Origin: Planctomycetota bacterium
GTDB lineage: Bacteria > Planctomycetota > Planctomycetia > Pirellulales > Lacipirellulaceae
NCBI GenBank assembly: GCA_029259915.1
Contig: JAJDED010000004.1
Location: 62,001 to 126,000, forward strand
Length of the DNA: 64,000 nt
Direction: 5' to 3'
In this document: positions 1 to 64,000 of the stretch, piece after piece
Layout of the letters: the number at the start of each line of letters is the position of its first letter
How positions within the stretch are numbered: position 1 is the first letter of the stretch
Notes under the pieces: generated by a model
Told to the model about the DNA's origin: nothing
What the model saw: only the letters and a program-made list of their open reading frames with translations
The model's database searches: none
Made by a program: the position numbers and the translations under genes

Positions 1-588
1 GACGCCAAGCGACGTCCTTGCGACAACTATTGGGCCAGCTTGGTACGCTGCCTAAGAGAAAAGCGCAATCAGTACGCAGGGTTCTTCGTTCACTTGGGAT
101 TTTTTGCCTTAGCGATCGGAATCGTCGGCTCGTCGTTGGGGACCCAACGCCATGAGGTTAGCCTCATGCAGGGACAAACGATCGAATGGGCTGGTCGATC
201 GATCCAACTGGTAGACATTGTCGATCGCCAACTTCCAGACAAGCTCGTTGCCGGCGCGGTGCTAGAAGTTTCTCGCATCGGCGATGTTCCTGTGAAACTC
301 ACTCCGGAACAACACTTGCACCTGCTGCAAAACGAGTGGACCACCGAGGTCGCTATCCAGTCGGACTGGAGCGGGGATCTCTATATGATCCTGCATGGCG
401 GAACGGAAGACGGAGGCGTGAGACTTACCCTGGTCGATAATCCAAGAATGCGTTGGCTATGGCTCGGCGGCTTAACCATGCTGCTGGGGGCAACCGTCTC
501 ACTTTGGCCAAACAAAAAAGCTGCCAGGCAAAACTACAATCAACCCGCGGAATTCAGCGAACAGCCACAAGGTCTCAAGGCGGCCTAA
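1..588 (+). CDS. ccmF: Cytochrome c-type biogenesis protein CcmF, C-terminal part
   Basis: The reading frame is open from the first base of the window, so this is the 3' end of a longer gene; about 195 residues are visible. The segment has the layout of the CcmF C-terminus: a basic cytoplasmic stretch, a membrane helix beginning NQYAGFFVHLGFFALA, a periplasmic domain, and a last helix (RWLWLGGLTMLLGATVSLWP). CcmF is the membrane subunit of the haem lyase that attaches haem to CxxCH motifs of c-type apocytochromes. ccmA follows after 21 bases, then ccmB and ccmC, which supports the assignment. The N-terminal part with the WWD domain lies outside the window. Confidence 0.82.
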   Translation, partial: DAKRRPCDNYWASLVRCLREKRNQYAGFFVHLGFFALAIGIVGSSLGTQRHEVSLMQGQTIEWAGRSIQLVDIVDRQLPDKLVAGAVLEVSRIGDVPVKLTPEQHLHLLQNEWTTEVAIQSDWSGDLYMILHGGTEDGGVRLTLVDNPRMRWLWLGGLTMLLGATVSLWPNKKAARQNYNQPAEFSEQPQGLKAA

Positions 589-609
589 CAGACCGACTCA
601 GCAACCCAA

Positions 610-1320
610 GTGAAGAACCCATCAACAATCACCGATGTCTTGCGAGCTACGAGACTGTCCAAACAGTTCGGTGGGCATGTTGTGTTGCGACAAATCGATC
701 TCAGAATTGCATCTGGAGAGTCCATCGCCGTGATGGGCGACAATGGATCGGGAAAAACTACGCTCTTGCGTTGTCTCGCAGGAATTGCCCAAACGGATGC
801 GGGAGAATTACTTTGGCACGGCGAACCAGCGGGGGCCAGCCCAGAACTGAGTCGCATGCTGGGAATGGTTGCCCACGAGAGCCAGCTCTATCCAAATCTG
901 ACTTTGCAGGAAAATCTCCTGTTCGCCGCAAGAATGACCCGAGTACGCCAACCAGCTAATCAGGTGAGCGATTGGCTGGAGCGGATCGGACTATCGGCGT
1001 TCGCAAACAGTCTGCCGGGCGAAATTTCCCATGGCATGCGTCGCCGTGTTTCCGTAGCGCGTGGATTGATCCACAAACCGCGCCTTGTGTTGATGGACGA
1101 GCCTTTTTCTGGACTCGACACCGAAGGACAAATCTGGCTTGCCGAGTTACTCAACAGTCTGCAGTTACAACATCAAAGCATTTGCTTCACCACGCACGAC
1201 ATAAAACATGCCCAAACCTGCTCTGATCGGGTGCTCGTATTGAAAAACGGATTACTCCTGAAAAAATCGTGCCCTACCCTGCTAGAAAACGATCCCCACA
1301 AACACCATCAAGCAGCTTAA
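610..1320 (+). CDS. ccmA: Haem exporter ABC ATPase CcmA
   Basis: ATP-binding subunit of the CcmABCD transporter, which releases haem-loaded CcmE during cytochrome c maturation. The 236 residues contain a Walker A motif (GDNGSGKTT, about 43-51), an ABC signature in the variant form ISHGMRRR (about 139-146), Walker B LVLMDEP (about 159-165) and an H-loop histidine near 196. The start is GTG at 610. The length is typical for CcmA, and the gene sits between ccmF and ccmB, which separates it from other small ABC ATPases. Confidence 0.88.
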   Translation: MKNPSTITDVLRATRLSKQFGGHVVLRQIDLRIASGESIAVMGDNGSGKTTLLRCLAGIAQTDAGELLWHGEPAGASPELSRMLGMVAHESQLYPNLTLQENLLFAARMTRVRQPANQVSDWLERIGLSAFANSLPGEISHGMRRRVSVARGLIHKPRLVLMDEPFSGLDTEGQIWLAELLNSLQLQHQSICFTTHDIKHAQTCSDRVLVLKNGLLLKKSCPTLLENDPHKHHQAA

Positions 1321-1327
1321 ATTCCCG

Positions 1328-2005
1328 ATGCAAACCGCAACCACCATGTATTGGATTGTTTGGAAAGACCTGGTGTCCGAATATCGGGCTCGACAGGCTT
1401 GGCCCGCGATGTTGATGCTTGGCGTAGTGGTAACCTTTTTATTTAGTGCCCAGTTGGATGCTGTTGGCGAAAGTCAGTCGAGGATGCTTGCGATTCAGAT
1501 TTGGCTCGCCATCTTTTTTTCGGGGATGCTGTCGCTGAATCGATCGTTTGCAGCAGAACGCGTTGAAGGTTGCTGGGACGCGTTGCGACTCTACCCCATT
1601 CATCCTGTTTGGATTTATTTGGCCAAGCTCACGGTTAACGTGCTTGCTCTAGGAGTTCTTCAAGCGGTTGTCTTTATGCTCTGCATAGTACTCTGCAATG
1701 TTCCACTGCTGAATCATCCGTGGCAAGTGGCCCTGCTTGCCTTGCTGGGTAATCTTGGGATCTCGGCGGTCGGTACTCTGTTAGGAAGCGTCTGCTGCTC
1801 AGACCGACAAAGTGCCCCGCTGTTGGCGTTTATGACATTGCCATTAATCACACCGGTGATCGTAGCAGCATCGGAAGCCACAAGGCTTGTCTGCGATGGA
1901 TCAATCGGTGCCGAATGGTGGCGGTGGATTGGTCTGCTTGCCGTTTTTGCTGTGGTGTTTGTCACGGCTGGGATCGTCCTGATTGAATTTCTTATCGAGG
2001 ACTGA
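1328..2005 (+). CDS. ccmB: Haem exporter membrane subunit CcmB
   Basis: A 225-residue integral membrane protein with about six hydrophobic helices, the size and topology of CcmB, the permease partner of CcmA. Characteristic features are the N-terminal WIVWKDLVSEYRAR segment and the conserved motif around AAERVEGCWDALRLYPIHP. It begins 8 bases after the ccmA stop, so the two are probably co-translated. ccmC begins one base after its stop. Confidence 0.87.
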   Translation: MQTATTMYWIVWKDLVSEYRARQAWPAMLMLGVVVTFLFSAQLDAVGESQSRMLAIQIWLAIFFSGMLSLNRSFAAERVEGCWDALRLYPIHPVWIYLAKLTVNVLALGVLQAVVFMLCIVLCNVPLLNHPWQVALLALLGNLGISAVGTLLGSVCCSDRQSAPLLAFMTLPLITPVIVAASEATRLVCDGSIGAEWWRWIGLLAVFAVVFVTAGIVLIEFLIED

Positions 2006-2006
2006 G

Positions 2007-2705
2007 ATGAATCAACACACCAAATCACATTCCCATTTTCGCCCCATCTATGTAGGAACGGCCTGCGTGATGACCGCTGCCCTGGTAATGGCACTCTATT
2101 TTGCTCCCACGGAAGAAACGATGGGGCATGTGCAACGGATTCTGTACCTTCACGTCTCGGTCGCCTGGATTGGATTGTTGGGGTTTGCGGTGATGGGTGC
2201 CGCAGCCATGGCATACCTTTTCCGACGCGATCTGGATTGGGACTGCTGGTCGCAAGCGGCAAACGAAGTCGGCTGGCTTTGTTGTAGTTTGACATTACTA
2301 ACCGGCTCACTCTGGGCACATTCCGCGTGGGGAACCTGGTGGACCTGGGATCCTCGGCTAACCACGATGTTCATTCTTTGGGCTCTCTGTTCATGTTGTC
2401 TGGTTGTTCGCGGAAGTATCGAGCACCCTCACCACAAAGCACGACTTGCCGGGATCATAGCGGTTCTCGGACTGATCGATTTGCCACTGGTCGTGATGGC
2501 AACAAGATGGTTTCGCGGTGTTCATCCGGTTTCGCCGGAGATGGAACCGACCATGCGGATAACGCTCTTACTAAACGTTGTCGCGTTTACAATTTTTTTC
2601 ACAGTACTTTTCCTAAGACGGCGCAGCCAACTGCTGTCGGAAAGGTTACTGCATAGTCTGGAAATCCAAACACTGAAAATTAGGGAAATGGAGATTTTGA
2701 CATGA
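2007..2705 (+). CDS. ccmC: Haem-handling protein CcmC
   Basis: A 232-residue six-helix membrane protein that delivers haem to CcmE. It has the tryptophan-rich WWD domain (WAHSAWGTWWTWDPRLT, about 103-119), flanked by a conserved histidine near 49 (LYLHVSVAW) and another in the later periplasmic loop (RGVHPVS). ATG at 2007 is preferred because it directly follows the ccmB stop; an in-frame TTG at 1983 lies inside ccmB. The stop overlaps the start of the next small gene as ATGA. Confidence 0.9.
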   Translation: MNQHTKSHSHFRPIYVGTACVMTAALVMALYFAPTEETMGHVQRILYLHVSVAWIGLLGFAVMGAAAMAYLFRRDLDWDCWSQAANEVGWLCCSLTLLTGSLWAHSAWGTWWTWDPRLTTMFILWALCSCCLVVRGSIEHPHHKARLAGIIAVLGLIDLPLVVMATRWFRGVHPVSPEMEPTMRITLLLNVVAFTIFFTVLFLRRRSQLLSERLLHSLEIQTLKIREMEILT

Positions 2706-2854
2706 CCACTTTGATTGTGACGTATGTGATTTGTGCGTTTGCTGTTGCACTGTACATCCTGCGGATGAGCGGTCTCCAACGACAAATCTTAAAACGAATG
2801 GCAGCACAGCAGTTGCCCTTGCAAAGTTCGGCAGCAGAAAAATCTGGGGATTAA
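2702..2854 (+). CDS. ccmD: Small CcmD-like membrane protein
   Basis: A 50-residue frame that overlaps the ccmC stop by ATGA at 2702-2705. It encodes one N-terminal helix (TLIVTYVICAFAVALYIL) followed by a basic segment (RMSGLQRQILKRM) and a short polar tail. CcmD in other bacteria is a one-helix protein of about 45-70 residues, encoded right after ccmC, that helps release holo-CcmE from CcmABC. Position, translational coupling, size and topology all fit. CcmD sequences are too divergent for residue-level proof, so the name rests on context. Confidence 0.72.
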   Translation: MTTLIVTYVICAFAVALYILRMSGLQRQILKRMAAQQLPLQSSAAEKSGD

Positions 2855-2856
2855 CG

Positions 2857-3882
2857 ATGGTTCGACAATGGGCCTGGAGAAATCTATTCACGTCTGCCGG
2901 CAGGACAACGATCCTCACTGTCGTGCTCTGCACGGTTTTCTTGCGCATTAGTCCAGCTTTCGCCAACACAGGCAGCATTCGGGGAACCATCCTCAACGGA
3001 AGTCACAACCAGCAACCGATGGAGAATGCGCAAGTCGTACTACGGGCGCAGCTCCAAAGACAATTTCTTGTTATTGAAGAAACAACGACTGATGCTGCAG
3101 GCATGTTCCAGTTTGATGAATTGCCCGTTGAAGACGGAATCCAATACATTCCAGGTGCCAACCAGGGAGAAGTCCATTACCCCAGCCAGCCCGTTCTGCT
3201 AACGCGCGAGAAGCAAACAGCCGACGTCACAATCGTCGCTTACGAGTCCGCAACAGAACCCAATCCGCTGCTGATTCACGAACACGAAATCGACGTGCAT
3301 CCCACCCCAGGCGCCTTAGAATTCACGGAGTCGATGATTATCGAGAACCCCTCGAAGTTTTCCTATGTTGGACAAGCAAACGACAAACCCGATCGCGTCG
3401 TTACATTTCGGCTCTCGATTCCACAGGACTTTGAAAAAGTGACCTTTGAAAAGGAATTTTTTGGACGACGCTTTTTGCTGGTCGACGGGAAACTGCTGAC
3501 GGGAATTCCCTGGCCGCCGGGCAAACGCCGATTGAAGTTTACCTATGTCATCCCAAATGACAGCAACAAAGCCCACTGGCGACGAACCGTGGACCTGCCT
3601 TGCTCAGAGATGCGGTTGACCGTAAATACCGACAACCCGGCTAACGTCTGGTGCAATCTCGACTCGTCGCGCTCAATCACTGGCGAAAGTGTAACATACA
3701 CCACATCCGGCAGCACATTGCCCGTAGGCCATGAAATCGAGCTGCAGATCGGTGAATTATCTACATCACTGATGGCATACGGCCGCTGGACCGCGCTGGC
3801 GATTCTCGTCGCCATTGTCGGCGGGACGAGTTTTCTCTTAAGTCGACAGGAAAAGTCACCCGGCGACAATCGCTCTCGCTGA
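2857..3882 (+). CDS. Secreted/membrane protein with carboxypeptidase-regulatory-like domain
   Basis: 341 residues, starting 2 bases after the ccmD-like stop. The N-terminus is a signal peptide ending about AFA at 36. Then comes a beta-sandwich of the carboxypeptidase regulatory/CNA-B type (GSIRGTILNG ... AGMFQFDELPVEDG), a second beta-rich region, and a C-terminal membrane helix (WTALAILVAIVGGTSFLL) with a short basic cytoplasmic tail. The protein therefore probably faces the periplasm. No catalytic motif is visible. Its place at the end of the ccm operon suggests an envelope role linked to cytochrome or copper handling, but this is inference. An in-frame upstream start at 2731 lies inside ccmD and is not used. 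Confidence 0.65.
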   Translation: MVRQWAWRNLFTSAGRTTILTVVLCTVFLRISPAFANTGSIRGTILNGSHNQQPMENAQVVLRAQLQRQFLVIEETTTDAAGMFQFDELPVEDGIQYIPGANQGEVHYPSQPVLLTREKQTADVTIVAYESATEPNPLLIHEHEIDVHPTPGALEFTESMIIENPSKFSYVGQANDKPDRVVTFRLSIPQDFEKVTFEKEFFGRRFLLVDGKLLTGIPWPPGKRRLKFTYVIPNDSNKAHWRRTVDLPCSEMRLTVNTDNPANVWCNLDSSRSITGESVTYTTSGSTLPVGHEIELQIGELSTSLMAYGRWTALAILVAIVGGTSFLLSRQEKSPGDNRSR

Positions 3883-3975
3883 TTACCATGCACATATTGC
3901 AAGGCATCTGCATGGAAGTTTCCTGCCGCTCTGATTAAGATAAAGTTAGTGGCGCGCCTTATATGCGGCAATTAG

Positions 3976-3996
3976 CCGGACCGCCACGCGGTCCGG
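3976..3996. repeat. Palindromic repeat P1, copy 1
   Basis: Perfect 9-bp arms CCGGACCGC and GCGGTCCGG around CAC, between the ccm operon and the histidine kinase gene. A second copy in inverted orientation is at 35614-35634, and identity extends a few bases beyond the arms (TAG before, AAT after). This indicates a dispersed element rather than a chance hairpin. The rest of 3883-4041 shows no gene. Confidence 0.75.
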
Positions 3997-4041
3997 AATA
4001 TCCAAGCTGTATGTAATTTCCAGCGAACCTGCGGTACCAAG

Positions 4042-5487
4042 ATGGCAATCTCGAGTCTTCATTCGCGCTTAGCCAGGATGGCATCGAAGTTCTTTTGGTG
4101 GGCGCTCTCGGTCCCCCTATTCTTCAAAATCATGGGCATTGGGCTTCTTGTTGCCTTGGTGTTCGGAGGTGTCACGCTCGTCGCGATCCGGAATAGCACC
4201 TCACGAGGACTCTATCAGGCGGCAAAGCAAAGAGCTAAGTCCGTAGCGCAAGCCCTTGCCACCGGTTTGGAAGAACCGATGGAATCTGGAAACATCGAAT
4301 CCGTGAATAAGAGTCTGAAGCGGATAAATGTGTTACTTTCCGATGTTCGGTATGTCGTGATACGCGATGGCACTGGTCGCACGATCGCTCGGATACCGGA
4401 AGAGGAAACCGTCGACGAACAATCTTATCCCGAAACACAAATTATCGAGTCCGACTCCCAGGCCGAAACGATATTCAATCCAGAAAAACTCTTTTTTAGG
4501 GTCACAACTCCTATTGATAGTGGCCGTCAGGGGATGTTGGAAATTGGCATCACCGACCGATCGATCGAATCGCAGCTCGACTCGGTAACTCAGTCGATCA
4601 TAATCACTCTCGCCTTTTGTGCCGTCATTGGTGCAGGTTTGGCGCTGTTGCTAACCTACATTTTGACGCATCCCATCCAGCATCTTGCGCAGGCTGCCAA
4701 CCGGATTCGCAGCGGCGACTTCGAAGCACGAGCGAACGTCTTCTCCGCAGACGAGGTCGGGCGACTGGCTGTGGCTTTTAACCAAATGTCCGAGGCTCTT
4801 CAGACTTTCCGACAGGAAGTACAGCAAAAAGAAAAGGCGCGTCTCGGGCTTATCGAAAAAATTGTTCACGCACAGGAAAAAGAGCGCAAAAGTATCTCAC
4901 GCGAACTGCATGACCAATTGGGGCAATCCCTCTTGGCCTTGTTGCTTGCCGTACAAGCGTTGAACAGGGAGAGTCGGGTTTCAGAGGATTCGCTAAATAA
5001 TATCGAGGGACTGATTCGCGAAGTGTTGGAAGAAGTGAGGCGACTCGCTTGGGGAATGCACCCTTCCGTACTCGACGACTACGGGCTGGATATCGCCCTG
5101 TCGCGTCTGACCGAGAAAATCAGCGATCACTCCCAACTCGCTATTGATTACCAATACAGTGGAGTCCCTGATTCAGAACGGCTCCCTGCCCAAGTGGAAG
5201 TTACCCTTTACCGGATTGCTCAGGAAGGAATCTCCAATGTGGTTCGCCACTCCAACGCTACGCAGTCAAGTGTTGTTGTACTCCAACGCCAAGATGAAGT
5301 CTTGCTGTTGATCGAAGATAATGGCAGCGGATTTGATAGTAACCTGGTACAACAAAAATTGGAAAGCGGCCTGGGCTTGACCGGAATGAAAGAGCGGGCC
5401 GCATTGCTCGGGGGCGATTGTGCGGTAGAATCAGTATTAGAGATAGGTACCACGATTCGAGTCAAAATTCCTTTAATCAAGGCTTAA
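4042..5487 (+). CDS. NarL-family sensor histidine kinase with HAMP domain
   Basis: 481 residues. Order: membrane helix about 22-48, extracytoplasmic sensor about 50-183, second helix about 185-208, HAMP about 208-262, coiled coil, HisKA_3 dimerisation domain with the phospho-accepting histidine in SRELHDQLGQ (H290), and an HATPase_c domain with an N box (QEGISNVVRHSNA) and G boxes (EDNGSGFD, GLGLTGMKERA). It should autophosphorylate and pass the phosphate to the response regulator that begins one base after its stop. The sensor domain has no recognised ligand motif, so the signal is unknown. Confidence 0.88.
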   Translation: MAISSLHSRLARMASKFFWWALSVPLFFKIMGIGLLVALVFGGVTLVAIRNSTSRGLYQAAKQRAKSVAQALATGLEEPMESGNIESVNKSLKRINVLLSDVRYVVIRDGTGRTIARIPEEETVDEQSYPETQIIESDSQAETIFNPEKLFFRVTTPIDSGRQGMLEIGITDRSIESQLDSVTQSIIITLAFCAVIGAGLALLLTYILTHPIQHLAQAANRIRSGDFEARANVFSADEVGRLAVAFNQMSEALQTFRQEVQQKEKARLGLIEKIVHAQEKERKSISRELHDQLGQSLLALLLAVQALNRESRVSEDSLNNIEGLIREVLEEVRRLAWGMHPSVLDDYGLDIALSRLTEKISDHSQLAIDYQYSGVPDSERLPAQVEVTLYRIAQEGISNVVRHSNATQSSVVVLQRQDEVLLLIEDNGSGFDSNLVQQKLESGLGLTGMKERAALLGGDCAVESVLEIGTTIRVKIPLIKA

Positions 5488-5488
5488 G

Positions 5489-6148
5489 ATGCCCATCCGT
5501 ATTTTAATTGCGGACGACCACGCCGTTTTTCGTAGTGGACTGAAATCTCTACTGGAAAACGAGCCCGACCTGGAGGTCGTGGCAGAAGCGGGAGATGGTC
5601 TGGCTACAGTCAAAGCTCTCAATCGGTACAAAATTGATGTCTTACTGCTCGACCTTTCTATGCCAAAAATGTCTGGCTCCCAGGTCGCCGCAGTTGCCCT
5701 GAAAGAAATTCCTGACCTGGCGATTGTCGTGCTCACGATGCACGAAGACGAATACTACATGAAGGAATTGTTCAAGATTGGCGCCAAAGCTTTTGTACTA
5801 AAAAAGTCGACTGGAACCGAACTTATTCAAGCAATCCGAGTCGCTTCCCGGGGCGAACAATTTATCGATCCCGCGCTAGCAGGACAGGTCATTTCATCTT
5901 ACGTAGGACATACTCCAACTCGAAACAAAGAGGGAAGACTCGATCTTCTCACTCCCCGCGAACAAGAAGTTTGCAAGCTGCTAGCATTCGGTCACACAAA
6001 TGCCGAAATCGCTGCAAAGCTTTTTATCTCCGAGCGCACCGTCGAATCCCACCGTACCAATCTCTTAGGCAAACTAGATCTTAAGGGCCGCGCAGAGCTT
6101 GTACGGTTTGCCATCGACTACGGACTTCTCAAGCTTGGCGAACCGTAG
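5489..6148 (+). CDS. NarL/FixJ-type response regulator
   Basis: 219 residues: a receiver domain (about 1-120) with the acidic pair at DD9-10, phospho-acceptor D55 in LLLDLSMPKMSG and the conserved lysine in VLKKSTG. A LuxR-type helix-turn-helix follows (about 150-212, LTPREQEVCKLLAFGHTNAEIA). It is the cognate partner of the kinase encoded just upstream. Target genes are not known; the next genes downstream are the CxxCH PEP-CTERM pair. Confidence 0.9.
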   Translation: MPIRILIADDHAVFRSGLKSLLENEPDLEVVAEAGDGLATVKALNRYKIDVLLLDLSMPKMSGSQVAAVALKEIPDLAIVVLTMHEDEYYMKELFKIGAKAFVLKKSTGTELIQAIRVASRGEQFIDPALAGQVISSYVGHTPTRNKEGRLDLLTPREQEVCKLLAFGHTNAEIAAKLFISERTVESHRTNLLGKLDLKGRAELVRFAIDYGLLKLGEP

Positions 6149-6320
6149 TTTCTACGGAGCCCCTCTGTAATATCCCGAATGGTTGTCGGGAAAAAATGGA
6201 TCCCAATCCCGGATGAGCCCGTCTGCACATCGTGGTTAGACTCGGTTTAGACAGTCCGATCGGCGGACGTCAACAAGTTTTATCCAAGTTAAGGCAGGGA
6301 TCTATTGAAGGAGAAGAATC

Positions 6321-6902
6321 ATGCAAGCAACTCTCAAGTGCTTAGGACTGCTCTCGCTAATTGGTTTTAATCTGATAGCAGTTAGCGACACAGCCCAAGC
6401 GAAACCTAGTTTCGCAAGTGCATGCAATGGTTGCCATTTCAATCCCGGCGGCGACCTCGACATTCTCCCCTCAGACCTGCTTGAAGTCGAAGCGGGTGAA
6501 ACCGCCCAACTCACCTTCTCCATCACCGACAATCCAGGTGAAGAAGGGGCATTAAGCCTCTCCGGCATCAATACCGCTGTGTTCGGCGCGACGGTCGGTA
6601 CGGGTTGGACAAGCCAGGCAGGGGGTGCTTGGTATACCACAAAAGACTTTGAAGGCACCAAATCGGTTTCGCTAGCTCTGACTATCGATCCCAGCGTGCT
6701 GACGGGCGACTACATCATTCCCGTAATTTTTGCCGGGGGCGAACCCGAGCCACCGGAAGAAATCCAGTGGTCGACTACACGCTTTTTCACGGTGCGTGTT
6801 AGTAATCAATCAATACCTGAACCCGCTTCGCTAGCGTTAGCAATGGTGGGAATTATTGCAATCGGATCGTCCAGGCTGCTCAGTTACAAGCAGGCTGTTT
6901 AA
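6321..6902 (+). CDS. PEP-CTERM protein with single CxxCH motif (first of pair)
   Basis: 193 residues. Signal peptide to about 27 (TAQA), then a haem-type motif CNGCH (C35-H39), a beta-rich domain, and a C-terminal PEP-CTERM signal (IPEPASLALA, hydrophobic helix, short basic tail). Such tails are recognised by exosortase; none is encoded in the window. The layout resembles secreted choice-of-anchor proteins that carry an N-terminal CxxCH. The start is set by the Shine-Dalgarno AAGGAGAAG at 6308-6316. If haem is attached, the neighbouring ccm genes could do it, but this is inference. Confidence 0.72.
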   Translation: MQATLKCLGLLSLIGFNLIAVSDTAQAKPSFASACNGCHFNPGGDLDILPSDLLEVEAGETAQLTFSITDNPGEEGALSLSGINTAVFGATVGTGWTSQAGGAWYTTKDFEGTKSVSLALTIDPSVLTGDYIIPVIFAGGEPEPPEEIQWSTTRFFTVRVSNQSIPEPASLALAMVGIIAIGSSRLLSYKQAV

Positions 6903-6933
6903 TTTCACGCGTAAGTACAAAAGGAGAATGATG

Positions 6934-7650
6934 ATGTCCATCAACATTGGAAACTTGGGTTTCCCTCGCGCCGTCGGCACCTTGGCAATTGCCTGCATGC
7001 TCGCGGGTTTGAACAACACGGCCTACGGTTGGCCACCCTCTGCAATTAGCACAGGCAACAGTTGCAAGACTTGCCACGGATCAACGGGAGGAGAAACGGA
7101 TCGAGCCGGCGCTCTCCAAGTGGTTGGCGAAGGAATGCTCGATCTTGATGTAAGCCGAAACGATGGCGCAACTCGAGGTGCTATTCCTTTCTTCACGGTA
7201 GCCCCTGGAGACACCGTTGAGTTGACCATGAATGTTCTCGATGGAAGCGATAAATATGCTGTCCAACTGAAACGCCTAGAGACCGCTGGCGTGCTTGGCC
7301 CTGCCAGCACCGACTTCCTGACAGGCTATGGCGCCGACGTAGCGTGGTTTGCCCAGGGACCGTTACCTGCCACGTACTTCACAAGTGTTACAGGGTTTGG
7401 CCCCGTCGGGACGTCCTGGGGCGGTGGGCCTGATCCATATTCCTTTTTCTTGACCGTGGATGCTAACACACCAATTAACACCTACGACCTTGAATACGCT
7501 GTTGCAGGTAAGTTTAGCGGCGGCAAATTTTATGGTGATAAACACTTTTACCTAAACGTCATTCCTGAGCCAGCGACTCTGGTACTCATGAGTCTTGCAG
7601 GCCTCGGAATAGCAACGATGCGACAGAAGAGGCAACTAGCTTTGATGTAG
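6934..7650 (+). CDS. PEP-CTERM protein with single CxxCH motif (second of pair)
   Basis: About 238 residues. Three consecutive ATG codons occur at 6928, 6931 and 6934; the last is best spaced from AGGAG at 6922-6926. A signal peptide is followed by the haem-type motif CKTCH (about 44-48), a beta-rich body and a PEP-CTERM tail (VIPEPATLVLMSLAGLGIATMRQKRQ). The body resembles choice-of-anchor V (reelin-like) domains, though this is only a fold-level impression. The gene lies 31 bases after the first PEP-CTERM gene and is probably co-transcribed. Confidence 0.72.
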   Translation: MSINIGNLGFPRAVGTLAIACMLAGLNNTAYGWPPSAISTGNSCKTCHGSTGGETDRAGALQVVGEGMLDLDVSRNDGATRGAIPFFTVAPGDTVELTMNVLDGSDKYAVQLKRLETAGVLGPASTDFLTGYGADVAWFAQGPLPATYFTSVTGFGPVGTSWGGGPDPYSFFLTVDANTPINTYDLEYAVAGKFSGGKFYGDKHFYLNVIPEPATLVLMSLAGLGIATMRQKRQLALM

Positions 7651-7670
7651 TGACAAGGATGCCGTCTTAC

Positions 7671-7723
7671 GCGGGAGGGAGAGTCGACATGTGGCGACTC
7701 TCCCTTCACCGCGGGGATTTTTC
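7671..7723 (+). terminator. Hairpin terminator after the PEP-CTERM pair
   Basis: Perfect 10-bp arms GGGAGAGTCG (7677-7686) and CGACTCTCCC (7695-7704) with an 8-base loop. Outer pairing of CGCGG with CCGCG is possible, and a run of five T follows at about 7719-7723. It ends the two-gene PEP-CTERM unit on the plus strand. Confidence 0.6.
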
Positions 7724-7862
7724 GAACGGAAGTATTTAATAGTTAAATCGTTGGGCCGCTAGCGAACTGAAAACAACGCTCTCCTAAGATTACAGAAACG
7801 CCAGCGACCCAGAGATGTTTTGCAGGGGTAACCGGATTTCTAGATTACATGGAGTTAGAAAG

Positions 7863-8825
7863 ATGGTAGCTAACAATTCTGAGTCGCTGGATTTCGATGA
7901 CGACTTGTCTGAAGACAATTCACCAGATTTAGTCCTAGGTCAAAACCAACGTATCACGCGAATTGCCCACCATGCCAACCGCGCCGCACAAGTTGGCTGC
8001 ACGGTTCTCATCACCGGTGAGACCGGAACCGGCAAAGAAGTCTGGGCGCGCATGCTACAGCGCCTTGGGCCACGTCGAAACGAGCCATTCGTTCCAGTCA
8101 ATTGTGCCGCTCTCTCTCCAAGTCTCGCTGAAAGCCAGCTATTCGGACACGTTGAGGGTGCATTTACGGGAGCTGCCGGCGCGAGCCTCGGTGTTTTTCG
8201 CACTGCCGAAAGTGGAATCGTGTTTCTCGACGAAGTGGGCGATATGCCCTTGGAGTTACAGCCAAAGTTGCTCCGAGTTTTGCAAGAGCGCGAAGTGACT
8301 CCCGTGGGATCGTCGCAACCAATTCGCTTCGATGCCCAAATCATCACGGCAACCAATCGCAACTTGGAACATGAGGTCGAAAAAGGCCGTTTCCGCGAGG
8401 ACTTGTATTATCGACTCAATCTAGTCGAGCTGCACATGCCCTCCTTGCGCGAGCGACCAGAAGACATCCCGGAGTTCATCGCGTATTTTTCAGAAAAATT
8501 TTCGAGAGAACACCAACTACCCCTATGGCAACCCGAGCCAGAAGTTCTCAAACAATTCTGCGAGTACCGTTGGCCGGGGAATATCCGTCAATTGAGTTTC
8601 GTTATCGAGCAAGCCTATATCCTGCAACGCGAGCCTGTGTTGCCCAATGCACCACCGGTAAATACCGAAGAGGCAACAACATTACCCTTTACCGACTTGG
8701 ACAGGCTGCGTCGAATTGCGGTAGAACAGGCCCTCTGTACATCCCGCGGCCACAGAGGCCGTGCCGCCCACTTGTTAGGAGTGCATCCCAACACGTTGAC
8801 CCGACTCATGGCAAAATCGTGTTAG
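7863..8825 (+). CDS. Sigma-54-dependent transcriptional activator without receiver domain
   Basis: 320 residues. An AAA+ domain carries Walker A GETGTGKE, the sigma-54 contact loop GAFTGA, Walker B GIVFLDEVGD and the arginine-rich sensor segment NLVELHMPSLRERPEDI. The C-terminus is a Fis-type helix-turn-helix (SRGHRGRAAHLLGVHPNTLTRL). There is no N-terminal receiver or GAF domain, only an acidic 30-residue stretch, so control is probably by another protein or by expression level. ATG 7863 is preferred over the upstream in-frame 7815. Sigma-54 regulators such as PrsR control some PEP-CTERM genes, so the adjacent pair is a plausible target, but I found no clear GG-N10-GC promoter upstream of them. 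Confidence 0.85.
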   Translation: MVANNSESLDFDDDLSEDNSPDLVLGQNQRITRIAHHANRAAQVGCTVLITGETGTGKEVWARMLQRLGPRRNEPFVPVNCAALSPSLAESQLFGHVEGAFTGAAGASLGVFRTAESGIVFLDEVGDMPLELQPKLLRVLQEREVTPVGSSQPIRFDAQIITATNRNLEHEVEKGRFREDLYYRLNLVELHMPSLRERPEDIPEFIAYFSEKFSREHQLPLWQPEPEVLKQFCEYRWPGNIRQLSFVIEQAYILQREPVLPNAPPVNTEEATTLPFTDLDRLRRIAVEQALCTSRGHRGRAAHLLGVHPNTLTRLMAKSC

Positions 8826-9071
8826 TCTGTCCACTCGTAGAGCGCGCGGAACGGAGAAGTCACTGAGATATCCTAATTTTCAGATCCTGAGCGATTCCAA
8901 ACGTAGTGTGCGGTTTCGCTCACTAGAAATCGGCCTAATTTAAGATAAACACACGCATTCAAGCCTTTGGGCAATCACCAAGTGCAGGGGACAACCGGTA
9001 CAAGTTTTGCACTTACCTCTGCGAAATGAATCAAGAGCGTCTTGAGCCAACTGCCATCGAAAGGAACCGAA

Positions 9072-10562
9072 GTGGCCATTGCAATCGATCTGGAGGACCG
9101 CCGAACAAGTGGAATAGAGTTTTTCGATCGTTCGGACGCAAGGCCCCGCGTGGCCATCATCGGTGGCGGTATCACTGGCTTGACGGCAGCTTTCCGACTC
9201 TCGGAGCTGACACCAAATATCCAGATCAAACTCTTCGAAGCCGGAAGCCGTGTGGGAGGCGTTTTGAAATCGGTGCGCCAGGAGGGCTTCCTCCTGGAAT
9301 GTGGCGCAGACAATTTCATTACTATCACCCCCGAGGCTCTCGACTTATGCCGCCGGATTGGTTTCGACAACCAGCTTGTCAGAACCAACACCGGTTTGCG
9401 GCAAGCGATGGTCGTCCGGAAAGGTCGCCTTTGCAAAATTCCCGACGGCTTCATCATCATGGCGCCGAGTAAAATTTGGCCCATGATCACGACCCCCATC
9501 TTGAGTCCCTTGGGGAAGCTTCGCCTAGTTTTGGAATATTTGGTTCCCACCAACACCGACGATGTCGACGAAAGTCTGGCGGCCTTTGTCGTTCGTCGAT
9601 TCGGACGCGAAACGTACGAGCGACTTATTCAGCCGCTTGTGGGAAGCATTTATGCTTCCAACCCCGATCAGCTTAGCCTCAAAGCAACCTTGCCACGCTT
9701 TATCACCATGGAACGAGAATATGGCAGTTTGATTCGTGGTGCATTGCGTGAACGGGCAAATCGCCAAAAAAAGCAAAGCGACACCGGGAGCGGGGCGCCC
9801 TACAGCTTGTTCGTAGCACCACGCGATGGCATGTCCTCAATGGTCAACGCACTTGCTGAAAAGCTACCAAAGGAAACTGTCCAACTCGGGGCACCGGTGG
9901 ATCGCATTACAAGAAATCCCAGTGGCGGTTGGACGTTAGCGATAAGCGGCGACCGGACCGAAGATTGCGATGTGGATGCGGTTATCATAGCAACACCTGC
10001 CCATCGAGCAGCCTCGTCTCTCGCAGATGTCGATCCAACACTCTGCTCGCACCTCTCGAAAATTCCGTACGCGTCCTCCGCAATCGTCACACTCGGTTAT
10101 CGCCGAGATCAGATTGCACATGCGCTAGACGGTTTCGGCTTTGTGGTTCCCCAGGCAGAGCGGCGTGGGATTCTCTCCGCAAGTTTTTCGAGCGTCAAAT
10201 ATCCGGGCCGCGCGCCCGACGAAATGGTACTTCTCCGTGCGTTCGTGGGCGGGCCAACGATTACAGACGCGCCCGGTTGCTCGGACGAACGACTCTTCGC
10301 AATCGCATCCGAAGAGTTGGGGCAGTTGCTAACAATTCAGGGTCAGCCAACGATCCAACACGTTGTTCGCCACAAATCTGTCATGCCTCAATATGTGTTA
10401 GGGCATTGCGAAAACATCAAGAACATCGAATCACGAATATCCACGCTGCCTGGACTCGAATTGGCAGGCAACGTGTATCAAGGCGTGGGAATCCCCAACT
10501 GTATCCTAAGCGGCCAGCAGGCTGCCGAACGAGTTTTGGAGCAAATTGGCGTTCCAAAATAG
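9072..10562 (+). CDS. hemG: Protoporphyrinogen/coproporphyrinogen oxidase
   Basis: 496 residues from GTG 9072, which has AAGGA at 9061-9065; a TTG at 9042 lacks a good ribosome site. Features are an N-terminal FAD-binding motif (VAIIGGGITGLTAAFRLSE), the family motif GSRVGGVLKSV, a central substrate/membrane region and the C-terminal FAD segment ending LAGNVYQGVGIPNCILSGQQAAERV. It oxidises protoporphyrinogen IX or coproporphyrinogen III in haem synthesis; which of the two is not decided by the sequence. The next gene begins 35 bases later and encodes a radical SAM enzyme, suggesting a haem-synthesis pair. Confidence 0.85.
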   Translation: MAIAIDLEDRRTSGIEFFDRSDARPRVAIIGGGITGLTAAFRLSELTPNIQIKLFEAGSRVGGVLKSVRQEGFLLECGADNFITITPEALDLCRRIGFDNQLVRTNTGLRQAMVVRKGRLCKIPDGFIIMAPSKIWPMITTPILSPLGKLRLVLEYLVPTNTDDVDESLAAFVVRRFGRETYERLIQPLVGSIYASNPDQLSLKATLPRFITMEREYGSLIRGALRERANRQKKQSDTGSGAPYSLFVAPRDGMSSMVNALAEKLPKETVQLGAPVDRITRNPSGGWTLAISGDRTEDCDVDAVIIATPAHRAASSLADVDPTLCSHLSKIPYASSAIVTLGYRRDQIAHALDGFGFVVPQAERRGILSASFSSVKYPGRAPDEMVLLRAFVGGPTITDAPGCSDERLFAIASEELGQLLTIQGQPTIQHVVRHKSVMPQYVLGHCENIKNIESRISTLPGLELAGNVYQGVGIPNCILSGQQAAERVLEQIGVPK

Positions 10563-10597
10563 CACTCCCGTAAACCTTAACAAGTAAGTCAGAAATC

Positions 10598-11698
10598 ATG
10601 GTCGATCAAAACTACAAGTATTCCGATTTCGCACACAGTCCACTCATGTTTTACTACGAGGTCACGCAGGCCTGCGATCTCGTCTGCAAACACTGCCGAG
10701 CCTCCGCGCAATCGTGTTCGCACCCATTAGAATTGAACACCGATCAGTCGAAGGCACTGATCGACCAACTGTGTACGTTTCCGCATCCGCCGGTCCTGGT
10801 GATGACCGGCGGCGACCCCTTGAAACGCCAAGACCTTTTCAAATTGATCCGTCACGCCACTGCCAAAGGATTGCAGGTCGCCCTAACCCCCTCGGCAACG
10901 CCTTTAGCCACTCCCACCGCGCTGCGCTCTGCGCGCGATGCGGGCGTGTCCCGATTGGGAATCAGCTTGGACGGTCCCGACGCAAAGACGCACGACTCGT
11001 TTCGCGGCTGGGAGGGAAGCTTCGATCGCACACTTACGATGCTGGACAACGCCGTCGATTTGGGACTCGGCGTCCAGGTAAACACGACCATCACTCGCCG
11101 AAACTTCCACCAAATCGATGAGATGGCCCAGTTGTTGGCCACACGAGGTATCGCGATGTGGTCCGTCTTTTTCTTGATACCTGTCGGACGTGGCGCCGAG
11201 GAAGAACGGATTTCACCAGAAGAATATGAAGTGGCATTCGAACAATTGTGGCATCATGCACAGCATCAGCCTTATGCCATCAAGACCACCGAAGCACCAC
11301 ATTACCGCCGCTTCGTGCTAGAGCATCAAGGGAATCCCAGGTTATCGCCTCAACGAAAAAATGGCCCTTCCGTGGGACATCGGGCACCATTGGGTGCTGG
11401 GGATGGAAAAGGGGTAATGTTTGTCAGCCACTCGGGAGAAATCTATCCCGCCGGTTTTCTGCCCTTATGCTGTGGTCGGTGCCCACGTGATTCGGTCGTG
11501 GAAATCTATCAAAACCATCCAATTTTCCGATCGCTCCGCGACCCCGATCAGCTCAAAGGGAAGTGCGGCATTTGCGAATACCGCCACATCTGCGGCGGCA
11601 GCCGTGCTCGTGCTTTCGCGGTCACCCACGACCCTCTGCAATCGGAGCCCGATTGCGTCTACGAGCCAAGTACGGAGAAGCAATTGATCCGCAATTGA
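10598..11698 (+). CDS. Radical SAM/SPASM protein, AhbD/NirJ-like
   Basis: 366 residues. The radical SAM cluster motif CDLVCKHC (CxxxCxxC, about 27-34) lies in the context FYYEVTQACDL typical of the haem-d1/AhbD-like family. The GGDPL segment and beta/alpha barrel follow, and the C-terminus has SPASM-type cysteines (CCGRC, CGICEYRHICGG, DCVYEPS). AhbD and NirJ act on porphyrin side chains. Following hemG, a porphyrin-related role is likely, for example an alternative late haem step, but the exact reaction is not shown. Related families of unknown function (TIGR04053 type) have the same layout. Confidence 0.7.
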   Translation: MVDQNYKYSDFAHSPLMFYYEVTQACDLVCKHCRASAQSCSHPLELNTDQSKALIDQLCTFPHPPVLVMTGGDPLKRQDLFKLIRHATAKGLQVALTPSATPLATPTALRSARDAGVSRLGISLDGPDAKTHDSFRGWEGSFDRTLTMLDNAVDLGLGVQVNTTITRRNFHQIDEMAQLLATRGIAMWSVFFLIPVGRGAEEERISPEEYEVAFEQLWHHAQHQPYAIKTTEAPHYRRFVLEHQGNPRLSPQRKNGPSVGHRAPLGAGDGKGVMFVSHSGEIYPAGFLPLCCGRCPRDSVVEIYQNHPIFRSLRDPDQLKGKCGICEYRHICGGSRARAFAVTHDPLQSEPDCVYEPSTEKQLIRN

Positions 11699-11722
11699 CG
11701 CCCCGCAGATTCGCTCTAAACT
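11695..11722 (+). promoter_or_regulatory. Possible sigma-70 promoter before tRNA-Leu
   Basis: TTGACG (11695-11700), a 16-base spacer and TAAACT (11717-11722). It overlaps the end of the radical SAM gene and lies about 100 bases before the tRNA. The -35 is good and the -10 moderate; a match of this kind can arise by chance. Confidence 0.3.
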
Positions 11723-11828
11723 AGTGCAAGGTACAAACCTTAGAGCTAGCCGCCGACCTTTTTTCAAGACCGGCGGTTGCTTCTTTCCACACCCGATGGG
11801 AACCGCTCTAGGAACACCTAGCACCTTA

Positions 11829-11912
11829 GCCGGAGTGGCGGAATTGGCAGACGCGCTGGATTCAAAATCCAGTGACCGCAAGGTCGTGGGGGTTCAAGTC
11901 CCCCCTCCGGTA
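11829..11912 (+). tRNA. tRNA-Leu (anticodon CAA)
   Basis: Class II tRNA of 84 bases. The acceptor GCCGGAG pairs with CTCCGGT, with G-U at the first pair. The D arm contains the AATTGGCAGACGC region. The anticodon stem CTGGA/TCCAG encloses TTCAAAA with CAA at 11863-11865. A long variable arm (GACCGCAAGGTC) is present, and the T arm is GGGGG-TTCAAGT-CCCCC. The discriminator is A; CCA is not encoded. Confidence 0.95.
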
Positions 11913-12007
11913 CTACTGCTGTCGCAGACTACACTCTTCACAGGCCCTCTCGCGGCCCAGCGATAAACATTACGCTATAGGGAGTAACGGGGACAGATCC
12001 GGTTATA

Positions 12008-12030
12008 GTTGGCTGCCAGTGAAGCCATGA
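12008..12030. repeat. Small hairpin repeat P2, copy 1 (before dacB)
   Basis: TTGGCT and AAGCCA-type arms within GTTGGCTGCCAGTGAAGCCA, followed by TGATGA. A closely similar block lies just downstream of dacB at 13644-13663, so the gene is flanked by two copies. A shorter relative lies at 18942-18957. Confidence 0.45.
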
Positions 12031-12148
12031 TGAAACCGTACCCGTCATCAGTTCTTACCACGTGGTTAGTTCCCGGTCCTCTCTGTGAGCGCGACTTCGC
12101 GACCTACCCTCTTTTATCGAAATCACAACACAAACCAAAGGATGGTGG

Positions 12149-13624
12149 ATGCCCATTTCTTTCCAGAAGATTGTGGCCAGCTGCGCAATCGTAGCGATCT
12201 GTGCATTTGCAGCCATGGCTGAACCGCTGGACGAGGAAGCTTTGCGGCTGTCGCTAGACAACCTGCTGGACAAACATCCCTCCGCTTTACGCACTACGGT
12301 CACGCTCAAAGTCGTTGACCTGGAATCGGGCGATGTGCTGTACGATCGGGGAGGCGACAAACTGCTTACCCCTGCTTCGAATCTAAAAATGTATACGTCG
12401 GCTTGTGCGTTAGATTTGTTCGGGCCTTTGCATCGGTTCGACACGAGATTGATTGCAACGGGTCCGATCAACGAAGCGGGCATCCTGCAGGGCGATTTGA
12501 TTTTAGTCGGCGGCGGCAACGCCATGCTCTCGAACAACGACTTGGCGCTATTGGCAGAACGCGTTGTCGAGCAGTGGCACGTTCGTCGAATCGAGGGCCA
12601 CGTAATCGTCGACAATTCGCGGTACACGCCGCGGCTGAAAGGCCCAGGTTGGATGTGGGACGACGATCCAGACTACTACAACATGTCGATCACGCCGCTG
12701 ATGGTCGACTTCAACGTACTTGTCGCTCGCCTTTTCTCCGCGCCAGACGGCACGGTCGACGTGGCACTGATTCCAAACTCAGCGTACCCGCCCATTCGCA
12801 AAATTCCCGAAAGTGACGGCCCGCCAGTCAAAAGTAAAATCACTCGACAACTGTTCCAAGAGCCGTTGCTTCTGTTGGGCAGTATCGCGCCGGAACAGCT
12901 GATCGAGTCGAAACTCACCATGCACGAACCTGGGCGGTGGATCGCGGCAATGTTTGTCCAGATGCTGGTTGATCGCCAGGTCGAGTTCGCCGATGCACCG
13001 GCGGAATGCTTTTCCACCACAACCAAAAGCCTGCAACTGCCGACCGACGCAAAAGAGTTCTCCCACGCAGGTCCAACCATGACCGAAACACTGCGACACT
13101 TCAATCACGAGAGCGAAAACGCCGTGGGCGAAGTGTTGTTGCACGAGATTGCCATCGCCTGCGGCAGTCGGCAACCAAGCTGGCCGGACGGCGCTAAAGC
13201 GATTTCGCAATGGCTTGTCGAGACTGCAGGGCTTGAACCGAGCAGTTTCCGGCTCGTCGATGGCTCGGGCTTGTCGCGTTACAATTTGATTAGCGCCACT
13301 TCTGCAATCGATCTACTGGCGTTCATGCAACATCACCCTCACGCAGCTGTATTTGCAAATGGCATGCCCAATCTCGATCGCATCGAGTGGTCGGGGGTGC
13401 CTGACGATGAATTCGATCCAGAAAGTGTGCGAGCCAAGTCGGGCGGCATGTCCGGCGTCTCGACCATCTCCGGATATTTACAAACACTCTCGGGCCGCCG
13501 TCTGGCTTTCTCGCTATTGGCAAACGGTTTCACCGGTGAGAACACACCCCTGCTGGATCTCCGCGGCAAAGTGTGGCGGCAGCTCGTGCAGTTTCAGCCG
13601 GCTGAAACAATTCCAGGGGAGTGA
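12149..13624 (+). CDS. dacB: D-alanyl-D-alanine carboxypeptidase/endopeptidase (PBP4, peptidase S13)
   Basis: 491 residues with a signal peptide ending about AMA at 24. All three penicillin-binding motifs are present: SxxK as S77-N-L-K80, SxN as S322-E-N324, and KSG in place of KTG at K430-S-G. The DGSGLSRYN segment (371-379) before the last motif is typical of family S13. The large insert between the first two motifs matches DacB/PBP4. The enzyme trims or cleaves peptidoglycan cross-links in the periplasm. Ribosome site AAGGA lies at 12138-12142. Planctomycetes were long thought to lack peptidoglycan, so an intact enzyme is of note. Confidence 0.88.
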   Translation: MPISFQKIVASCAIVAICAFAAMAEPLDEEALRLSLDNLLDKHPSALRTTVTLKVVDLESGDVLYDRGGDKLLTPASNLKMYTSACALDLFGPLHRFDTRLIATGPINEAGILQGDLILVGGGNAMLSNNDLALLAERVVEQWHVRRIEGHVIVDNSRYTPRLKGPGWMWDDDPDYYNMSITPLMVDFNVLVARLFSAPDGTVDVALIPNSAYPPIRKIPESDGPPVKSKITRQLFQEPLLLLGSIAPEQLIESKLTMHEPGRWIAAMFVQMLVDRQVEFADAPAECFSTTTKSLQLPTDAKEFSHAGPTMTETLRHFNHESENAVGEVLLHEIAIACGSRQPSWPDGAKAISQWLVETAGLEPSSFRLVDGSGLSRYNLISATSAIDLLAFMQHHPHAAVFANGMPNLDRIEWSGVPDDEFDPESVRAKSGGMSGVSTISGYLQTLSGRRLAFSLLANGFTGENTPLLDLRGKVWRQLVQFQPAETIPGE

Positions 13625-13632
13625 CGCAGGCA

Positions 13633-13680
13633 GGCCCAATTATTGTTGGCTATCCGTGAAGCCACGGTGAGAATTGGGCC
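13633..13680. terminator. Bidirectional hairpin between dacB and the DUF4954 gene
   Basis: Outer arms GGCCCAATT (13633-13641) and AATTGGGCC (13672-13680) are perfect. An inner TGGCT/AGCCA stem is the second copy of repeat P2. The hairpin sits between two convergent genes, so it may end transcription from both sides. No strong T run is seen. Confidence 0.5.
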
Positions 13681-13694
13681 CTCTTCGTTCGTGC

Positions 13695-15656
13695 CTAGAT
13701 CGAATCCGCTCGGCGGGACACTTCGTCGATTTGTTCTTGGATTTGCTTGACGAACTTGTTGCCGTCTTGGGTTCCGCGGACCGCTACGAAATCATCGTCT
13801 CGCTCCGTGGCGTCGGGACGTACTCCGAAGCCGGTGCTGGTCATTTCATTGAATTCTTTCCCGGCGTCACCCGCGATCAGATTGAGGAATTTGGTGCGAG
13901 ATTTCCGCCACGACTCGGCGCCACCTTTTTGGTCGTCGGCACTCATTTCCACCACACTCTGGCCAAAATGCTTTTGGTACGCCCAAGCAACCCAGGCCCA
14001 CTCGTCTTCGCCGTACAATTCATGAATTTGTGCAAACGCACTCTGGAGTTCATCGACCGAGCCGATCGCACCCGACTCGACCCGTTCGCAAAGCGTTTCG
14101 AATCGACCCCAAGGCATCATCTGCCCTGCTACGTCAATCCACTCCTCGCTAAACACGGCGTCTTTGCAGACATCCAGAGACGCCCCATTTTGGCCGCGTG
14201 CCTTTTCAATGCGGTCGACCAGACGTTCCTGCAAGTACATTTCAATACCTGCTTCGTAGAATTTCATCCCTTTACGAAGCAACACGCGGCGGACTTCGGC
14301 ACCGTCGATCGTGACGACCGCTTTTGATCGATCCGTCGATTCACTACTCTCTCGCAGTTTCTGCAAGCCGCGAAGCATGCGACCCACGGTCAGCGGACTG
14401 AGGACGTCGAAATCGATAATGTCGCGCAGTTGGGGCGCTTTGCGACGATCCCGAGTCGGCCACTTCGCGCCATCGCGGACGGTGCCGACCGTCGAAAGAT
14501 GCAGCCCGGGAACCATCTCGCAGCGACCATCCGAAGTGGCTGCGATGTGGCTGAAGGGGAAATCGCGCGTGTCGAACGTGCGTGTGTGTTTTCCCAAGAT
14601 GACTGAAAACGGACCAACCCGGCAGGGCCACATCATGTAGGAAAACGAACCGGTTTTGCAGCCGCGCTCGAGTTTGCCTTCGTGAACCGGTCCGAGTTTG
14701 TACATGTGATTCGACTGATTCGTACCGCTCCCCGCATTGTAGAAGCTGAACAAGCCGGCAATCATCAGGGTACTTTTGTGATGCGAAACGGTGTACGGCC
14801 CCGCGAAGATGCTGCAAGCCTCGCCATGAAAACCTTCGCAGTTGGCGAAAAACAGCGATCCTTCGGCGGAATACTGTTTGCCGATCTGAGAACCTTGCCC
14901 GACGAACGACTTTCCGACGATGGCGCCTTCATCGACGGTTGCACCCTCGGCAACAATAAAATCCTTGGCAATCACGCCGGTGCCGATCAAGGTTGGCGCT
15001 TCAGGGCAGCTGAGGATCGACCCGTTGGTTAACGAGGCTGCACCGCGAATCATGGCATTATCGCCAACGTTGACGTCCGCGATTCTCGATACCGAAGTGA
15101 TCGTTACTCCCGCTCCGATCGTTCCCCGATCGCTACGGACCGCGTCGACTGCCTTCTTTGCGATACTGTCTAGCTGCTCAGCCAGCTTGGGTCGCCAGCG
15201 AACCAGGCATTGCAAGTAGGCAAGCTGTGCGGAGAGATGATCGTGCAAAATGACTTCCCGCCCGCCCCCTTCGTTGAGCGCCTCGACTTCCACGCCATTG
15301 CCGAAAGTCGCTCCGGCGCTAGTTTCCAAAGTGCCGACGTTTTCGATGCAACATCCATCGCCAATCGCGTAGTTCGCAATGTGCGAGCCGATGTTAGCAA
15401 TCCGCACGTCGTTGCCAATCGTGCAATCGGCAATATAAGCGCCGTAGATGCCTGCCGGTTTGGACAACCGGCCGCCCGCGGCAACCGTTCCCCCGTTGCT
15501 GCCAAGCTGCACCTTCCCTGCGAACGTGGCATTCTGAACGCGAGCAGGATCAAACGTTTCGGACACCTGAAGATCTTGCCACGATTCCGCACGACAGCCC
15601 TGCGCTTCAAGCTGCTGAATTTCTTCCTTGGAAACCGGGCGGGATGATGTCGACAT
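13695..15656 (-). CDS. DUF4954-family left-handed beta-helix protein
   Basis: 653 residues. The first half is built of hexapeptide-like repeats typical of left-handed beta-helix sugar transferases (NATFAGKVQLGSNGGTV, IADCTIGNDVRIANIGSHIANYAIGDGC, ATVDEGAIVGKSFVGQGSQIG). The second half is mostly helical. The length and the two-part layout agree with DUF4954 proteins known from Bacteroidetes and planctomycetes. A nucleotide-sugar or acyl transfer role is plausible from the fold but not shown. It follows the citrate-synthase-like gene on the same strand but is separated from it by a strong terminator. Confidence 0.7.
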   Translation of the reverse strand: MSTSSRPVSKEEIQQLEAQGCRAESWQDLQVSETFDPARVQNATFAGKVQLGSNGGTVAAGGRLSKPAGIYGAYIADCTIGNDVRIANIGSHIANYAIGDGCCIENVGTLETSAGATFGNGVEVEALNEGGGREVILHDHLSAQLAYLQCLVRWRPKLAEQLDSIAKKAVDAVRSDRGTIGAGVTITSVSRIADVNVGDNAMIRGAASLTNGSILSCPEAPTLIGTGVIAKDFIVAEGATVDEGAIVGKSFVGQGSQIGKQYSAEGSLFFANCEGFHGEACSIFAGPYTVSHHKSTLMIAGLFSFYNAGSGTNQSNHMYKLGPVHEGKLERGCKTGSFSYMMWPCRVGPFSVILGKHTRTFDTRDFPFSHIAATSDGRCEMVPGLHLSTVGTVRDGAKWPTRDRRKAPQLRDIIDFDVLSPLTVGRMLRGLQKLRESSESTDRSKAVVTIDGAEVRRVLLRKGMKFYEAGIEMYLQERLVDRIEKARGQNGASLDVCKDAVFSEEWIDVAGQMMPWGRFETLCERVESGAIGSVDELQSAFAQIHELYGEDEWAWVAWAYQKHFGQSVVEMSADDQKGGAESWRKSRTKFLNLIAGDAGKEFNEMTSTGFGVRPDATERDDDFVAVRGTQDGNKFVKQIQEQIDEVSRRADSI

Positions 15657-15694
15657 GACCTCTCCTGAAAAACGAATGAAGGGGATTTATGAAA

Positions 15695-15730
15695 GAAAAA
15701 AGATGGGTGAACGGCGGACCGTTCACCCAT
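15695..15730 (-). terminator. Intrinsic terminator of the citrate/homocitrate-synthase-like gene
   Basis: Read on the minus strand: perfect 12-bp arms ATGGGTGAACGG and CCGTTCACCCAT (15703-15714 and 15719-15730 on plus) with a 4-base loop, followed at once by CTTTTTTC. This is a classic Rho-independent terminator. Confidence 0.82.
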
Positions 15731-15780
15731 CCTGCTCGTTTTTTATCCACGGGAAAAAGTTTCTATCGAAGTTAACTACT

Positions 15781-17196
15781 TCATGCACCTGCTGCGACAG
15801 AACCCTTGTACTTTTCCCAAATCTCGGGCATCAGCTCTTCAGTCTTCTTCTCAAGCTCTTCGTCGCTGATGGCAGTGAGACGCTTGTCCACTTCGTATTG
15901 GTCCATCACCCAGCGAGCCAGCTTGTGGATCTTGATCTTGCTGATGCGATCGTCTCCTTCGAGTCCAAAGAACTCGTTGACCCACAGTGCGATGCCATCG
16001 GCACCACTCTTATCGGTAATCGACACCCGTGGCGGTCGATTCAGAAGCTTGGTCGTATCCATGATATTGTAAATCCGCTCGTCCGAACGCAACCCGCCGG
16101 CGTGAATACCTGCACGTGTCGTGTTGAAGTAACGGCCAACAAACGGATAGTTTTCCGCAATGGGGAAACCAATCGACTTCATGTACTCGGCCAATTCTGT
16201 GATGACAGTCGTGTCGATGCCACACATATGACCCTTTAGAGCGATGTATTCCATAATCGCACCTTCAACAGGTGGATTGCCACATCGCTCGCCATAACCA
16301 AACAACGTTCCGTTGACCGCATTGCAACCATAGAGCCATGCCGTCGAAGCGTTGGCGTGAACGCGGTGGAAGTCGTTGTGGCCATGCCACTCCAAACGAT
16401 CGCTCGGAACGCCACATTCTTTATTGAGCTTGTAAATCAGCTTAGGAATGCTGCGCGGCAGCTCGGCATTCGGATAATGCAAGCCGAAGCCCATCGTATC
16501 GCAAAGGCGAATCTTGACTTTCATGTCGTCAGGGACCTGCTCCGACATTTCCATGAGACGATCGACAAATGGCAGAATGAATCCGTCGACGTCCGCTCGC
16601 GTCAGATCTTCCAGATGGCAGCGAGGGCGGACGCCTGCTTCAAACGCGGCGTCGACCACTTCGCAGTAGCTGTCCATGCACTCCTTGCGGCTCTTGAACT
16701 TGAGCTTCTGGAAGATGTGGTAATCGCTACTGCTGGTGAGCATGCCGGTTTCTTTCAGGCCGGCTTCCTTCACCAAGCGGAAATCGCCTTTTACGGCACG
16801 AATCCAACCGGTGCATTCAGGGTACTTATGCCCCAGCTCGCGACAACGATCGAGCGTCTCGCGATCGTTCTTGGTATAGAGAAAGAATTCGGTCTGGCGA
16901 ATCACGCCGTTCGGACCGCCAAGTCGTGAGAGCATATCGTAGATCTTGACCATCTGGTCAATTTCGTACGGTGGCCGAGCTTGTTGGCCATCCCGGAAGG
17001 TGGTGTCTGTGACAACAATGTCACGCTGCTTGACTGAATTGAAATCGAATTCGACGGGCTTGCCATCGATCACTTCGATCACTGGGTCGTCTGAGAAATG
17101 AATCAACGGCGGCAGATCGTAATTGAAGGTATCTTCAAGAAGATTGGGTTCTGTCGTGTTGACCAGTGGATGGGATTTTTTTGTTTGCGTGGACAT
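15781..17196 (-). CDS. Acyl-CoA:2-oxoacid condensing enzyme, Re-citrate synthase/homocitrate synthase-like
   Basis: 471 residues of the HMGL-like TIM barrel (isopropylmalate/homocitrate synthase family). The metal and catalytic motif is VTDTTFRDGQQARPPY; later come HGHNDFH with metal-ligand histidines and NAVNGTLFGYGERCGNPP. Segments GGPNGVIRQTEFFLYTK and TSSSDYHIFQKL and the modest length without a LeuA allosteric domain recall the (Re)-citrate synthase group of anaerobes more than LeuA. It probably condenses acetyl-CoA with a 2-oxoacid. Substrate (oxaloacetate, 2-oxoglutarate or other) cannot be fixed by eye. Confidence 0.62.
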   Translation of the reverse strand: MSTQTKKSHPLVNTTEPNLLEDTFNYDLPPLIHFSDDPVIEVIDGKPVEFDFNSVKQRDIVVTDTTFRDGQQARPPYEIDQMVKIYDMLSRLGGPNGVIRQTEFFLYTKNDRETLDRCRELGHKYPECTGWIRAVKGDFRLVKEAGLKETGMLTSSSDYHIFQKLKFKSRKECMDSYCEVVDAAFEAGVRPRCHLEDLTRADVDGFILPFVDRLMEMSEQVPDDMKVKIRLCDTMGFGLHYPNAELPRSIPKLIYKLNKECGVPSDRLEWHGHNDFHRVHANASTAWLYGCNAVNGTLFGYGERCGNPPVEGAIMEYIALKGHMCGIDTTVITELAEYMKSIGFPIAENYPFVGRYFNTTRAGIHAGGLRSDERIYNIMDTTKLLNRPPRVSITDKSGADGIALWVNEFFGLEGDDRISKIKIHKLARWVMDQYEVDKRLTAISDEELEKKTEELMPEIWEKYKGSVAAGA

Positions 17197-17369
17197 ACAT
17201 TCGTCTCCAAAACCATGATTTCATACCTAGCAATGAGAAGCCTACCCAGAGTATTTTCGCCACAGCTTTTTATTATCCGCGACTTGAGGTCGCGGTGGCA
17301 TTCTGTTTTGGTCGGGCTCCTGATCTACTAGGTTAGGACTAAAAAGTGATTTGTCTCTCCGCTTATTCC

Positions 17370-17624
17370 TTACACTTCAACGCCTTGCTCCTGGCAAACT
17401 TGCGCGATGAAGGCGACTGCCTTTTCAACCGTGTCGACCGAAAGGGCTTGTTCTTCGTCCATTTCGATACCGAATTCCTCTTCAAACGACGCAACCAGTT
17501 CAATCGACTGAATGCTCTCAGCCCCCAAGTCGGCAGAAAAATTGTCGTCGTCCTTAATTGCGGACTCGTCGACTTCCAGTATCCGCGCCGTAACGCTCTT
17601 CACGCGATCTTGTACCGATGCCAT
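17370..17624 (-). CDS. acpP: Acyl carrier protein
   Basis: 84 residues, acidic, four-helix carrier fold. The phosphopantetheine site is GAESIQSIELVASFEEEFG, with serine in an ES-I context instead of the usual DSL. The N-terminal RVKSVTARILEVDESAIKDDDNFSADLG is typical of ACP. It carries growing acyl chains in fatty acid or lipid A synthesis. It stands alone, upstream of the citrate-synthase-like gene's terminator region, without fab genes beside it, so it may be a specialised copy rather than the main one. Confidence 0.8.
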   Translation of the reverse strand: MASVQDRVKSVTARILEVDESAIKDDDNFSADLGAESIQSIELVASFEEEFGIEMDEEQALSVDTVEKAVAFIAQVCQEQGVEV

Positions 17625-17718
17625 TTATAAGCCTCCACTAGAATAGGTCTCATGTGTATTGGATAACACAGGTCTTGTTCATATTGTTCAAACAGTCGCA
17701 GGCCAGCAGACGCAAAAA

Positions 17719-18501
17719 TTACGTCTGCGGAGCTCCCGGTTTTTTTTCTTGGATCCAGTCGTAGTAATCTCGCATCTTCAAATCGGAAGCCGCGTCGTCG
17801 TCGATGAATACGATCGAAGATGGGTGCAACTGCAATGCACTGGCCGTGTAGATGCTTGTCACGGGTCCCTCGACCGAGGCGGCAATTGCTTCGGCCTTGC
17901 TTTTGCCATTGGCGAGTAAAAGCAGTTGGCGTGCTTCGAGAATCGTGCCAACGCCCATGGTGATGGCATAAATTGGCACCTCGTTGCGATCTTCAAAGAA
18001 GCGGGCATTGTCGTCGATGGTCGGCTTGGCCAAAGTCTTTAGCCGCGTTCGAGAAGAAAGCGAACTGGTTGGCTCGTTGAACGCGATGTGTCCGTCTGAG
18101 CCGATACCCAAAATCTGAATATCGATGCCCCCGGCCTCCTTGATTCGCTCTTCGTACCACTCGCAGAATGCTTTGTAGTTGTTTGTGCTCCCAGATGGAA
18201 CATAAATATTTTGACTCGAAATGTTGACATGCTTGAAGAAGTTTTCATGCATGAAATGGTGGTAGCTCTGTGGATGATCAATCCGCAGGCCCACATACTC
18301 ATCGAGATTAAATGTCGTCACTCGGGAGAAATCGAGTCCTTCTTCCTTGTGCATGCGAATGAGTTCTTTGTAAAGACCGAGCGGCGTCGACCCCGTGGCC
18401 AAACCGAGAACTGCATTCGGCTTGGTGTTAAGTACGTCGGCGACAACCTTGGCGCCTGCCCGACTAATTTCCTCGTAACCCGATTTGATAACGACTTCCA
18501 T
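17719..18501 (-). CDS. nagB: Glucosamine-6-phosphate deaminase
   Basis: 260 residues. N-terminal LGLATGSTPLGLYKELI is the substrate phosphate loop. Catalytic segments are TFNLDEYVGL (D of DEY) and GIGSDGHIAFNEP with the ring-opening histidine. The enzyme converts glucosamine-6-phosphate to fructose-6-phosphate and ammonia. The length matches NagB; the longer MurNAc-linked variants are excluded. The C-terminal region is well conserved to the stop. Confidence 0.9.
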   Translation of the reverse strand: MEVVIKSGYEEISRAGAKVVADVLNTKPNAVLGLATGSTPLGLYKELIRMHKEEGLDFSRVTTFNLDEYVGLRIDHPQSYHHFMHENFFKHVNISSQNIYVPSGSTNNYKAFCEWYEERIKEAGGIDIQILGIGSDGHIAFNEPTSSLSSRTRLKTLAKPTIDDNARFFEDRNEVPIYAITMGVGTILEARQLLLLANGKSKAEAIAASVEGPVTSIYTASALQLHPSSIVFIDDDAASDLKMRDYYDWIQEKKPGAPQT

Positions 18502-19068
18502 TGCAAAAAAACCTTTACGCTGAGTGGGTGGGTACTACCACCCTCGAAATGAATCACAAAAAATGGGGGAATCTGGTCGATGACCCCATCGACGTAGAGG
18601 AGTCTCACCCATTAGGGTCGTCGACCATCACATGTAAGTGAACTTAATAAAGTAACCTAATCACGGGCCGTTGCCTAGGAGGCAAGACTTTTATTAGAGC
18701 CAAATATTAGATCCAAAACACCTCCTGCGTTTTCTACTGGCCTCGCTGGAAGTTGTTTCTGTAGCAATATTTGCAGCGTCACACGTGCTAGAATCATTTC
18801 TGAGGGCAGCACTGGAAACTGAAGATATACCCCGCTACGCCTCGGCATAACGCCTGCACACATGATGGCCATGATTTTACACGGCAGGACACCGTTGCTC
18901 AACGGGGTAGAGTGTCGACTTTCAAACTGTGAGTGAACAATTGGCTGTCGAAGCCAGTCTCAACATGCTTAACCGGCAAAAACTGCCACATGAAAACGAG
19001 AAGACCGTCTTCAGAATCGACTTTCTTCTTTTTGCGCAGAGAAAAAACGGCCTCTATCATTGTCGATA
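18502..19068. other. 567-base region without a supported gene
   Basis: Separates nagB and the aldo-keto reductase gene, both on the minus strand. It holds short hairpins only: GGGTGG/CCACCC just before nagB, TTGCCT/AGGCAA at 18671-18685 followed by a T-rich stretch, and a small TGGCT/AGCCA hairpin (relative of repeat P2) at 18942-18957. A 75-codon minus frame at 18675-18902 has no recognisable features. Confidence 0.5.
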
Positions 19069-20058
19069 TCACGTGGACAGGATGGCATTAATTTCTGCCA
19101 GCTCGTCCCCCGAAAACTTCGAGTCCTCTAAACACCCCAAGTTTTGTTCCAGTTGGCCAACGCTACTGGCGCCTACCAATACCGTGGTGATGCGGGGATC
19201 CTTCAATATCCATGCCAAGGACATTTGGGCGAGCGACTGACCGCGCGATGTCGCGAGGTCGTTGAGCTTGCGAATCTTGTCGAGCATTTCCGAGGTCAAA
19301 CGTTCCTTCTTCAAGAAGCCATGCGACTTGGCTGCGCGCGAGTCGTCCGGAATACCGCCAAGATAGCGATCGGTCAGCATTCCTTGCTCCAGCGGTGAGA
19401 AAGGAATGCAACCAACGCCCTTCTCTTCCAATACGTCGAGCAATCCGTCTTCAATTGTGCGATCCATCATCGAGTAGCGCGGTTGATGAATAAGACAGGG
19501 AGTTCCGAGTTGCTGCAAAATCTCGCAGGCACGGCGCGTTTCGTCAGCCGAGTAGCTGGAGATGCCAACATACAGAGCTTTGCCCTGTTGGACCGCGCTG
19601 TGCAAAGCTCCCATCGATTCTTCCACTGGCGTGTCGGGGTCGGGGCGGTGGTGGTAGTAGATGTCGACATAATCGACCCCAAGCCGCTGGAGACTTTGGT
19701 CGAGGCTCGCCAAAAGATATTTACGTGAGCCAAGATCGCCATACGGACCGGGCCACATATCCCAGCCTGCCTTGGTCGAGATGATGAGTTCGTCTCGGTG
19801 ATTCGCAAAATCTTGCTTGAGCAGCTTGCTGAAAGTTTCTTCCGCCGAACCGGGAGGCGGGCCGTAATTGTTTGCCAAATCGAAGTGGGTTACCCCCAAG
19901 TCGAAAGCCCGACGCACGATCGCTCGCGCCGTCTCGAAGCAATCGACGCCCCCGAAGTTGTGCCACAAGCCAAGCGAAACCGCAGGCAGATCCAGACCAC
20001 TGCGACCGCAGCGGTTGTAAACCATGTTTTCGTACCGATTTTCTTGAGGCGCGTACAT
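19069..20058 (-). CDS. Aldo-keto reductase, L-glyceraldehyde-3-phosphate reductase type
   Basis: 329 residues from ATG 20058; an in-frame upstream start at 20133 lacks homology-like sequence. The N-terminus MYAPQENRYENMVYNRCGRSGLDLPAVSLGLWHNFGG is characteristic of the YghZ/Gpr subgroup. The catalytic tetrad is visible: D in HFDLANNYG, the Y there, K in STKAG and H in YYHHRPD. NADPH-binding residues lie near the C-terminus (VLVGASSVGQLEQNL). It reduces small aldehydes such as methylglyoxal or L-G3P. It follows hemL on the same strand. Confidence 0.82.
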   Translation of the reverse strand: MYAPQENRYENMVYNRCGRSGLDLPAVSLGLWHNFGGVDCFETARAIVRRAFDLGVTHFDLANNYGPPPGSAEETFSKLLKQDFANHRDELIISTKAGWDMWPGPYGDLGSRKYLLASLDQSLQRLGVDYVDIYYHHRPDPDTPVEESMGALHSAVQQGKALYVGISSYSADETRRACEILQQLGTPCLIHQPRYSMMDRTIEDGLLDVLEEKGVGCIPFSPLEQGMLTDRYLGGIPDDSRAAKSHGFLKKERLTSEMLDKIRKLNDLATSRGQSLAQMSLAWILKDPRITTVLVGASSVGQLEQNLGCLEDSKFSGDELAEINAILST

Positions 20059-20129
20059 GACATACTCTTCATTGGTGGTACAAGGGATTCTCGATACGAT
20101 GCTCTTTGTAGCCGATGGCAGAGCGACAC

Positions 20130-21452
20130 TCAACCAGCGGAAGAACCTTCCTCCGACAACACTTCCGCTGCCGCGGCAATTGTATTGTCGATGTCCTGTT
20201 CGCTATGGGCGGCTGAGACGAACAACGCTTCGTATTGGCTGCAAGGCATATAAACGCCGCGGTGCAACAATCCCCAAAAATAGCGGGCAAACGCCTTGGT
20301 ATCGCACTGACTGGCGAGGGGCCAGTTCGTAACAGGCTCGGCATGGAAAAACAGGGTCATCATGCTGCCAACCCGCGCGAGTGTGTGCGAAACGCCTGCC
20401 GATTCAGCAGCCTTGTGCAAACCACTTTCAAGCCGTGCGGCAAGTCGCTCCAGACGTTCGTAGGGAGGATCCGACTTCAATACTTCCAACGTGGCGCACC
20501 CGGCCGCGGTCGCTAAAGGATTTCCGCTCAGCGTGCCGGCTTGAAAAACTTTGCCTGCGGGTAACACCTGATCCATCACATCGGCACGCCCTCCGTAAGC
20601 GCCTACCGGCAGACCCCCGCCAACAATTTTCCCCAGCGTGGTTAAATCAGGCTGTAAACCCAACAATTGTTGTGCTCCGCCAAACGCGACACGAAAACCG
20701 GTCATCACCTCGTCGCAAATCAAAAGCGATCCATGCCGACGAGTTAAACTACGTAGAGCAGTGCAAAACTCTTCGCTAGGACGCACCACGCCCATATTGC
20801 CCACGATCGGTTCGAAAATCACGCCGGCAATCGTGTCCCCCTGCTCTGCAAAAGTTTGTTCCAAACTGGCAACGTCGTTGTACTCCAACACCAGAGTATC
20901 TTGCGCTGTGCCGGCGGTAACTCCTGGCGAACTGGGAACTCCCAACGTAGCCGCAGAACTGCCCGCCGCGACCAACAGGCTGTCGACGTGGCCATGGTAG
21001 TTGCCGGCGAATTTGATGATCGTGTCCCGCCCGGTGAATCCTCTCGCCAAGCGAATCGCGCTCATCGTGGCCTCGGTGCCAGAATTCACGAGCCTCACCT
21101 TCTCGACGGAAGCGACTGCTTCGATAATCCTCTCGGCCAATTCAGATTCTGCTTCGGTGGGCGCCCCGAAACTGGTTCCCCGCGAGATGGCCTGCTCCAG
21201 CGCCGCAACCACGGCCGGATGACCGTGCCCCAGAATCATCGGCCCCCATGAACCGATGTAGTCGGTGTAACGATTGCCATCGAGATCGTAGAGATACGCA
21301 CCTTCCCCACTCTGGAAAAAGACGGGCGATCCGCCGACGGCGCCAAAGGCTCGCGCCGGGCTATTCACTCCACCCGGCATGAGTTTCTGGGCATTCTGAA
21401 AAGCGGCTTGGCTCCGTTCCAACGTCAACTCAGCGGCATGTGTCGAGTCCAT
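20130..21452 (-). CDS. hemL: Glutamate-1-semialdehyde 2,1-aminomutase
   Basis: 440 residues of the class III aminotransferase fold. N-terminal LMPGGVNSPARAFGAVGGSPVFF is diagnostic for HemL. The PLP lysine lies in TTLGKIVGGGLPVGAYGG, and the cofactor segments NSGTEATMSAIRLARG and ICDEVMTGFR are present. It makes 5-aminolevulinate for the C5 tetrapyrrole route, one step before HemB, whose gene is broken at 48041-49057 in this window. Confidence 0.93.
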   Translation of the reverse strand: MDSTHAAELTLERSQAAFQNAQKLMPGGVNSPARAFGAVGGSPVFFQSGEGAYLYDLDGNRYTDYIGSWGPMILGHGHPAVVAALEQAISRGTSFGAPTEAESELAERIIEAVASVEKVRLVNSGTEATMSAIRLARGFTGRDTIIKFAGNYHGHVDSLLVAAGSSAATLGVPSSPGVTAGTAQDTLVLEYNDVASLEQTFAEQGDTIAGVIFEPIVGNMGVVRPSEEFCTALRSLTRRHGSLLICDEVMTGFRVAFGGAQQLLGLQPDLTTLGKIVGGGLPVGAYGGRADVMDQVLPAGKVFQAGTLSGNPLATAAGCATLEVLKSDPPYERLERLAARLESGLHKAAESAGVSHTLARVGSMMTLFFHAEPVTNWPLASQCDTKAFARYFWGLLHRGVYMPCSQYEALFVSAAHSEQDIDNTIAAAAEVLSEEGSSAG

Positions 21453-21531
21453 ACTTGGAATTCCTTTCGATTGGCTTAACTCTGAGCGAATCTTCCTAGA
21501 AAAATCGAATTCTACTTCTCGATTTGGAATA

Positions 21532-21630
21532 AACCACAGAGGATAGAAGAAATATAAAAGAAGAATTTCTCTATGCTATTCCTAATTTTCTTCACTCCAA
21601 ATATTTATTGTCTCTGTGTTCTCTGTGGTT
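21532..21630. repeat. Large palindrome, CACAGAG family (element A)
   Basis: Outer arms AACCACAGAG (21532-21541) and CTCTGTGGTT (21621-21630), with AT-rich, partly pairing sequence between. It lies between the Ser/Thr kinase and hemL genes and belongs to the same general group as elements B-E, which share ACCACA...TGTGGT ends. Confidence 0.65.
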
Positions 21631-21677
21631 AATTACTCCGACTAATGAAAATGGGAAAACGTTTTTTAGAACCGCCT

Positions 21678-23543
21678 CTATGATCCCATATTTTTTAGCC
21701 CTAAACGAGCCTGTTCGACTACTTCATGGGCCCAAGGTTTTTCACTATAGAGGCGAATGATTGCCTGATACATTTTTCTGGCCTGATCTGGTTGGGTGGT
21801 CTGCAATTGGCTGGCAAAAGCCAACCTTTTGTGAAGCGCGGGCAGTTGGGCCAATGCAAGCTGTTGAACGCGGTCTTGTAATTCAACGATTTTTTGGCGA
21901 GTCAAAACCAGCCAGCGTTCAGTTTCGTTTTTACGTGCTGCCCTGTCGGACAGCGAATCGTCGTTACCAGTCTGCTTGGTTTTCCCCAACGGATCGTGCA
22001 GCGCGACCAATGCCTGTAGCATGGCAAGCGATTTTTCGGGATTGTCGGCAGAAATCCTGGCTGCCTCAAGATAAACACTGGCAATCGGATCGGCAGCTTC
22101 CGCACCGGCCACTCGCGCTTTGAGTCGCGCTTGTCGCTCGAATTTCTGAAATTCCCATTGCTGGCGGTAAGGTTCTAATTGCTGGTTACGCGAATCGTCG
22201 ACAAACCGCTGTTGAAACTCCTCAAGCTGATCGGCAACAGGACGAAGATTGTCCTCACCCTGTTCGTGGATGGTTACCATAATAGTTTCAAACAACTCGT
22301 CTGCGGTCAGAGGCCGCATCATTTGCCAACCGCCCCAAATTATCACCCCCAACAGAGCCAACAACCCAGCCAACTGGGCCCCAATGTGCCAAACATTGCT
22401 CTGCGACTGTTCTTGAAGACGACGCGCGTCTTCGTCGACGGTGGTAAAACGACTAATTGACCGTTGAGAAACGGGCTCGGCCAACGTGGGCTGTTCAAGC
22501 GGGATATCTTGGGCATCGGTCGGTTGATCAAGCGTGGCAGCATCGAAAATATCATCTGAAAGTGGCTGCGAAGTCGCTTCGGGGGCGAGCACCACTGGCG
22601 TATCAAGAGCGCGCGTTGCTTCGTCAGCCATTCCTGATGTTGCTTGCGACAAACTCGGATCGGCCCCGACTGCCGAATCGTTACCCTGTCCAGGATTGGC
22701 TTTCAACGGGCGCGAGAGCGCCTTTTCCATCGCTTCCATGTGGCGGCTAAGGACCATGACATTGGGAAATCGATCGTCAGGATCCTTGGCCAAGAGTTGT
22801 GCGATCAGGCGATTTAATTGATCCGGGGTCTCGGTCGCGTAGCTACGCACAGGCTCGGGCTCGGCAAATCGTTGGAGCTGCAGCATCTCGGGCATAGTTT
22901 TTGCGTGAAATGGTGGCCGACCGGCCAAGAGGGCATACATCACGCCGCCCAAACTATATTGGTCGCACTTTTCAGTGACCGGCCTGCCATCCGCTTGTTC
23001 CGGCGACATATAATCAGCAGTCCCCAACACACCGCCAGCAGTCGTGAGTTGTGTACCACCAAAAAGCCGAGCGATTCCGAAGTCGGCAATCTTTACCCGG
23101 CCCTCAGGAGTCAGCATCAAGTTCGCGGGTTTAATATCACGATGCACGACACCATGGTCATGCGCATGTTTCAAAGCTCGGCAAATCTGGATGCCAATCT
23201 GCAGGGTCTCACGCCAATTGAAACGGCGGCCCGCTTTGATCTCATCTTCAAGGCTTGTGCCTTCGACAAGTTCCATTGAGTAGAAGAGCACACTATCTTG
23301 TTCGCCATAGCCATAAAGACAGACGATACCTTCGTGGCGCAGTTTTTTTAGCGAGTCGATTTCCGCTTCAAAACGTTCGCGGAACCCTTCGGCAAAGGCC
23401 ATTTGAGGGCTGAGCGCCTTAATGGCAACGCGCAGTCCTTGTTGCTCGCCAACCTGATCGTAAACCGCTTCAAAGACGGCCCCCATCCCGCCCTTGCCGA
23501 TTTGCTTGCCGATGCGGTAAGGCCCGAGCCTTTCATATTCCAT
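21678..23543 (-). CDS. Membrane Ser/Thr protein kinase
   Basis: 621 residues from ATG 23543 (Shine-Dalgarno GAGG six bases before; upstream in-frame starts have none). The kinase domain (about 1-275) shows the glycine loop IGKGGMGAVFEA, AIKAL lysine, catalytic loop HRDIKPANLM, DFGIARLFGG and the APE-like DYMSPEQADG. A proline/acidic linker follows, then one membrane helix (about 380-405, LAGLLALLGVIIWGGW). The external C-terminal part is charged and helical, with repeat-like ageing-of-substrate motifs not recognised. This is the Hanks-type architecture common in planctomycetes. Its signal is unknown. Confidence 0.88.
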   Translation of the reverse strand: MEYERLGPYRIGKQIGKGGMGAVFEAVYDQVGEQQGLRVAIKALSPQMAFAEGFRERFEAEIDSLKKLRHEGIVCLYGYGEQDSVLFYSMELVEGTSLEDEIKAGRRFNWRETLQIGIQICRALKHAHDHGVVHRDIKPANLMLTPEGRVKIADFGIARLFGGTQLTTAGGVLGTADYMSPEQADGRPVTEKCDQYSLGGVMYALLAGRPPFHAKTMPEMLQLQRFAEPEPVRSYATETPDQLNRLIAQLLAKDPDDRFPNVMVLSRHMEAMEKALSRPLKANPGQGNDSAVGADPSLSQATSGMADEATRALDTPVVLAPEATSQPLSDDIFDAATLDQPTDAQDIPLEQPTLAEPVSQRSISRFTTVDEDARRLQEQSQSNVWHIGAQLAGLLALLGVIIWGGWQMMRPLTADELFETIMVTIHEQGEDNLRPVADQLEEFQQRFVDDSRNQQLEPYRQQWEFQKFERQARLKARVAGAEAADPIASVYLEAARISADNPEKSLAMLQALVALHDPLGKTKQTGNDDSLSDRAARKNETERWLVLTRQKIVELQDRVQQLALAQLPALHKRLAFASQLQTTQPDQARKMYQAIIRLYSEKPWAHEVVEQARLGLKNMGS

Positions 23544-23903
23544 GTTTCGCCTCGATCGCCTGATCCTACTCATGGTGTTGAGGCTAAGCCGCAAGCGGCT
23601 GGTCGCTTGCGGTTTAGCTTAGGTTCATCCTAACAAGCTTAGTTTGAGCGAGCTAGCGAGCGGGAGAAGCCCACCGCCCGCTAGCAGAACGAAATTGCCT
23701 TAAAAAGCAGCCTGTTTTGAAGTTCTCCAGGGATCGAACACTGCGGCGAGAAATGCTCTTTACGCCGCGCGCGGTTCTCGGCACAATACGCCCCGCAATT
23801 TACCAACCGCCCCTCCCCGCAAGTTAGAGGGGGCGTGACCTCGCGCCCGGGCGGGTTCCACCATGTCGGTCAAGGATGACCCTATTCAGCAAGGAGTGCT
23901 GAC
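23544..23903. other. 360-base divergent intergenic region with two hairpins
   Basis: Separates the kinase gene (minus) from the lipid A operon (plus), so it must hold promoters for both. Two hairpins are visible. CTAAGCCGCAAGCG (23584-23597) pairs with CGCTTGCGGTTTAG (23604-23617). GCTAGCGAGCGGG (23652-23664) pairs imperfectly with CCCGCTAGC (23677-23685). No gene is seen. Confidence 0.5.
23584..23617. repeat. 14-bp hairpin P3
   Basis: Near-perfect 14-bp arms with one G-T pair and loop GCTGGT, directly upstream of the kinase start. A degenerate relative (GCTAGCCGCTTGCG) may occur just after the YgfK gene at about 63614-63627. Confidence 0.5.
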
Positions 23904-24539
23904 GTGAGAACTCTGCTGTTTTCAGCCTTAGTTTCAGGATGTTTTATTTCATTCGCCGGTGAGTCCATTGCCCAGCAAGCTTCCCCCAGCGCAAATGCTT
24001 CGCGCTTTGGGGTCGCCGTGGTTGACGTCACTTACATTTTCAAAAACTACCAACAGTTCACTTCCGCCTTGGACGGTATGAAAACCGAAATGGAAACGGC
24101 AGAAGGAAAATTGAAAAGCGATCGCGCAGCGATCCAAAGCAAAGAAGAGCAAAGCAAACAGTACAATCCTGGTTCGCCCGAGCACAAGCAATTGGACGAA
24201 GAAATCGCTCGTCTGAAAGCTGAGTTCAATCTTACGGCGGGGCGTATTCGAAAAGACTTTCTCGAGCGCGAAGCCAAGGTCTATTATCAGACTTATCTCG
24301 AGGTGAGCAACGCGGTTCAATACTATGCTCAGCAGCATAATATCGGGCTGGTTGTGCGGTTCAACGGCGACCAAGTCGATCCCAACCTTCGCGAAGATGT
24401 CCTCCGAGCCATCAACAAGCCTGTGGTCCACCAAAACAACATCGATATCACGCCGGATGTGTTAGCACTTCTAAATCGGGGCGGCACACCCGGTGGCGTG
24501 GCACCCGCGGCTTCCAATCGCCAAACCACACGGCGTTAG
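23904..24539 (+). CDS. OmpH/Skp-like periplasmic chaperone
   Basis: 211 residues from GTG 23904, with AAGGAG at 23891-23896. A signal peptide ends about AQQ at 25. The rest is a long coiled coil (residues about 45-140, ALDGMKTEMETAEGKLKSDRAAIQ onward) framed by beta segments (FGVAVVDVTYIFKNY; GLVVRFNGDQVD), as in Skp. Skp holds unfolded outer-membrane proteins. It is the first gene of an lpxC-lpxA unit, as Skp is near lpx genes in other Gram-negatives. Confidence 0.78.
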   Translation: MRTLLFSALVSGCFISFAGESIAQQASPSANASRFGVAVVDVTYIFKNYQQFTSALDGMKTEMETAEGKLKSDRAAIQSKEEQSKQYNPGSPEHKQLDEEIARLKAEFNLTAGRIRKDFLEREAKVYYQTYLEVSNAVQYYAQQHNIGLVVRFNGDQVDPNLREDVLRAINKPVVHQNNIDITPDVLALLNRGGTPGGVAPAASNRQTTRR

Positions 24540-24638
24540 TTGTTCGCTACGCGAAATGATGGGAACACCTATGTGGGTTGACCCAAAAAGCGCGTAACGA
24601 TTCCGTTTGTAAAAGGCTACTTGGGGACGCCTTCCGTT

Positions 24639-25514
24639 ATGTCGATTCAGCGCATGCAACAGACCGTTCGTCGACCCGTCCGTGTAAGCGGAGTCGGCTA
24701 TTGGAGCGGCCAGAATGTCCGCGTCGAGTTTCGTCCGGCCCCGGTCGGGAGCGGGCTCACGTTTGTTCGCGACGACATCGGACCGCAGGCGCGTGTGCCG
24801 GCTCTTCCCGAATATCGGATCAATGTCCCACGACGAACCAACCTGGAATGCCTAGGCGTTGAAGTGCAGATGGTGGAACACGTTTTGGCTGCACTTGCCG
24901 GGTTGCAAGTCGACAATTGCGAGATCGGCGTCAACCGAGCAGAAATGCCCGGGTGCGACGGTTCGGCCCGAGAGTTTGTCGAGGCCCTCGATTCCGTTGG
25001 AATTGTGGAGCAAAACCAAGAAGCCTCGCAACTCACAATCAAAGAGGTCGTGCGTGTGACTTCTGGCGAAGCCTGGATCGAAGCCAGACCGGCCCTCGAT
25101 GGAGAGTATCGCATCGAATTCCGACTCGACTATCCCCACAACCCAGAAATCGGACTTCAAGCGGCAAGTTTCGAGATTACACCCCAATGTTTTCGAGATG
25201 AAATTGCCCCTTGTCGAACATTTGTCTTGCAAAGCGAAGCGGAAGCAATAAAGTCGCAGGGACTCGGAACCCATGTCACCACCAAGGAACTACTGGTTTT
25301 TGGTGACCGAGGGCCCATTGAAAACCAACTCCGTTTTGAAAACGAGTGCGCTCGGCACAAAGCGCTCGACGTCATTGGCGATTTGGCGCTTATCAATCGT
25401 CGCATCGCCGGAAACATAGTCGCCAACCGTAGCGGTCATCGATTGCATGTGGAGTTGGCCCGTGAATTGATGGCTCGGTTTGTGGAAAATGCCACGCTCC
25501 AAGCAACAGCTTAA
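24639..25514 (+). CDS. lpxC: UDP-3-O-acyl-N-acetylglucosamine deacetylase
   Basis: 291 residues from ATG 24639; an in-frame TTG lies at 24621. Zinc ligands fit the family: H81 in MVEHVLAALAGL, and H240 and D244 in ARHKALDVIGDL. The catalytic histidine is H267 in SGHRLH. Segment APCRTFVLQSEAEAIKSQGLG is the second-domain insert. LpxC catalyses the committed step of lipid A synthesis, supporting an LPS-type outer membrane in this organism. Confidence 0.92.
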   Translation: MSIQRMQQTVRRPVRVSGVGYWSGQNVRVEFRPAPVGSGLTFVRDDIGPQARVPALPEYRINVPRRTNLECLGVEVQMVEHVLAALAGLQVDNCEIGVNRAEMPGCDGSAREFVEALDSVGIVEQNQEASQLTIKEVVRVTSGEAWIEARPALDGEYRIEFRLDYPHNPEIGLQAASFEITPQCFRDEIAPCRTFVLQSEAEAIKSQGLGTHVTTKELLVFGDRGPIENQLRFENECARHKALDVIGDLALINRRIAGNIVANRSGHRLHVELARELMARFVENATLQATA

Positions 25515-25582
25515 GAGTCTGCAACAAGATTGAAAATCAGCCAGTAACCCACACCCGTGGGAATAACGAAGAGAACGTCGTC

Positions 25583-26389
25583 ATGGCAACTAGTATTGCA
25601 ACAAACGCTTGGGTAGATCCAAGAGCGGAAATCGACCACGAAGTCGAAATTGGCCCGTTTTGTGTGATCGGTCCCGGGGTGAAAATTGGACGCGGCACCC
25701 AGTTGCTAAACAACGTGACTTTAATGGGCAATGTCACGCTGGGTCGAGACAATCTGCTTTACCCCAATGTGGTTGTCGGTGCCGAGCCACAAGACATCAG
25801 CTACCAGGGTGGCGAAACTAGTGTCGAGATCGGTGATGCGAATACCCTCCGGGAAGGCGTCACCGTGAATCGGGCCAGCGAAAAAGAGGATGGCGTTACA
25901 CGCATGGGCGATCGCAACTTGCTGATGGCAAATGCTCACGTTGCACACGATTGCCAGTTGGGAAGTCACATCGTAATCGCCAATGGCTCGCTCCTGGCGG
26001 GGCACGTGCATATCCAAAATCATGCTTCGATATCGGGCGGTTGTGCCATCCACCACTTCGTCACGGTTGGCTGCTACTGCTTCCTGGGTGGATTGAGCAA
26101 GGCTCTCCACGACGTGCCGCCCTATATGTTGGTCGAAGGCATCGCGGCCAAACCACGTTGTATCAATATCGTTGCCCTGAAAAGAAGCAACTTTTCAACG
26201 CAAGCCATCGATAGTTTGGCAGCCGCGCATCGGTTGCTCTACCGAACCAAGGTCGGACTCATCCACGCCCGAGAAATCCTACAATCAAAAGACCAGCTCA
26301 CCGACGAAGTCGAAAATCTGCTCTCCTTTGTCGAAGGACAACAAGAAGGTAAGCATGGGCGAGGTCGCGAAGTGAGGAAAGCGGCATGA
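25583..26389 (+). CDS. lpxA: Acyl-ACP:UDP-N-acetylglucosamine O-acyltransferase
   Basis: 268 residues. Left-handed beta-helix of hexapeptide repeats from about 5 to 185, then a C-terminal helical domain. The catalytic histidine is H122 (AHDCQLG, equal to E. coli H125), and the acyl-length 'ruler' position equal to E. coli G173 is G170 (FLGGLSKAL), which fits a long acyl chain. It performs the first step of lipid A synthesis. The stop overlaps the next start as ATGA, so the following oxidoreductase is coupled to it. Confidence 0.92.
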   Translation: MATSIATNAWVDPRAEIDHEVEIGPFCVIGPGVKIGRGTQLLNNVTLMGNVTLGRDNLLYPNVVVGAEPQDISYQGGETSVEIGDANTLREGVTVNRASEKEDGVTRMGDRNLLMANAHVAHDCQLGSHIVIANGSLLAGHVHIQNHASISGGCAIHHFVTVGCYCFLGGLSKALHDVPPYMLVEGIAAKPRCINIVALKRSNFSTQAIDSLAAAHRLLYRTKVGLIHAREILQSKDQLTDEVENLLSFVEGQQEGKHGRGREVRKAA

Positions 26390-27504
26390 GTCGATTGCGG
26401 CTAGCAGTTGTTGGAACGGGCCATCTGGGCCGAATTCACGCGCGGATTGCCGCCGCGCAAGAAGAGATTCAACTCGTGGCGGTAGTCGATCCGGTCGAAG
26501 CGTCACGAAACCAGACAGCAGCAGAAACCGGTGCCCAACCTCTGACCGACTATCGCGACTTGTTCGGCCTGGCAGACGCCGCGATTATTGTCACGCCAAC
26601 TTCGTCGCACTTTCAAATCTCGAAAGAATTGCTCCACGGCGGTGTCCACCTCCTGGTGGAAAAGCCGATCACCTGTTCCCTCGACGAAGCCGATGAGCTC
26701 GTGGAGCTTGCAAAAAGTCAACAGTTGACCCTGCAGGTCGGGCATGTCGAGCGATTCAATCCAGCGCTTACCGCGGTCAAAGAAAAGCTGGTCGATCCTA
26801 AATACATAGAAGCCCGACGTTTGAGCGGCTACACATTTCGATCCACGGATGTTGGCGTCGTGCTCGACCTGATGATCCATGATATCGACGTCGTGTTGAA
26901 TCTAGTCAAATCCCCGGTGGAAAAGGTCGAGGCTGTCGGCTTCTCTGTACTGGGCGATCAGGAAGACATGGTCAACGCGCGTCTTCAGTTTGCCTCGGGC
27001 TGCGTGGCGAATCTGACTGCTTCGCGAGTGAGCTATGCCAATCAGCGGCGGATGCAGGTCTTTACACCCCGTTGTTGTGCAACGCTTGATTTCGCAGCCA
27101 GACAATCTTCGCTGGTCGAGCCGACCGAAGAGATCCTCTCACGCAGCTTTAGCGCCGAATCGCTTTCTGTTGAACAGCAACAACATTTCCGCGAAAATCT
27201 ATTCACCGAGCTGCTAGTACAGCGACAGGCATCGTCCCTAGAAGTGAATGCCATCGAAGAGGAGCAGCGCGACTTCTCCCTGGCAATACGCGATGGGAAA
27301 AGCCCCCAGGTAACCGGCGCAGATGGCCGAGATGCTTTGGCTGTGGCACATGCGATTCTTCAACAAGTTGAAGCCCACCAGTGGGATGGCGACGCGGGAA
27401 GCCGTCGCGGAGCGCTCGCGATGCCAGAGTCTCCCCATGTCTTGGCCGGCCCGGACCATTGGTCGCTGGACGATACCGTGATCATCCCCCGCAAAGCGGG
27501 TTAA
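26386..27504 (+). CDS. Gfo/Idh/MocA-family oxidoreductase, possible GnnA-type
   Basis: 372 residues. N-terminal NAD-binding motif VVGTGHLGRIHARI, the EKP motif in LLVEKPITCSLDEA, and the substrate-domain histidine in DLMIHDIDVVLNL. ATGA overlap with lpxA shows co-translation. In some Gram-negatives (Acidithiobacillus, Leptospira) a family member, GnnA, beside lpxA oxidises UDP-GlcNAc at C3 ahead of transamination by GnnB, giving amide-linked lipid A. A GnnB partner is not next to it here, so the role is inferred from position. Confidence 0.75.
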   Translation: MSRLRLAVVGTGHLGRIHARIAAAQEEIQLVAVVDPVEASRNQTAAETGAQPLTDYRDLFGLADAAIIVTPTSSHFQISKELLHGGVHLLVEKPITCSLDEADELVELAKSQQLTLQVGHVERFNPALTAVKEKLVDPKYIEARRLSGYTFRSTDVGVVLDLMIHDIDVVLNLVKSPVEKVEAVGFSVLGDQEDMVNARLQFASGCVANLTASRVSYANQRRMQVFTPRCCATLDFAARQSSLVEPTEEILSRSFSAESLSVEQQQHFRENLFTELLVQRQASSLEVNAIEEEQRDFSLAIRDGKSPQVTGADGRDALAVAHAILQQVEAHQWDGDAGSRRGALAMPESPHVLAGPDHWSLDDTVIIPRKAG

Positions 27505-27578
27505 ACAAGTCTATCCGGCCTCCTTTCCCCACAGAAATTGCCGTCGTCGTCGGTTCCGGGAACGTTTAGAGAATGGAA

Positions 27579-28505
27579 TTACTCCAACTCTTGCCCATTC
27601 TCGATTTCCAGCAATTGCCGAAGGACTTTCTCTTCGATTGCATTAGATTTGCGATGCACTGAGCCATCGAAGTAAAGGAAATCAACGTATCCTGAATGCG
27701 CTGATCCCCAGTTCCATCGATACGAATTGTCTCCATCCGTTACGATTTTAGTCCCATCACGGACCGTCCCGTCTGCCCCTCCTGAGAAGAGAGGTTCATC
27801 CCAATACCAACTCGTCGGGATTTGACGACTCGGGTTAAACGCTTTTTCGCCGATGGCAATCGTTTGTGACAATCCATCAAAGATGTCTTTAGGGGCGGTG
27901 ACATCAGGTAAATTAGGAAAGGCAAACTTGTTGCCGGCATAGTCGGTTTTCGCCCAGGCCCATCCGCCGGATTCATAGCTGCCGAACTGGTCTTCTTGAG
28001 TTGGTTCTGGTCGAAGCCGATCACGAGTCGGGCAAAGATACAAGTGCTGAATCTCCGTAAAGCGAACCGCCCGGTAGGCCGCGCTCTGTTCTGCATAGGG
28101 CATTAATGCGTATGCCCAGCATCCAGACTGCTCTCTAGGATGCTTACCCGGCTGACCCACTCCCCATTGGAAAGTGGTAACTTCCGCATAATTGGTTGTG
28201 GAAATGGGTATCAGGTTCTCGGTGGTGTCGAGGATAAGCGATTTCTCAGTAAATCCACCGTTGTTTGGAAATGACTTATGTGCCGCCTGATGTGCTTGGA
28301 GCGCGATTCCAATTTGCTTGAGATTATTTGTACATGTGGTCCTGCGGCCCGCCTCTCGGGCAGCTTGAATCGCAGGGATTATCAAGGCAACCAGTATTCC
28401 AATAATCGCGATTACGGTCAGCAACTCTACAAGTGTGAAAGCTCGGCGGAAGGCAAATGTCCGCTCTGAGCCGAAACGTTTACTCTGGGGATGACCTTGT
28501 TTCAT
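27579..28505 (-). CDS. DUF1559 prepilin-like protein
   Basis: 308 residues. The N-terminal prepilin signal [36 protein letters not shown] has F after the cleavage site and E at +5 (as in type IV pilins). The rest is the DUF1559/SBP_bac_10 domain with [21 protein letters not shown] and a C-terminal FDGSVH motif. The family is greatly expanded in planctomycetes; proteins are thought to be pilin-like surface filaments. The start overlaps the GT39 gene's stop (ATGA), making it the last gene of a minus-strand unit. Confidence 0.88.
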
Positions 28506-30256
28506 CTCGAATCTCCTTGGCGCTTGATGCTACGCAATTGATCGAGGTCACTAGGCTTCACTTCGATGAGCTTGAGTGTTGGCGACAACCGTATCGTTGC
28601 GAGTTGCTTTTGAAACCACTCCCTTCCGGGTTCGGTCATCGGCGTGGCACACACGGCCCACCAACCTGCCACATTCGGTAGTCCTTGGACTATGTGATGC
28701 TCTCCATTTTGAGCATCGATCCCCAGTCGCTGGAAATCCAACATTTCAGGTGAATAAAGTAGCCAGATCGGTCGCTTGTCGGGATTTTTCTGTGCCCACT
28801 CGCGGATAGCGAGCAGGTCTTGTCCCCAATCGAGATTGCTGTCGGAAAGAAAGCGCCAGCCTTCTGCGGCTCCACCGACGGCCTCGGAAAAGAACGCATG
28901 GCTGTGTGGCAAGATCGCGGCACTACTCAGTGCATACCACAACGTGAAGAGACAACCTGCAATCCGGATCCAACGACTGTTCACAGCCACGCATCGGGAA
29001 GCAATCAAATACAGACATGGAAAGAATGGCATCACATAACGTAAATGGTGGCTAAAACCGTTTTGTGAGCTGACAAAAACTAGCACGATCACTCCTGGCG
29101 CATAGAGTACAAATTCCCGCCAGCGAATCCATCGCTGGAGGCCAAGCACAGCCCCTAAGATCAATAAGGCAGCTAAACCCCACAGGGCTATAGGTTCCTT
29201 GAGAGGTATCCCGACCAGGTAATAGTACCACCAGCCGTGGTCTTGCCAGGTGCCAAACAAATAGGACGGCCGACCAGCTTCAAAATCAGACTTTTGAATG
29301 TCGATACCCTGTACATAGTCTGCCGGCAAAGGCATAGGAATCTGTCCCAGCCACGAATCAGCAAATCGGTTGCCAGTTGGAAAATCTTTCCCCTCATAAC
29401 CTGTGAGCGCCCGGCTGTGGAATTCAAAATCGCCCAGAGGACGAAGCACACCGTGGAAGTCGTATGCGGCATGTATCACCAGCCAAGCGATCATCATGCC
29501 GACCACGCACTGCAAGGCGTCCTTGCCGACGGCGCGATGTCGGTGTTTGAGCCAATCGAGACTCCACAATGCGAGAAAGACCGGCGGCAGCATGATCCAG
29601 GTTGATTTGCATAGTAGGGCGACAGCAGTGGCGAGCGCCAACCAAGTGGTCGCTCGCCAAGTTCGCATGGTTAGCCAAATGTAAAATCGGTAGGCGGCCA
29701 AGAAGCCGAACACTGCCGCCCACACAGCAGGGGCAATCGTGCCGCCAAAGGCCAGTGCCATGGGAGAAAAACTCCACAGCACGGCTGCGATCCAACCACT
29801 CGTCGCGCCGTAAAACCGCCTGCCGATCGACCACAAGAGATAAGTTCCCAACCAAGACCCTGGGATTAGTGCCATGCGTGCCAGAGAAAATAATTCAAAA
29901 CAGCGTTCTCCCTTAGTTTGCAGAAAAACTGATCTCAACATCCACTCGGGGCGGTCACCAGGCCGGAAAGGAAAACCAATCCAGCGGATCCCATCGTCAC
30001 TTGCCACAAGGGGCAGTGCGGCCACCATTCTGACTAAGGGGGGGTTAACGCAATACGGTTGAAACTCACTGTACTGGACGTGGTAAAGCCCGCTGGGTAA
30101 GTGTCCCCACTCGTCCCAAGTGGGAGCCGTTCGCCAGTCGATCCAAGTCAGCATCCCAGCCTGCATCACAAGCAATACCAAGAGCCCTACTCGCTCTCGT
30201 GTTGTCATTCGGACGCGGCAAAAAGACGGCCTTTGTCGGCGTTCACTCGCTAGCAT
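28502..30256 (-). CDS. Membrane glycosyltransferase, GT39/PMT-like
   Basis: 584 residues, about 10-12 membrane helices. Just after the first helix an external loop has the acidic pair in [10 protein letters not shown], the position of catalytic D/E in PMT/ArnT-type enzymes that take sugars from polyprenyl phosphate. The C-terminal part is a soluble domain ([16 protein letters not shown]). It probably adds a sugar to a protein or lipid on the outer face. It overlaps the upstream gene by 14 bases, and a second start (ATG 30208) is possible. The GT2 fusion upstream could supply its lipid-linked sugar. Confidence 0.72.
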
Positions 30257-31271
30257 GAGAACGAGCTCGCTTGACTAGATACACGATGCCGAACAGCAAC
30301 GCGCCAATGACCAGTGTCCAGATCCGCCGGCCCCAGACCGATTGAGGCTGAAGGCTGGTCAGGCCCTGGGCTTCCAGAGAAAACACTCCTAACGGTACAG
30401 GTGCCCAGTCGACAAAGCGGATTTCGTAGAGATATTTAGTCTTGCCGTCAATTTTATTGTATGTCTGTAGATAGCTAGAAGGTATACAGCCGAAGCGGTC
30501 GAAATCGTATTCCTTGGTCTCTGTGTTGGAGGCTTTGATCGACTTATCTTGGTCAATAGCTTTTGTGTCGGTGTGCAGCACGACTCCGTAATCGACATCA
30601 CAGACTATGGAAAACTCTCGTGAGTACGGATTTCCTTTCTCTAACCAGCTAATATTCAGACGTGAACCGTCGTTTGTGAGCGTAAGGTCGATGAGTTCGC
30701 AGTTTTTTAGATATTCCTTAACACCACCGTCATGAAGTTCCAAGTGTGCAAGACCACTAACACACGAATCAGTCTCTATTCCACCACTTCTCCCTGCAGC
30801 TCGAAACCATCGAAAAGCGAGCACATTTGCTAGGTTATTCTGGGGGTCACCATCCCACTCGCGAATTGTGAGCGGTTCCGGTTCAGAATCAGCTCGCAGC
30901 GATACCGATCCCTCCGGTGTAAATACCATGCGACGTCGAGTCCCCACCTTGTGTTGGGGATGGTTTGACTCGGTAATTATTGTATCTACGCGAAAGTATT
31001 GATTATCCCGAGCCCAGAACCTTATTTCCGTGACATAGTGAAGATGTGTTTTCCGTCTGCTCTCGAATCTTTCCCTCATTACGAAGTGAACGTTTCCATA
31101 TTTTTCTTCCCGAATTTGCCGACAAGAGTCTACAAATTTCTTTGCGGCGCTCACTTCAAGTTCGTCAAGAGAGTTAGCACTGTGTTGCCCCGCAGACGCT
31201 CCCCAAATCTGAAGTTGCGACAAAAGGAAGGCAACTATCAAGAATTGGTATCGTATTCTTAGTATGCTCAT
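30243..31271 (-). CDS. Secreted/membrane protein of unknown function
   Basis: 342 residues; not recognised. A signal peptide runs to about 27 (GASAG), then a mostly beta domain with several charged blocks, and a C-terminal membrane helix (IWTLVIGALLFGIVYLV) with a basic tail. It is therefore likely anchored and faces the periplasm. Its 3' end overlaps the GT39 gene, so the two are co-translated. It could be an accessory to the transferase, but nothing in the sequence names a function. The region appears somewhat richer in A and T than the neighbourhood. Confidence 0.6.
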   Translation of the reverse strand: MSILRIRYQFLIVAFLLSQLQIWGASAGQHSANSLDELEVSAAKKFVDSCRQIREEKYGNVHFVMRERFESRRKTHLHYVTEIRFWARDNQYFRVDTIITESNHPQHKVGTRRRMVFTPEGSVSLRADSEPEPLTIREWDGDPQNNLANVLAFRWFRAAGRSGGIETDSCVSGLAHLELHDGGVKEYLKNCELIDLTLTNDGSRLNISWLEKGNPYSREFSIVCDVDYGVVLHTDTKAIDQDKSIKASNTETKEYDFDRFGCIPSSYLQTYNKIDGKTKYLYEIRFVDWAPVPLGVFSLEAQGLTSLQPQSVWGRRIWTLVIGALLFGIVYLVKRARSHASE

Positions 31272-31355
31272 GATTCGACAGCGATATTATCAGTGATAAC
31301 TGTCAGCTATAACTGTGAAAAAACAACTTCCACTTCTAGGATACACTGCGATAGA

Positions 31356-31396
31356 ATCGTGCCACCTTGCCCACTTATTGGGCAAGGTGGCACGAT
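31356..31396. repeat. Perfect 18-bp inverted repeat
   Basis: Arms ATCGTGCCACCTTGCCCA (31356-31373) and its exact complement (31379-31396) with loop CTTAT. No T run follows. It lies between the Cys-rich peptide and the unknown membrane protein, so it may end or attenuate transcription on the minus strand. Confidence 0.75.
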
Positions 31397-31425
31397 GAAA
31401 CTATTTGCCTCCTGTGCAGCTCGAA

Positions 31426-31671
31426 TTAAGTGTCTTTGCAATCACAAGTAAACTTCCCCGTAGATGAGTTATACGGCCCATCATTGCAGTGACAACTACA
31501 CTCAGCGCTTGAATGATTGTCTTCGCAGTTGCCATCATCCACGCTTTCCGGGCAGCCGCTTCCTGTGCACCCTGACCCCATAGTTCCTGAATATATGGGA
31601 AGGGCTGGAATGAAGGCACTAACCGCGAGTACCAAACCACAGGCACCCATGAAACTCAGAATTCTACTCAT
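31426..31671 (-). CDS. Small Cys-rich secreted peptide
   Basis: 81 residues from ATG 31671, with a strong ribosome site AAGGAGG eight bases before. A signal peptide takes about the first 27 residues. The mature part has eight cysteines in the pattern C35-x4-C40-x8-C49-x8-C58-x-C60-x-C62-x13-C76-x-C78, otherwise Gly, Ser, Asp and Asn. Such a pattern suggests disulfides or metal binding. It follows the GT2-MauE-DUF1573 fusion, whose two CxC motifs and redox-type MauE domain could act on it. No named family was recognised. Confidence 0.68.
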   Translation of the reverse strand: MSRILSFMGACGLVLAVSAFIPALPIYSGTMGSGCTGSGCPESVDDGNCEDNHSSAECSCHCNDGPYNSSTGKFTCDCKDT

Positions 31672-31708
31672 CTCAATATCCTCCTTTCTAACAATAATAA
31701 ACCAGAAA

Positions 31709-33334
31709 CTAGGTTGACGGCTTAACACTGGCCGTCACTGTAAGCATGAGCGTTCTTACGGGGTCGTCGAAAATTAACACGGCTACCTCGCGTTGTAACT
31801 GAGATTTCGCACCGCCGCGCGCCCGTAAACTGACGTGCACACTTCTGCTTGTGCCCGGCGCAAGTTCCAAGGGTAAGTCTTCCAGCGCCATACAGTTGCA
31901 GGTCGATTTGGCTCCCAGGACCTGTACTGGTTGGCCGCTGTGGTTGGTGAGTTCGAAGGAGGCCGTGCCGATCTCTCCCCCAGCTACGCGCCCCACATAT
32001 TGGGACGAATCAGTCACAATCAATCGCGCGCCGGACATGTAACTCAGAGCTGCGTCCAGCGAGCCGAACATGATGATGCCAGCGAGTGCCAGCACGGGCA
32101 GGGCGTACCGCGTATAGGAAATTATTTCAACGAAGAAACTGGCAGGTAATCGCGGCATGGATTGTCGCCACGAGGTACGCAGGAGCCATAACGGCGCAGT
32201 CAAGCTCACATCAAGGGCCAACATCCCTAGCAGCGGAAGCGATCGGCTCCCCAGGCATTGGCAGGCGCTCTCACCCGAGTACAACTGAAATGCGAGCATG
32301 GCGATGTAGAGAGAAAACGCCACCGCGCAGGTGCGGTGGATGACTGGCCAAGCGAGAAAACTCAGAACGAAGCAGCCCAGGATAAATTCGCCCGTGCCGA
32401 TGGCGAAGACCCAACTTGCGGGCAGGACAAGCCAGTCGGTGAGCGCGATTTCCCGCCAGGGGGCGAGTTTTATTGCTCCAGCCACGACGAGGAGGGCACC
32501 AGCGAGGAACCGGGTTAGAAAATACATAATTGTTGCAACGACCGGCGGCGTTTTTGCCGCCTGTTTATCGGAGCAATCGACAGGCTTGCCTTCTGTCGCC
32601 ACGAATGTGTGTAGGTAGGTTCCCGCCGCGATAAAAAAATCTCGCACCCCGATTTTCTTGCCCTGGGCTTTGCTTCGAGGACGATAGGAAATAGGGAGTT
32701 CGATGATGGGAAATCCCGCGCGGAGTAGCTTGCCGGTGATCTCGGCACAGACTTCGAACCCATTGGACTGAATCGCCAGTTGCTCAAAGAACGACTTCGG
32801 GAGAAGCTTGTAACAAGTGTGCGGGTCGGTGAGCGATTTTCCAAAGAGTAACCGGATTAGGACTGCCAGGAATTTGACTCCCAAATACGGAGCAAGCGAT
32901 CCGCCCTTGGCTTTACCTCGGTGAAGATACCGTGAACCGTAAACTGCAGAACCAGGATGAGCTTGCGCCGTAGCTGCTAATTCTCGTAAATCTTCGGGAC
33001 AGTACTCCAGGTCAGCATCCTGGATGACGACCCATTCACGAGTGACATGCGACAAACCTGCTCGAACTGCAGCCCCTTTACCACTTTGTCGGGCAAGAAA
33101 TACGGGCACGAGTTGCAGGCGTTCCGCGCATTCTTCAATGAGCTTAGCCGAATCATCTGTCGATCCATCATCGACGACAATGATTTCTGCAAATGGCAGT
33201 GCGGCGCGGACTCTGTCCAACAACTCACCTACCGTGCCGGCCTCGTTGTGGCAGGGCACGATCACGCCAAGACGCTCACCTCGCTGAACTGAGGGAAGTG
33301 TGCCGGCTTTTGCGGGAACAGAATGCTCGTGCAT
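31709..33334 (-). CDS. GT2-MauE-DUF1573 triple fusion
   Basis: 541 residues from ATG 33334. Residues about 20-235 are a GT2 glycosyltransferase of the polyprenol-phosphate mannosyltransferase type (PCHNEA, VVDDGSTDD, QDADLEY). About 270-395 is a four-helix MauE/DoxX-like domain with C358-Q-C360. After a helix (408-432) a DUF1573 immunoglobulin-like domain (440-538) contains C479-N-C481 (STCNC). The cytosolic GT2 would make a lipid-linked sugar, while the membrane and external parts look like redox or peptide-handling modules. This combination is not one I know as a described protein. Confidence 0.78.
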   Translation of the reverse strand: MHEHSVPAKAGTLPSVQRGERLGVIVPCHNEAGTVGELLDRVRAALPFAEIIVVDDGSTDDSAKLIEECAERLQLVPVFLARQSGKGAAVRAGLSHVTREWVVIQDADLEYCPEDLRELAATAQAHPGSAVYGSRYLHRGKAKGGSLAPYLGVKFLAVLIRLLFGKSLTDPHTCYKLLPKSFFEQLAIQSNGFEVCAEITGKLLRAGFPIIELPISYRPRSKAQGKKIGVRDFFIAAGTYLHTFVATEGKPVDCSDKQAAKTPPVVATIMYFLTRFLAGALLVVAGAIKLAPWREIALTDWLVLPASWVFAIGTGEFILGCFVLSFLAWPVIHRTCAVAFSLYIAMLAFQLYSGESACQCLGSRSLPLLGMLALDVSLTAPLWLLRTSWRQSMPRLPASFFVEIISYTRYALPVLALAGIIMFGSLDAALSYMSGARLIVTDSSQYVGRVAGGEIGTASFELTNHSGQPVQVLGAKSTCNCMALEDLPLELAPGTSRSVHVSLRARGGAKSQLQREVAVLIFDDPVRTLMLTVTASVKPST

Positions 33335-33584
33335 ACGTGAGTCCAATCAGTTTGGTACTATCGCATATATGCCATGTGTCCCCGCCGGTCAGTTTATCAC
33401 AGTGCATAGCCGGTCACGAGTTTATTCTTTTTCTTATTTTTTCAGAATGCTGTCACTTCATGGAGTTAGTGGTTTTGCCTCAAAGAGAACAGGGGGCATT
33501 CTACTTTTCTAAAATTTCTCCCCGAAATGACCAGGAAAAGTAAAATGTCGCCTTCAATTTCTCCAAGTCGCGGTCTTCAAATTT

Positions 33585-35051
33585 CTACGCCAAGTCGCGA
33601 TCTTCAAAAAAGAAGAGTGCCAATAACATCGCTGCTGCGCAGTACAGAAAACTGTACAGCAAGGCCGTCAAAAGATAGACCGGTGGCACCGATGCGGAGC
33701 CCGCAATGGCGCCTTCGATCTCGTAATGGTCTAATACGGGAAACAACACCGATATAAACTGCCCGATGAACCTGACAAAAACGATTTTCCCCACCGCTGA
33801 TTTTACGATCAATGGACCGAGATGCCCCAAGACGTAAATCGAACCGCAAATCACGAGATTGGGCAACATCGACAACCGCGTTGAGATTGCAACACTGATC
33901 GCCGCGATGACGACAGCCTCTAAAAACGCCAAGACCAAGCCAGGCACAATGCGCACCACTTCTTCGTAACACAATTGCCATTCGGGAGGAGTCTTGGAAG
34001 ATTCTCGCGCGTCGTAAACCACTTTGAAAGAGACGGTCAACAGAAAAATAATCCCCAGGATGACGAACATCAGCACGATCGGCCAAATGATCCCCAGAAA
34101 TTTCCCTAAGATAAACTGGCGTCGGCTTACTGGCTTGGAAAGCACGGTAAGAGCGGTTCGCCCTTCGATTTCTTCGGCAATTGAAACGCTGGCTGTCCAC
34201 AGAGCGACCAGGATGGCGAGGATCTTAATGGTGGTCATCCCAGACGTTTTGAGCATCTTGACGTCTTCGCCAAACGTGTTGTAGGGGATGTAAACATAGG
34301 CGACCAAGGCAACGATTCCCAGCACCGTAAGAAGAATAAAAAGTGGCTGAGAAACGGCTTCCTTCGCCGTGGCCGTTGCAATGACCGATACCTGCGGGGC
34401 CAGCCAACGGATCAGAAGATAACCAAAAAACAGCGCCACCACGCTAATAGCCACAACGGGGAGGTCGTGAACCTCGGGCATTTCCACATCGGTGTGGAGG
34501 ATGCCTTTTACGACCGTTTCCAGAGAGCTCTCGTTCGTGACAAACAAGGATACGACGTCATCGTCAAATCCACGAGGATTATTGCTCCCGGGCGACCAAT
34601 GGTATGGCTTCTCCCCCCCACTAATCTGAATCAGCGGATCAAGATAGCCCTTGCCAGCTTCTACGTTGATCGCCACGTCTTCGGCGCTTTCCAGCGTATA
34701 ACTCTGCAACTCGTCGGCGCGCAATGCAACGGAAATCTCGAAGTCGGAAGTTTCAGCGGGAACAGAGACTGAGAATTCCACAGGCCCCACGTAGGGCAAT
34801 CGCTTGAGTGAAGAAGCCAACCTTTCGAGCGGCATAATGGGCGTTGCTACCACGGCAACCACTGCCAAGGCGATCAGCATATAAGAAACCGGCAACAAGA
34901 TGCTCTCTTGTACGGTCGCTAAAATCGAGCTGGCCAATTGTCTATTAACCAGCCAACAGGCACCCCAAAGAAGTACTAAACAAAGCGCTCCGATTGTTGC
35001 TCCAACGGCAAGCAACCAAATGGGAGTTAACCAGATAGATAAATTAGACAT
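33585..35051 (-). CDS. ABC-2 type transporter permease (NosY-like)
   Basis: 488 residues. Two helices at the N-terminus, an extracytoplasmic beta domain (about 95-200), then about eight helices including the EEIEGRTALTVLSKPVSRRQFILGKFLG motif between helices, which is typical of ABC-2 permeases for multi-copper enzyme maturation. No ATPase gene is beside it, so the partner is encoded elsewhere. The C-terminus FFEDRDLA is followed after the stop by an imperfect copy of the same codons (33540-33580), suggesting a small tandem duplication at the 3' end. Confidence 0.75.
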   Translation of the reverse strand: MSNLSIWLTPIWLLAVGATIGALCLVLLWGACWLVNRQLASSILATVQESILLPVSYMLIALAVVAVVATPIMPLERLASSLKRLPYVGPVEFSVSVPAETSDFEISVALRADELQSYTLESAEDVAINVEAGKGYLDPLIQISGGEKPYHWSPGSNNPRGFDDDVVSLFVTNESSLETVVKGILHTDVEMPEVHDLPVVAISVVALFFGYLLIRWLAPQVSVIATATAKEAVSQPLFILLTVLGIVALVAYVYIPYNTFGEDVKMLKTSGMTTIKILAILVALWTASVSIAEEIEGRTALTVLSKPVSRRQFILGKFLGIIWPIVLMFVILGIIFLLTVSFKVVYDARESSKTPPEWQLCYEEVVRIVPGLVLAFLEAVVIAAISVAISTRLSMLPNLVICGSIYVLGHLGPLIVKSAVGKIVFVRFIGQFISVLFPVLDHYEIEGAIAGSASVPPVYLLTALLYSFLYCAAAMLLALFFFEDRDLA

Positions 35052-35111
35052 AATGCTTTAGTGGATTATTCTTGGGGAAAGAGAACCGCAAACTTACATG
35101 GGTTGCTCTAA

Positions 35112-35402
35112 CTAATAACGAATGTCAAAACTGGCAAATTCGGAGGCGACCGTTTGACGATCGACCTGAACGTCGCGGATCTGACCCGACATGCGATCGT
35201 CCAATTCCGACTGGAACCGATCCAGCTCCTCTGCCGAACCCTCGGCAACCAACTCGACCTTGCCACTGGGCAAATTGCGCACGTAGCCCGCCACATCGTA
35301 GCCACGGGCAATGGTACGCGTTGTATAGCGAAATCCGACACCCTGAACGTGTCCCGTATAGACGAGTCGTCGACGTTCCTGAATTTGCGAAACTGCACCC
35401 AT
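35112..35402 (-). CDS. acyP: Acylphosphatase
   Basis: 96 residues from ATG 35402 (GAGGGG seven bases before; an in-frame TTG lies at 35408). The active-site arginine is in GHVQGVGFRYTT, and the catalytic asparagine in YVRNLPSGKVELVAEG. It hydrolyses acyl phosphates such as carbamoyl phosphate or acetyl phosphate. The length and motif spacing match the family. It is the first gene of the minus-strand block running to 27579, but shows no functional link to it. Confidence 0.9.
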   Translation of the reverse strand: MGAVSQIQERRRLVYTGHVQGVGFRYTTRTIARGYDVAGYVRNLPSGKVELVAEGSAEELDRFQSELDDRMSGQIRDVQVDRQTVASEFASFDIRY

Positions 35403-35878
35403 GATCAAGCCCCTCCTGAGGCCGTCAAAGCCCCAGTCGTCGGTGATATTTCCAAGCGTCCTCTTAATGCTTGCACAACTATCACTAGAAGTATAACGTC
35501 CGGACGATGGAGCATCTAGTATCGCTGGAAGTCGCTAGGGAGCGGTACAAAGTCACGTCTTTTCGATTCATGAAATGGTTGGTAGCCGGAAGGCCACTGC
35601 CCTCCGAGAATTCCCGGACCGCGTGGCGGTCCGGCTATACAGCGTGCGGTGAACTTGGATAGCTGCTAGCAAGAAGCCGCCGATATTTCGCCTATTCTTC
35701 CGGCGTTCTGATATTGCACTAGCAGGGCTTGAGGAACCCTCGTGTTTTTCCTATAAGTTCTGCCCAAGAACCTAAGCCCAGACCGTTCTGGGAGAGGTTC
35801 TCATTTTGCCATACCAGCGGGTCATAATTCCGTCAGCCGCTGACATGGATTGATGGACCAGCCTTGTGAGGAGATCCC
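35403..35878. other. 476-base divergent region with repeat P1
   Basis: Lies between acylphosphatase (minus) and the SH3 protein gene (plus). It holds the second P1 palindrome at 35614-35634 and, near 35731-35752, a short GAGG/CCTC hairpin followed by TTTTT. No gene is supported. Confidence 0.5.
35614..35634. repeat. Palindromic repeat P1, copy 2 (inverted)
   Basis: Arms CCGGACCGC and GCGGTCCGG around GTG; it is the reverse complement of the copy at 3976-3996, with matching flanks. Two copies 31 kb apart in opposite orientation indicate a dispersed REP-like element. Confidence 0.75.
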
Positions 35879-37432
35879 ATGGTCCGGCTCCGTATGCCAA
35901 GTAATTTATTCAATGTCTTCACCGCTCGCTTGCGCACTGGTGCGCTGCTGTTGCTGGGCATTCTTCTGACTGCGGAAAACTGTTTTTCCCAGCAGGAGTT
36001 TCCCTACGTCGCTTACGTAGTGAAAGATGGCGCTCATGCGCGAAGCGGTCCGGACCAGCGGCATTATCCCACTCAGCAATTGCCGCAAGGATTCGCGGTA
36101 GAAGTGTATCGCCACGACGAAGGGGGTTGGTGTGCCATCCGCCCTCCTGAGGGAAGCTTTAGCTGGATTTCCAGTCACGAAGTACGACCGGCTGGCGACA
36201 ACATTGCGGAAGTGATTGCTGAGGTCGCCACTCCACGCGTCGGCAGTACCCTGTCGCCGTCGCGCACTGCCGTGCAGGTACTGCTTCCTCGGGGCGAACT
36301 CGTTCAAATGCACGAAGCAATAACAGACGGCGCGGCGGACTGGTTCCCGATTGCCGCTCCCACGGGAGAGTTTCGTTGGATCGAAGCCAGCAGCCTTGCT
36401 CGGCAGGTCCCATTAGAAATTAACGCACCGGCGGAACCTAACAAAGCCTGGCCCCAATCAGTCGAAATTCAAGAGAATCAAACCGCTCCAGCGGTGCAAC
36501 CAGATTCTCACTTGCAGCAAACCAATGCGTTCGAACACCTTTTGCATGCCCCCAGCACCGGACATCCACAAAATGGAATAGCAAGTACCGTTCAACATGC
36601 TCCCAGCGATCAGCTTGAGATCGTGGCTGGAACTCCAGCCGACCTGCAACTGGCCCAATTCCAGCATACGGCCCACCAAAGCCCGACCGCGCCAAACTTA
36701 TTTACGGGCTCTGAAATATCCAATGTTTCAGCGCAAGGCATCATTCAACCAAATCCGCCCCGAGTGCGATTCGACGGAAGTTCGCCCTCCGCAGGACCGC
36801 TGACCATGGGGACGACGAGCGAACGCGTCCAAGAACTGGAACTGCTGCTTTCGCAATCGGTAACGCAACCGCCCCCTACGTGGAACCTCGATCCACTCGC
36901 AGGCGAAGCACAATCGCTGTTGGCAGTTGCAGAAACTCCTCAAGATCGCACACAACTGCGAGCATTTCTCGATCGCATCGCTCGATTTCAAGGAGTCCAC
37001 AGCCGTTATACGCAATCAGGACCACCACAGCCGCGTGAGACCGAGCTGACTAGCCCAACGTCGCGACCACCGGTCGATCCGATCGCTGATATCGTGCATG
37101 ATGTTCGGCAACGAGTTCGAGAGGATTTTTCCGGAGGGGCCAACAGGGGCCGCAAGCAGACTGCCTCAGCGCCTATCGACGAACCTTTGTACGACGCGGT
37201 GGGAATGCTTAAAGAAGTTGTGTCTCGAAAAGAAAAGGCGCCGAGATACGCTTTGGTCAACACCAAGGGCAACGTAGTTTCGTTTGTCACGCCCACGCCC
37301 GAGTTGAATCTCCAGCCATACATTGGCCGACATGTTGGAGTGCAAGGAACACGCGGATTCATGACCGACTATCGTCGAGCACATGTCACGGCAAGCCGTA
37401 TCACGCCCGTGAGCGATTCCTTGCGACGATAG
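35879..37432 (+). CDS. Secreted SH3-domain protein
   Basis: 517 residues. Signal peptide to about 38 (CFSQQ), then two bacterial SH3-like domains (about 42-110 and 112-175; ARSGPDQRHYPTQQLPQGFAVEV, GEFRWIEASSLAR). Such domains often bind peptidoglycan. A long Pro/Gln/His-rich disordered middle follows, and a C-terminal beta domain (KAPRYALVNTKGNVVSFVTPTPELNLQPYIGRHVGVQG) recalls OB-type folds. The role is probably in the envelope; no catalytic motif is visible. Ribosome site GAGGAG lies just before the ATG. Confidence 0.75.
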   Translation: MVRLRMPSNLFNVFTARLRTGALLLLGILLTAENCFSQQEFPYVAYVVKDGAHARSGPDQRHYPTQQLPQGFAVEVYRHDEGGWCAIRPPEGSFSWISSHEVRPAGDNIAEVIAEVATPRVGSTLSPSRTAVQVLLPRGELVQMHEAITDGAADWFPIAAPTGEFRWIEASSLARQVPLEINAPAEPNKAWPQSVEIQENQTAPAVQPDSHLQQTNAFEHLLHAPSTGHPQNGIASTVQHAPSDQLEIVAGTPADLQLAQFQHTAHQSPTAPNLFTGSEISNVSAQGIIQPNPPRVRFDGSSPSAGPLTMGTTSERVQELELLLSQSVTQPPPTWNLDPLAGEAQSLLAVAETPQDRTQLRAFLDRIARFQGVHSRYTQSGPPQPRETELTSPTSRPPVDPIADIVHDVRQRVREDFSGGANRGRKQTASAPIDEPLYDAVGMLKEVVSRKEKAPRYALVNTKGNVVSFVTPTPELNLQPYIGRHVGVQGTRGFMTDYRRAHVTASRITPVSDSLRR

Positions 37433-37437
37433 GATTG

Positions 37438-37573
37438 TACCGCAAAAGCACAAAATTTCTGGACTGTTGATTGCTGAGTGATGAACCAGTGAGTTCAGTC
37501 CATAGTTATTCAGTAGTCATCCTTCAATAATTATAATCCTGTTCTTTGTGTCTTCGTGCCTTTGTGGTTAATC
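37438..37573. repeat. Large palindrome, CACAAAG family, decayed left arm (element B)
   Basis: The right arm CTTTGTGTCTTCGTGCCT (about 37542-37559) runs into TTGTGGTTAATC, identical to elements C and D. The left arm is degraded (ACCGCAAAAGCACAAAA near 37440). The middle retains the GATTGCTGAGTGATGA-type inner block. The last bases overlap the end of the HEAT-repeat gene. Confidence 0.6.
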
Positions 37574-38845
37574 ATCTTCACGAAGTATCCGGCTTGCCAA
37601 TTCAGCAACGCGGGGGTCGGTATCTCTGGTGAGAATCTCGTGTGCCAGCTCAGGCAGCTTGGGGTCGTTTGTTGTGGCCAGTGCCGTAAGCGCTTGAAGA
37701 CGAACCTCGCCGCTCGCGTCGTTGAGAAGTATTCGCAGCCATGTGCGGGCTTTCGTAGCCGGTAGCACCGACACATCGTCAATCATCTGCATTCGTTGCA
37801 AGACATCCGGAGAACGAATTCTACGTGCCATGTCCAGTTCGGCTTCGTCGAACCCGCGTTCGGCAAGCACGGCGTGAATTACGCTTGTCTGATAAGTGCC
37901 CGCCGTTTTCAATCGCTCGAACAAAACATCGTCGGTCAGCTTGCGTAGGGCATCACGCAGGGTATCCATTTCTTCCGGAGTCGGAACGTCGACCATTTCA
38001 GCGACTGAATTACCAGGGATTTCCTCAAAAACTTCCACCGAAAGCGACGCATCGCCTCGCAGCTCTCGTGGAACTCGAACATTCCATTGCGGAGACCAAG
38101 TGCCCTTGGAACGACTCGCGCGCTCGGGAGAAGATTCAGCGTGTGGCGCCTCAACCAAATTATCAAACGGGGCGACAAGCGAACCCTCGATTTCGTCGAG
38201 TGGCGCCGCAAGCGTTCGTAAATCGACTTGCGGAAGCGACAAGTCCACCAGATTCTCGTTCAGCAAGGGCTGTTTGCTCACGGTTTCGATACTCTGCAAC
38301 CGTGGTCCACGCGGGGGGACATGTTCAAGGACATGGCTACTCTGGCTAAGCAGTTTTGCAGAGACGTCGACAGGAAATATTTCTGCCAGATCGATCATCC
38401 GCAACGCCAAGCTTCCAGCCCACTGTTTGCCTGCAGGTCCGAAATTGTCAATCTGAGCGGCAAGTGCGGTGGCGAAGGCAAGCATAGCTTCAGAGACATC
38501 TGAATAGCTGCCCTCATCGAGTTGAGACTGCCACGACGCAAACTTTTCTTCGAGTACTTGTCTCGCAGCCTCCGCGACAACAAATCGCTCGGAAGCAGCA
38601 GCTTCTACCAATGGCGACAATGCGGGCGACCCCAATGCGGCCAATTGGTGAATGGGAATTCCAACCGCTTGATCTTGGATAGTTGGAATCTCGGCTGCAA
38701 TCTGACGGGCAAGCCGTTGCCGATGCCAGTTCCCCACCACCGGCCAAGCTTCCCAGCTCACAATCGCACACCCAGCCACCAGCGCAGCTAGCGCAGCGAG
38801 TTGGCCAATGCTATCGCCCCAGCGTTTTAGTTTTTCGCGAAACAT
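37568..38845 (-). CDS. Membrane protein with HEAT-like repeats
   Basis: 425 residues from ATG 38845, with GAGGA just before. A much longer in-frame extension (to 39274) lies antisense to the next gene and lacks protein-like features. A membrane helix (LAALAALVAGCAIVSWEAW) is near the N-terminus. Then come helical repeats, a Pro/Ser linker, and C-terminal HEAT-like units (ATKARTWLRILLNDASGEVRLQALTALATTNDPKLPELAHEIL). HEAT repeats bind other proteins. Function is unknown. Confidence 0.7.
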   Translation of the reverse strand: MFREKLKRWGDSIGQLAALAALVAGCAIVSWEAWPVVGNWHRQRLARQIAAEIPTIQDQAVGIPIHQLAALGSPALSPLVEAAASERFVVAEAARQVLEEKFASWQSQLDEGSYSDVSEAMLAFATALAAQIDNFGPAGKQWAGSLALRMIDLAEIFPVDVSAKLLSQSSHVLEHVPPRGPRLQSIETVSKQPLLNENLVDLSLPQVDLRTLAAPLDEIEGSLVAPFDNLVEAPHAESSPERASRSKGTWSPQWNVRVPRELRGDASLSVEVFEEIPGNSVAEMVDVPTPEEMDTLRDALRKLTDDVLFERLKTAGTYQTSVIHAVLAERGFDEAELDMARRIRSPDVLQRMQMIDDVSVLPATKARTWLRILLNDASGEVRLQALTALATTNDPKLPELAHEILTRDTDPRVAELASRILREDD

Positions 38846-39059
38846 AAAATCCTCGAATACGTTGCGGGCGAATTGTCGCGCAATCGCTCCAACCGCACAA
38901 GACCGCCCTTCACAACACCACGCAATCACCTCTACTGCTAGCAACTGCTCGTATGCTGAGCGAAAATGCTGCTGAGCCGACCCTCGCGAAGCCGAAATAG
39001 TTCTACAACCCGCAAGACTTCTCAAAAGCCTTGTGGGGTTCGCTTCAGAGGGGGGATGC

Positions 39060-39926
39060 ATGCACGGTCGGAGTCGTCGGGGAATCTGCGCAAGCGCTGC
39101 GATTGTGGTTGGCACTGTTTGTGGTCTGTTGGCCACTGCCAGGCCCGCATATGCCATTGAAACGAGTCGGGCATCCACTTCGGCTGCATCACGCGCGGAC
39201 GCGTTGCGCTCGATTCCGCTGCGAAAGCTCGATCCCCGATATCGACAGTCGGTCCAACAGGTACTTAACGACACAAGCCTCTATCGCCGTTTGCCGACGA
39301 TGATGGTCGAATGCCACCCGCCCATGTTTACCTTCATGGCAAAAAATCCTGACCTGCTGGTTCAAATCTGGCGGCAACTGGGAATCAGCAACGTGAATCT
39401 CGTGCGAACGGGAACCAACGCCTACCGCCTGACCGACAACGTGGGCACCACAGGAAAACTTGTAATCGTCGAACAAACGTGTGACGACCTTGCGCAGAAC
39501 CGCATTGTCATGTATGCCGAAGGTGCCTACGAGGGCAAACCGTTCAAACGTCCCATGACTGCCCAATGTGTCATGCTTTTGCGTAGCGGTTCGGTCAAAG
39601 AGACAAACGGAAGACCTTACGTGGCGGCGCGGCTCGACACATTTGTGCGTATCGATCGGACGAGCCTCGAATTGTTCGCCAAGGCCTTGCACCCGCTGGT
39701 CGGTAAAAATGCCGATCGCAACTTTAGCGATACCATCACATTCATCGGCAACCTGTCGCAAGCCGCCGAGACTCGCCCCGTTACGATCGAACGGCTGGCA
39801 CTGAGCTTGCCACACACCTCAAGCGGGCAAAGAAGCGAGTTGGTCCAACTCGCTTATCAATGCTCAAAACAAAAATCGGCTTCAGCCGTTTCCACGGGTC
39901 CACGTCTGGCACGCACCGCCGATTAG
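39060..39926 (+). CDS. Secreted protein of unknown function (planctomycete-type)
   Basis: 288 residues from ATG 39060 with GAGGGG just before; an in-frame GTG at 39033 is less likely. Signal peptide ends about AYA at 32. The body is compact with conserved-looking blocks (VRTGTNAYRLTDNVGTTGKLVIVEQTCDDLAQNRIVMYAEGAYEGKPFKR; ARLDTFVRIDRTSLELFAKALHPLVG). No catalytic or binding motif is recognised. It diverges from the HEAT gene, 214 bases away. Confidence 0.65.
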   Translation: MHGRSRRGICASAAIVVGTVCGLLATARPAYAIETSRASTSAASRADALRSIPLRKLDPRYRQSVQQVLNDTSLYRRLPTMMVECHPPMFTFMAKNPDLLVQIWRQLGISNVNLVRTGTNAYRLTDNVGTTGKLVIVEQTCDDLAQNRIVMYAEGAYEGKPFKRPMTAQCVMLLRSGSVKETNGRPYVAARLDTFVRIDRTSLELFAKALHPLVGKNADRNFSDTITFIGNLSQAAETRPVTIERLALSLPHTSSGQRSELVQLAYQCSKQKSASAVSTGPRLARTAD

Positions 39927-40252
39927 CTCGTGGCTACCACACGATCTGAACCCTCTCTTCAAGTGCTTACCCTAAACGTGGTAAGCCCTCAAACGCGCAT
40001 TAGTTGGTATCTTGCGCTAACTGTCATTTCGAGGTCTTCCGAGAAATCCGGCTAGATCCCTCGGCAGACCTCGGGTCTCCACAGGCGACTCGCGGAGGCG
40101 AGATGACATAGTGCATTCAGATTGCAGAATTCTTGTCGGCCTCATAGAAGTGTGGAATTTTGCCAAGACTGGACAAGCCCCGGCGAATAGCACTCCAATT
40201 GAAGAAAACCAATCGGTTTCTGATTTCAACGTTTTCATAGGGGGACGATGCG
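39927..40252. other. 326-base intergenic region with hairpins
   Basis: Between two plus-strand genes. A small stem GCTTACC/GGTAAGC (39965-39986) may end the first gene. A larger dispersed-type palindrome occupies 40022-40108. The rest, up to the start at 40253, presumably holds the promoter; GGGGGA lies about seven bases before that ATG. Confidence 0.5.
40022..40108. repeat. Palindrome with TGTCATTTCGAGG ends
   Basis: TGTCATTTCGAGG at 40022-40034 pairs with the TCGCGGAGGCGAGATGACA end at 40090-40108 (TGTCAT-type/ATGACA ends). Internal GAGAAATCC and GGCTAGAT blocks give it the look of a widespread hairpin family in bacterial genomes. Only one copy is in the window. Confidence 0.6.
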
Positions 40253-42130
40253 ATGAAGACTAAAAACTGTCTCTTTGCCGTGGCATTGTTGTGTGGTGCG
40301 TCTCTGGCGTTTGCTGCCGAGCCAACAGAGGGAGTCGACCTGCGGCGTAGTGTGCCGGTCGAGGCCCACATGGTCATCTATGGCAAGCATAATCCGGAAC
40401 GCGATTATCAAACCGCCTACTACCGGGAAATCTATCAGGCGGCATGCGACGAGAAGCTTGCCGAACGCTTTCTGGAGATTATCACTTCGCGAATTCCGGA
40501 CGACAAACTCGACCAAGCCAAGTCGGTCTTCGAGGAAATTCGCAGTGCCCTGGAACCCACTGATTGGGATTCGCTTTCTGGCTGTCTTGAAGTGGTGTAC
40601 GCGCAGCAAATGGAACTGCCGGTGAACCATCATCTGCTCGTGGTTCGGTTTTCTTCGGACGGGGCTGAGCGACTGGAAACAAGTATCAAAAATCTGTTCA
40701 AATTACTGGAAAAGTACAGCGAGGGCGGCGTTGCGGTGCAGACAAGTATTAAGAATGGCGCAGAAATCAACACGCTGGCTCTGCCTCCGAAAGTTCCGTT
40801 GCGCCCGGTTGTGGCCCGATTGGGCGACGTGTTTGTGTTCTCCACATCGGAAGTGATCGCCCAACGAAGCCTGGCAATGTTGCAAGGCGAGAGTGGTGAA
40901 TCAAAATTCGACGACCCGCGATTCCGCGAGGCGCTGGCTCAATTGCCCGAGGCTGAAGATACGATTGTGTTCTTCGATGGCGAACGGTTGTTCACAAAGA
41001 TTCGTGAGGTAGGTGAATTCGTCCGCAAAGAGAGCCGACGCGAGGGACATGCCAACGAAAAAGTAGAGCGAATGGCAACACTGATCGAACTGTTGATCGA
41101 CGAACTCGCGATATTCGACTATGAAATCGCGGTGGAATATACCGATGGAAATAAAAACCGCATGGCGACGATCGGAAAATGGTCGGACGATGCCCAAGAC
41201 AAATTGCTGGGAACGATGCTGGTCGGTGGCGAGCCGTTCGAGCAATGGCAAACCTGGATACCGGCCGACGCGGTCTCTTATTCGCTTTCGACGGGAGCGC
41301 GACTCCATCCGTTCTACGAAAGGTTGACGCAGCTCTTGCGCGAGCATATTCCGGAATTGCGAGGACCAATGGATCAGTGGGAAAAAATTCAAGAAACCTA
41401 CGGGGTGCATTTAGACCGCGACATTCTGCAGTCGTTCAGCGGCGAGTCGGTCTCGGTCACTTTGCCTGCGACTGCTCCCGGCGCAGAGGGCAAGCACGAA
41501 TCGGTGTGTGCCTTGCGGTGTCGAAATTCCGAGCGGGTCGGTGAGCTGCTTCACCAGTTAGTCGATTCTCTAAATACAATCCCCGCGGTGCAAGCGCAGC
41601 AATTGAATCTCACAGAATGCGAGAATCTGCCCGAATTTGAGAGACTCAACGCGATGCTGTTCGCGATGTTTGGTGTTCAGCCGGTGATCGGTTTTGACGA
41701 TGGTTGGATGATCCTGGGCAGCAGCGAGAGCGCCGTCCAGCGCGTACTCGACGTGCGCTCCGGGCAAAGCGCGTCGATCGATGCCAGCGAGAACTTCCAA
41801 CGCTTTGATTTGAAAATCGACGGCCCCGTCCGATCGCTTCACTACACGAACCTGGCCGAACAGACACGACACGCGGCCCAAGTGATTCGCCAAATCGGCA
41901 TGGTCGCCCCCGCGATGATCGGGATGCTCAACCCCAAAGCCGATCCCGAAGACCTCAAACCGGTGCAGGAACTATTGGCGTTGTTGCCAAGCGTGGCCAA
42001 CGTGGTGGAGAAGTTCGATTTCCTCGAAGCGAGCCTCGCGGTAGAACACGCCGGAGACACCGACGGCACCTACCGAAAGAGCTCAGTCACATTGGTCCGG
42101 CCACCCGGTGAGGAATCTTCGGGACCTTAG
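40253..42130 (+). CDS. Large secreted protein of the DUF3352-like type
   Basis: 625 residues with a signal peptide (cleavage about AFA at 22). Extended alpha/beta body with repeated 'adhesin-like' units: DVFVFSTSEVIAQRSLAML near 200 and DDGWMILGSSESAVQRVLDV near 490 are two copies of one motif (V-F/I-S-T/S-S-E-x-x-x-Q-R), suggesting internal duplication. This resembles DUF3352 proteins found in cyanobacteria and planctomycetes. No catalytic site is visible. The gene ends at a bidirectional hairpin. Confidence 0.62.
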   Translation: MKTKNCLFAVALLCGASLAFAAEPTEGVDLRRSVPVEAHMVIYGKHNPERDYQTAYYREIYQAACDEKLAERFLEIITSRIPDDKLDQAKSVFEEIRSALEPTDWDSLSGCLEVVYAQQMELPVNHHLLVVRFSSDGAERLETSIKNLFKLLEKYSEGGVAVQTSIKNGAEINTLALPPKVPLRPVVARLGDVFVFSTSEVIAQRSLAMLQGESGESKFDDPRFREALAQLPEAEDTIVFFDGERLFTKIREVGEFVRKESRREGHANEKVERMATLIELLIDELAIFDYEIAVEYTDGNKNRMATIGKWSDDAQDKLLGTMLVGGEPFEQWQTWIPADAVSYSLSTGARLHPFYERLTQLLREHIPELRGPMDQWEKIQETYGVHLDRDILQSFSGESVSVTLPATAPGAEGKHESVCALRCRNSERVGELLHQLVDSLNTIPAVQAQQLNLTECENLPEFERLNAMLFAMFGVQPVIGFDDGWMILGSSESAVQRVLDVRSGQSASIDASENFQRFDLKIDGPVRSLHYTNLAEQTRHAAQVIRQIGMVAPAMIGMLNPKADPEDLKPVQELLALLPSVANVVEKFDFLEASLAVEHAGDTDGTYRKSSVTLVRPPGEESSGP

Positions 42131-42148
42131 TTAATCGTAGTAATCGCA

Positions 42149-42180
42149 GGATGGGTGCACATTCCGATGGGCACCCATCC
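42149..42180. terminator. Bidirectional hairpin between convergent genes
   Basis: Perfect 10-bp arms GGATGGGTGC (42149-42158) and GCACCCATCC (42171-42180) with a 12-base loop, in the 58 bases between the DUF3352-like gene (plus) and the DUF6614 gene (minus). Confidence 0.65.
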
Positions 42181-42188
42181 TTAGCTAT

Positions 42189-42521
42189 TCAAGTGTCTTG
42201 TTCAACGCCCTTCACTTCACCGAACACCTCGATGGTAAACGAATCTACGTTTTCAATCATCGACCCGTGAGCCCCGACGTTAATACCGGCATTCCGTACT
42301 TCTGAAAATGGAGAATCGAACTGTTCGTCATCCGAAAATTCGATGATGGCGTGGTACTTTTCAAGTCGACTCTTTCCGTCAGCCGCTCGGTTTTTCAGTA
42401 GGTTGAATCCGTTGATTAAATCGCGACGCTGCATCTCGTCGAGAAAACCTCGAACCTTGGTTAGTTCGATTCTTTCGTTAATTCCGGTCTTGTATGAAAA
42501 CCAAACGTTGTAATGGATCAT
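42189..42521 (-). CDS. DUF6614-like small protein
   Basis: 110 residues from ATG 42521. The N-terminus MIHYNVWFSYKTGINERIEL and later INGFNLLKNRAADGKSRLEKYHAIIEF agree with a ferredoxin-like fold family known as DUF6614. There is no signal peptide, so it is cytoplasmic. The in-frame upstream extension to 42662 is not convincing. Function is unknown. Confidence 0.7.
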   Translation of the reverse strand: MIHYNVWFSYKTGINERIELTKVRGFLDEMQRRDLINGFNLLKNRAADGKSRLEKYHAIIEFSDDEQFDSPFSEVRNAGINVGAHGSMIENVDSFTIEVFGEVKGVEQDT

Positions 42522-42712
42522 AGAATTTGAACCGTTTCTGCGGTAACGAGACAGTTTGAATGGGGAGCACCGGTTGGCGTCTTCGCCTACCGGTGTAGCA
42601 CAGCCACAAGAGTCTGCACGCAGGGTACTTTCACTCCGTTTCCTCTGTTCCCTCTTGTTCAAGATTTTTCCGAAGCGTAATCAGTAACGTCGAAGTTATT
42701 GTGAGCCGCTTT

Positions 42713-45700
42713 TTAACCAAAGTGCTCGCGGGCGACTTGTTCGAGGCCTTTCAGATCGAGCTTGCCGGTACCCAGCACGGGGATTACTTCCACCAACAGA
42801 AAACTGTCGGGGCTGGGGATCCATAAGTTGGGCAGGCCCAGCGATGCGAGGTGATCGCAGATTTCCTGCGGCGTGCGGTCCAACTGCCGATGGACAACGA
42901 CCAACCGCTCGCCCTTTTTGGGATCGGGCACGGCGGTCACCACGGCGCGCACTTCCTCGTCGTCGTCGCTCTGAACAAATTTCTGGATGGCTTCTTCGAT
43001 GTTGATGTGCGGGACCATCTCGCCGCCGATTTTGGAAAATCGGCTCAGTCGGCCGGTGATTTGGATGAATCCTTGCTTGTCGATTTGTGCGATGTCGCCG
43101 GTGACGTACCACCCGTCGCGGACCACCTCGGCAGTTTTTTCGGCATCGGCCAGATAGCCTTTCATTACGTTGGGGCCTTTGACCAGCAACATGCCGGGCG
43201 ATTCGAGGGGGAGATCGTCCAAAGTGTCGGGATCCACAGTTTTGACCGTCACGCCAGGAACGGGACGCCCCACTGTGCCCTCCTTGCAATCGATCTTTTC
43301 GCACTGCGACCGCCGCGGCGGAACATTTACTGACACCAATGGCGAGAGTTCCGTCGCACCGTATCCTTCTACGGGCCGCACGCCGAACTTTTCTTCAAAC
43401 GCATCGCAAAGGTCGACGGGCAATTTTTCCGCACCGGCAACCACAATTTCCAACTTGCGAAAATCTTCCGGCTGGCAACGCCGGATGTAAGAACGCAGGA
43501 AAGTTGGCGTCGACAACAGTACGGTAACGTCCCATTTGCCAGCCAGCTTGCCCACTTGTTTGGCATCGAGCGGCGTGAAATGATAAACGCAGCGTACGTC
43601 GAGCCCCAACACCGTCCAAAGCGTTACCATGAAACCAAAGGAATGGAAAAACGGCAGGATACCAAGCAGCGTGTCGTCGCTGCGCAGATGGATCACCTGA
43701 TCGATCGCCTCGACGTTGGAACCGATGTTGTGATTGGTGAGAACTACTCCCTTGGGATCGCCGGTGGAACCGGAGGTGAAAATTACGGTTAGCTCGTCGT
43801 CGCCAGTCATTTTCTGCACGCCAAGGATGCGCTCCAGTAGGGCCATCGGCGTGGCAAAGGCCAAAGCGGCGCCGGCCAATTTGTCGGCAAGGGTCACTTT
43901 TTCTTTGAAATCTTCAAGCAGTACAACCTCGGCATCAATGTCCAGGTCGAGCTTTTCCATGACTTTCTTGCTGGTCAACACATGGCGAATCCCCGCCTTG
44001 CGGATGCACGCGTTCAGCACGTCGGAGGTGACCGTGTAATTCAAATTGGCCGTCACCTTGCCCGAAAGCGTGACCGCGGCATTAGTAACCACCGCACCCA
44101 CTGAGGGCGGCAGCAGAATGCCCACGTATTTTTCGCCATCTTCAAACACTTCTCTACGGAGCAATCGCCGCAGAATCAACGAACGCATCAACAGCGATCC
44201 GCCGGTGAGCTGCGCACCGCTGGAATCGGCAATTTTGAATTTGAAGAGTGTCTTGCGACACTTCCGCAACATCAGGCGTGGCAGAACCATCATTCGTCCC
44301 TTTCGACCGGTCGCCGCTTCGGCGCCGAGATCTTGCACCGCTTGCCGGACCGTATGGATGCTTGCGGGTTGAACAATTTTTTCTCCGAACCAAATCGACA
44401 CAGGGCGTGACCAAACTCGCGGCCACTTCCAGAAAAATCGCCCTCCGCGAAACGTAAAGATACTTCCCCAGAGCTCATCCAGATAGACCGGTACTACGGC
44501 CGCTGATGTTCCCCGCAACAGTTCGAGTACCCCGGGGCGAAACACCTGCAACTGCCCCGATCGGCTGACTCCCCCCTCGGGGAAAATGCAAACCAACTCC
44601 CCATTGTTGAGCGCTTCGCGCGCGGTTTCAATCGCCGAGAGAGTCGCTTTGGGCGCGCGGCGGCGGATGGGAATCGCACCCATGATTTTCGCCAGACCCT
44701 TGGCCCAGGGGGTGGTTACCAGATCGCTTGAGATGATAATACGAATCGGCCGCGGAGAAATGGCGACCAAAAACAATCCATCCAGCCAGGAAATATGATT
44801 CGGCGCGAGCAGCGCCGGCCCTGTCTCAGGAAGATTGTGCCGATGAAACACCCGGACCTTATATGCCGTGTGTGTGAGCAGCCAAGCCAGAAAACGAATC
44901 GACGCCTGCGGGATCAAAAAAACGATATAGATCAAAACCGGTATGGTTAACACGCCGCAGAGCAAAAAGACTTCGCGAGCGCTAAGATAAAACATTTCGG
45001 TGCCCATCAACCAATAACCGCCCGATGCGACCAGCATCCCCGCAAAGGTCAAGAAGTTGCTGGCCGCCAGGATCGAACCGCGGTTTTTAGCCGGACTGTA
45101 ACGCTGCATGTAGGCTGCCAAAGGTACATTAAACAGCCCGGCGAAAGTTCCAAGTAAAAACAGCAAACCACACGCGGCAATGTAACTGAGTGTCCAATGC
45201 TTGCTGGGATCGTAAAGTTCGCCTTCCACGGTAAAGAGCATCAGCGCGCTAAAAGCCAATCCACCTGCCCCCAACGGCAAGATGCCCAATTCCACGCGCC
45301 CTCCCGACCAGATGCCCGCCAACACGCTTCCCAATCCCACGCCAATCACTAAAGCGACCAACAAGGCGGCAACCTGGGTTTGTTTGGTTGCTCCACCCTG
45401 AAAGGCGAATTGATCGATGTTCAACTGGGCCATCATCGCCAGCGACCAGAAAAACATGATGCCCAACGCAACGCGCAACATCGCGCGATCGACGGCCAAA
45501 GTTTTCACGTCCCGCCAGGTTTGACGCGCTGCGTCCCAGGGAAAAGTGCGTTTGGAATTGGCCACCGCTAGCCGCTTGATTAGCGTGCTGGCTAGCAATC
45601 CCGCGATCGCCACACCCACCAGTACCAACGCCGAAAGCCACCAGCGTTCTTGCCCTTTCTCGCCTGTGGCTGTCGTAAGCCAGTTACCTGTGACCATGCC

Positions 45701-46204
45701 GACGGTCACCGCAATCACGGTCACCAGTTCCAAGACGCCGTTGGCCGAGGAAATTTTTCGCTCGTCGAGCATCTCGGGGATGCTGCCCAGTTTCGACGGG
45801 CCGAACAAGGCACTTTGTGCCCCCATGGCTGTCACCACGAAAAACATCAGCGTCACGCTGCCAAGCATGATCGACGCCACTGCCAGCAGCATGATGACGA
45901 TTTCCGCGGCCTTGCAGGTGACAATCACTTTTTGTTTGCTGAAACGATCGGCAAGATAGCCAGCCGGGGCAGCAAGCAGGACGTAAGGCAGCACAAAGGC
46001 AGCACTGCCGCCAGCGAGAATCCAGCTGACTTGCTCCGGCGCAACAAACTGTTTGCCAATGCCGATGACCAACCAGCGAAGAATGTTGTCGTTTGCCGCT
46101 CCCAAGAATTGGGTCACCAACAACCCGACAAAACTTGCCGAGAGTAGGCTGCGTGCACCGCCGCTGGCAAGCTCAATATCGCTGGACGAAGTATTGCTTG
46201 CCAT
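42713..46204 (-). CDS. LplT-PlsC-acyl-ACP synthetase fusion (Aas-like)
   Basis: 1163 residues in three modules. About 1-425 is an MFS transporter of the lysophospholipid flippase type (LplT), with [13 protein letters not shown] and [12 protein letters not shown]. About 440-640 is a PlsC acyltransferase with HxxxxD as HISWLD and the [12 protein letters not shown] motif. About 670-1163 is an AMP-forming acyl ligase ([39 protein letters not shown]). E. coli encodes LplT and Aas separately; the fusion would flip lysophospholipid inward and re-acylate it. Confidence 0.85.
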
Positions 46205-46264
46205 CTTGGATATTCAGACTGAAAAATTTGGATAGTAATCAAACAGGCGAATCGAACAATTCGA

Positions 46265-46987
46265 TTACTCTGCCTGCAGGCGACGGATCCGAATGTCTTG
46301 ATACCACACCGGATTGCCGTGATCCTGCAAGGCGATGTGTCCTTCACGGTTTTTGGCGAACTTCGGCCAATCAGCAAATTTGCTTTTCTTCAATTGTCGC
46401 TGCCAATCTTCGCTGCCGATTTCTGCCGAGACAATCTGCTTGCCATTGAGCCAATGCTCAATGTGATTGCCCCTGACTACGATGCGCGAATGATTCCACT
46501 CGCCCGCTGGTAGCACAGCCTGCTCGCTGGGAGCATAAAGCGCGTACAAAGCGCCGGCAGAAGTGCTAGCCACTTTCCCATCGTGATGCGCAGCATCGTC
46601 TAAAATCTGAAATTCTGGACCGGAAAAATATGCCGCCTTGTCCCCTGTTGAAACTCGATACATAACTCCGCTATTCCCTCCCGAGGAAATCTTCCACTCC
46701 AACTCCAGTTCGAAGTCGGCAAATTTTTCAACCGTGATCAAATCGTCACCACCACCGACTCGGCTCAGGACGCCATATTCAACTTTCCATCCACTCGGCC
46801 AAGCCGGGTCCTTGTAACCACGCCACAGCTTCTCATATCCTTCACCCAGTAGAGGTTGGTATGTTTGGTCCGACAACTCAATGAATTGGGCATGGCTAGG
46901 GTAAACGCAGCAAGTAGCAACCAATATAAATAGGATCCTGCCAGCTCGTAAAAAAGGCTTCTTGTGGAATAAGCATTTTTTCGACAT
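46265..46987 (-). CDS. DUF1080 protein (3-keto-disaccharide hydrolase domain)
   Basis: 240 residues from ATG 46987; the long upstream extension overlaps the divergent gene. A signal peptide ends about SHA at 33. The concanavalin-like DUF1080 fold shows WKVEYGVLSRVGGGDDLITVEKFADFELELEWKIS, GGNSGVMYRVS and a C-terminal EGHIALQDHGNPVWYQDIRIR motif. The family includes 3-keto-glycoside hydrolases and is expanded in planctomycetes. It is probably periplasmic. Confidence 0.88.
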   Translation of the reverse strand: MSKKCLFHKKPFLRAGRILFILVATCCVYPSHAQFIELSDQTYQPLLGEGYEKLWRGYKDPAWPSGWKVEYGVLSRVGGGDDLITVEKFADFELELEWKISSGGNSGVMYRVSTGDKAAYFSGPEFQILDDAAHHDGKVASTSAGALYALYAPSEQAVLPAGEWNHSRIVVRGNHIEHWLNGKQIVSAEIGSEDWQRQLKKSKFADWPKFAKNREGHIALQDHGNPVWYQDIRIRRLQAE

Positions 46988-47108
46988 AAGTGAATCTCGC
47001 AGGATTTGGAAATTCGAAGATTCGGTATTGGGCCGTAAAACTCCAACGATTCTAATGCTCCGGCACGCTTGGCACAAAGGGGCTGTCCGCAGGCAGCAAG
47101 AGGAACCA

Positions 47109-48014
47109 TTGACAGCTAACTTTCCCATCGATCTGGCAACCGCACTATGGCTCGGTTTTACCGGCGCTTGTATCGGCAGTTTTCTCAACGTGGTTGCCTA
47201 TCGCATGCCGCTGGGAATGTCGATCGTGTGGAAGCCGTCGCACTGCCCCCGCTGCCAACACACGATTCGAGCCCGGGACAACGTCCCGGTGCTAGGATGG
47301 CTCTGGCTGAGGGGGAAATGTCGCGACTGTGCCGAGCCGATTTCGCCTCGTTACGCCATCGTCGAAGCGATGATGGGTGCCGCTTTTTTTGTTCTTGCGT
47401 ATGTCGAACTCTTCAGCGGAGGCGCGAATCTCCCCGGCGGGCCGATATTGCCATGGACCGGCGCGCTCGACAATGTCTGGAATCCCCTTTGGCCCGTGAT
47501 TGGCGTTTATGCCTATCACTGCACGCTCTTGAGCTTCTTGATGTGCGTGGCGCTCATCGATCAGGACCGCAGGCGGGTGCCATTGCGGCTGTTGTTGTTT
47601 GCCGGTGTAGTGGCGATCTGCTGTGCGGCTACGTTCGAGTTCCTCTATCCACTGCGAGGATGGACCGGGCTCTCCTCGAATGTTCAAGCGATTGTTGATG
47701 CGGGAGTAGGAGCGTTTACCGCTTCGCTGTTCGGCCTGACGATTGTACTCTTGGGTGCGACTGCATTGCGACTCAGCGAACAAGCAAAGCGACACGTACA
47801 CGCGACCAACTGCGGCACGGCAATCGCGGGCGGATTTCTCGGTTTGAAGGCTGCTCTGGTTCTTTGGTTGTTGTGGGGGATCGGGGTGGCTGTCGTAAGA
47901 CTTCGCAATAAAAAACCAGAACGCCAATATCTCTCGATATTGTGGCCGCTCTGGTTTGCATCGTTGGGCCTCGTACTATTCTGGCAACAGATAGCCGACT
48001 TTCTACCGCTGTAG
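47109..48014 (+). CDS. Prepilin-peptidase-like protein lacking a catalytic Asp
   Basis: 301 residues from TTG 47109 with AAGAGGAA just before; earlier in-frame starts (46962, ATG 47055) are alternatives. The N-terminal domain is intact: GSFLNVVAYRMP, then zinc-type cysteines CPRCQ and CRDCAEP. About seven helices follow. The first aspartyl motif is present (VALIDQDRRRVP). The second, normally GxGDxK, reads GGFLGLK, so the aspartate is lost. The gene may encode an inactive or altered enzyme. Confidence 0.72.
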   Translation: MTANFPIDLATALWLGFTGACIGSFLNVVAYRMPLGMSIVWKPSHCPRCQHTIRARDNVPVLGWLWLRGKCRDCAEPISPRYAIVEAMMGAAFFVLAYVELFSGGANLPGGPILPWTGALDNVWNPLWPVIGVYAYHCTLLSFLMCVALIDQDRRRVPLRLLLFAGVVAICCAATFEFLYPLRGWTGLSSNVQAIVDAGVGAFTASLFGLTIVLLGATALRLSEQAKRHVHATNCGTAIAGGFLGLKAALVLWLLWGIGVAVVRLRNKKPERQYLSILWPLWFASLGLVLFWQQIADFLPL

Positions 48015-48040
48015 GCAACTCGATATCTCTTGCAACACAG

Positions 48041-49069
<1,029 letters not shown>

Positions 49070-49179
49070 TTATCCACGATTGAAGCGAATGATAGGTTTC
49101 GGACTTCCATTATGTGAGATCAAGCCCATAAAATCTACAGGTTGAGTGCATCACTACCTGCAATGAGTCGAATAATTCA

Positions 49180-49608
49180 ATGCCATCCAACGAACCTAAA
49201 ATGGCGCTGGGTCCCTTCCAGTTCCGCCCTGCCAATGTGCGTGTGCAGGGAAAACCTCCGATCGACGATTGGCAAGGTCCGCTGCAATTTGCCCTATGGT
49301 GCCAGCGCGCCAGCCCTTGGTGGATTGGCGACATGATCAACGCAGGCGAGGACATGTACGGCGAGGAGTTCGGCGCAGCCTGCGGCGAGACGCTTTCTAC
49401 CGAAATGGTCAGCCGCTATGCGTCGGTGGCGCGCCGCGTTCCAGCGCAGAATCGCCGACCCGCACTTTCGTGGTCGGCCCACGCGGCCGTGGCACGGTTG
49501 ACACATGCCCAACAGCGCCGATTCTTGGCAGAGGCGGAACGCAAAGGTTGGAATAGCGACGAACTACGCAAGAAAGTGCAAGCGTTTGTCAAATCAAACA
49601 AAGCTTAG
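49180..49608 (+). CDS. Small helical protein, possibly DNA-binding
   Basis: 142 residues. The helical core FALWCQRASPWWIGDMINAGEDMYGEEFGAACGETLSTEMVSRYASVARRVP and the segment LSWSAHAAVARLTHAQQRRFLAEAERKGWNSDELRKKV resemble KorB/ParB-like or plasmid-type helix-turn-helix proteins of unknown role. No signal peptide or membrane helix is present. The start could also be ATG 49201. It stands alone between hemB and the mocA-like gene. Confidence 0.5.
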   Translation: MPSNEPKMALGPFQFRPANVRVQGKPPIDDWQGPLQFALWCQRASPWWIGDMINAGEDMYGEEFGAACGETLSTEMVSRYASVARRVPAQNRRPALSWSAHAAVARLTHAQQRRFLAEAERKGWNSDELRKKVQAFVKSNKA

Positions 49609-49628
49609 CTGACTTTGCAAATTTTATT

Positions 49629-49760
49629 AACCACAAAGGCACGAAGGCACAAGGAATAAAATTATGATTGATGATTTCTGAATTATGTTGGGCTGACTCC
49701 CTGTTTCATCATTCATCAATCATAAATCCAAACGCTTTGTGTCTTCGTGCCTTTGTGGTT
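49629..49760. repeat. Large palindrome, CACAAAG family (element C)
   Basis: Left arm AACCACAAAGGCACGAAG from 49629; right arm CTTTGTGTCTTCGTGCCT from about 49735, ending in TGTGGTT at 49760. Inner blocks GATTGATGATT and TTCATCATTCATCAATC also pair, so the whole forms a long two-part hairpin. It sits just before the 3' end of the mocA-like gene. Confidence 0.8.
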
Positions 49761-49775
49761 CAATTCTGCATAGTG

Positions 49776-50375
49776 CTAATCGGCAAGTGAATCGATGTCC
49801 TGAATTACGCGATGATCGTCGAGGGGCAGACGAACGCAACACTGTGGATGATCCTCCCAGTATTGCCGCAAACCCTGCGGGCAGTCGGTCTCCAGCAGAT
49901 GTTGGCCAATCTTTGCTGGAATCAACACCGGATGCCCCCCCTGCCCTTGATACTCCGGAAGAATAGCGCGCTCGGCGTCATCGTCTGCAGCGGCTAAAAT
50001 CTTCTCAAGCGTTTCCAGTAAGATCTCAGGATGATCGCCAGGGTGCAACAGCAGCGGTGCATCCTGATACAAACTAAGTGCCGCAGAAATTCCCGCTCGC
50101 ACCGATTCGAACATTGGTGCGTCGGGATCGCTTTGCACTTGCAGAAACCGACGTGGACGCAACACATCAGCAACTTCCTCGGCACGATGCCCCAGCACGA
50201 CAATCATCGCATCGCACACGGGCGAAATCGCATCATACGCGGCTGCCACCAACGTTTTTTCACCCTCTGCCGTGGGCCATGGATAAAACTGCTTGGCACC
50301 GTTCATCCGGTGGCCACGCCCTGCGGCTAAAAGAACGCCTATGGGCCGGCATTGAACAGGTTTCTCAATAGGCAT
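49776..50375 (-). CDS. MocA-like molybdopterin nucleotidyltransferase
   Basis: 199 residues. The NTP loop GVLLAAGRGHRMNGAKQFYP and the HPGDHPEIL segment (metal-binding aspartate) place it among MobA/MocA-like enzymes; the latter make molybdopterin cytosine dinucleotide for xanthine-dehydrogenase-type enzymes. Its ATG lies 10 bases after the stop of the Mo hydroxylase gene, so the two form an operon. In related gene sets the corresponding protein is YgfJ/MocA, giving a clear functional link. Confidence 0.8.
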   Translation of the reverse strand: MPIEKPVQCRPIGVLLAAGRGHRMNGAKQFYPWPTAEGEKTLVAAAYDAISPVCDAMIVVLGHRAEEVADVLRPRRFLQVQSDPDAPMFESVRAGISAALSLYQDAPLLLHPGDHPEILLETLEKILAAADDDAERAILPEYQGQGGHPVLIPAKIGQHLLETDCPQGLRQYWEDHPQCCVRLPLDDHRVIQDIDSLAD

Positions 50376-50385
50376 GGAGATTTTT

Positions 50386-53055
50386 CTACTTCCCGTTCCT
50401 GCTGACCTGCGGTTTGGTAATCGCTAGCGCCGCGGGTGAATCGCTCATTGGCAAGCGACGGCGTACAACTCCGTCGTAGCGGTATAGTGCGCCAGCGATA
50501 GCCGGGGCGGTCGGCACCAGGCCAATCTCGCCGACGCCTCGCGCTCCAAACGGACATTCGGGATCTTCCTCTTCGACGAAAATCAATTCCATTTCAGGCA
50601 TCTGATGCGCACGCAGCACGCCGCAATCGTTCATTTTTTTGGCCTGCACAACACCTTCCTCAACAGGAAAGTCTTCGGTCAACGCGTATCCGATGCCCAT
50701 GTGCAACGAACCGTACATTTGCCCCTGGAGATGGATTGGATTGATCACCCGGCCTACGTCGTGCGCGGCGATCATTTTTACGAGTTTCCCCTGGTCATCG
50801 AGAATGGCCACTTGGGTTGCGAAGCCGTAAGTAAGATGCGTCTTTGGCCCGCCCGGCTTGTCGACATCTTTACCAAGCTTGCTGGTGTAATTGCAAATCC
50901 ACTCGCCATGGAAAACGTGTCCGACTAAATCGGCCAAGGTCTGTCCGTTGTCCAGCGCGGCTTTGAGCGATTTGCCCGCCTCGGCGATCGCGTTGCCGGC
51001 CAACACTGTTCCGCGACTTGCGGTGGTTTGCCCACAGTCGAGCATCAGGCTCGTGTCGGTCGAAACCGTAAACTGATCGGGACTCAAGCCCGTTGCTTCC
51101 ACCGCAAATTGGATGCAGATGGTAAACAGTCCCTGTCCCATTTCGGTAAAGCCGGTGCGGATGTGTATGGTTTGGTCGTCCTCGACCGTAAAAGCCGCTC
51201 GGCCGATGTCGGGCATGCCATTGCCGATGCCGACATTTTTGATCCCGCACGCAATCCCCGCAAATTCGGCCCCTTTGAACTGCTCGCGAACCGCTTCAAG
51301 AGTTTTTCTCAGCCCGAACGGCTTGTCGAGAATCTGGCCCGTGGCGAACGCCTCGTTCGGTTCGAGGATATTGCGATCGCGTATGTCGTAGGCATCAATG
51401 CCCACTTTTTCCGCCAGCCGATCAAGCAATCCTTCGATGGCAAACGCGGCCTGGTTGGCACCAAATCCGCGCATCGCGCCGCAAGGCGGGTTGTTCGTGT
51501 AAACCGCGAGCGACTCCATGTCGATCGCCGGCACTCGGTACGGTCCCGTGCAGTGTCCGCCCGCACGTTCCAATACCTTGGCACCGACCGAGGCATAGGC
51601 TCCTTTGTCGCCGATGATGCGCGCCTTGACGGCCAAGATGTGGCCCTCGGCATCGCAGCCAATTTTGTACTCAAGTTCAATCGGATGACGCTTGGGATGA
51701 ATCCGAAAACTTTCGGGCCGGGTGAGCGTCATCTTCACCGGCTTGCCAAGGACCCAAGCCATCAGGGAAGTCTGGGCTTGGATCGACATATCTTCCTTGC
51801 CACCGAAGGCGCCGCCATTGCTCACCAACTCGACTTGGACGTCTAGCTTATTCACGCCCAGAACAGAAGAAATCTGACGCTGATCATCAAAAACGCCCTG
51901 CCCTTGGCTATAAACGTGCAGCGTCTGCTGTCCTTCACTTATCCGGGGCACTGCAAGGCAGGACTCCGGCTCCAGGAACAAATGCTCGATATGCTGGGTG
52001 CGGTAGGTGTCTTCGATCACATGCGCAGATTGCCGGAAACCCTCTTCGACATCCCCCCGCTTGAGTGCCGACTTGCTGAGCAAGTTGGATTCCCGCTGAG
52101 GGTGGACCAACGGGGCATCGGGCAACAACGCTTGACGGGGATCGGTCACCGGTTCGTGTACCTGGTACTCGACTTTGACGAGTGCCGCGGCACGGCGGGC
52201 CAAATGCTTGTCGTCCGCCACCACAGTGGCGATGATGTCGCCCGTACAACGAGTCTGCTCCCCAATCGCGACGAACACTGGCCAATCTTTTTCGATCAAA
52301 CCGACATAACGATCGCCCGGTACGTCGGCGGCAGTCACCACGCGATGCACTCCAGGCAGCGCTAACGCCTCGCCTGGATCGATACTCACGACGGTCGCAC
52401 GGGGATGGTCGGCCAAACGGGGCGCACCGTACAACATGCCGGGGACCGTCATGTCGTCGATAAATTTCCGATCGCCCAACACGGCATCGTGGCCCGTGTA
52501 TCGCGGCAGGCTGGTTCCCACTTTGCCGCTGAGCGATTCTGGCGACGCATCGGCGGGCGCTTCTCCCTGTCGCACGCGGCTGTATTGCTCAACACTGTCG
52601 ACAATTTGGGCGTAGCCCGTACAGCGACAAAGGTGCGGCTTGAGGCTTTTGGTAATCTCATCCCGCGAAGGTTCAGTGTTGTTCTGGCACAAGCCGACAG
52701 CCCGCATCGCCATTCCTGGAATGCAGAATCCACACTGCACGCCACCGCATTGGACGAACGATTCCGAAATTTGTTTGCGGTGTTCGTCGTCCAAACCTTC
52801 GAGCGTGGTGATCGTTTTGCCCTGGACTTTGGACGGCTTCAGGGCACACGCCAACACAGGTTTGCCGTCCAAGAGCACGGTGCAACAACCGCATTGTGCT
52901 TGTGGTTGGCAACCGTTTTTGGGCGAAGTGATGCCCAGCCGGTCGCGCAAAACGTCGAGCAAAGTGAGTTGATCGTCTTCGGATATCCGCAATTCAACGT
53001 CGGACCCATTGACGCAACACGACAATAAATGAGAAGACTCAGTAGGTGCTGACAC
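50386..53055 (-). CDS. xdhD: Xanthine-dehydrogenase-like molybdenum hydroxylase (XdhD/YgfN-type fusion)
   Basis: 889 residues from GTG 53055. The 2Fe-2S N-terminal domain has C49, C55, C58 and C70 for the first cluster, and C108, C111, C143 and C145 for the second. The Mo-cofactor domains follow directly: GGAFGGKEDMS, MRGFGANQAAFAIE and the catalytic glutamate in RGVGEIGLVPTAP. The FAD subunit of ordinary XDH is absent, as in the selenium-linked XdhD group. The likely substrate is a purine. It diverges from ygeY. Confidence 0.85.
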   Translation of the reverse strand: MSAPTESSHLLSCCVNGSDVELRISEDDQLTLLDVLRDRLGITSPKNGCQPQAQCGCCTVLLDGKPVLACALKPSKVQGKTITTLEGLDDEHRKQISESFVQCGGVQCGFCIPGMAMRAVGLCQNNTEPSRDEITKSLKPHLCRCTGYAQIVDSVEQYSRVRQGEAPADASPESLSGKVGTSLPRYTGHDAVLGDRKFIDDMTVPGMLYGAPRLADHPRATVVSIDPGEALALPGVHRVVTAADVPGDRYVGLIEKDWPVFVAIGEQTRCTGDIIATVVADDKHLARRAAALVKVEYQVHEPVTDPRQALLPDAPLVHPQRESNLLSKSALKRGDVEEGFRQSAHVIEDTYRTQHIEHLFLEPESCLAVPRISEGQQTLHVYSQGQGVFDDQRQISSVLGVNKLDVQVELVSNGGAFGGKEDMSIQAQTSLMAWVLGKPVKMTLTRPESFRIHPKRHPIELEYKIGCDAEGHILAVKARIIGDKGAYASVGAKVLERAGGHCTGPYRVPAIDMESLAVYTNNPPCGAMRGFGANQAAFAIEGLLDRLAEKVGIDAYDIRDRNILEPNEAFATGQILDKPFGLRKTLEAVREQFKGAEFAGIACGIKNVGIGNGMPDIGRAAFTVEDDQTIHIRTGFTEMGQGLFTICIQFAVEATGLSPDQFTVSTDTSLMLDCGQTTASRGTVLAGNAIAEAGKSLKAALDNGQTLADLVGHVFHGEWICNYTSKLGKDVDKPGGPKTHLTYGFATQVAILDDQGKLVKMIAAHDVGRVINPIHLQGQMYGSLHMGIGYALTEDFPVEEGVVQAKKMNDCGVLRAHQMPEMELIFVEEEDPECPFGARGVGEIGLVPTAPAIAGALYRYDGVVRRRLPMSDSPAALAITKPQVSRNGK

Positions 53056-53325
53056 GCAAGTTGGCCTCCAAAGGAAAACATTCTGGAGAATTCAGCAACG
53101 CCAAAGAGAAGCTCTCCCCAGGCAAAGCTGATTGGTAAGGTGGCCAACTTATGCCCGGCGTCGTCGCCGGACTCTCCTTCCACCGAGTACGATTTTCTCA
53201 CACACACGGAGACTATGCAAGCTCTGCTCGAAAATTCTGGTGTTCGAGTTCGGTTTGCACGGCTCCTACAAACAACAGAATCCACCATTTCGACCATTGT
53301 CCCGCTCTGCTAGATTAGGCCCACC

Positions 53326-54594
53326 ATGAAAGAAAAAACCAGCTTCCACGCTGCCGCAAAAAAATACGAAAAGAAAATGGTTCGCTTCCTCCGCGACCTG
53401 ATCGCGATCCCCTCGGAATCTGCCGAGGAAGGAAAAGTGATCAAACGCATCCAGCAAGAGATGAAGTCGACCGGTGCGTTTGACCGCATTTGGACCGACA
53501 AAATGGGCAATCTGTTTGGTCAAGTGGGTAAGCCGGGGCGCGGTAAGAAACTGATCGCCATCGACGCCCATGTCGACACGGTGGGTGTCGGCGATCTCTC
53601 GGAATGGAAACACGATCCCTACAAAGGAAAAGTAGCCGACGGCAAAGTTTGGGGACGCGGTGCTGGCGACCAAGAAGGGGCGGTGCCGGCAATGGTTTAC
53701 GCGGCCAAAATTATGCGCGATCTCAATGTCGACCTTACCGAATACTCTCTGCTGTTGACCTTTACGACGATGGAAGAAGATTGCGATGGGCTTTGCTGGC
53801 AATATATTGTCAACGAGGGAAAGATTCGCCCCGACGCCGTTGTGGTGACCGATTCGACCAACTGCTGGATTCTCCGCGGACACCGCGGGCGGATGGAAAT
53901 CGGCGTCACCTGCAAAGGCAAATCATGCCACGGCTCCATGCCCCACAAAGGGGACAACGCCGTTTACAAAATCGCTAAAGTCGCGCAGCAAATCGAGAAA
54001 CTCAATGGCCGACTCAAAAAGGATCCTTTTCTTGGTGCGGGGACAATCACCGTCAGCTACGTCGATTGCAAAACTCCCAGCCTCTGCGCCGTGCCGGGGC
54101 AGGCTTACATCCATCTCGATCGTCGGCTGACAGTGGGAGACAGCAAATCCTCTGCCGTGGCGGAAGTAAAAGATGCCGTAAAACGGGCCGGTGTGAAGGC
54201 CAAAGTCGAAGTCCTGCGGTACGACCGCCCGAGCTATACCGGCCTGACTTACGAAACAGAAAAATACTTCCCCACCTGGTGTGAGCCAGAAGATGCCCTG
54301 CAGGTGGAGGCGGCAATCAAAACGCATCGCGAAGTGCTCGGCAAGGCCCCGCTGGTGCATCGCTGGACCTTTAGCACCAACGCGGTATCGATTGCCGGGA
54401 TGTTCGGCATCCCCTGCGTCGGTTTTGGCCCTGCCCCTGAAAATGTGGCCCATACGGTCAACGACTCCGTGCCAATCAAACATCTGATCGACTGCGCAGC
54501 GTTCTACGCCGGCTACGGCCAAGCATATTGCGATTTAGCGGCAGGTCGTCCCCATAAAACTCCCATGAATTTCAAGCGCAAGAAAACAAACTGA
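53326..54594 (+). CDS. ygeY: YgeY-type M20 peptidase/deacylase
   Basis: 422 residues of the M20 metallohydrolase family. Metal motifs are DAHVDTVG, GRGAGDQEGAV and EEDCDGLCWQYI. The C-terminal RWTFSTNAVSIAGMFGIPCVGFGP with ENVAHTVNDSVPI is characteristic of the YgeY group. In the purine cluster YgeY is thought to act on a late intermediate. Divergent from the Mo hydroxylase gene across 270 bases that must contain two promoters. A large palindrome follows before ygeW. Confidence 0.86.
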   Translation: MKEKTSFHAAAKKYEKKMVRFLRDLIAIPSESAEEGKVIKRIQQEMKSTGAFDRIWTDKMGNLFGQVGKPGRGKKLIAIDAHVDTVGVGDLSEWKHDPYKGKVADGKVWGRGAGDQEGAVPAMVYAAKIMRDLNVDLTEYSLLLTFTTMEEDCDGLCWQYIVNEGKIRPDAVVVTDSTNCWILRGHRGRMEIGVTCKGKSCHGSMPHKGDNAVYKIAKVAQQIEKLNGRLKKDPFLGAGTITVSYVDCKTPSLCAVPGQAYIHLDRRLTVGDSKSSAVAEVKDAVKRAGVKAKVEVLRYDRPSYTGLTYETEKYFPTWCEPEDALQVEAAIKTHREVLGKAPLVHRWTFSTNAVSIAGMFGIPCVGFGPAPENVAHTVNDSVPIKHLIDCAAFYAGYGQAYCDLAAGRPHKTPMNFKRKKTN

Positions 54595-54601
54595 AAAAAT
54601 G

Positions 54602-54750
54602 AACCGCTAAGATCGCCAAGGACGCCAAGAAATGGTTGAAGAGGTCTGGAATCAGAGGTGGGAGGTCAGAAAACTGGCTCACAAGTCCCTTCCGACCCCT
54701 GACCTCCGACCTCTGTCCTCTAAGACGCTTTTGGCGTCCTTGGCGGTTTT
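54602..54750. repeat. Large palindrome, GCCAAGGACGCC family (element F)
   Basis: Left AACCGCTAAGATCGCCAAGG and GACGCCAAG from 54602; right TTGGCGTCCTTGGCGGTT ending 54750. Inner GAGGTCAGA/TCTGACCTC-type blocks also pair (GGAGGTCAG against CTGACCTCC). It lies between ygeY and ygeW. Confidence 0.78.
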
Positions 54751-54778
54751 CACTCTTAAAGATAAGAAAGGCTAATCG

Positions 54779-55810
54779 ATGCCATCACTCAAGGGCCGCG
54801 ACTATATCGAAACACAAGATCTGAGCCGTGAGGAGCTCGATCTACTGCTGGACACGACGACCGAACTGAAGGAAAAATTCCACCGCGGCGAACCCACTCT
54901 CCTATTGCCAAACCAAACGGGGTTTTTGCTGTTCTTCGACAAGTCGACGCGTACGCGAAACGCCTTCGAAGCAGGCATGACCCAATTGGGTGGGCACGCG
55001 CATTTTTTGGATGCCGACGTCACACAAATCAGCCACGGTGAAACCCCCGCCGACACGGGACGCATCCTGGCGTCGATGGGCCATGGCATTTGTATTCGGC
55101 ACGATCTGGTACTCGGCGAGGGGAACCGCTACATGCGAGAGATGTCCGAAGCAACCGACGTGCCGATTATCAACATGCAATGCGACGTCGATCACCCGAC
55201 ACAAACGCTGGCCGACCTGCAAACGATTCGCGAAAAGTTTGGCAACAATTTATCAGGGCTCAAAATTGCCGTCAGCTGGGCTTACGCCCCCTCCTACGCC
55301 AAACCGCTGAGCGTACCGCAAGGGTTGATCACCCTGATGACCCGATTCGGCATGCAAGTGTCGCTCGCGCATCCGCCGGGGTACAACCTGATCGAACGCA
55401 CCGTCGAAGATGCCCGCGCGAACGCTGCCACATCGGGCGGCTCGTTTGAAATTGTCGACGACATGGATACCGCTTTCCAGGACGCGGACATCGTCTATCC
55501 GAAAAGCTGGGGCGTGTACGACTTGATGGTTGCCCGACAAGCCGCCACAACACGTGAAGAAATCGATGAAAACCAGCGTGCCTGCCTGGCGATGAACGAC
55601 AAATACAAAGACTGGATTTGCGACGAACGACGGATGGGACTCGCCAAGGATTCGGCCGTGTACATGCACTGTTTACCAGCAGATCGCGGTGCGGAAGTAA
55701 CCGACGCGGTGATCGATGGGCCGCAATCGATCGTATTCCCAGAAGCAGAAAACCGCCTGCACACCGCCAAAGCGATCATGTCCTGCACGATGCGCGAGCG
55801 ACCCTTCTGA
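54779..55810 (+). CDS. ygeW: YgeW-type carbamoyltransferase
   Basis: 343 residues of the aspartate/ornithine carbamoyltransferase fold. Carbamoyl-phosphate binding is shown by DKSTRTRNAFE and the HPTQTLADL segment (QCDVDHPTQTLADL). The amino-acid side contains the HCLPADRGAEV motif. The N-terminal and loop patterns match YgeW rather than ArgF or PyrB. In the purine cluster it would release carbamoyl phosphate from an open-ring intermediate. Ribosome site AGAAAGG lies seven bases before the ATG. Confidence 0.87.
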   Translation: MPSLKGRDYIETQDLSREELDLLLDTTTELKEKFHRGEPTLLLPNQTGFLLFFDKSTRTRNAFEAGMTQLGGHAHFLDADVTQISHGETPADTGRILASMGHGICIRHDLVLGEGNRYMREMSEATDVPIINMQCDVDHPTQTLADLQTIREKFGNNLSGLKIAVSWAYAPSYAKPLSVPQGLITLMTRFGMQVSLAHPPGYNLIERTVEDARANAATSGGSFEIVDDMDTAFQDADIVYPKSWGVYDLMVARQAATTREEIDENQRACLAMNDKYKDWICDERRMGLAKDSAVYMHCLPADRGAEVTDAVIDGPQSIVFPEAENRLHTAKAIMSCTMRERPF

Positions 55811-55821
55811 TCCAGATTTTT

Positions 55822-55963
55822 CACCACAAAGGCACGAAGACACAAAGTTTTTAGATTGATGATTGCTGATTGATGAGTAATGTTGGGCGGGATTCCCTAA
55901 TTCATCACTCATCAATCAGCAATCATATATTTCTTTTCTTTGTGTCTTCGTGCCTTAGTGGTT
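55822..55963. repeat. Large palindrome, CACAAAG family (element D)
   Basis: Left CACCACAAAGGCACGAAGA from 55822; right CTTTGTGTCTTCGTGCCT ending GTGGTT at 55963. The inner GATTGCTGATTGATGAGT pairs with ACTCATCAATCAGCAATC, so almost the whole element is base-paired. It lies between ygeW and the carbamate kinase gene. Confidence 0.85.
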
Positions 55964-56009
55964 CAATCTGAAATATAAAATCTCCCCGATGTCTGGAGCC
56001 TGAAACGCC

Positions 56010-56972
56010 ATGTCCACCGTGTCGAAGAGATTGGTGGTCGCCCTGGGTGGCAACGCGATTAGTACTCCCAACAAGCAAGGGACTGTCGACGAACAGTTTG
56101 CACAAACTCGCCAATCTGCTCGCCTCTTATGCGACGCGATAGTCGAAGGCCACCAACTTGTAATCACACATGGCAACGGCCCCCAGGTGGGCAATGTGCT
56201 GCGCCGCGTGGAACTCGCCCGCACGGAACTTTACCCTATCCCGCTAGAAATCTGCGTTGCCGATACCCAAGCCGGCATGGGCTACATGATCGCCCAATGC
56301 GTGATGAACGAACTCGCCGAACGGGGCCAACCGCAAATCGTCTCCACGTTGGTTAGCACTGTGCTGGTTGATCGGAACGATCCAGCTTTTGTCTCGCCAA
56401 CCAAACCGATTGGTCCCCGCTTGGACCGCGCCATCGCAGAAGCCCACCAGCTGGAAGACGGTTGGGAAATACAGCAAGTGGATGATAAAATCTTTCGACG
56501 CATTGTGCCGTCGCCTCGGCCACTGGAAATCCTGGAAATTGAAACCATCCGGCGAATCGTCGAAGCGAATGAATTAGTCGTTTGTTGCGGCGGGGGCGGC
56601 ATACCGGTCTGCCGAGATGCCCAGGGGCAAACTAGTGGTGCGGCCGCGGTAATCGACAAAGATCTTACTACGGTCTTGCTCGCCCAAGAATTAGGAATCG
56701 ATACCGTAGTGATTCTCACTTCCGTAGAACATGTCTGCCTCAATTTTGGGAAGCCGAATCAACGTGAACTGAAGCAGATCACTCTGTTCGAAGCCAAAAG
56801 ACACTTGGAAACGGGGCAATTTCCCGAGGGATCGATGCGTCCCAAGATCGAAGCGGCCATCGAGTTTCTCGAACGTTCGCCCTCAGCCCAACCGCTCATA
56901 ATTATCGCAAGCTTGGAAAAGTTTCCCGAAGCACTGGCCGGCAATAGCGGGACGCGTGTTGTGCGGGAGTAA
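56010..56972 (+). CDS. arcC: Carbamate kinase
   Basis: 320 residues of the amino-acid-kinase fold. N-terminal ALGGNAISTP and HGNGPQVGNVLRR are the phosphate and substrate motifs; CCGGGGIPV and KIEAAIEF follow. It converts carbamoyl phosphate and ADP to ATP, carbon dioxide and ammonia. With YgeW next to it, it gives an energy-yielding end step for a ureido compound. In E. coli the equivalent in this gene set is YqeA. Confidence 0.9.
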   Translation: MSTVSKRLVVALGGNAISTPNKQGTVDEQFAQTRQSARLLCDAIVEGHQLVITHGNGPQVGNVLRRVELARTELYPIPLEICVADTQAGMGYMIAQCVMNELAERGQPQIVSTLVSTVLVDRNDPAFVSPTKPIGPRLDRAIAEAHQLEDGWEIQQVDDKIFRRIVPSPRPLEILEIETIRRIVEANELVVCCGGGGIPVCRDAQGQTSGAAAVIDKDLTTVLLAQELGIDTVVILTSVEHVCLNFGKPNQRELKQITLFEAKRHLETGQFPEGSMRPKIEAAIEFLERSPSAQPLIIIASLEKFPEALAGNSGTRVVRE

Positions 56973-56978
56973 ACCGGA

Positions 56979-57109
56979 ATATTTACCACAGAGGCACGGA
57001 GGACACAGAGAACAGAACACTTATCTGCGCTGATCTGAAAATATTAGCGAAGATAAGTGCAGATAAGCGTTCTAAAAATTTCTTCTCTGTGCCCTCTGTG
57101 GTAAATATT
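56979..57109. terminator. Large palindrome, CACAGAG family (element E), between convergent genes
   Basis: AATATTTACCACAGAGG at 56979 onward pairs with CCTCTGTGGTAAATATT to 57109; the inner GATAAGTG/CACTTATC blocks also pair. It lies between arcC (plus) and ssnA (minus), so it could terminate both, and it shares ends with element A. Confidence 0.6.
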
Positions 57110-57127
57110 CTCAGACGGTGCGCGGAA

Positions 57128-58444
57128 TTACAAATTTACCATCCGCTGGTGCAGTTCTCTGGCGACTTCTACCGAATTGGCGCGTAGCGCAGTTTCGTCG
57201 CAACCGACGACTTGCGAATCCTTCAACCGCCAATGCCCGTCGATCATCACATGGCGAACAAACTCTGGCCCCATTGCAAAGAGAAGATGCCCGGCAAGGT
57301 TTTCAGCGGTCAACGGTGTCGCTGGGCGATAATCGGTCAGTACCAAATCGGCCGCGGCCTGCAGTTCGAGCAGGCCCAATTTTGCATTCAGGCAACGCGA
57401 AGCAAATCGCGCAGACTGACCTAGCATCTCCAAAGGCTTGCCGAACGATAGCGGCAACCCCGCGTCGTTGCTCTTGAACTGGGCGGTGCGCGCTTCGCGC
57501 CACATATCGGCGCCGATTCCGTCGGTTCCTAAGAGGGGTGGTTTCTCCAACCGCACCACTGGCGTGTAGCCGACGCCGTTGTTCATGTTCGAATTGGGAT
57601 TATGGGCCAATGTGAGTTTGTCACTGCGCTCGTTCAATAGGGCATAATCCTTCTCGGAAAGATGCGTACCGTGCGCTAGGATTGAGCCGGCCACGTCCAA
57701 AAGCCCATGTTGCTGAAATCGGTCCATAAGTCCACAGCCGAATTCTTGACGGGTGATTTGCTCGTCGACCGGATCTTCCGCCACGTGGATATGCACGCCC
57801 ACGCCGAGTTGCTGGGCCATATCGACACAGCCCGCCAACGATTCTTCTTTCAGCGTAAAACTGGCATGGGCGCCCACCATCGGGGCAAACTTGCCGTCGT
57901 TTTTCGCCTGGCATTCGTAGGCAAAACGCTCGTTTTCCGACAAGCCCTGGCGGCTTTCATCGTCGGTGTTGCGGTTGGTCGTTTCGTAACACAACACGGC
58001 CCGACATCCAACGTCGGCAATGCCATCGGCCAACACCGTGAGACTTCCCTCGATCGCGGTAGGCGAGGCATGGTGGTCGACAAGCGTAGTCGTTCCGCAC
58101 CGCAAAGCAGCGAGCGCGCCAATTTGGCCGCTTACCCGCACACTTTCCAACGAGTGCGCCCGATCGAGCCGCCACCAAACGAACTGCAGTATCTCGTGAA
58201 AATTCTGCGGCGTTCGCGGCGGGGCGGGCATGCCTGCCGCCAAAGCTGAATAAAGATGCGTGTGGCCATTCACCAGCCCCGGCATCAGCACGGCACCGTC
58301 GCAATCGACAATTTCGTCGCCCTCAACGGCAACAACCCGCGGCCCCAGTTCAGCAATCACACCCGCTTCTTCCCGCAAATGCCCTGTTTGCACCGTAGGC
58401 GGATCAAGTTGAACTAACAATGCGTTGCGAAAAAAAGTTCCCAT
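57128..58444 (-). CDS. ssnA: SsnA-type amidohydrolase
   Basis: 438 residues from ATG 58444; the longer in-frame start at 58531 lies inside the preceding gene. Metal-binding motifs are NGHTHLYSAL, HVAEDPVDEQ and GTDGIGADMW, the order seen in aminohydrolases. The SsnA family is tied to selenium-dependent Mo hydroxylase loci. Its ATG overlaps the preceding stop by one base (TAATG), so the two genes are co-translated. Confidence 0.83.
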   Translation of the reverse strand: MGTFFRNALLVQLDPPTVQTGHLREEAGVIAELGPRVVAVEGDEIVDCDGAVLMPGLVNGHTHLYSALAAGMPAPPRTPQNFHEILQFVWWRLDRAHSLESVRVSGQIGALAALRCGTTTLVDHHASPTAIEGSLTVLADGIADVGCRAVLCYETTNRNTDDESRQGLSENERFAYECQAKNDGKFAPMVGAHASFTLKEESLAGCVDMAQQLGVGVHIHVAEDPVDEQITRQEFGCGLMDRFQQHGLLDVAGSILAHGTHLSEKDYALLNERSDKLTLAHNPNSNMNNGVGYTPVVRLEKPPLLGTDGIGADMWREARTAQFKSNDAGLPLSFGKPLEMLGQSARFASRCLNAKLGLLELQAAADLVLTDYRPATPLTAENLAGHLLFAMGPEFVRHVMIDGHWRLKDSQVVGCDETALRANSVEVARELHQRMVNL

Positions 58445-59895
58445 TACAGCAAGTCCATCACTCCCGTGCGCTCGTTGAATGCTTCGATTTGGCGATCCCA
58501 CTCCGGCGCCTGCGCAAAAGTGCGTTCCCAAAATTCAGGCTGCCACAGCTCTCGTAATTCCTCCACATCGCGGCCTTGTTGCTCGACCCACGTAAAGTAT
58601 TTGAAATTGTGCAGCATTTTGCGATCGTGATACGTGAGTTCACGGAAATAGTCTGTCGAAATCCCGTCAAGATACCGGGCCCTGGCGACTAGTGCGTCGT
58701 CGCGAGCAAAGGCCCCGTTCTCGGCGGCAAGTTCCTCCAGGCGGCTGGCGTACAAGTCAGCAGAGTCGGTGAGGCATGTGAAAATGACGTCTTGGCCAGT
58801 CATGTCGAAATGCTTTGCCGTTTTCACGGCAGCCACCAGGTTGCAAATGCCGGAGACACCCAGAAGTGGTAATTTGTCGACAAAATCTTTGGAAAGCGAA
58901 CGGCTTAGGGTTTCTTGTCCTACCGGGTCGTTGAACAATCGCAGCAAGGCCATGCATTGCTCGTCGTCGATTGCCGCGACGACATCGGTATTACGCACAT
59001 TGTGGATCCAGGGAACATGCTTGTCGCCGATGCCTTCGATCCGATGCCCTCCAAAGCCGAGTTGGTAGAGCGTCGGGCATTGGAGCGCTTCGGTCGCGAC
59101 GATACGCACTTGTGGATGCGCCACGCGCAGTCGGTCGCCCGCGGCAATCGTGCCGGCGCTGCCGGTGGCCGATACGTAACCCGCCAACCGATGCCCGTCA
59201 GGCAAACTGGCAAAGATCTCTTCGATAATCGAGCCGGTTACGTGATAATGCCAAACCGAATTGCCGAATTCCTCAAACTGATTGAAAATGATGCACTCGG
59301 GCCGGGTGCGGCGAATTTCCCAACATTTGTCGTAGATTTCTTTCACATTCGATTCGCACCCGGGAGTGGCGATCACTTCTGCGCCGATCTCTTCCAGCCA
59401 TTGAAACCGTTCGCGGCTCATTTCTTCCGGCAAGATTGCCACGGCTGTACAGCCGACCAATGCGGAGTCGAATGCACCGCCACGGCAGAAGTTTCCCGTG
59501 CTAGGCCACACGGCTTTGTGCGTAGTGGGATCAAATTGCCCGCTGACCAATTTTGGAACCAAGCAACCGAACGCGGCACCTACTTTGTGTGCTCCGGTAG
59601 GAAAATACTTGCCGACCAAGCCGATAATTCGCGCATCGACGCCGGTAAGCTCCGAGGGGAACTCGATCCAATTGCCGTCGCCAAACAGGCCGCCTTGTTC
59701 CACCGGTTCGTTCTTCCAGGAGATTCGGAACAGGTTCGCCGGATCGACGTCCCACAGGCCGATGGTTTTCAATCGATCTTTGATCTTCTGCGGGATGGCG
59801 TCCGGATTCTGCATCTGGGCGAAGGTTGGCAGTAGGATTTTCCGTTCACGGAATCGGGCTGCGGTTCGCTCCAATACACTTTCGTCGACTTGCAT
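58444..59895 (-). CDS. PLP-dependent fold-type II enzyme in the purine-type cluster
   Basis: 483 residues. The likely PLP lysine is in FPTGAHKVGAAFG, and the cofactor phosphate loop is near VSATGSAGTIAAG. The N-terminal region differs from classic cysteine synthase. The enzyme probably performs beta-elimination or replacement on an amino acid. In many related gene sets YgeX (diaminopropionate ammonia-lyase) takes this role; the sequence here is longer and does not carry the YgeX N-terminal motif, so it may be a functional stand-in. It is co-translated with ssnA. Confidence 0.75.
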   Translation of the reverse strand: MQVDESVLERTAARFRERKILLPTFAQMQNPDAIPQKIKDRLKTIGLWDVDPANLFRISWKNEPVEQGGLFGDGNWIEFPSELTGVDARIIGLVGKYFPTGAHKVGAAFGCLVPKLVSGQFDPTTHKAVWPSTGNFCRGGAFDSALVGCTAVAILPEEMSRERFQWLEEIGAEVIATPGCESNVKEIYDKCWEIRRTRPECIIFNQFEEFGNSVWHYHVTGSIIEEIFASLPDGHRLAGYVSATGSAGTIAAGDRLRVAHPQVRIVATEALQCPTLYQLGFGGHRIEGIGDKHVPWIHNVRNTDVVAAIDDEQCMALLRLFNDPVGQETLSRSLSKDFVDKLPLLGVSGICNLVAAVKTAKHFDMTGQDVIFTCLTDSADLYASRLEELAAENGAFARDDALVARARYLDGISTDYFRELTYHDRKMLHNFKYFTWVEQQGRDVEELRELWQPEFWERTFAQAPEWDRQIEAFNERTGVMDLL

Positions 59896-59927
59896 GTTAC
59901 TGGTCTCTTGGTTGATTGACTCGAAAC

Positions 59928-60066
59928 AAAAACCGCCAAGGACGCCAAGAGCGCCAAGGGAATTTTTTCATCCAACAAAACAGGGCAATGTCAGGTGCCG
60001 CACCTGACCTACAATTTCTTAGTCTTTCTTAGTCTTTCTTGGCGTCCTTGGCGATCTTGGCGGTTT
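59928..60066. repeat. Large palindrome, GCCAAGGACGCC family (element G)
   Basis: Left AAACCGCCAAGGACGCCAAG from 59928; right TTGGCGTCCTTGGCGATC and TTGGCGGTTT ending 60066. Inner TCAGGTG/CACCTGA is a small perfect stem, and TCTTAGTCTT repeats occur near the right arm. It lies between the two PLP enzyme genes. Confidence 0.8.
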
Positions 60067-60090
60067 AATTCTTTTACCTATAAGGGTTGG

Positions 60091-61350
60091 TTACGTTTCC
60101 AAAGCCGCTGCTACAGCATCCACTGTCGGTGGGATGCGAATTGGTTGGCCCGCTGCACGCATGGCGCTGCGTGTATCTTTTAATCCGCTGCCAGTGATCA
60201 TCGCCAAGACGCGGTCCTGGGTACCGACAATGTTCGCTTCCTTCGCCGCGACGACTCCCGCGAGCGCCGCCGCCGCTGCCGGTTCGGCAAACACACCGTG
60301 GCCTCCTGCCAATCGCATCGCGGCTTCTATCTGTTCGTCAGAAACACAAACCAGTTCGCCCTCGGCAGCGCGCAAAGCTTGAACCGCCTTTCGCCAATTG
60401 CGAGGAACTGCCACGTCGATACTGTCGGCCATGGTTGTGCCATCGCCCGGTTTTGGTAATTGATCATGTTCCAAAGCGTATTTGATCGGCGCCACTTCCG
60501 CCGCTTGTACTCCCAACAGCCTGGGAAGACGATCGATGACGCCCAGCGCGTGCATTTCGACCAAACCTTTCCACACCCCGGCAATAGTGCAACCATCGCC
60601 CACGCTCACTGCCACCCAATCGGGGACTCCGCCGAAATCCGAAGACCGTTCGGCAATTTCCAGCCCACCCGTTTTCTTTCCTTCGACCAAAACTGGATTG
60701 ATCGCACAGTTGCGATTATACCAACCGAACTGATCGCAAGCGGTGCTGCACAACTGGTAGGCTTCGTCGTAGGTTCCTTCGACAACAAACACGGTCGCAC
60801 CATAAACGAGCAATTGGGCAAGCTTCGGCTCGGGAGCCGTTTGCGGCACAAATATCTTGGCTGGGATTCCCGCCAGCGCTGCATGGCAAGCAAGGCTCGT
60901 GGCGGCATTGCCTGTCGAGGCGCAAGCAATCGTTTTTGCGCCACACTGCATGGCGTGGACCACTCCCACCGAACTGGCGCGATCTTTGAAAGAAGCGGAA
61001 GGGTTTCGGCCTTCGTCTTTTAGCAACAATTGTTTTAGTCCAAGTTGGGCGGCTAATCGATCGACATTGACCACTGGGGTCCAACCCACCTGCCATTGCC
61101 AAGGTAGCCCTGAAGAAGCCAGCGGCAACAACTCCGCATAACGCCAATGATTGTGTGGCCGCTCGACAAGCGGACGGTCCGCCCAGGCGGCTCGCACCGC
61201 TTCAAAATCGTAATGAATGTCGAGAATCCCATCCTCGTTGCCGCAGACCTCGCAGGTCATCCAGTTTTGTGCGGGCGCACCGTCGCTGCGTACTTTCCGC
61301 AAAGCATTGCACGTAACACATTTCAGCTCGGTAACCAAAGACGTAATCAC
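60091..61350 (-). CDS. Threonine-synthase-like PLP enzyme
   Basis: 419 residues from GTG 61350. An N-terminal zinc-ribbon-type region (CVTCNALRK, CEVCGNEDG) precedes the fold-type II core: PLP lysine in NPSASFKDRASSVG, phosphate loop near SVGDGCTIAG, and GGHGVFAEPAAAAAL. It may be a threonine synthase (ThrC) or a relative acting on 2,3-diaminopropionate or another substrate in the cluster. It is divergent from the ygfK-like gene. Substrate is not decided. Confidence 0.75.
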   Translation of the reverse strand: MITSLVTELKCVTCNALRKVRSDGAPAQNWMTCEVCGNEDGILDIHYDFEAVRAAWADRPLVERPHNHWRYAELLPLASSGLPWQWQVGWTPVVNVDRLAAQLGLKQLLLKDEGRNPSASFKDRASSVGVVHAMQCGAKTIACASTGNAATSLACHAALAGIPAKIFVPQTAPEPKLAQLLVYGATVFVVEGTYDEAYQLCSTACDQFGWYNRNCAINPVLVEGKKTGGLEIAERSSDFGGVPDWVAVSVGDGCTIAGVWKGLVEMHALGVIDRLPRLLGVQAAEVAPIKYALEHDQLPKPGDGTTMADSIDVAVPRNWRKAVQALRAAEGELVCVSDEQIEAAMRLAGGHGVFAEPAAAAALAGVVAAKEANIVGTQDRVLAMITGSGLKDTRSAMRAAGQPIRIPPTVDAVAAALET

Positions 61351-61568
61351 AGTAAAAAGTTCTCCCTGAACTTTGAATCTAGCCCAAGCAACATAGCCAA
61401 GCTAGAGCCAAGGGGCATGTGGTGTTAGAATTGCGGAGAGTCCTTATAACGTACGAACAAAACCAAAGGGATCGTTCCAATTCATCCGTGAATGCTGTGA
61501 TTTCCTAATATTGCTTAGACGACATAAAAATTCGCTTTTCCGCTTACGCCCTTTTCAAAGCATTTAGC

Positions 61569-63599
61569 ATGGTCGATCTCTTCTGCACTCCCTTTGTCGA
61601 GTTAATCGACCGCATGCGGTTGGAAAACCGACAACAGCAAAGCATTTTCGATCTGCCGGAGCGCAAGTGGTTCAAGCCTGGAGCCGCCGGCAACGCGCCG
61701 GACCTCACGGTCAAGTTTCATGATCAGGTTGCCGGCTCTCCGGTCGGCCCCGCCTCAGGACCGCAAACACAGATGGCCCAGAATCTGGTGCTGTCGTGGC
61801 TGGCCGGGGCGCGGATTCTGGAACTGAAAACTGTGCAAATCAACGACCAACTAGAAATTGGACGCCCCTGCATCGACGCCACCAACGTCGGTTACAACAT
61901 CGAATGGTCTCAAGAACTGCGCGTCGAACAATCGCTCGACCAATACGTGCAAGGGGCGATGCTGATCCACATGCTTCGGCACGCACCCGAAGAGTTTGGC
62001 ATTGCTCCTTCTGAAGTCGAACCACACGGCACCTGGGACGAAACGATTTACGACATGTCGATTGGTTACGACCTGACTGGAATCCAATCGGAAAAAGTTT
62101 GCGGCTTTATTCGTGGAATGATCGATGCCACGGCGAGTGTCGAACGTCTGCGCGATCAGATCCCGCAACGACTCAAACGGCTCCGCGAGTTGGAGTATCC
62201 CACCGCTCTGAGTCGCGGAATTACGCTTTCCACTTTTCATGGATGTCCGGCTGACGAGATCGAGCGCATTTGTGAATTCTTGCTCACGGAAATTGGCGTC
62301 CATGTCATTGTGAAAATGAATCCGCCTATGCTTGGCAAAGATCGCCTCGAGCACCTGCTGCACGAGGTGATGGGCTATACGGAAATCACGGTCAACCCCG
62401 CCGCTTACACGAGCGGCTTGTTGTTCGACGAATCGATTGCCATGTGCCGTCGTCTCTCGGAGCTTGCAAATTCGCACAAATTAGGATTCGGTGCCAAATT
62501 TTCCAACACTCTAGAAGTGACCAATCATCGCGATTTCTTCTCCAAAGAAGAAAAGGTGATGTACCTCTCGGGACTTCCGCTGCATGTAATTACGCTGACC
62601 CTGGCCAACGAGTTTCGCCAGCAGATGGGCGCCGAGATGCCGATCACGTTTTCTGCGGGGGTCGACCGTAAAAACTTCGTCAACATGGTCGCCTGCGGAT
62701 TTACGCCCATCACCACCTGTACTGACCTACTGAAAGTGGGCGGATACGGTCGTTTGCCGCCGTATCTCAAAGAATTGAATACCGCGATGGAAATAGTCGG
62801 GGCGAAGACGATCGACGACTTCATCCTCGATTGTCACGGCCACCGAGAACAAGCGGGCGACGACGCCGTCGCGGCGGGACTGCTCAACACCCCTTTGGTG
62901 GTCCACCAAACGCAAGCCGATTCTCGCTACTACGCCCCGCAGAATCGAGGCGTGCCGAAGAAGATTGGTTCGCATCTGGTTACCTTCGACTGCATTACTT
63001 GCGACAAGTGCATTCCTGTTTGTCCAAACGACGCCAACTTTGCGTATCATACGGGCGAAATTCAATTGGGTTACCAAGATCTGGAAATCCAGCCGGATGG
63101 TTCGCTACTCCCGGTGGGGAACGAGCAAGTTTTCAAGCTGGAGCATCGCGAGCAAATCGCCAACTTTGCCGATTACTGCAACCACTGCGGCAACTGCGAT
63201 ACTTTTTGTCCCGAGTACGATGGCCCCTATTTGATGAAACCAAGCTTCTTTGGCAGCCGGCAGGCGTTTGATGACGGGGCACCCCACGATGGCTTCCTCG
63301 TGGAGGGGCAACTCGGGAATTTAACGCTTACAGCCCGCATCGATGGTCAACTTTACCGATTGGAGCAACTCCCAGGCGGAGATTCGCGTTACGACGACGG
63401 CACGGTCGTCCTACGTGGCAACGGCTCGGGGCAGTTTGCGCTCGATGATGCCGCACCTCGTCCAAAAGCACCCCATCGGATGGATATGGGCCGTTTCTAT
63501 GCGTTGGCAACCTTGTTACGAGGTATTGCCGACCCGGAGCGTATCCACTCCGTAAACGCCCGGCTGTTGGCCCAGGGCGAGTCGGGGCAGACCGGCTAA
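61569..63599 (+). CDS. ygfK: YgfK-like Fe-S oxidoreductase, short form
   Basis: 676 residues. An N-terminal dihydroorotate-dehydrogenase-like barrel (GSPVGPASGPQTQMAQN, TLSTFHGCPADEIERI, ITTCTDLLKVGGYGR) is typical of YgfK. It is followed directly by 4Fe-4S motifs CITCDKCIPVCPNDAN and CNHCGNCDTFCPEY. E. coli YgfK has about 1030 residues and carries a GltD-like FAD/NADPH domain between the two parts; that domain is missing here. It may take electrons from another donor. The family was once called a selenate reductase subunit, but the link to purine breakdown is more likely. Confidence 0.82.
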   Translation: MVDLFCTPFVELIDRMRLENRQQQSIFDLPERKWFKPGAAGNAPDLTVKFHDQVAGSPVGPASGPQTQMAQNLVLSWLAGARILELKTVQINDQLEIGRPCIDATNVGYNIEWSQELRVEQSLDQYVQGAMLIHMLRHAPEEFGIAPSEVEPHGTWDETIYDMSIGYDLTGIQSEKVCGFIRGMIDATASVERLRDQIPQRLKRLRELEYPTALSRGITLSTFHGCPADEIERICEFLLTEIGVHVIVKMNPPMLGKDRLEHLLHEVMGYTEITVNPAAYTSGLLFDESIAMCRRLSELANSHKLGFGAKFSNTLEVTNHRDFFSKEEKVMYLSGLPLHVITLTLANEFRQQMGAEMPITFSAGVDRKNFVNMVACGFTPITTCTDLLKVGGYGRLPPYLKELNTAMEIVGAKTIDDFILDCHGHREQAGDDAVAAGLLNTPLVVHQTQADSRYYAPQNRGVPKKIGSHLVTFDCITCDKCIPVCPNDANFAYHTGEIQLGYQDLEIQPDGSLLPVGNEQVFKLEHREQIANFADYCNHCGNCDTFCPEYDGPYLMKPSFFGSRQAFDDGAPHDGFLVEGQLGNLTLTARIDGQLYRLEQLPGGDSRYDDGTVVLRGNGSGQFALDDAAPRPKAPHRMDMGRFYALATLLRGIADPERIHSVNARLLAQGESGQTG

Positions 63600-63796
63600 G
63601 CGCCTTTATCGGCTAGCCGCTTGCGACTTTGCGGAGGTTTGCAGTCAGCCTGGAATTCCAAGATTGCTGGGCTTGAAATTCCCGGGAAATCAGGGAGAAT
63701 TGAGGGTTTGCAGATTCCCTTTTGCTTTGAACGTGGCGGTGCGGGTTCGGTGTCTCGACTCGTTTGGTAGCCACCTGATGGATTTACGAGGTAACT

Positions 63797-64000
63797 ATGT
63801 CGGAAGTGCTAGAAGTAGCTGAGCGCGAGTCTCGCGGCAAACTGCGAAACCGTCGTATGCGTCTTGGCGGGCAATTGCCAGCAATACTCTATGGTCACGG
63901 AAAAGACCCTTTGAGCTTGGCCATTCCCACCGAGCAACTTGATGCCACATTGCGACACGGTGCACAGGTGGTTCAACTCAAGGGCGCAGCCGATGGGCAA
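63797..64000 (+). CDS. rplY: Ribosomal protein L25/Ctc, N-terminal part
   Basis: 68 codons to the window edge. The N-terminus SEVLEVAERESRGKLRNRRMRLGGQLPAILYGHGKDPLSLAI is the 5S-rRNA-binding domain of L25/Ctc. The gene runs off the end, so the C-terminal domain of the long form is not seen. Ribosome site CGAGG lies just before the ATG. Confidence 0.85.
   Translation, partial: MSEVLEVAERESRGKLRNRRMRLGGQLPAILYGHGKDPLSLAIPTEQLDATLRHGAQVVQLKGAADGQ

Follow-up and report, generated by a model that had tools for sequence, protein, structure and literature searches.

What does a planctomycete do with a set of homologues of the E. coli urate genes from which YgeX, the 2,3-diaminopropionate ammonia-lyase, is missing? 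The question is raised by a gene cluster in the window, by which we mean the whole stretch of 64,000 nucleotides that was analysed. The reductive uric-acid pathway as described for E. coli and clostridia employs XdhD, YgfK, SsnA, (HyuA), YgeW/YqeA and YgeY (Li et al., 2025, PMC12507026). We regard the cluster as a planctomycete variant of this pathway with a threonine-synthase-like enzyme, thrC*, in the place of YgeX, and give this reading a probability of roughly 0.6; each of its chemical steps is what we infer from gene content, synteny, patterns of co-occurrence and exclusion, domain losses and a residue signature.

Layout of the cluster

All seven genes named by a preliminary description of this DNA were recovered at positions 49776–63599 by profile searches and BLASTP, and its view that they form several divergent and convergent units proved right: there are four, with xdhD-mocA and thrC*-plpA-ssnA on the reverse strand and ygeY-ygeW-yqeA and ygfK on the forward strand (Table 1). 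Its gene list overlooked two PLP enzymes inside the same stretch, plpA and thrC*, as well as the loss of YgeX. None of YgeY, YgeW and SsnA, on whose kinship that description depended, turned out to come from an unrelated family (NCBIfam profiles; BLASTP against E. coli K-12).

The E. coli K-12 cluster is given as ygeW-ygeX-ygeY-hyuA-yqeA ... mocA-ygfK-ssnA-ygfM-xdhD (PMC12507026). Both organisms have homologues of the Mo hydroxylase, MocA, YgfK, SsnA, YgeW, YqeA and YgeY in one region, whereas the planctomycete cluster lacks YgeX, YgfM, YqeB, YqeC and HyuA, has a shortened YgfK and a Mo hydroxylase of another family, and contains plpA and thrC* in addition. When gene order was compared among planctomycetes, as had been recommended, the nine genes were found in identical order and orientation in three genomes (G024, G006 and G004), which argues against clustering by chance; in G006, additional genes separate ygeY from ygeW, and others separate yqeA from ssnA. 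A compositional island was rejected, the GC content of the cluster (0.54–0.57) being that of the preceding 6 kb. A promoter motif common to both divergent regions was rejected as well, since the 15 top 9-mers listed all lie within the xdhD-ygeY region.

Table 1. Features of the cluster, with window positions, strand and supporting matches.
Feature	Positions	Strand	Evidence
MocA-like Mo-cofactor nucleotidyltransferase (NTP_transf_3)	49776..50375	-	Pfam PF12804 3.5e-26; TIGR03310 88.9 bits, below cut-off 186
XdhD/XdhAC-type Mo hydroxylase, proposed urate-to-yanthine reductase	50386..53055	-	TIGR03311 949.6 bits (cut-off 830.45)
Candidate cis-regulatory RNA, xdhD leader	53053..53185	-	two-stem core 53139-53184
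YgeY, M20 metallohydrolase, proposed second ureido-group hydrolase	53326..54594	+	NF009555 513 bits (cut-off 321); TIGR03526 510 (cut-off 321.5)
YgeW-like knotted carbamoyltransferase, proposed ureido phosphorolysis to carbamoyl phosphate	54779..55810	+	NF005538 303 bits (cut-off 453); TIGR03316 276 (cut-off 500)
YqeA-like carbamate kinase, proposed ATP from carbamoyl phosphate	56010..56972	+	NF009007 319 bits (cut-off 266); TIGR00746 338 (cut-off 358)
SsnA amidohydrolase, proposed opener of reduced purine ring	57128..58444	-	NF005540 398.8 bits, best NCBIfam match (cut-off 444)
plpA, PLP enzyme of cysteine-synthase fold, extended at both termini	58444..59895	-	PF00291
thrC*, threonine-synthase-like PLP enzyme, proposed YgeX (2,3-diaminopropionate ammonia-lyase) replacement	60091..61350	-	TIGR00260 182 bits (cut-off 167)
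Short YgfK, DPD/DHODH-like flavin (FMN) domain and two 4Fe-4S motifs, proposed dearomatising reductase	61569..63599	+	

Reductive and hydrolytic enzymes and the selenium question

The enzyme labelled XdhD-like in the preliminary description is a Mo hydroxylase, but its family is TIGR03311 and not TIGR03313, to which E. coli XdhD belongs, and it scores as an SDMH-type hydroxylase by this profile (Table 1). The Pfam domains Fer2_2, Ald_Xan_dh_C, MoCoBD_1 and MoCoBD_2 depict a 2Fe-2S domain fused to Mo-binding domains; FAD_binding_5 was not found by Pfam, leaving the protein without an FAD domain. According to the alignment, it also lacks the insertion of E. coli XdhD that holds E606, a residue thought to orient urate; both differences count against the proposed role. 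With a cofactor made by MocA, this enzyme would convert urate to 2,8-dioxopurine (yanthine).

The aromatic ring would then be reduced by the short YgfK, using FMN, two 4Fe-4S clusters and a ferredoxin-like donor. This protein is 36% identical to E. coli K-12 YgfK over 415 N-terminal columns and 31% over another 123 (BLASTP), and covers only residues 9–405 and 904–999 of it. The counterpart of residues 406–903 is missing, of which 457–847 match gltA-type NADPH enzymes in E. coli YgfK, and with it the GltD-like FAD/NAD(P)H module. The YgfK profile score is 393.5 bits (NCBIfam cut-off 835), with the N- and C-terminal domains present; the eight cysteines of the two CxxCxxCxxxC motifs are invariant over 10 sequences, and the best Foldseek match is DPD (E 6e-7, TM 0.30). 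As this module is missing from YgfK and no YgfM was found in the region of the cluster, we propose that the electrons for YgfK probably come from a ferredoxin-type donor. The urate clusters of C. difficile and C. sporogenes are described as having XdhD/XdhAC without YgfM, and UacX without an FAD domain (PMC12507026, PMC12990295). By these published descriptions, clostridia resemble the window in that neither of the two reductases carries an NAD(P)H/FAD module, for which ferredoxin was proposed there; the window differs from them by its shortened YgfK and YgeW/YqeA instead of UacX and UacY, and by the missing YgeX.

Opening of the reduced ring would fall to SsnA, which is 39% identical to its E. 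coli homologue, with the HxH, HIH, H and TDG stretches aligned. Its start was re-placed and most likely is the ATG at 58444, from which the extent given in Table 1 follows; this codon has one base in common with the plpA stop (TAATG), and the two genes are probably translated together. HyuA was rejected as a cluster member, as all that was found is a dihydropyrimidinase gene elsewhere, on contig C58, which also occurs in genomes without the cluster. The product of this gene would perform the HyuA step, yielding 2,3-diureidopropionate. A D-hydantoinase family gene is over the cut-off in all 15 genomes searched, and since 10 of these lack the cluster, the family may serve another pathway. YgeW would then move one carbamoyl group to phosphate, YqeA would draw ATP from the carbamoyl phosphate, and YgeY would take off the other ureido group to give 2,3-diaminopropionate. 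All three enzymes are present, YgeW below its curated cut-off and YgeY and YqeA each over one, with 43% (YgeW; STRTR, HPTQ and HCLPAD stretches aligned), 49% (YgeY) and 41% identity (YqeA) to the E. coli proteins (BLASTP against K-12).

The preliminary interpretation holds best for the breakdown of purines or urate with a yield of carbamoyl phosphate and ATP, as the gene set fits the reductive uric-acid pathway and two relatives, G004 and G006, have xanthine-dehydrogenase-type genes next to ygfK; its selenium part is weak. A selenium-dependent xanthine dehydrogenase cluster serving the oxidation of purines to urate might be suspected from the title of TIGR03311, 'selenium-dependent xanthine dehydrogenase', and from selD, which was found in the genome when looked for as proposed. 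However, selD is located with selA and selB and thus is no orphan, so that an orphan selD as sign of a selenium hydroxylase was rejected, and yqeB (TIGR03309) matched none of the 15 genomes (3 of 14 controls match, 1 over the cut-off); in C. difficile, yqeB is required for growth on urate (PMC11448449). Moreover, a separate xanthine-dehydrogenase-type operon adjoins ygfK in G004 and G006 (read from translations; in G004, two proteins were scored, XdhB with 921 bits, cut-off 849.5, and XdhC with 167 bits, cut-off 161.6), which would make such a cluster redundant, and xanthine oxidation has no known role for YgeW, YgeY, SsnA and YgfK. We consider this explanation very unlikely. It is a little less improbable that the enzymes are homologous but repurposed, and that the substrate is a related N-heterocycle or a hydantoin or ureido compound instead of urate. 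Several products score below their NCBIfam cut-offs (YgeW 303 against 453 bits, SsnA 399 against 444, YgfK 394 against 835, and the MocA-like protein 89 against 186), those of YgeW, SsnA and YgfK being the ones that would fit repurposing, as would the position of HyuA outside the cluster and the environmental source of several related loci. Yet the set of XdhD, YgfK, SsnA, YgeW, YqeA and YgeY has been kept, HyuA lies near plpA at 12 of 80 loci (best 80 of 543 relatives), and the xanthine dehydrogenase operon adjoins the cluster in the two relatives mentioned.

Two PLP enzymes and the absence of YgeX

YgeX (NF006058) was over the cut-off in none of the 15 genomes, against 2 of 14 controls; the window genome is 93% complete. 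Under the uric-acid reading, thrC* instead of YgeX would convert 2,3-diaminopropionate to pyruvate and ammonia. With 50.6 bits on NF006058 (cut-off 276) it is not a member of the YgeX family, but it matches E. coli YgeX by BLASTP (24% identity, 2e-10). It shares the fold family of threonine synthase (PDB 2zsj, 2d1f, 6cgq, 1uim) and is over the TIGR00260 cut-off, whereas its active-site signature is altered to GDG, EGKK and Leu/Thr in 56 of 56 rows. The threonine synthase loop signature, Arg..EGQK plus GNxGN, whose residues we take to bind the substrate phosphate, occurs in 0/56 thrC* rows and is found in four canonical planctomycete copies and in the four solved structures (GNAGN, EGQK and Arg). 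Other planctomycete ThrC-like rows have GNL(GN) and EGQK in 11 of 12 cases and Arg in all 12, and EGKK recurs in one non-cluster ThrC-like row (L262). A canonical threonine synthase is encoded elsewhere in all 15 genomes, the cluster copy only in the five with the cluster, and the N-terminal segment of thrC* carries four conserved cysteines. In the tree, the 56 thrC* rows and E. coli YgeX fall on one side of a branch with 100/99 support, but the YgeX branch is too long for placement; the positions of E. coli YgeX and ThrC, with uninterpretable branch lengths of 10, were discarded.

The linkage of these genes was followed at plpA loci, with the best 80 of 543 confirmed relatives kept, so that all counts from this set describe the closest ones. 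Counting relied on tblastn because the ORF caller had missed some plpA and thrC genes (71 of 80 plpA called), and thrC* was recognised by the letters GDG and EGKK, leaving out the partial thrC-like L121 and L142. Fifty genomes were picked in which pathway genes or a thrC-like gene adjoin plpA. YgeX is over the cut-off in six of them; thrC* adjoins plpA in none of these six and in 38 of the 44 others (Fisher p 5.8e-5, kinship ignored). Against the replacement, six of the 50 have neither gene at the locus, three of these loci spanning 8.5–12.3 kb and one of these three holding a truncated thrC-like piece. Among Planctomycetota, thrC* occurs in 22 of 35 SsnA-positive and 0 of 25 SsnA-negative genomes, and at no less than 283 bits it is missing from 10 of 32 that have SsnA and lack YgeX, again a point against; YgeX is present in 3 of the 35, all three without plpA and thrC*. 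It is this mutual exclusion that suggests that thrC* works like YgeX and has replaced it as 2,3-diaminopropionate lyase.

The second enzyme, plpA, has no counterpart in the E. coli cluster, and the uric-acid pathway is reported to have been rebuilt in vitro without one (PMC12507026). It is far below family cut-offs (cysK 95 against 351 bits, cysKM 92 against 344), and thus not a member. Its predicted structure (pLDDT 91.7, pTM 0.93) has CysK as best Foldseek match (E 6e-15, 313 aligned columns; TM 0.83 on 8sru). The core fold resembles cysteine synthase and cystathionine beta-synthase (PDB 8sru, 6c2h), whereas about 170 of its 483 residues lie outside the cysteine synthase match and it has its own motifs, for example WPSTGNxCRGG and GIGDKH, invariant over 42 sequences. 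Across several phyla, the genes that recur most often next to it belong to the urate pathway (best 80 of 543 relatives). We propose that plpA is an additional, conserved PLP enzyme in this pathway; its substrate would most likely be the C3 amino acid that thrC* is proposed to split, or the ureido compound preceding it.

The roles of the two enzymes could also be distributed differently. If the upstream pathway is unchanged, plpA might be the last lyase and thrC* might lead to another product or serve amino-acid synthesis, which we think unlikely. This would agree with plpA being the most conserved protein (61–78% identity to the window copy over 41 other sequences), with the overlap of its stop with the ssnA start, with its wider occurrence in SsnA-positive planctomycetes (27 of 35, against 22 of 35 for thrC*), and with a modelled fold that is that of beta-elimination and beta-replacement enzymes. 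On the other hand, a true YgeX coexists with plpA in 6 of the 50 genomes (from the best 80 of 543), none of which has thrC* beside plpA; plpA therefore is no simple replacement for YgeX and was rejected as such, and it is thrC* that matches E. coli YgeX by BLASTP. Less likely again is a pathway that does not end in pyruvate, in which plpA, thrC* or both couple the C3 unit with a nucleophile or act on it as racemases, feeding amino-acid synthesis (e.g., of a beta-substituted alanine). The Foldseek neighbours of plpA do include beta-replacement enzymes, namely cysteine synthase, beta-cyanoalanine synthase and O-ureidoserine synthase, there are two PLP enzymes where E. coli has one, and the intermediates were proposed to be R-configured (PMC12990295). 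But the fold class does not settle the reaction, because beta-elimination enzymes share it, and no recurrent neighbour family points to a co-substrate among the best 80 of 543 relatives.

Distribution among genomes and a candidate leader RNA

At least one core pathway gene flanks plpA at 53 of the 80 loci and at least two at 45, and thrC* is found at 41, in 38 cases beside a core gene (best 80 of 543 relatives). Where plpA is unlinked, 29 of the remaining 30 genomes were searched for SsnA: it reaches at least 311 bits in 23, only fragments were found in two (G124, G118), and no convincing SsnA was detected in four (G114, G127, G128, G132; all from the best 80 of 543). Among Planctomycetota, plpA is absent from all 25 SsnA-negative genomes, as opposed to 27 of 35 SsnA-positive ones with it (Fisher 4.5e-10, kinship ignored; the 25 are not kinship-matched to the 35, because they were drawn from the order and class of the window). 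Eight of 31 planctomycete SsnA matches, at 237–269 bits, are less certain. Linked clusters occur in Planctomycetota, Bacteroidota, Gammaproteobacteria, Sumerlaeota, Elusimicrobiota, Myxococcota and others, and several stem from records titled groundwater, lake, sediment or marine (best 80 of 543 relatives).

The 2025 papers left the origin of the pathway open, with a commentary leaning to recent gut adaptation (PMC12990295). PMC12507026 does not name Planctomycetota in its list of phyla with SsnA, and the word is absent from its main text. The survey as described there identified YgeX by Pfam PF00291, which thrC* and plpA match too, and therefore could not separate the three. A literature search found no work joining uric acid, threonine synthase and ygeW; among the matches listed, searches on ygeX, ygfK and uric acid gave no mention of planctomycetes, ssnA together with Planctomycetota gave none, and diaminopropionate with threonine synthase gave only siderophore work. 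Somewhat tentatively, we suggest that many non-gut bacteria end reductive uricolysis with a PLP module other than YgeX, in which thrC*, as a relative of threonine synthase, would represent a new diaminopropionate lyase family and plpA a new PLP family with a step beyond the E. coli scheme, and that planctomycetes supply ferredoxin-type electrons. Occurrence over several phyla in groundwater, lake and marine samples would then argue against a recent gut adaptation. Two uncharacterised enzyme families, thrC* and plpA, thereby gain a concrete, testable pathway assignment, of relevance to engineered urate-lowering bacteria and to environmental nitrogen turnover.

The same proposal includes possible regulation by an RNA element in the xdhD leader. 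A known riboswitch was rejected at this site (no Rfam match to E 5), and no further convincing copy was found in the 100 sources searched. The candidate is conserved in four genomes, where all 12 core pairs are kept in 4/4 and 3 of the 12 have changed on both sides. A GUUGGCC/GGCCAAC pairing adjoins the xdhD Shine-Dalgarno sequence, and the element may regulate the cluster.

Gene content and the reductive uric-acid pathway

The cluster comprises nine genes: all seven of the purine/urate set named in the preliminary description, whose observation is thereby confirmed and extended, and two additional ones encoding PLP enzymes, one with a cysteine-synthase fold and one resembling threonine synthase, for which the names plpA and thrC* were coined in this analysis. 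The gene order with strands is mocA-like(-), Mo hydroxylase(-), ygeY(+), ygeW(+), carbamate kinase(+), ssnA(-), plpA(-), thrC*(-), ygfK(+). The ssnA frame as first listed opens with a TTG inside plpA; the true start is likely an ATG that overlaps the stop codon of plpA by one base (TAATG), which suggests translational coupling of SsnA with plpA. The cluster is flanked by hemB on one side and by ordinary genes on the other, read from their translations as rplY, pth, ssb, rplI, dnaB and a BamA-like gene, and the contig ends about 8 kb past the window. The hemB gene (porphobilinogen synthase) contains an in-frame TAG beyond which hemB-like sequence continues in frame, reflecting either a broken gene or an assembly error. 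Also encoded in the window is a 1163-aa fusion of MFS transporter, acyltransferase and AMP-binding domains.

Coordinates of the features discussed
Feature	Source	Position	Strand
Nine-gene cluster	window	49776-63599	
plpA	window	58444-59895	-
thrC*	window	60091-61350	-
ssnA, likely extent	window	57128-58444	-
TAATG overlap	window	58446-58442	-
hemB	window	48230-49057	-
hemB in-frame TAG	window	48232-48230	-
Three-domain fusion	window	42713-46204	-
Two-stem element, xdhD leader	window	53053-53185	-
Same, related genome	L035	6112-6303	-
Same, related genome	L036	3052-3197	-
Same, related genome	L039	14613-14756	+
Xanthine-dehydrogenase-type operon, G004 and G006	L039; L036 / L037	110-4818; 16857-19999 / 262-1767	
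selA, selB, oxidoreductase-SelD fusion	L055 (own genome, contig C63)	3232-8977	

In the pathway as demonstrated with E. coli and C. difficile enzymes by Li et al. (2025; PMC12507026), XdhD-YgfM turns urate into yanthine (2,8-dioxopurine), which YgfK and SsnA convert to ureidomethylhydantoin; HyuA then yields 2,3-diureidopropionate, YgeW/YqeA and YgeY form diaminopropionate, and YgeX (2,3-diaminopropionate ammonia-lyase) releases pyruvate and ammonia. Of these enzymes, only YgfM, HyuA and YgeX lack a counterpart in the cluster. The earlier interpretation as purine breakdown was right, and the gene set is best read as a variant form of this already known pathway.

The variation extends to the reductases. 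The cluster YgfK aligns with its E. coli namesake over residues 9-405 and 904-999 only, and hence the part that in E. coli matches gltA-type NADPH enzymes (457-847) is missing. Across ten short YgfK sequences, eight cysteines are retained, arranged as two CxxCxxCxxxC motifs. The structural model, which is of modest quality (pLDDT 74.8), has dihydropyrimidine dehydrogenase and dihydroorotate dehydrogenase as top matches at low TM (~0.3), consistent with a flavin domain that reduces a ring. No FAD domain was matched in the Mo hydroxylase or any other cluster protein, and electrons for the reductases would likely be supplied by a ferredoxin-like donor, as proposed for clostridia. The Mo hydroxylase belongs to TIGR03311, whereas E. 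coli XdhD belongs to TIGR03313 and carries E606 in an insertion missing from the cluster enzyme. Despite this TIGR03311 membership, the suggested selenium dependence of the hydroxylase is weak and unsupported, because yqeB had no match in any of the 15 genomes searched and selD, which in the own genome is fused to an oxidoreductase domain, adjoins the selenocysteine-system genes selA and selB. The gene yqeB is described as a marker of the selenium hydroxylase trait (PMC2276186) and as required for growth of C. difficile on urate (PMC11448449).

Conservation and neighbourhood of plpA

Good SsnA orthologues (at least 498 bits; next match 76) occur in five of 59 genomes, comprising the own genome and relatives. 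Three relatives (G024, G006, G004) share all nine genes in identical order and orientation, and G052 has plpA, thrC* and ssnA on one contig. In G004 and G006, ygfK is adjoined by a distinct operon of xanthine-dehydrogenase type (2Fe-2S/FAD subunit, XdhB, XdhC-type maturation factor; read from translations), which is missing at the corresponding place in the window; the XdhB and XdhC proteins of G004 exceed NCBIfam cut-offs.

A scan of named genomes confirmed 543 plpA relatives, and the analysis retained the best 80. The closest among these are Planctomycetota MAGs, which supports the planctomycete assignment. Clustering of the ORFs at these 80 loci gave as commonest neighbours thrC-like genes (36 loci), Mo hydroxylase (31) and SsnA (25), followed by long YgfK (23), YgeW (18), YgeY (17), HyuA (10), YqeA (8), short YgfK (6) and MocA (6). 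Eight loci also carry an ATPase of ABC-transporter type, six, all from Bacteroidota, an AsnC-like regulator, and five XdhC/CoxI-like proteins matching E. coli YqeB at ~30%; antisense ORFs of pathway genes recur at 6 and 5 loci. The remainder occurred at five loci or fewer each, and names of unlabelled families are our own reading. By tblastn, the flanks examined held at least one core gene at 53 of the 80 loci and at least two at 45, and thrC* was present at 41. Recurring orders are ygfK-plpA-thrC*-xdhD-ssnA-hyuA in Bacteroidota and ygfK-ssnA-xdhB-xdhD-plpA-ygeY-ygeW-yqeA-thrC* in Gammaproteobacteria.

The last step: YgeX and thrC*

YgeX exceeded the cut-off in none of 15 genomes; all 15 encode a canonical threonine synthase outside the cluster, and the cluster copy is restricted to the five cluster genomes. 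Among 50 plpA genomes chosen from the best 80 loci, six encode YgeX over the cut-off (Aminicenantes 3, Acidobacteria 2, SAR324 1), and thrC* lies beside plpA in 0/6 of these versus 38/44 of the YgeX-negative genomes. Within Planctomycetota, SsnA was found in 31 of 392 genomes at E 1e-70; together with four relatives, these 35 were compared with 25 SsnA-negative genomes. The SsnA-positive set contains plpA in 27, thrC* in 22 and YgeX in 3 genomes, versus 0/25 for each in the negative set. The three YgeX planctomycetes (G429, G365, G332; pieces L177-L179 and L234-L236) belong to one genus and have SsnA without plpA and thrC*; identity to E. coli is 51-55% for YgeX, 70-71% for YgeY in two and 66% for YqeA in two. 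These occurrence patterns suggest that thrC* and YgeX substitute for each other; plpA mostly accompanies thrC* in the genomes concerned, and sometimes YgeX. What makes the variant notable is that YgeX seems to have been displaced and that the plpA family extends over several phyla.

In all 56 aligned thrC* sequences, GDG replaces the GN of canonical threonine synthases (a reference including solved ThrC structures), Leu or Thr stands in place of the Arg of NPxR, and EGKK replaces EGQK. The altered places correspond to Arg160, Ser155 and Asn188 in the Thermus enzyme, residues that contact the substrate phosphate. Losing this contact would suit a phosphate-free substrate, for example diaminopropionate. 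A branch supported at 100/99 sets the 56 sequences apart in the tree; E. coli YgeX falls on their side of it but is unplaceable (branch length 10). For plpA, 41 other sequences are 61-78% identical to the window copy; its model (pLDDT 91.7, pTM 0.93) has a cysteine-synthase core of ~310 of 483 residues with extra N- and C-terminal parts. The plpA product might be a lyase acting on the ureido amino acid, might serve thrC* as partner or racemase, or might catalyse beta-replacement.

A candidate RNA in the xdhD leader

The xdhD leader contains a block conserved in four related genomes, which is unlikely to be coding because its hairpin length varies out of frame. All 12 pairs of the two-stem core are kept in 4/4 sequences, three with both sides changed in one sequence each, a result matched by 11 of 500 shuffles. 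Folding is 1.6 sd better than shuffles and was equalled by 10 of 200. Rfam gave no match, and 100 sources yielded no convincing copies beyond the four related genomes. As judged from these close relatives alone, the element is a candidate regulatory RNA, in which GUUGGCC can pair with a GGCCAAC adjoining the Shine-Dalgarno sequence.
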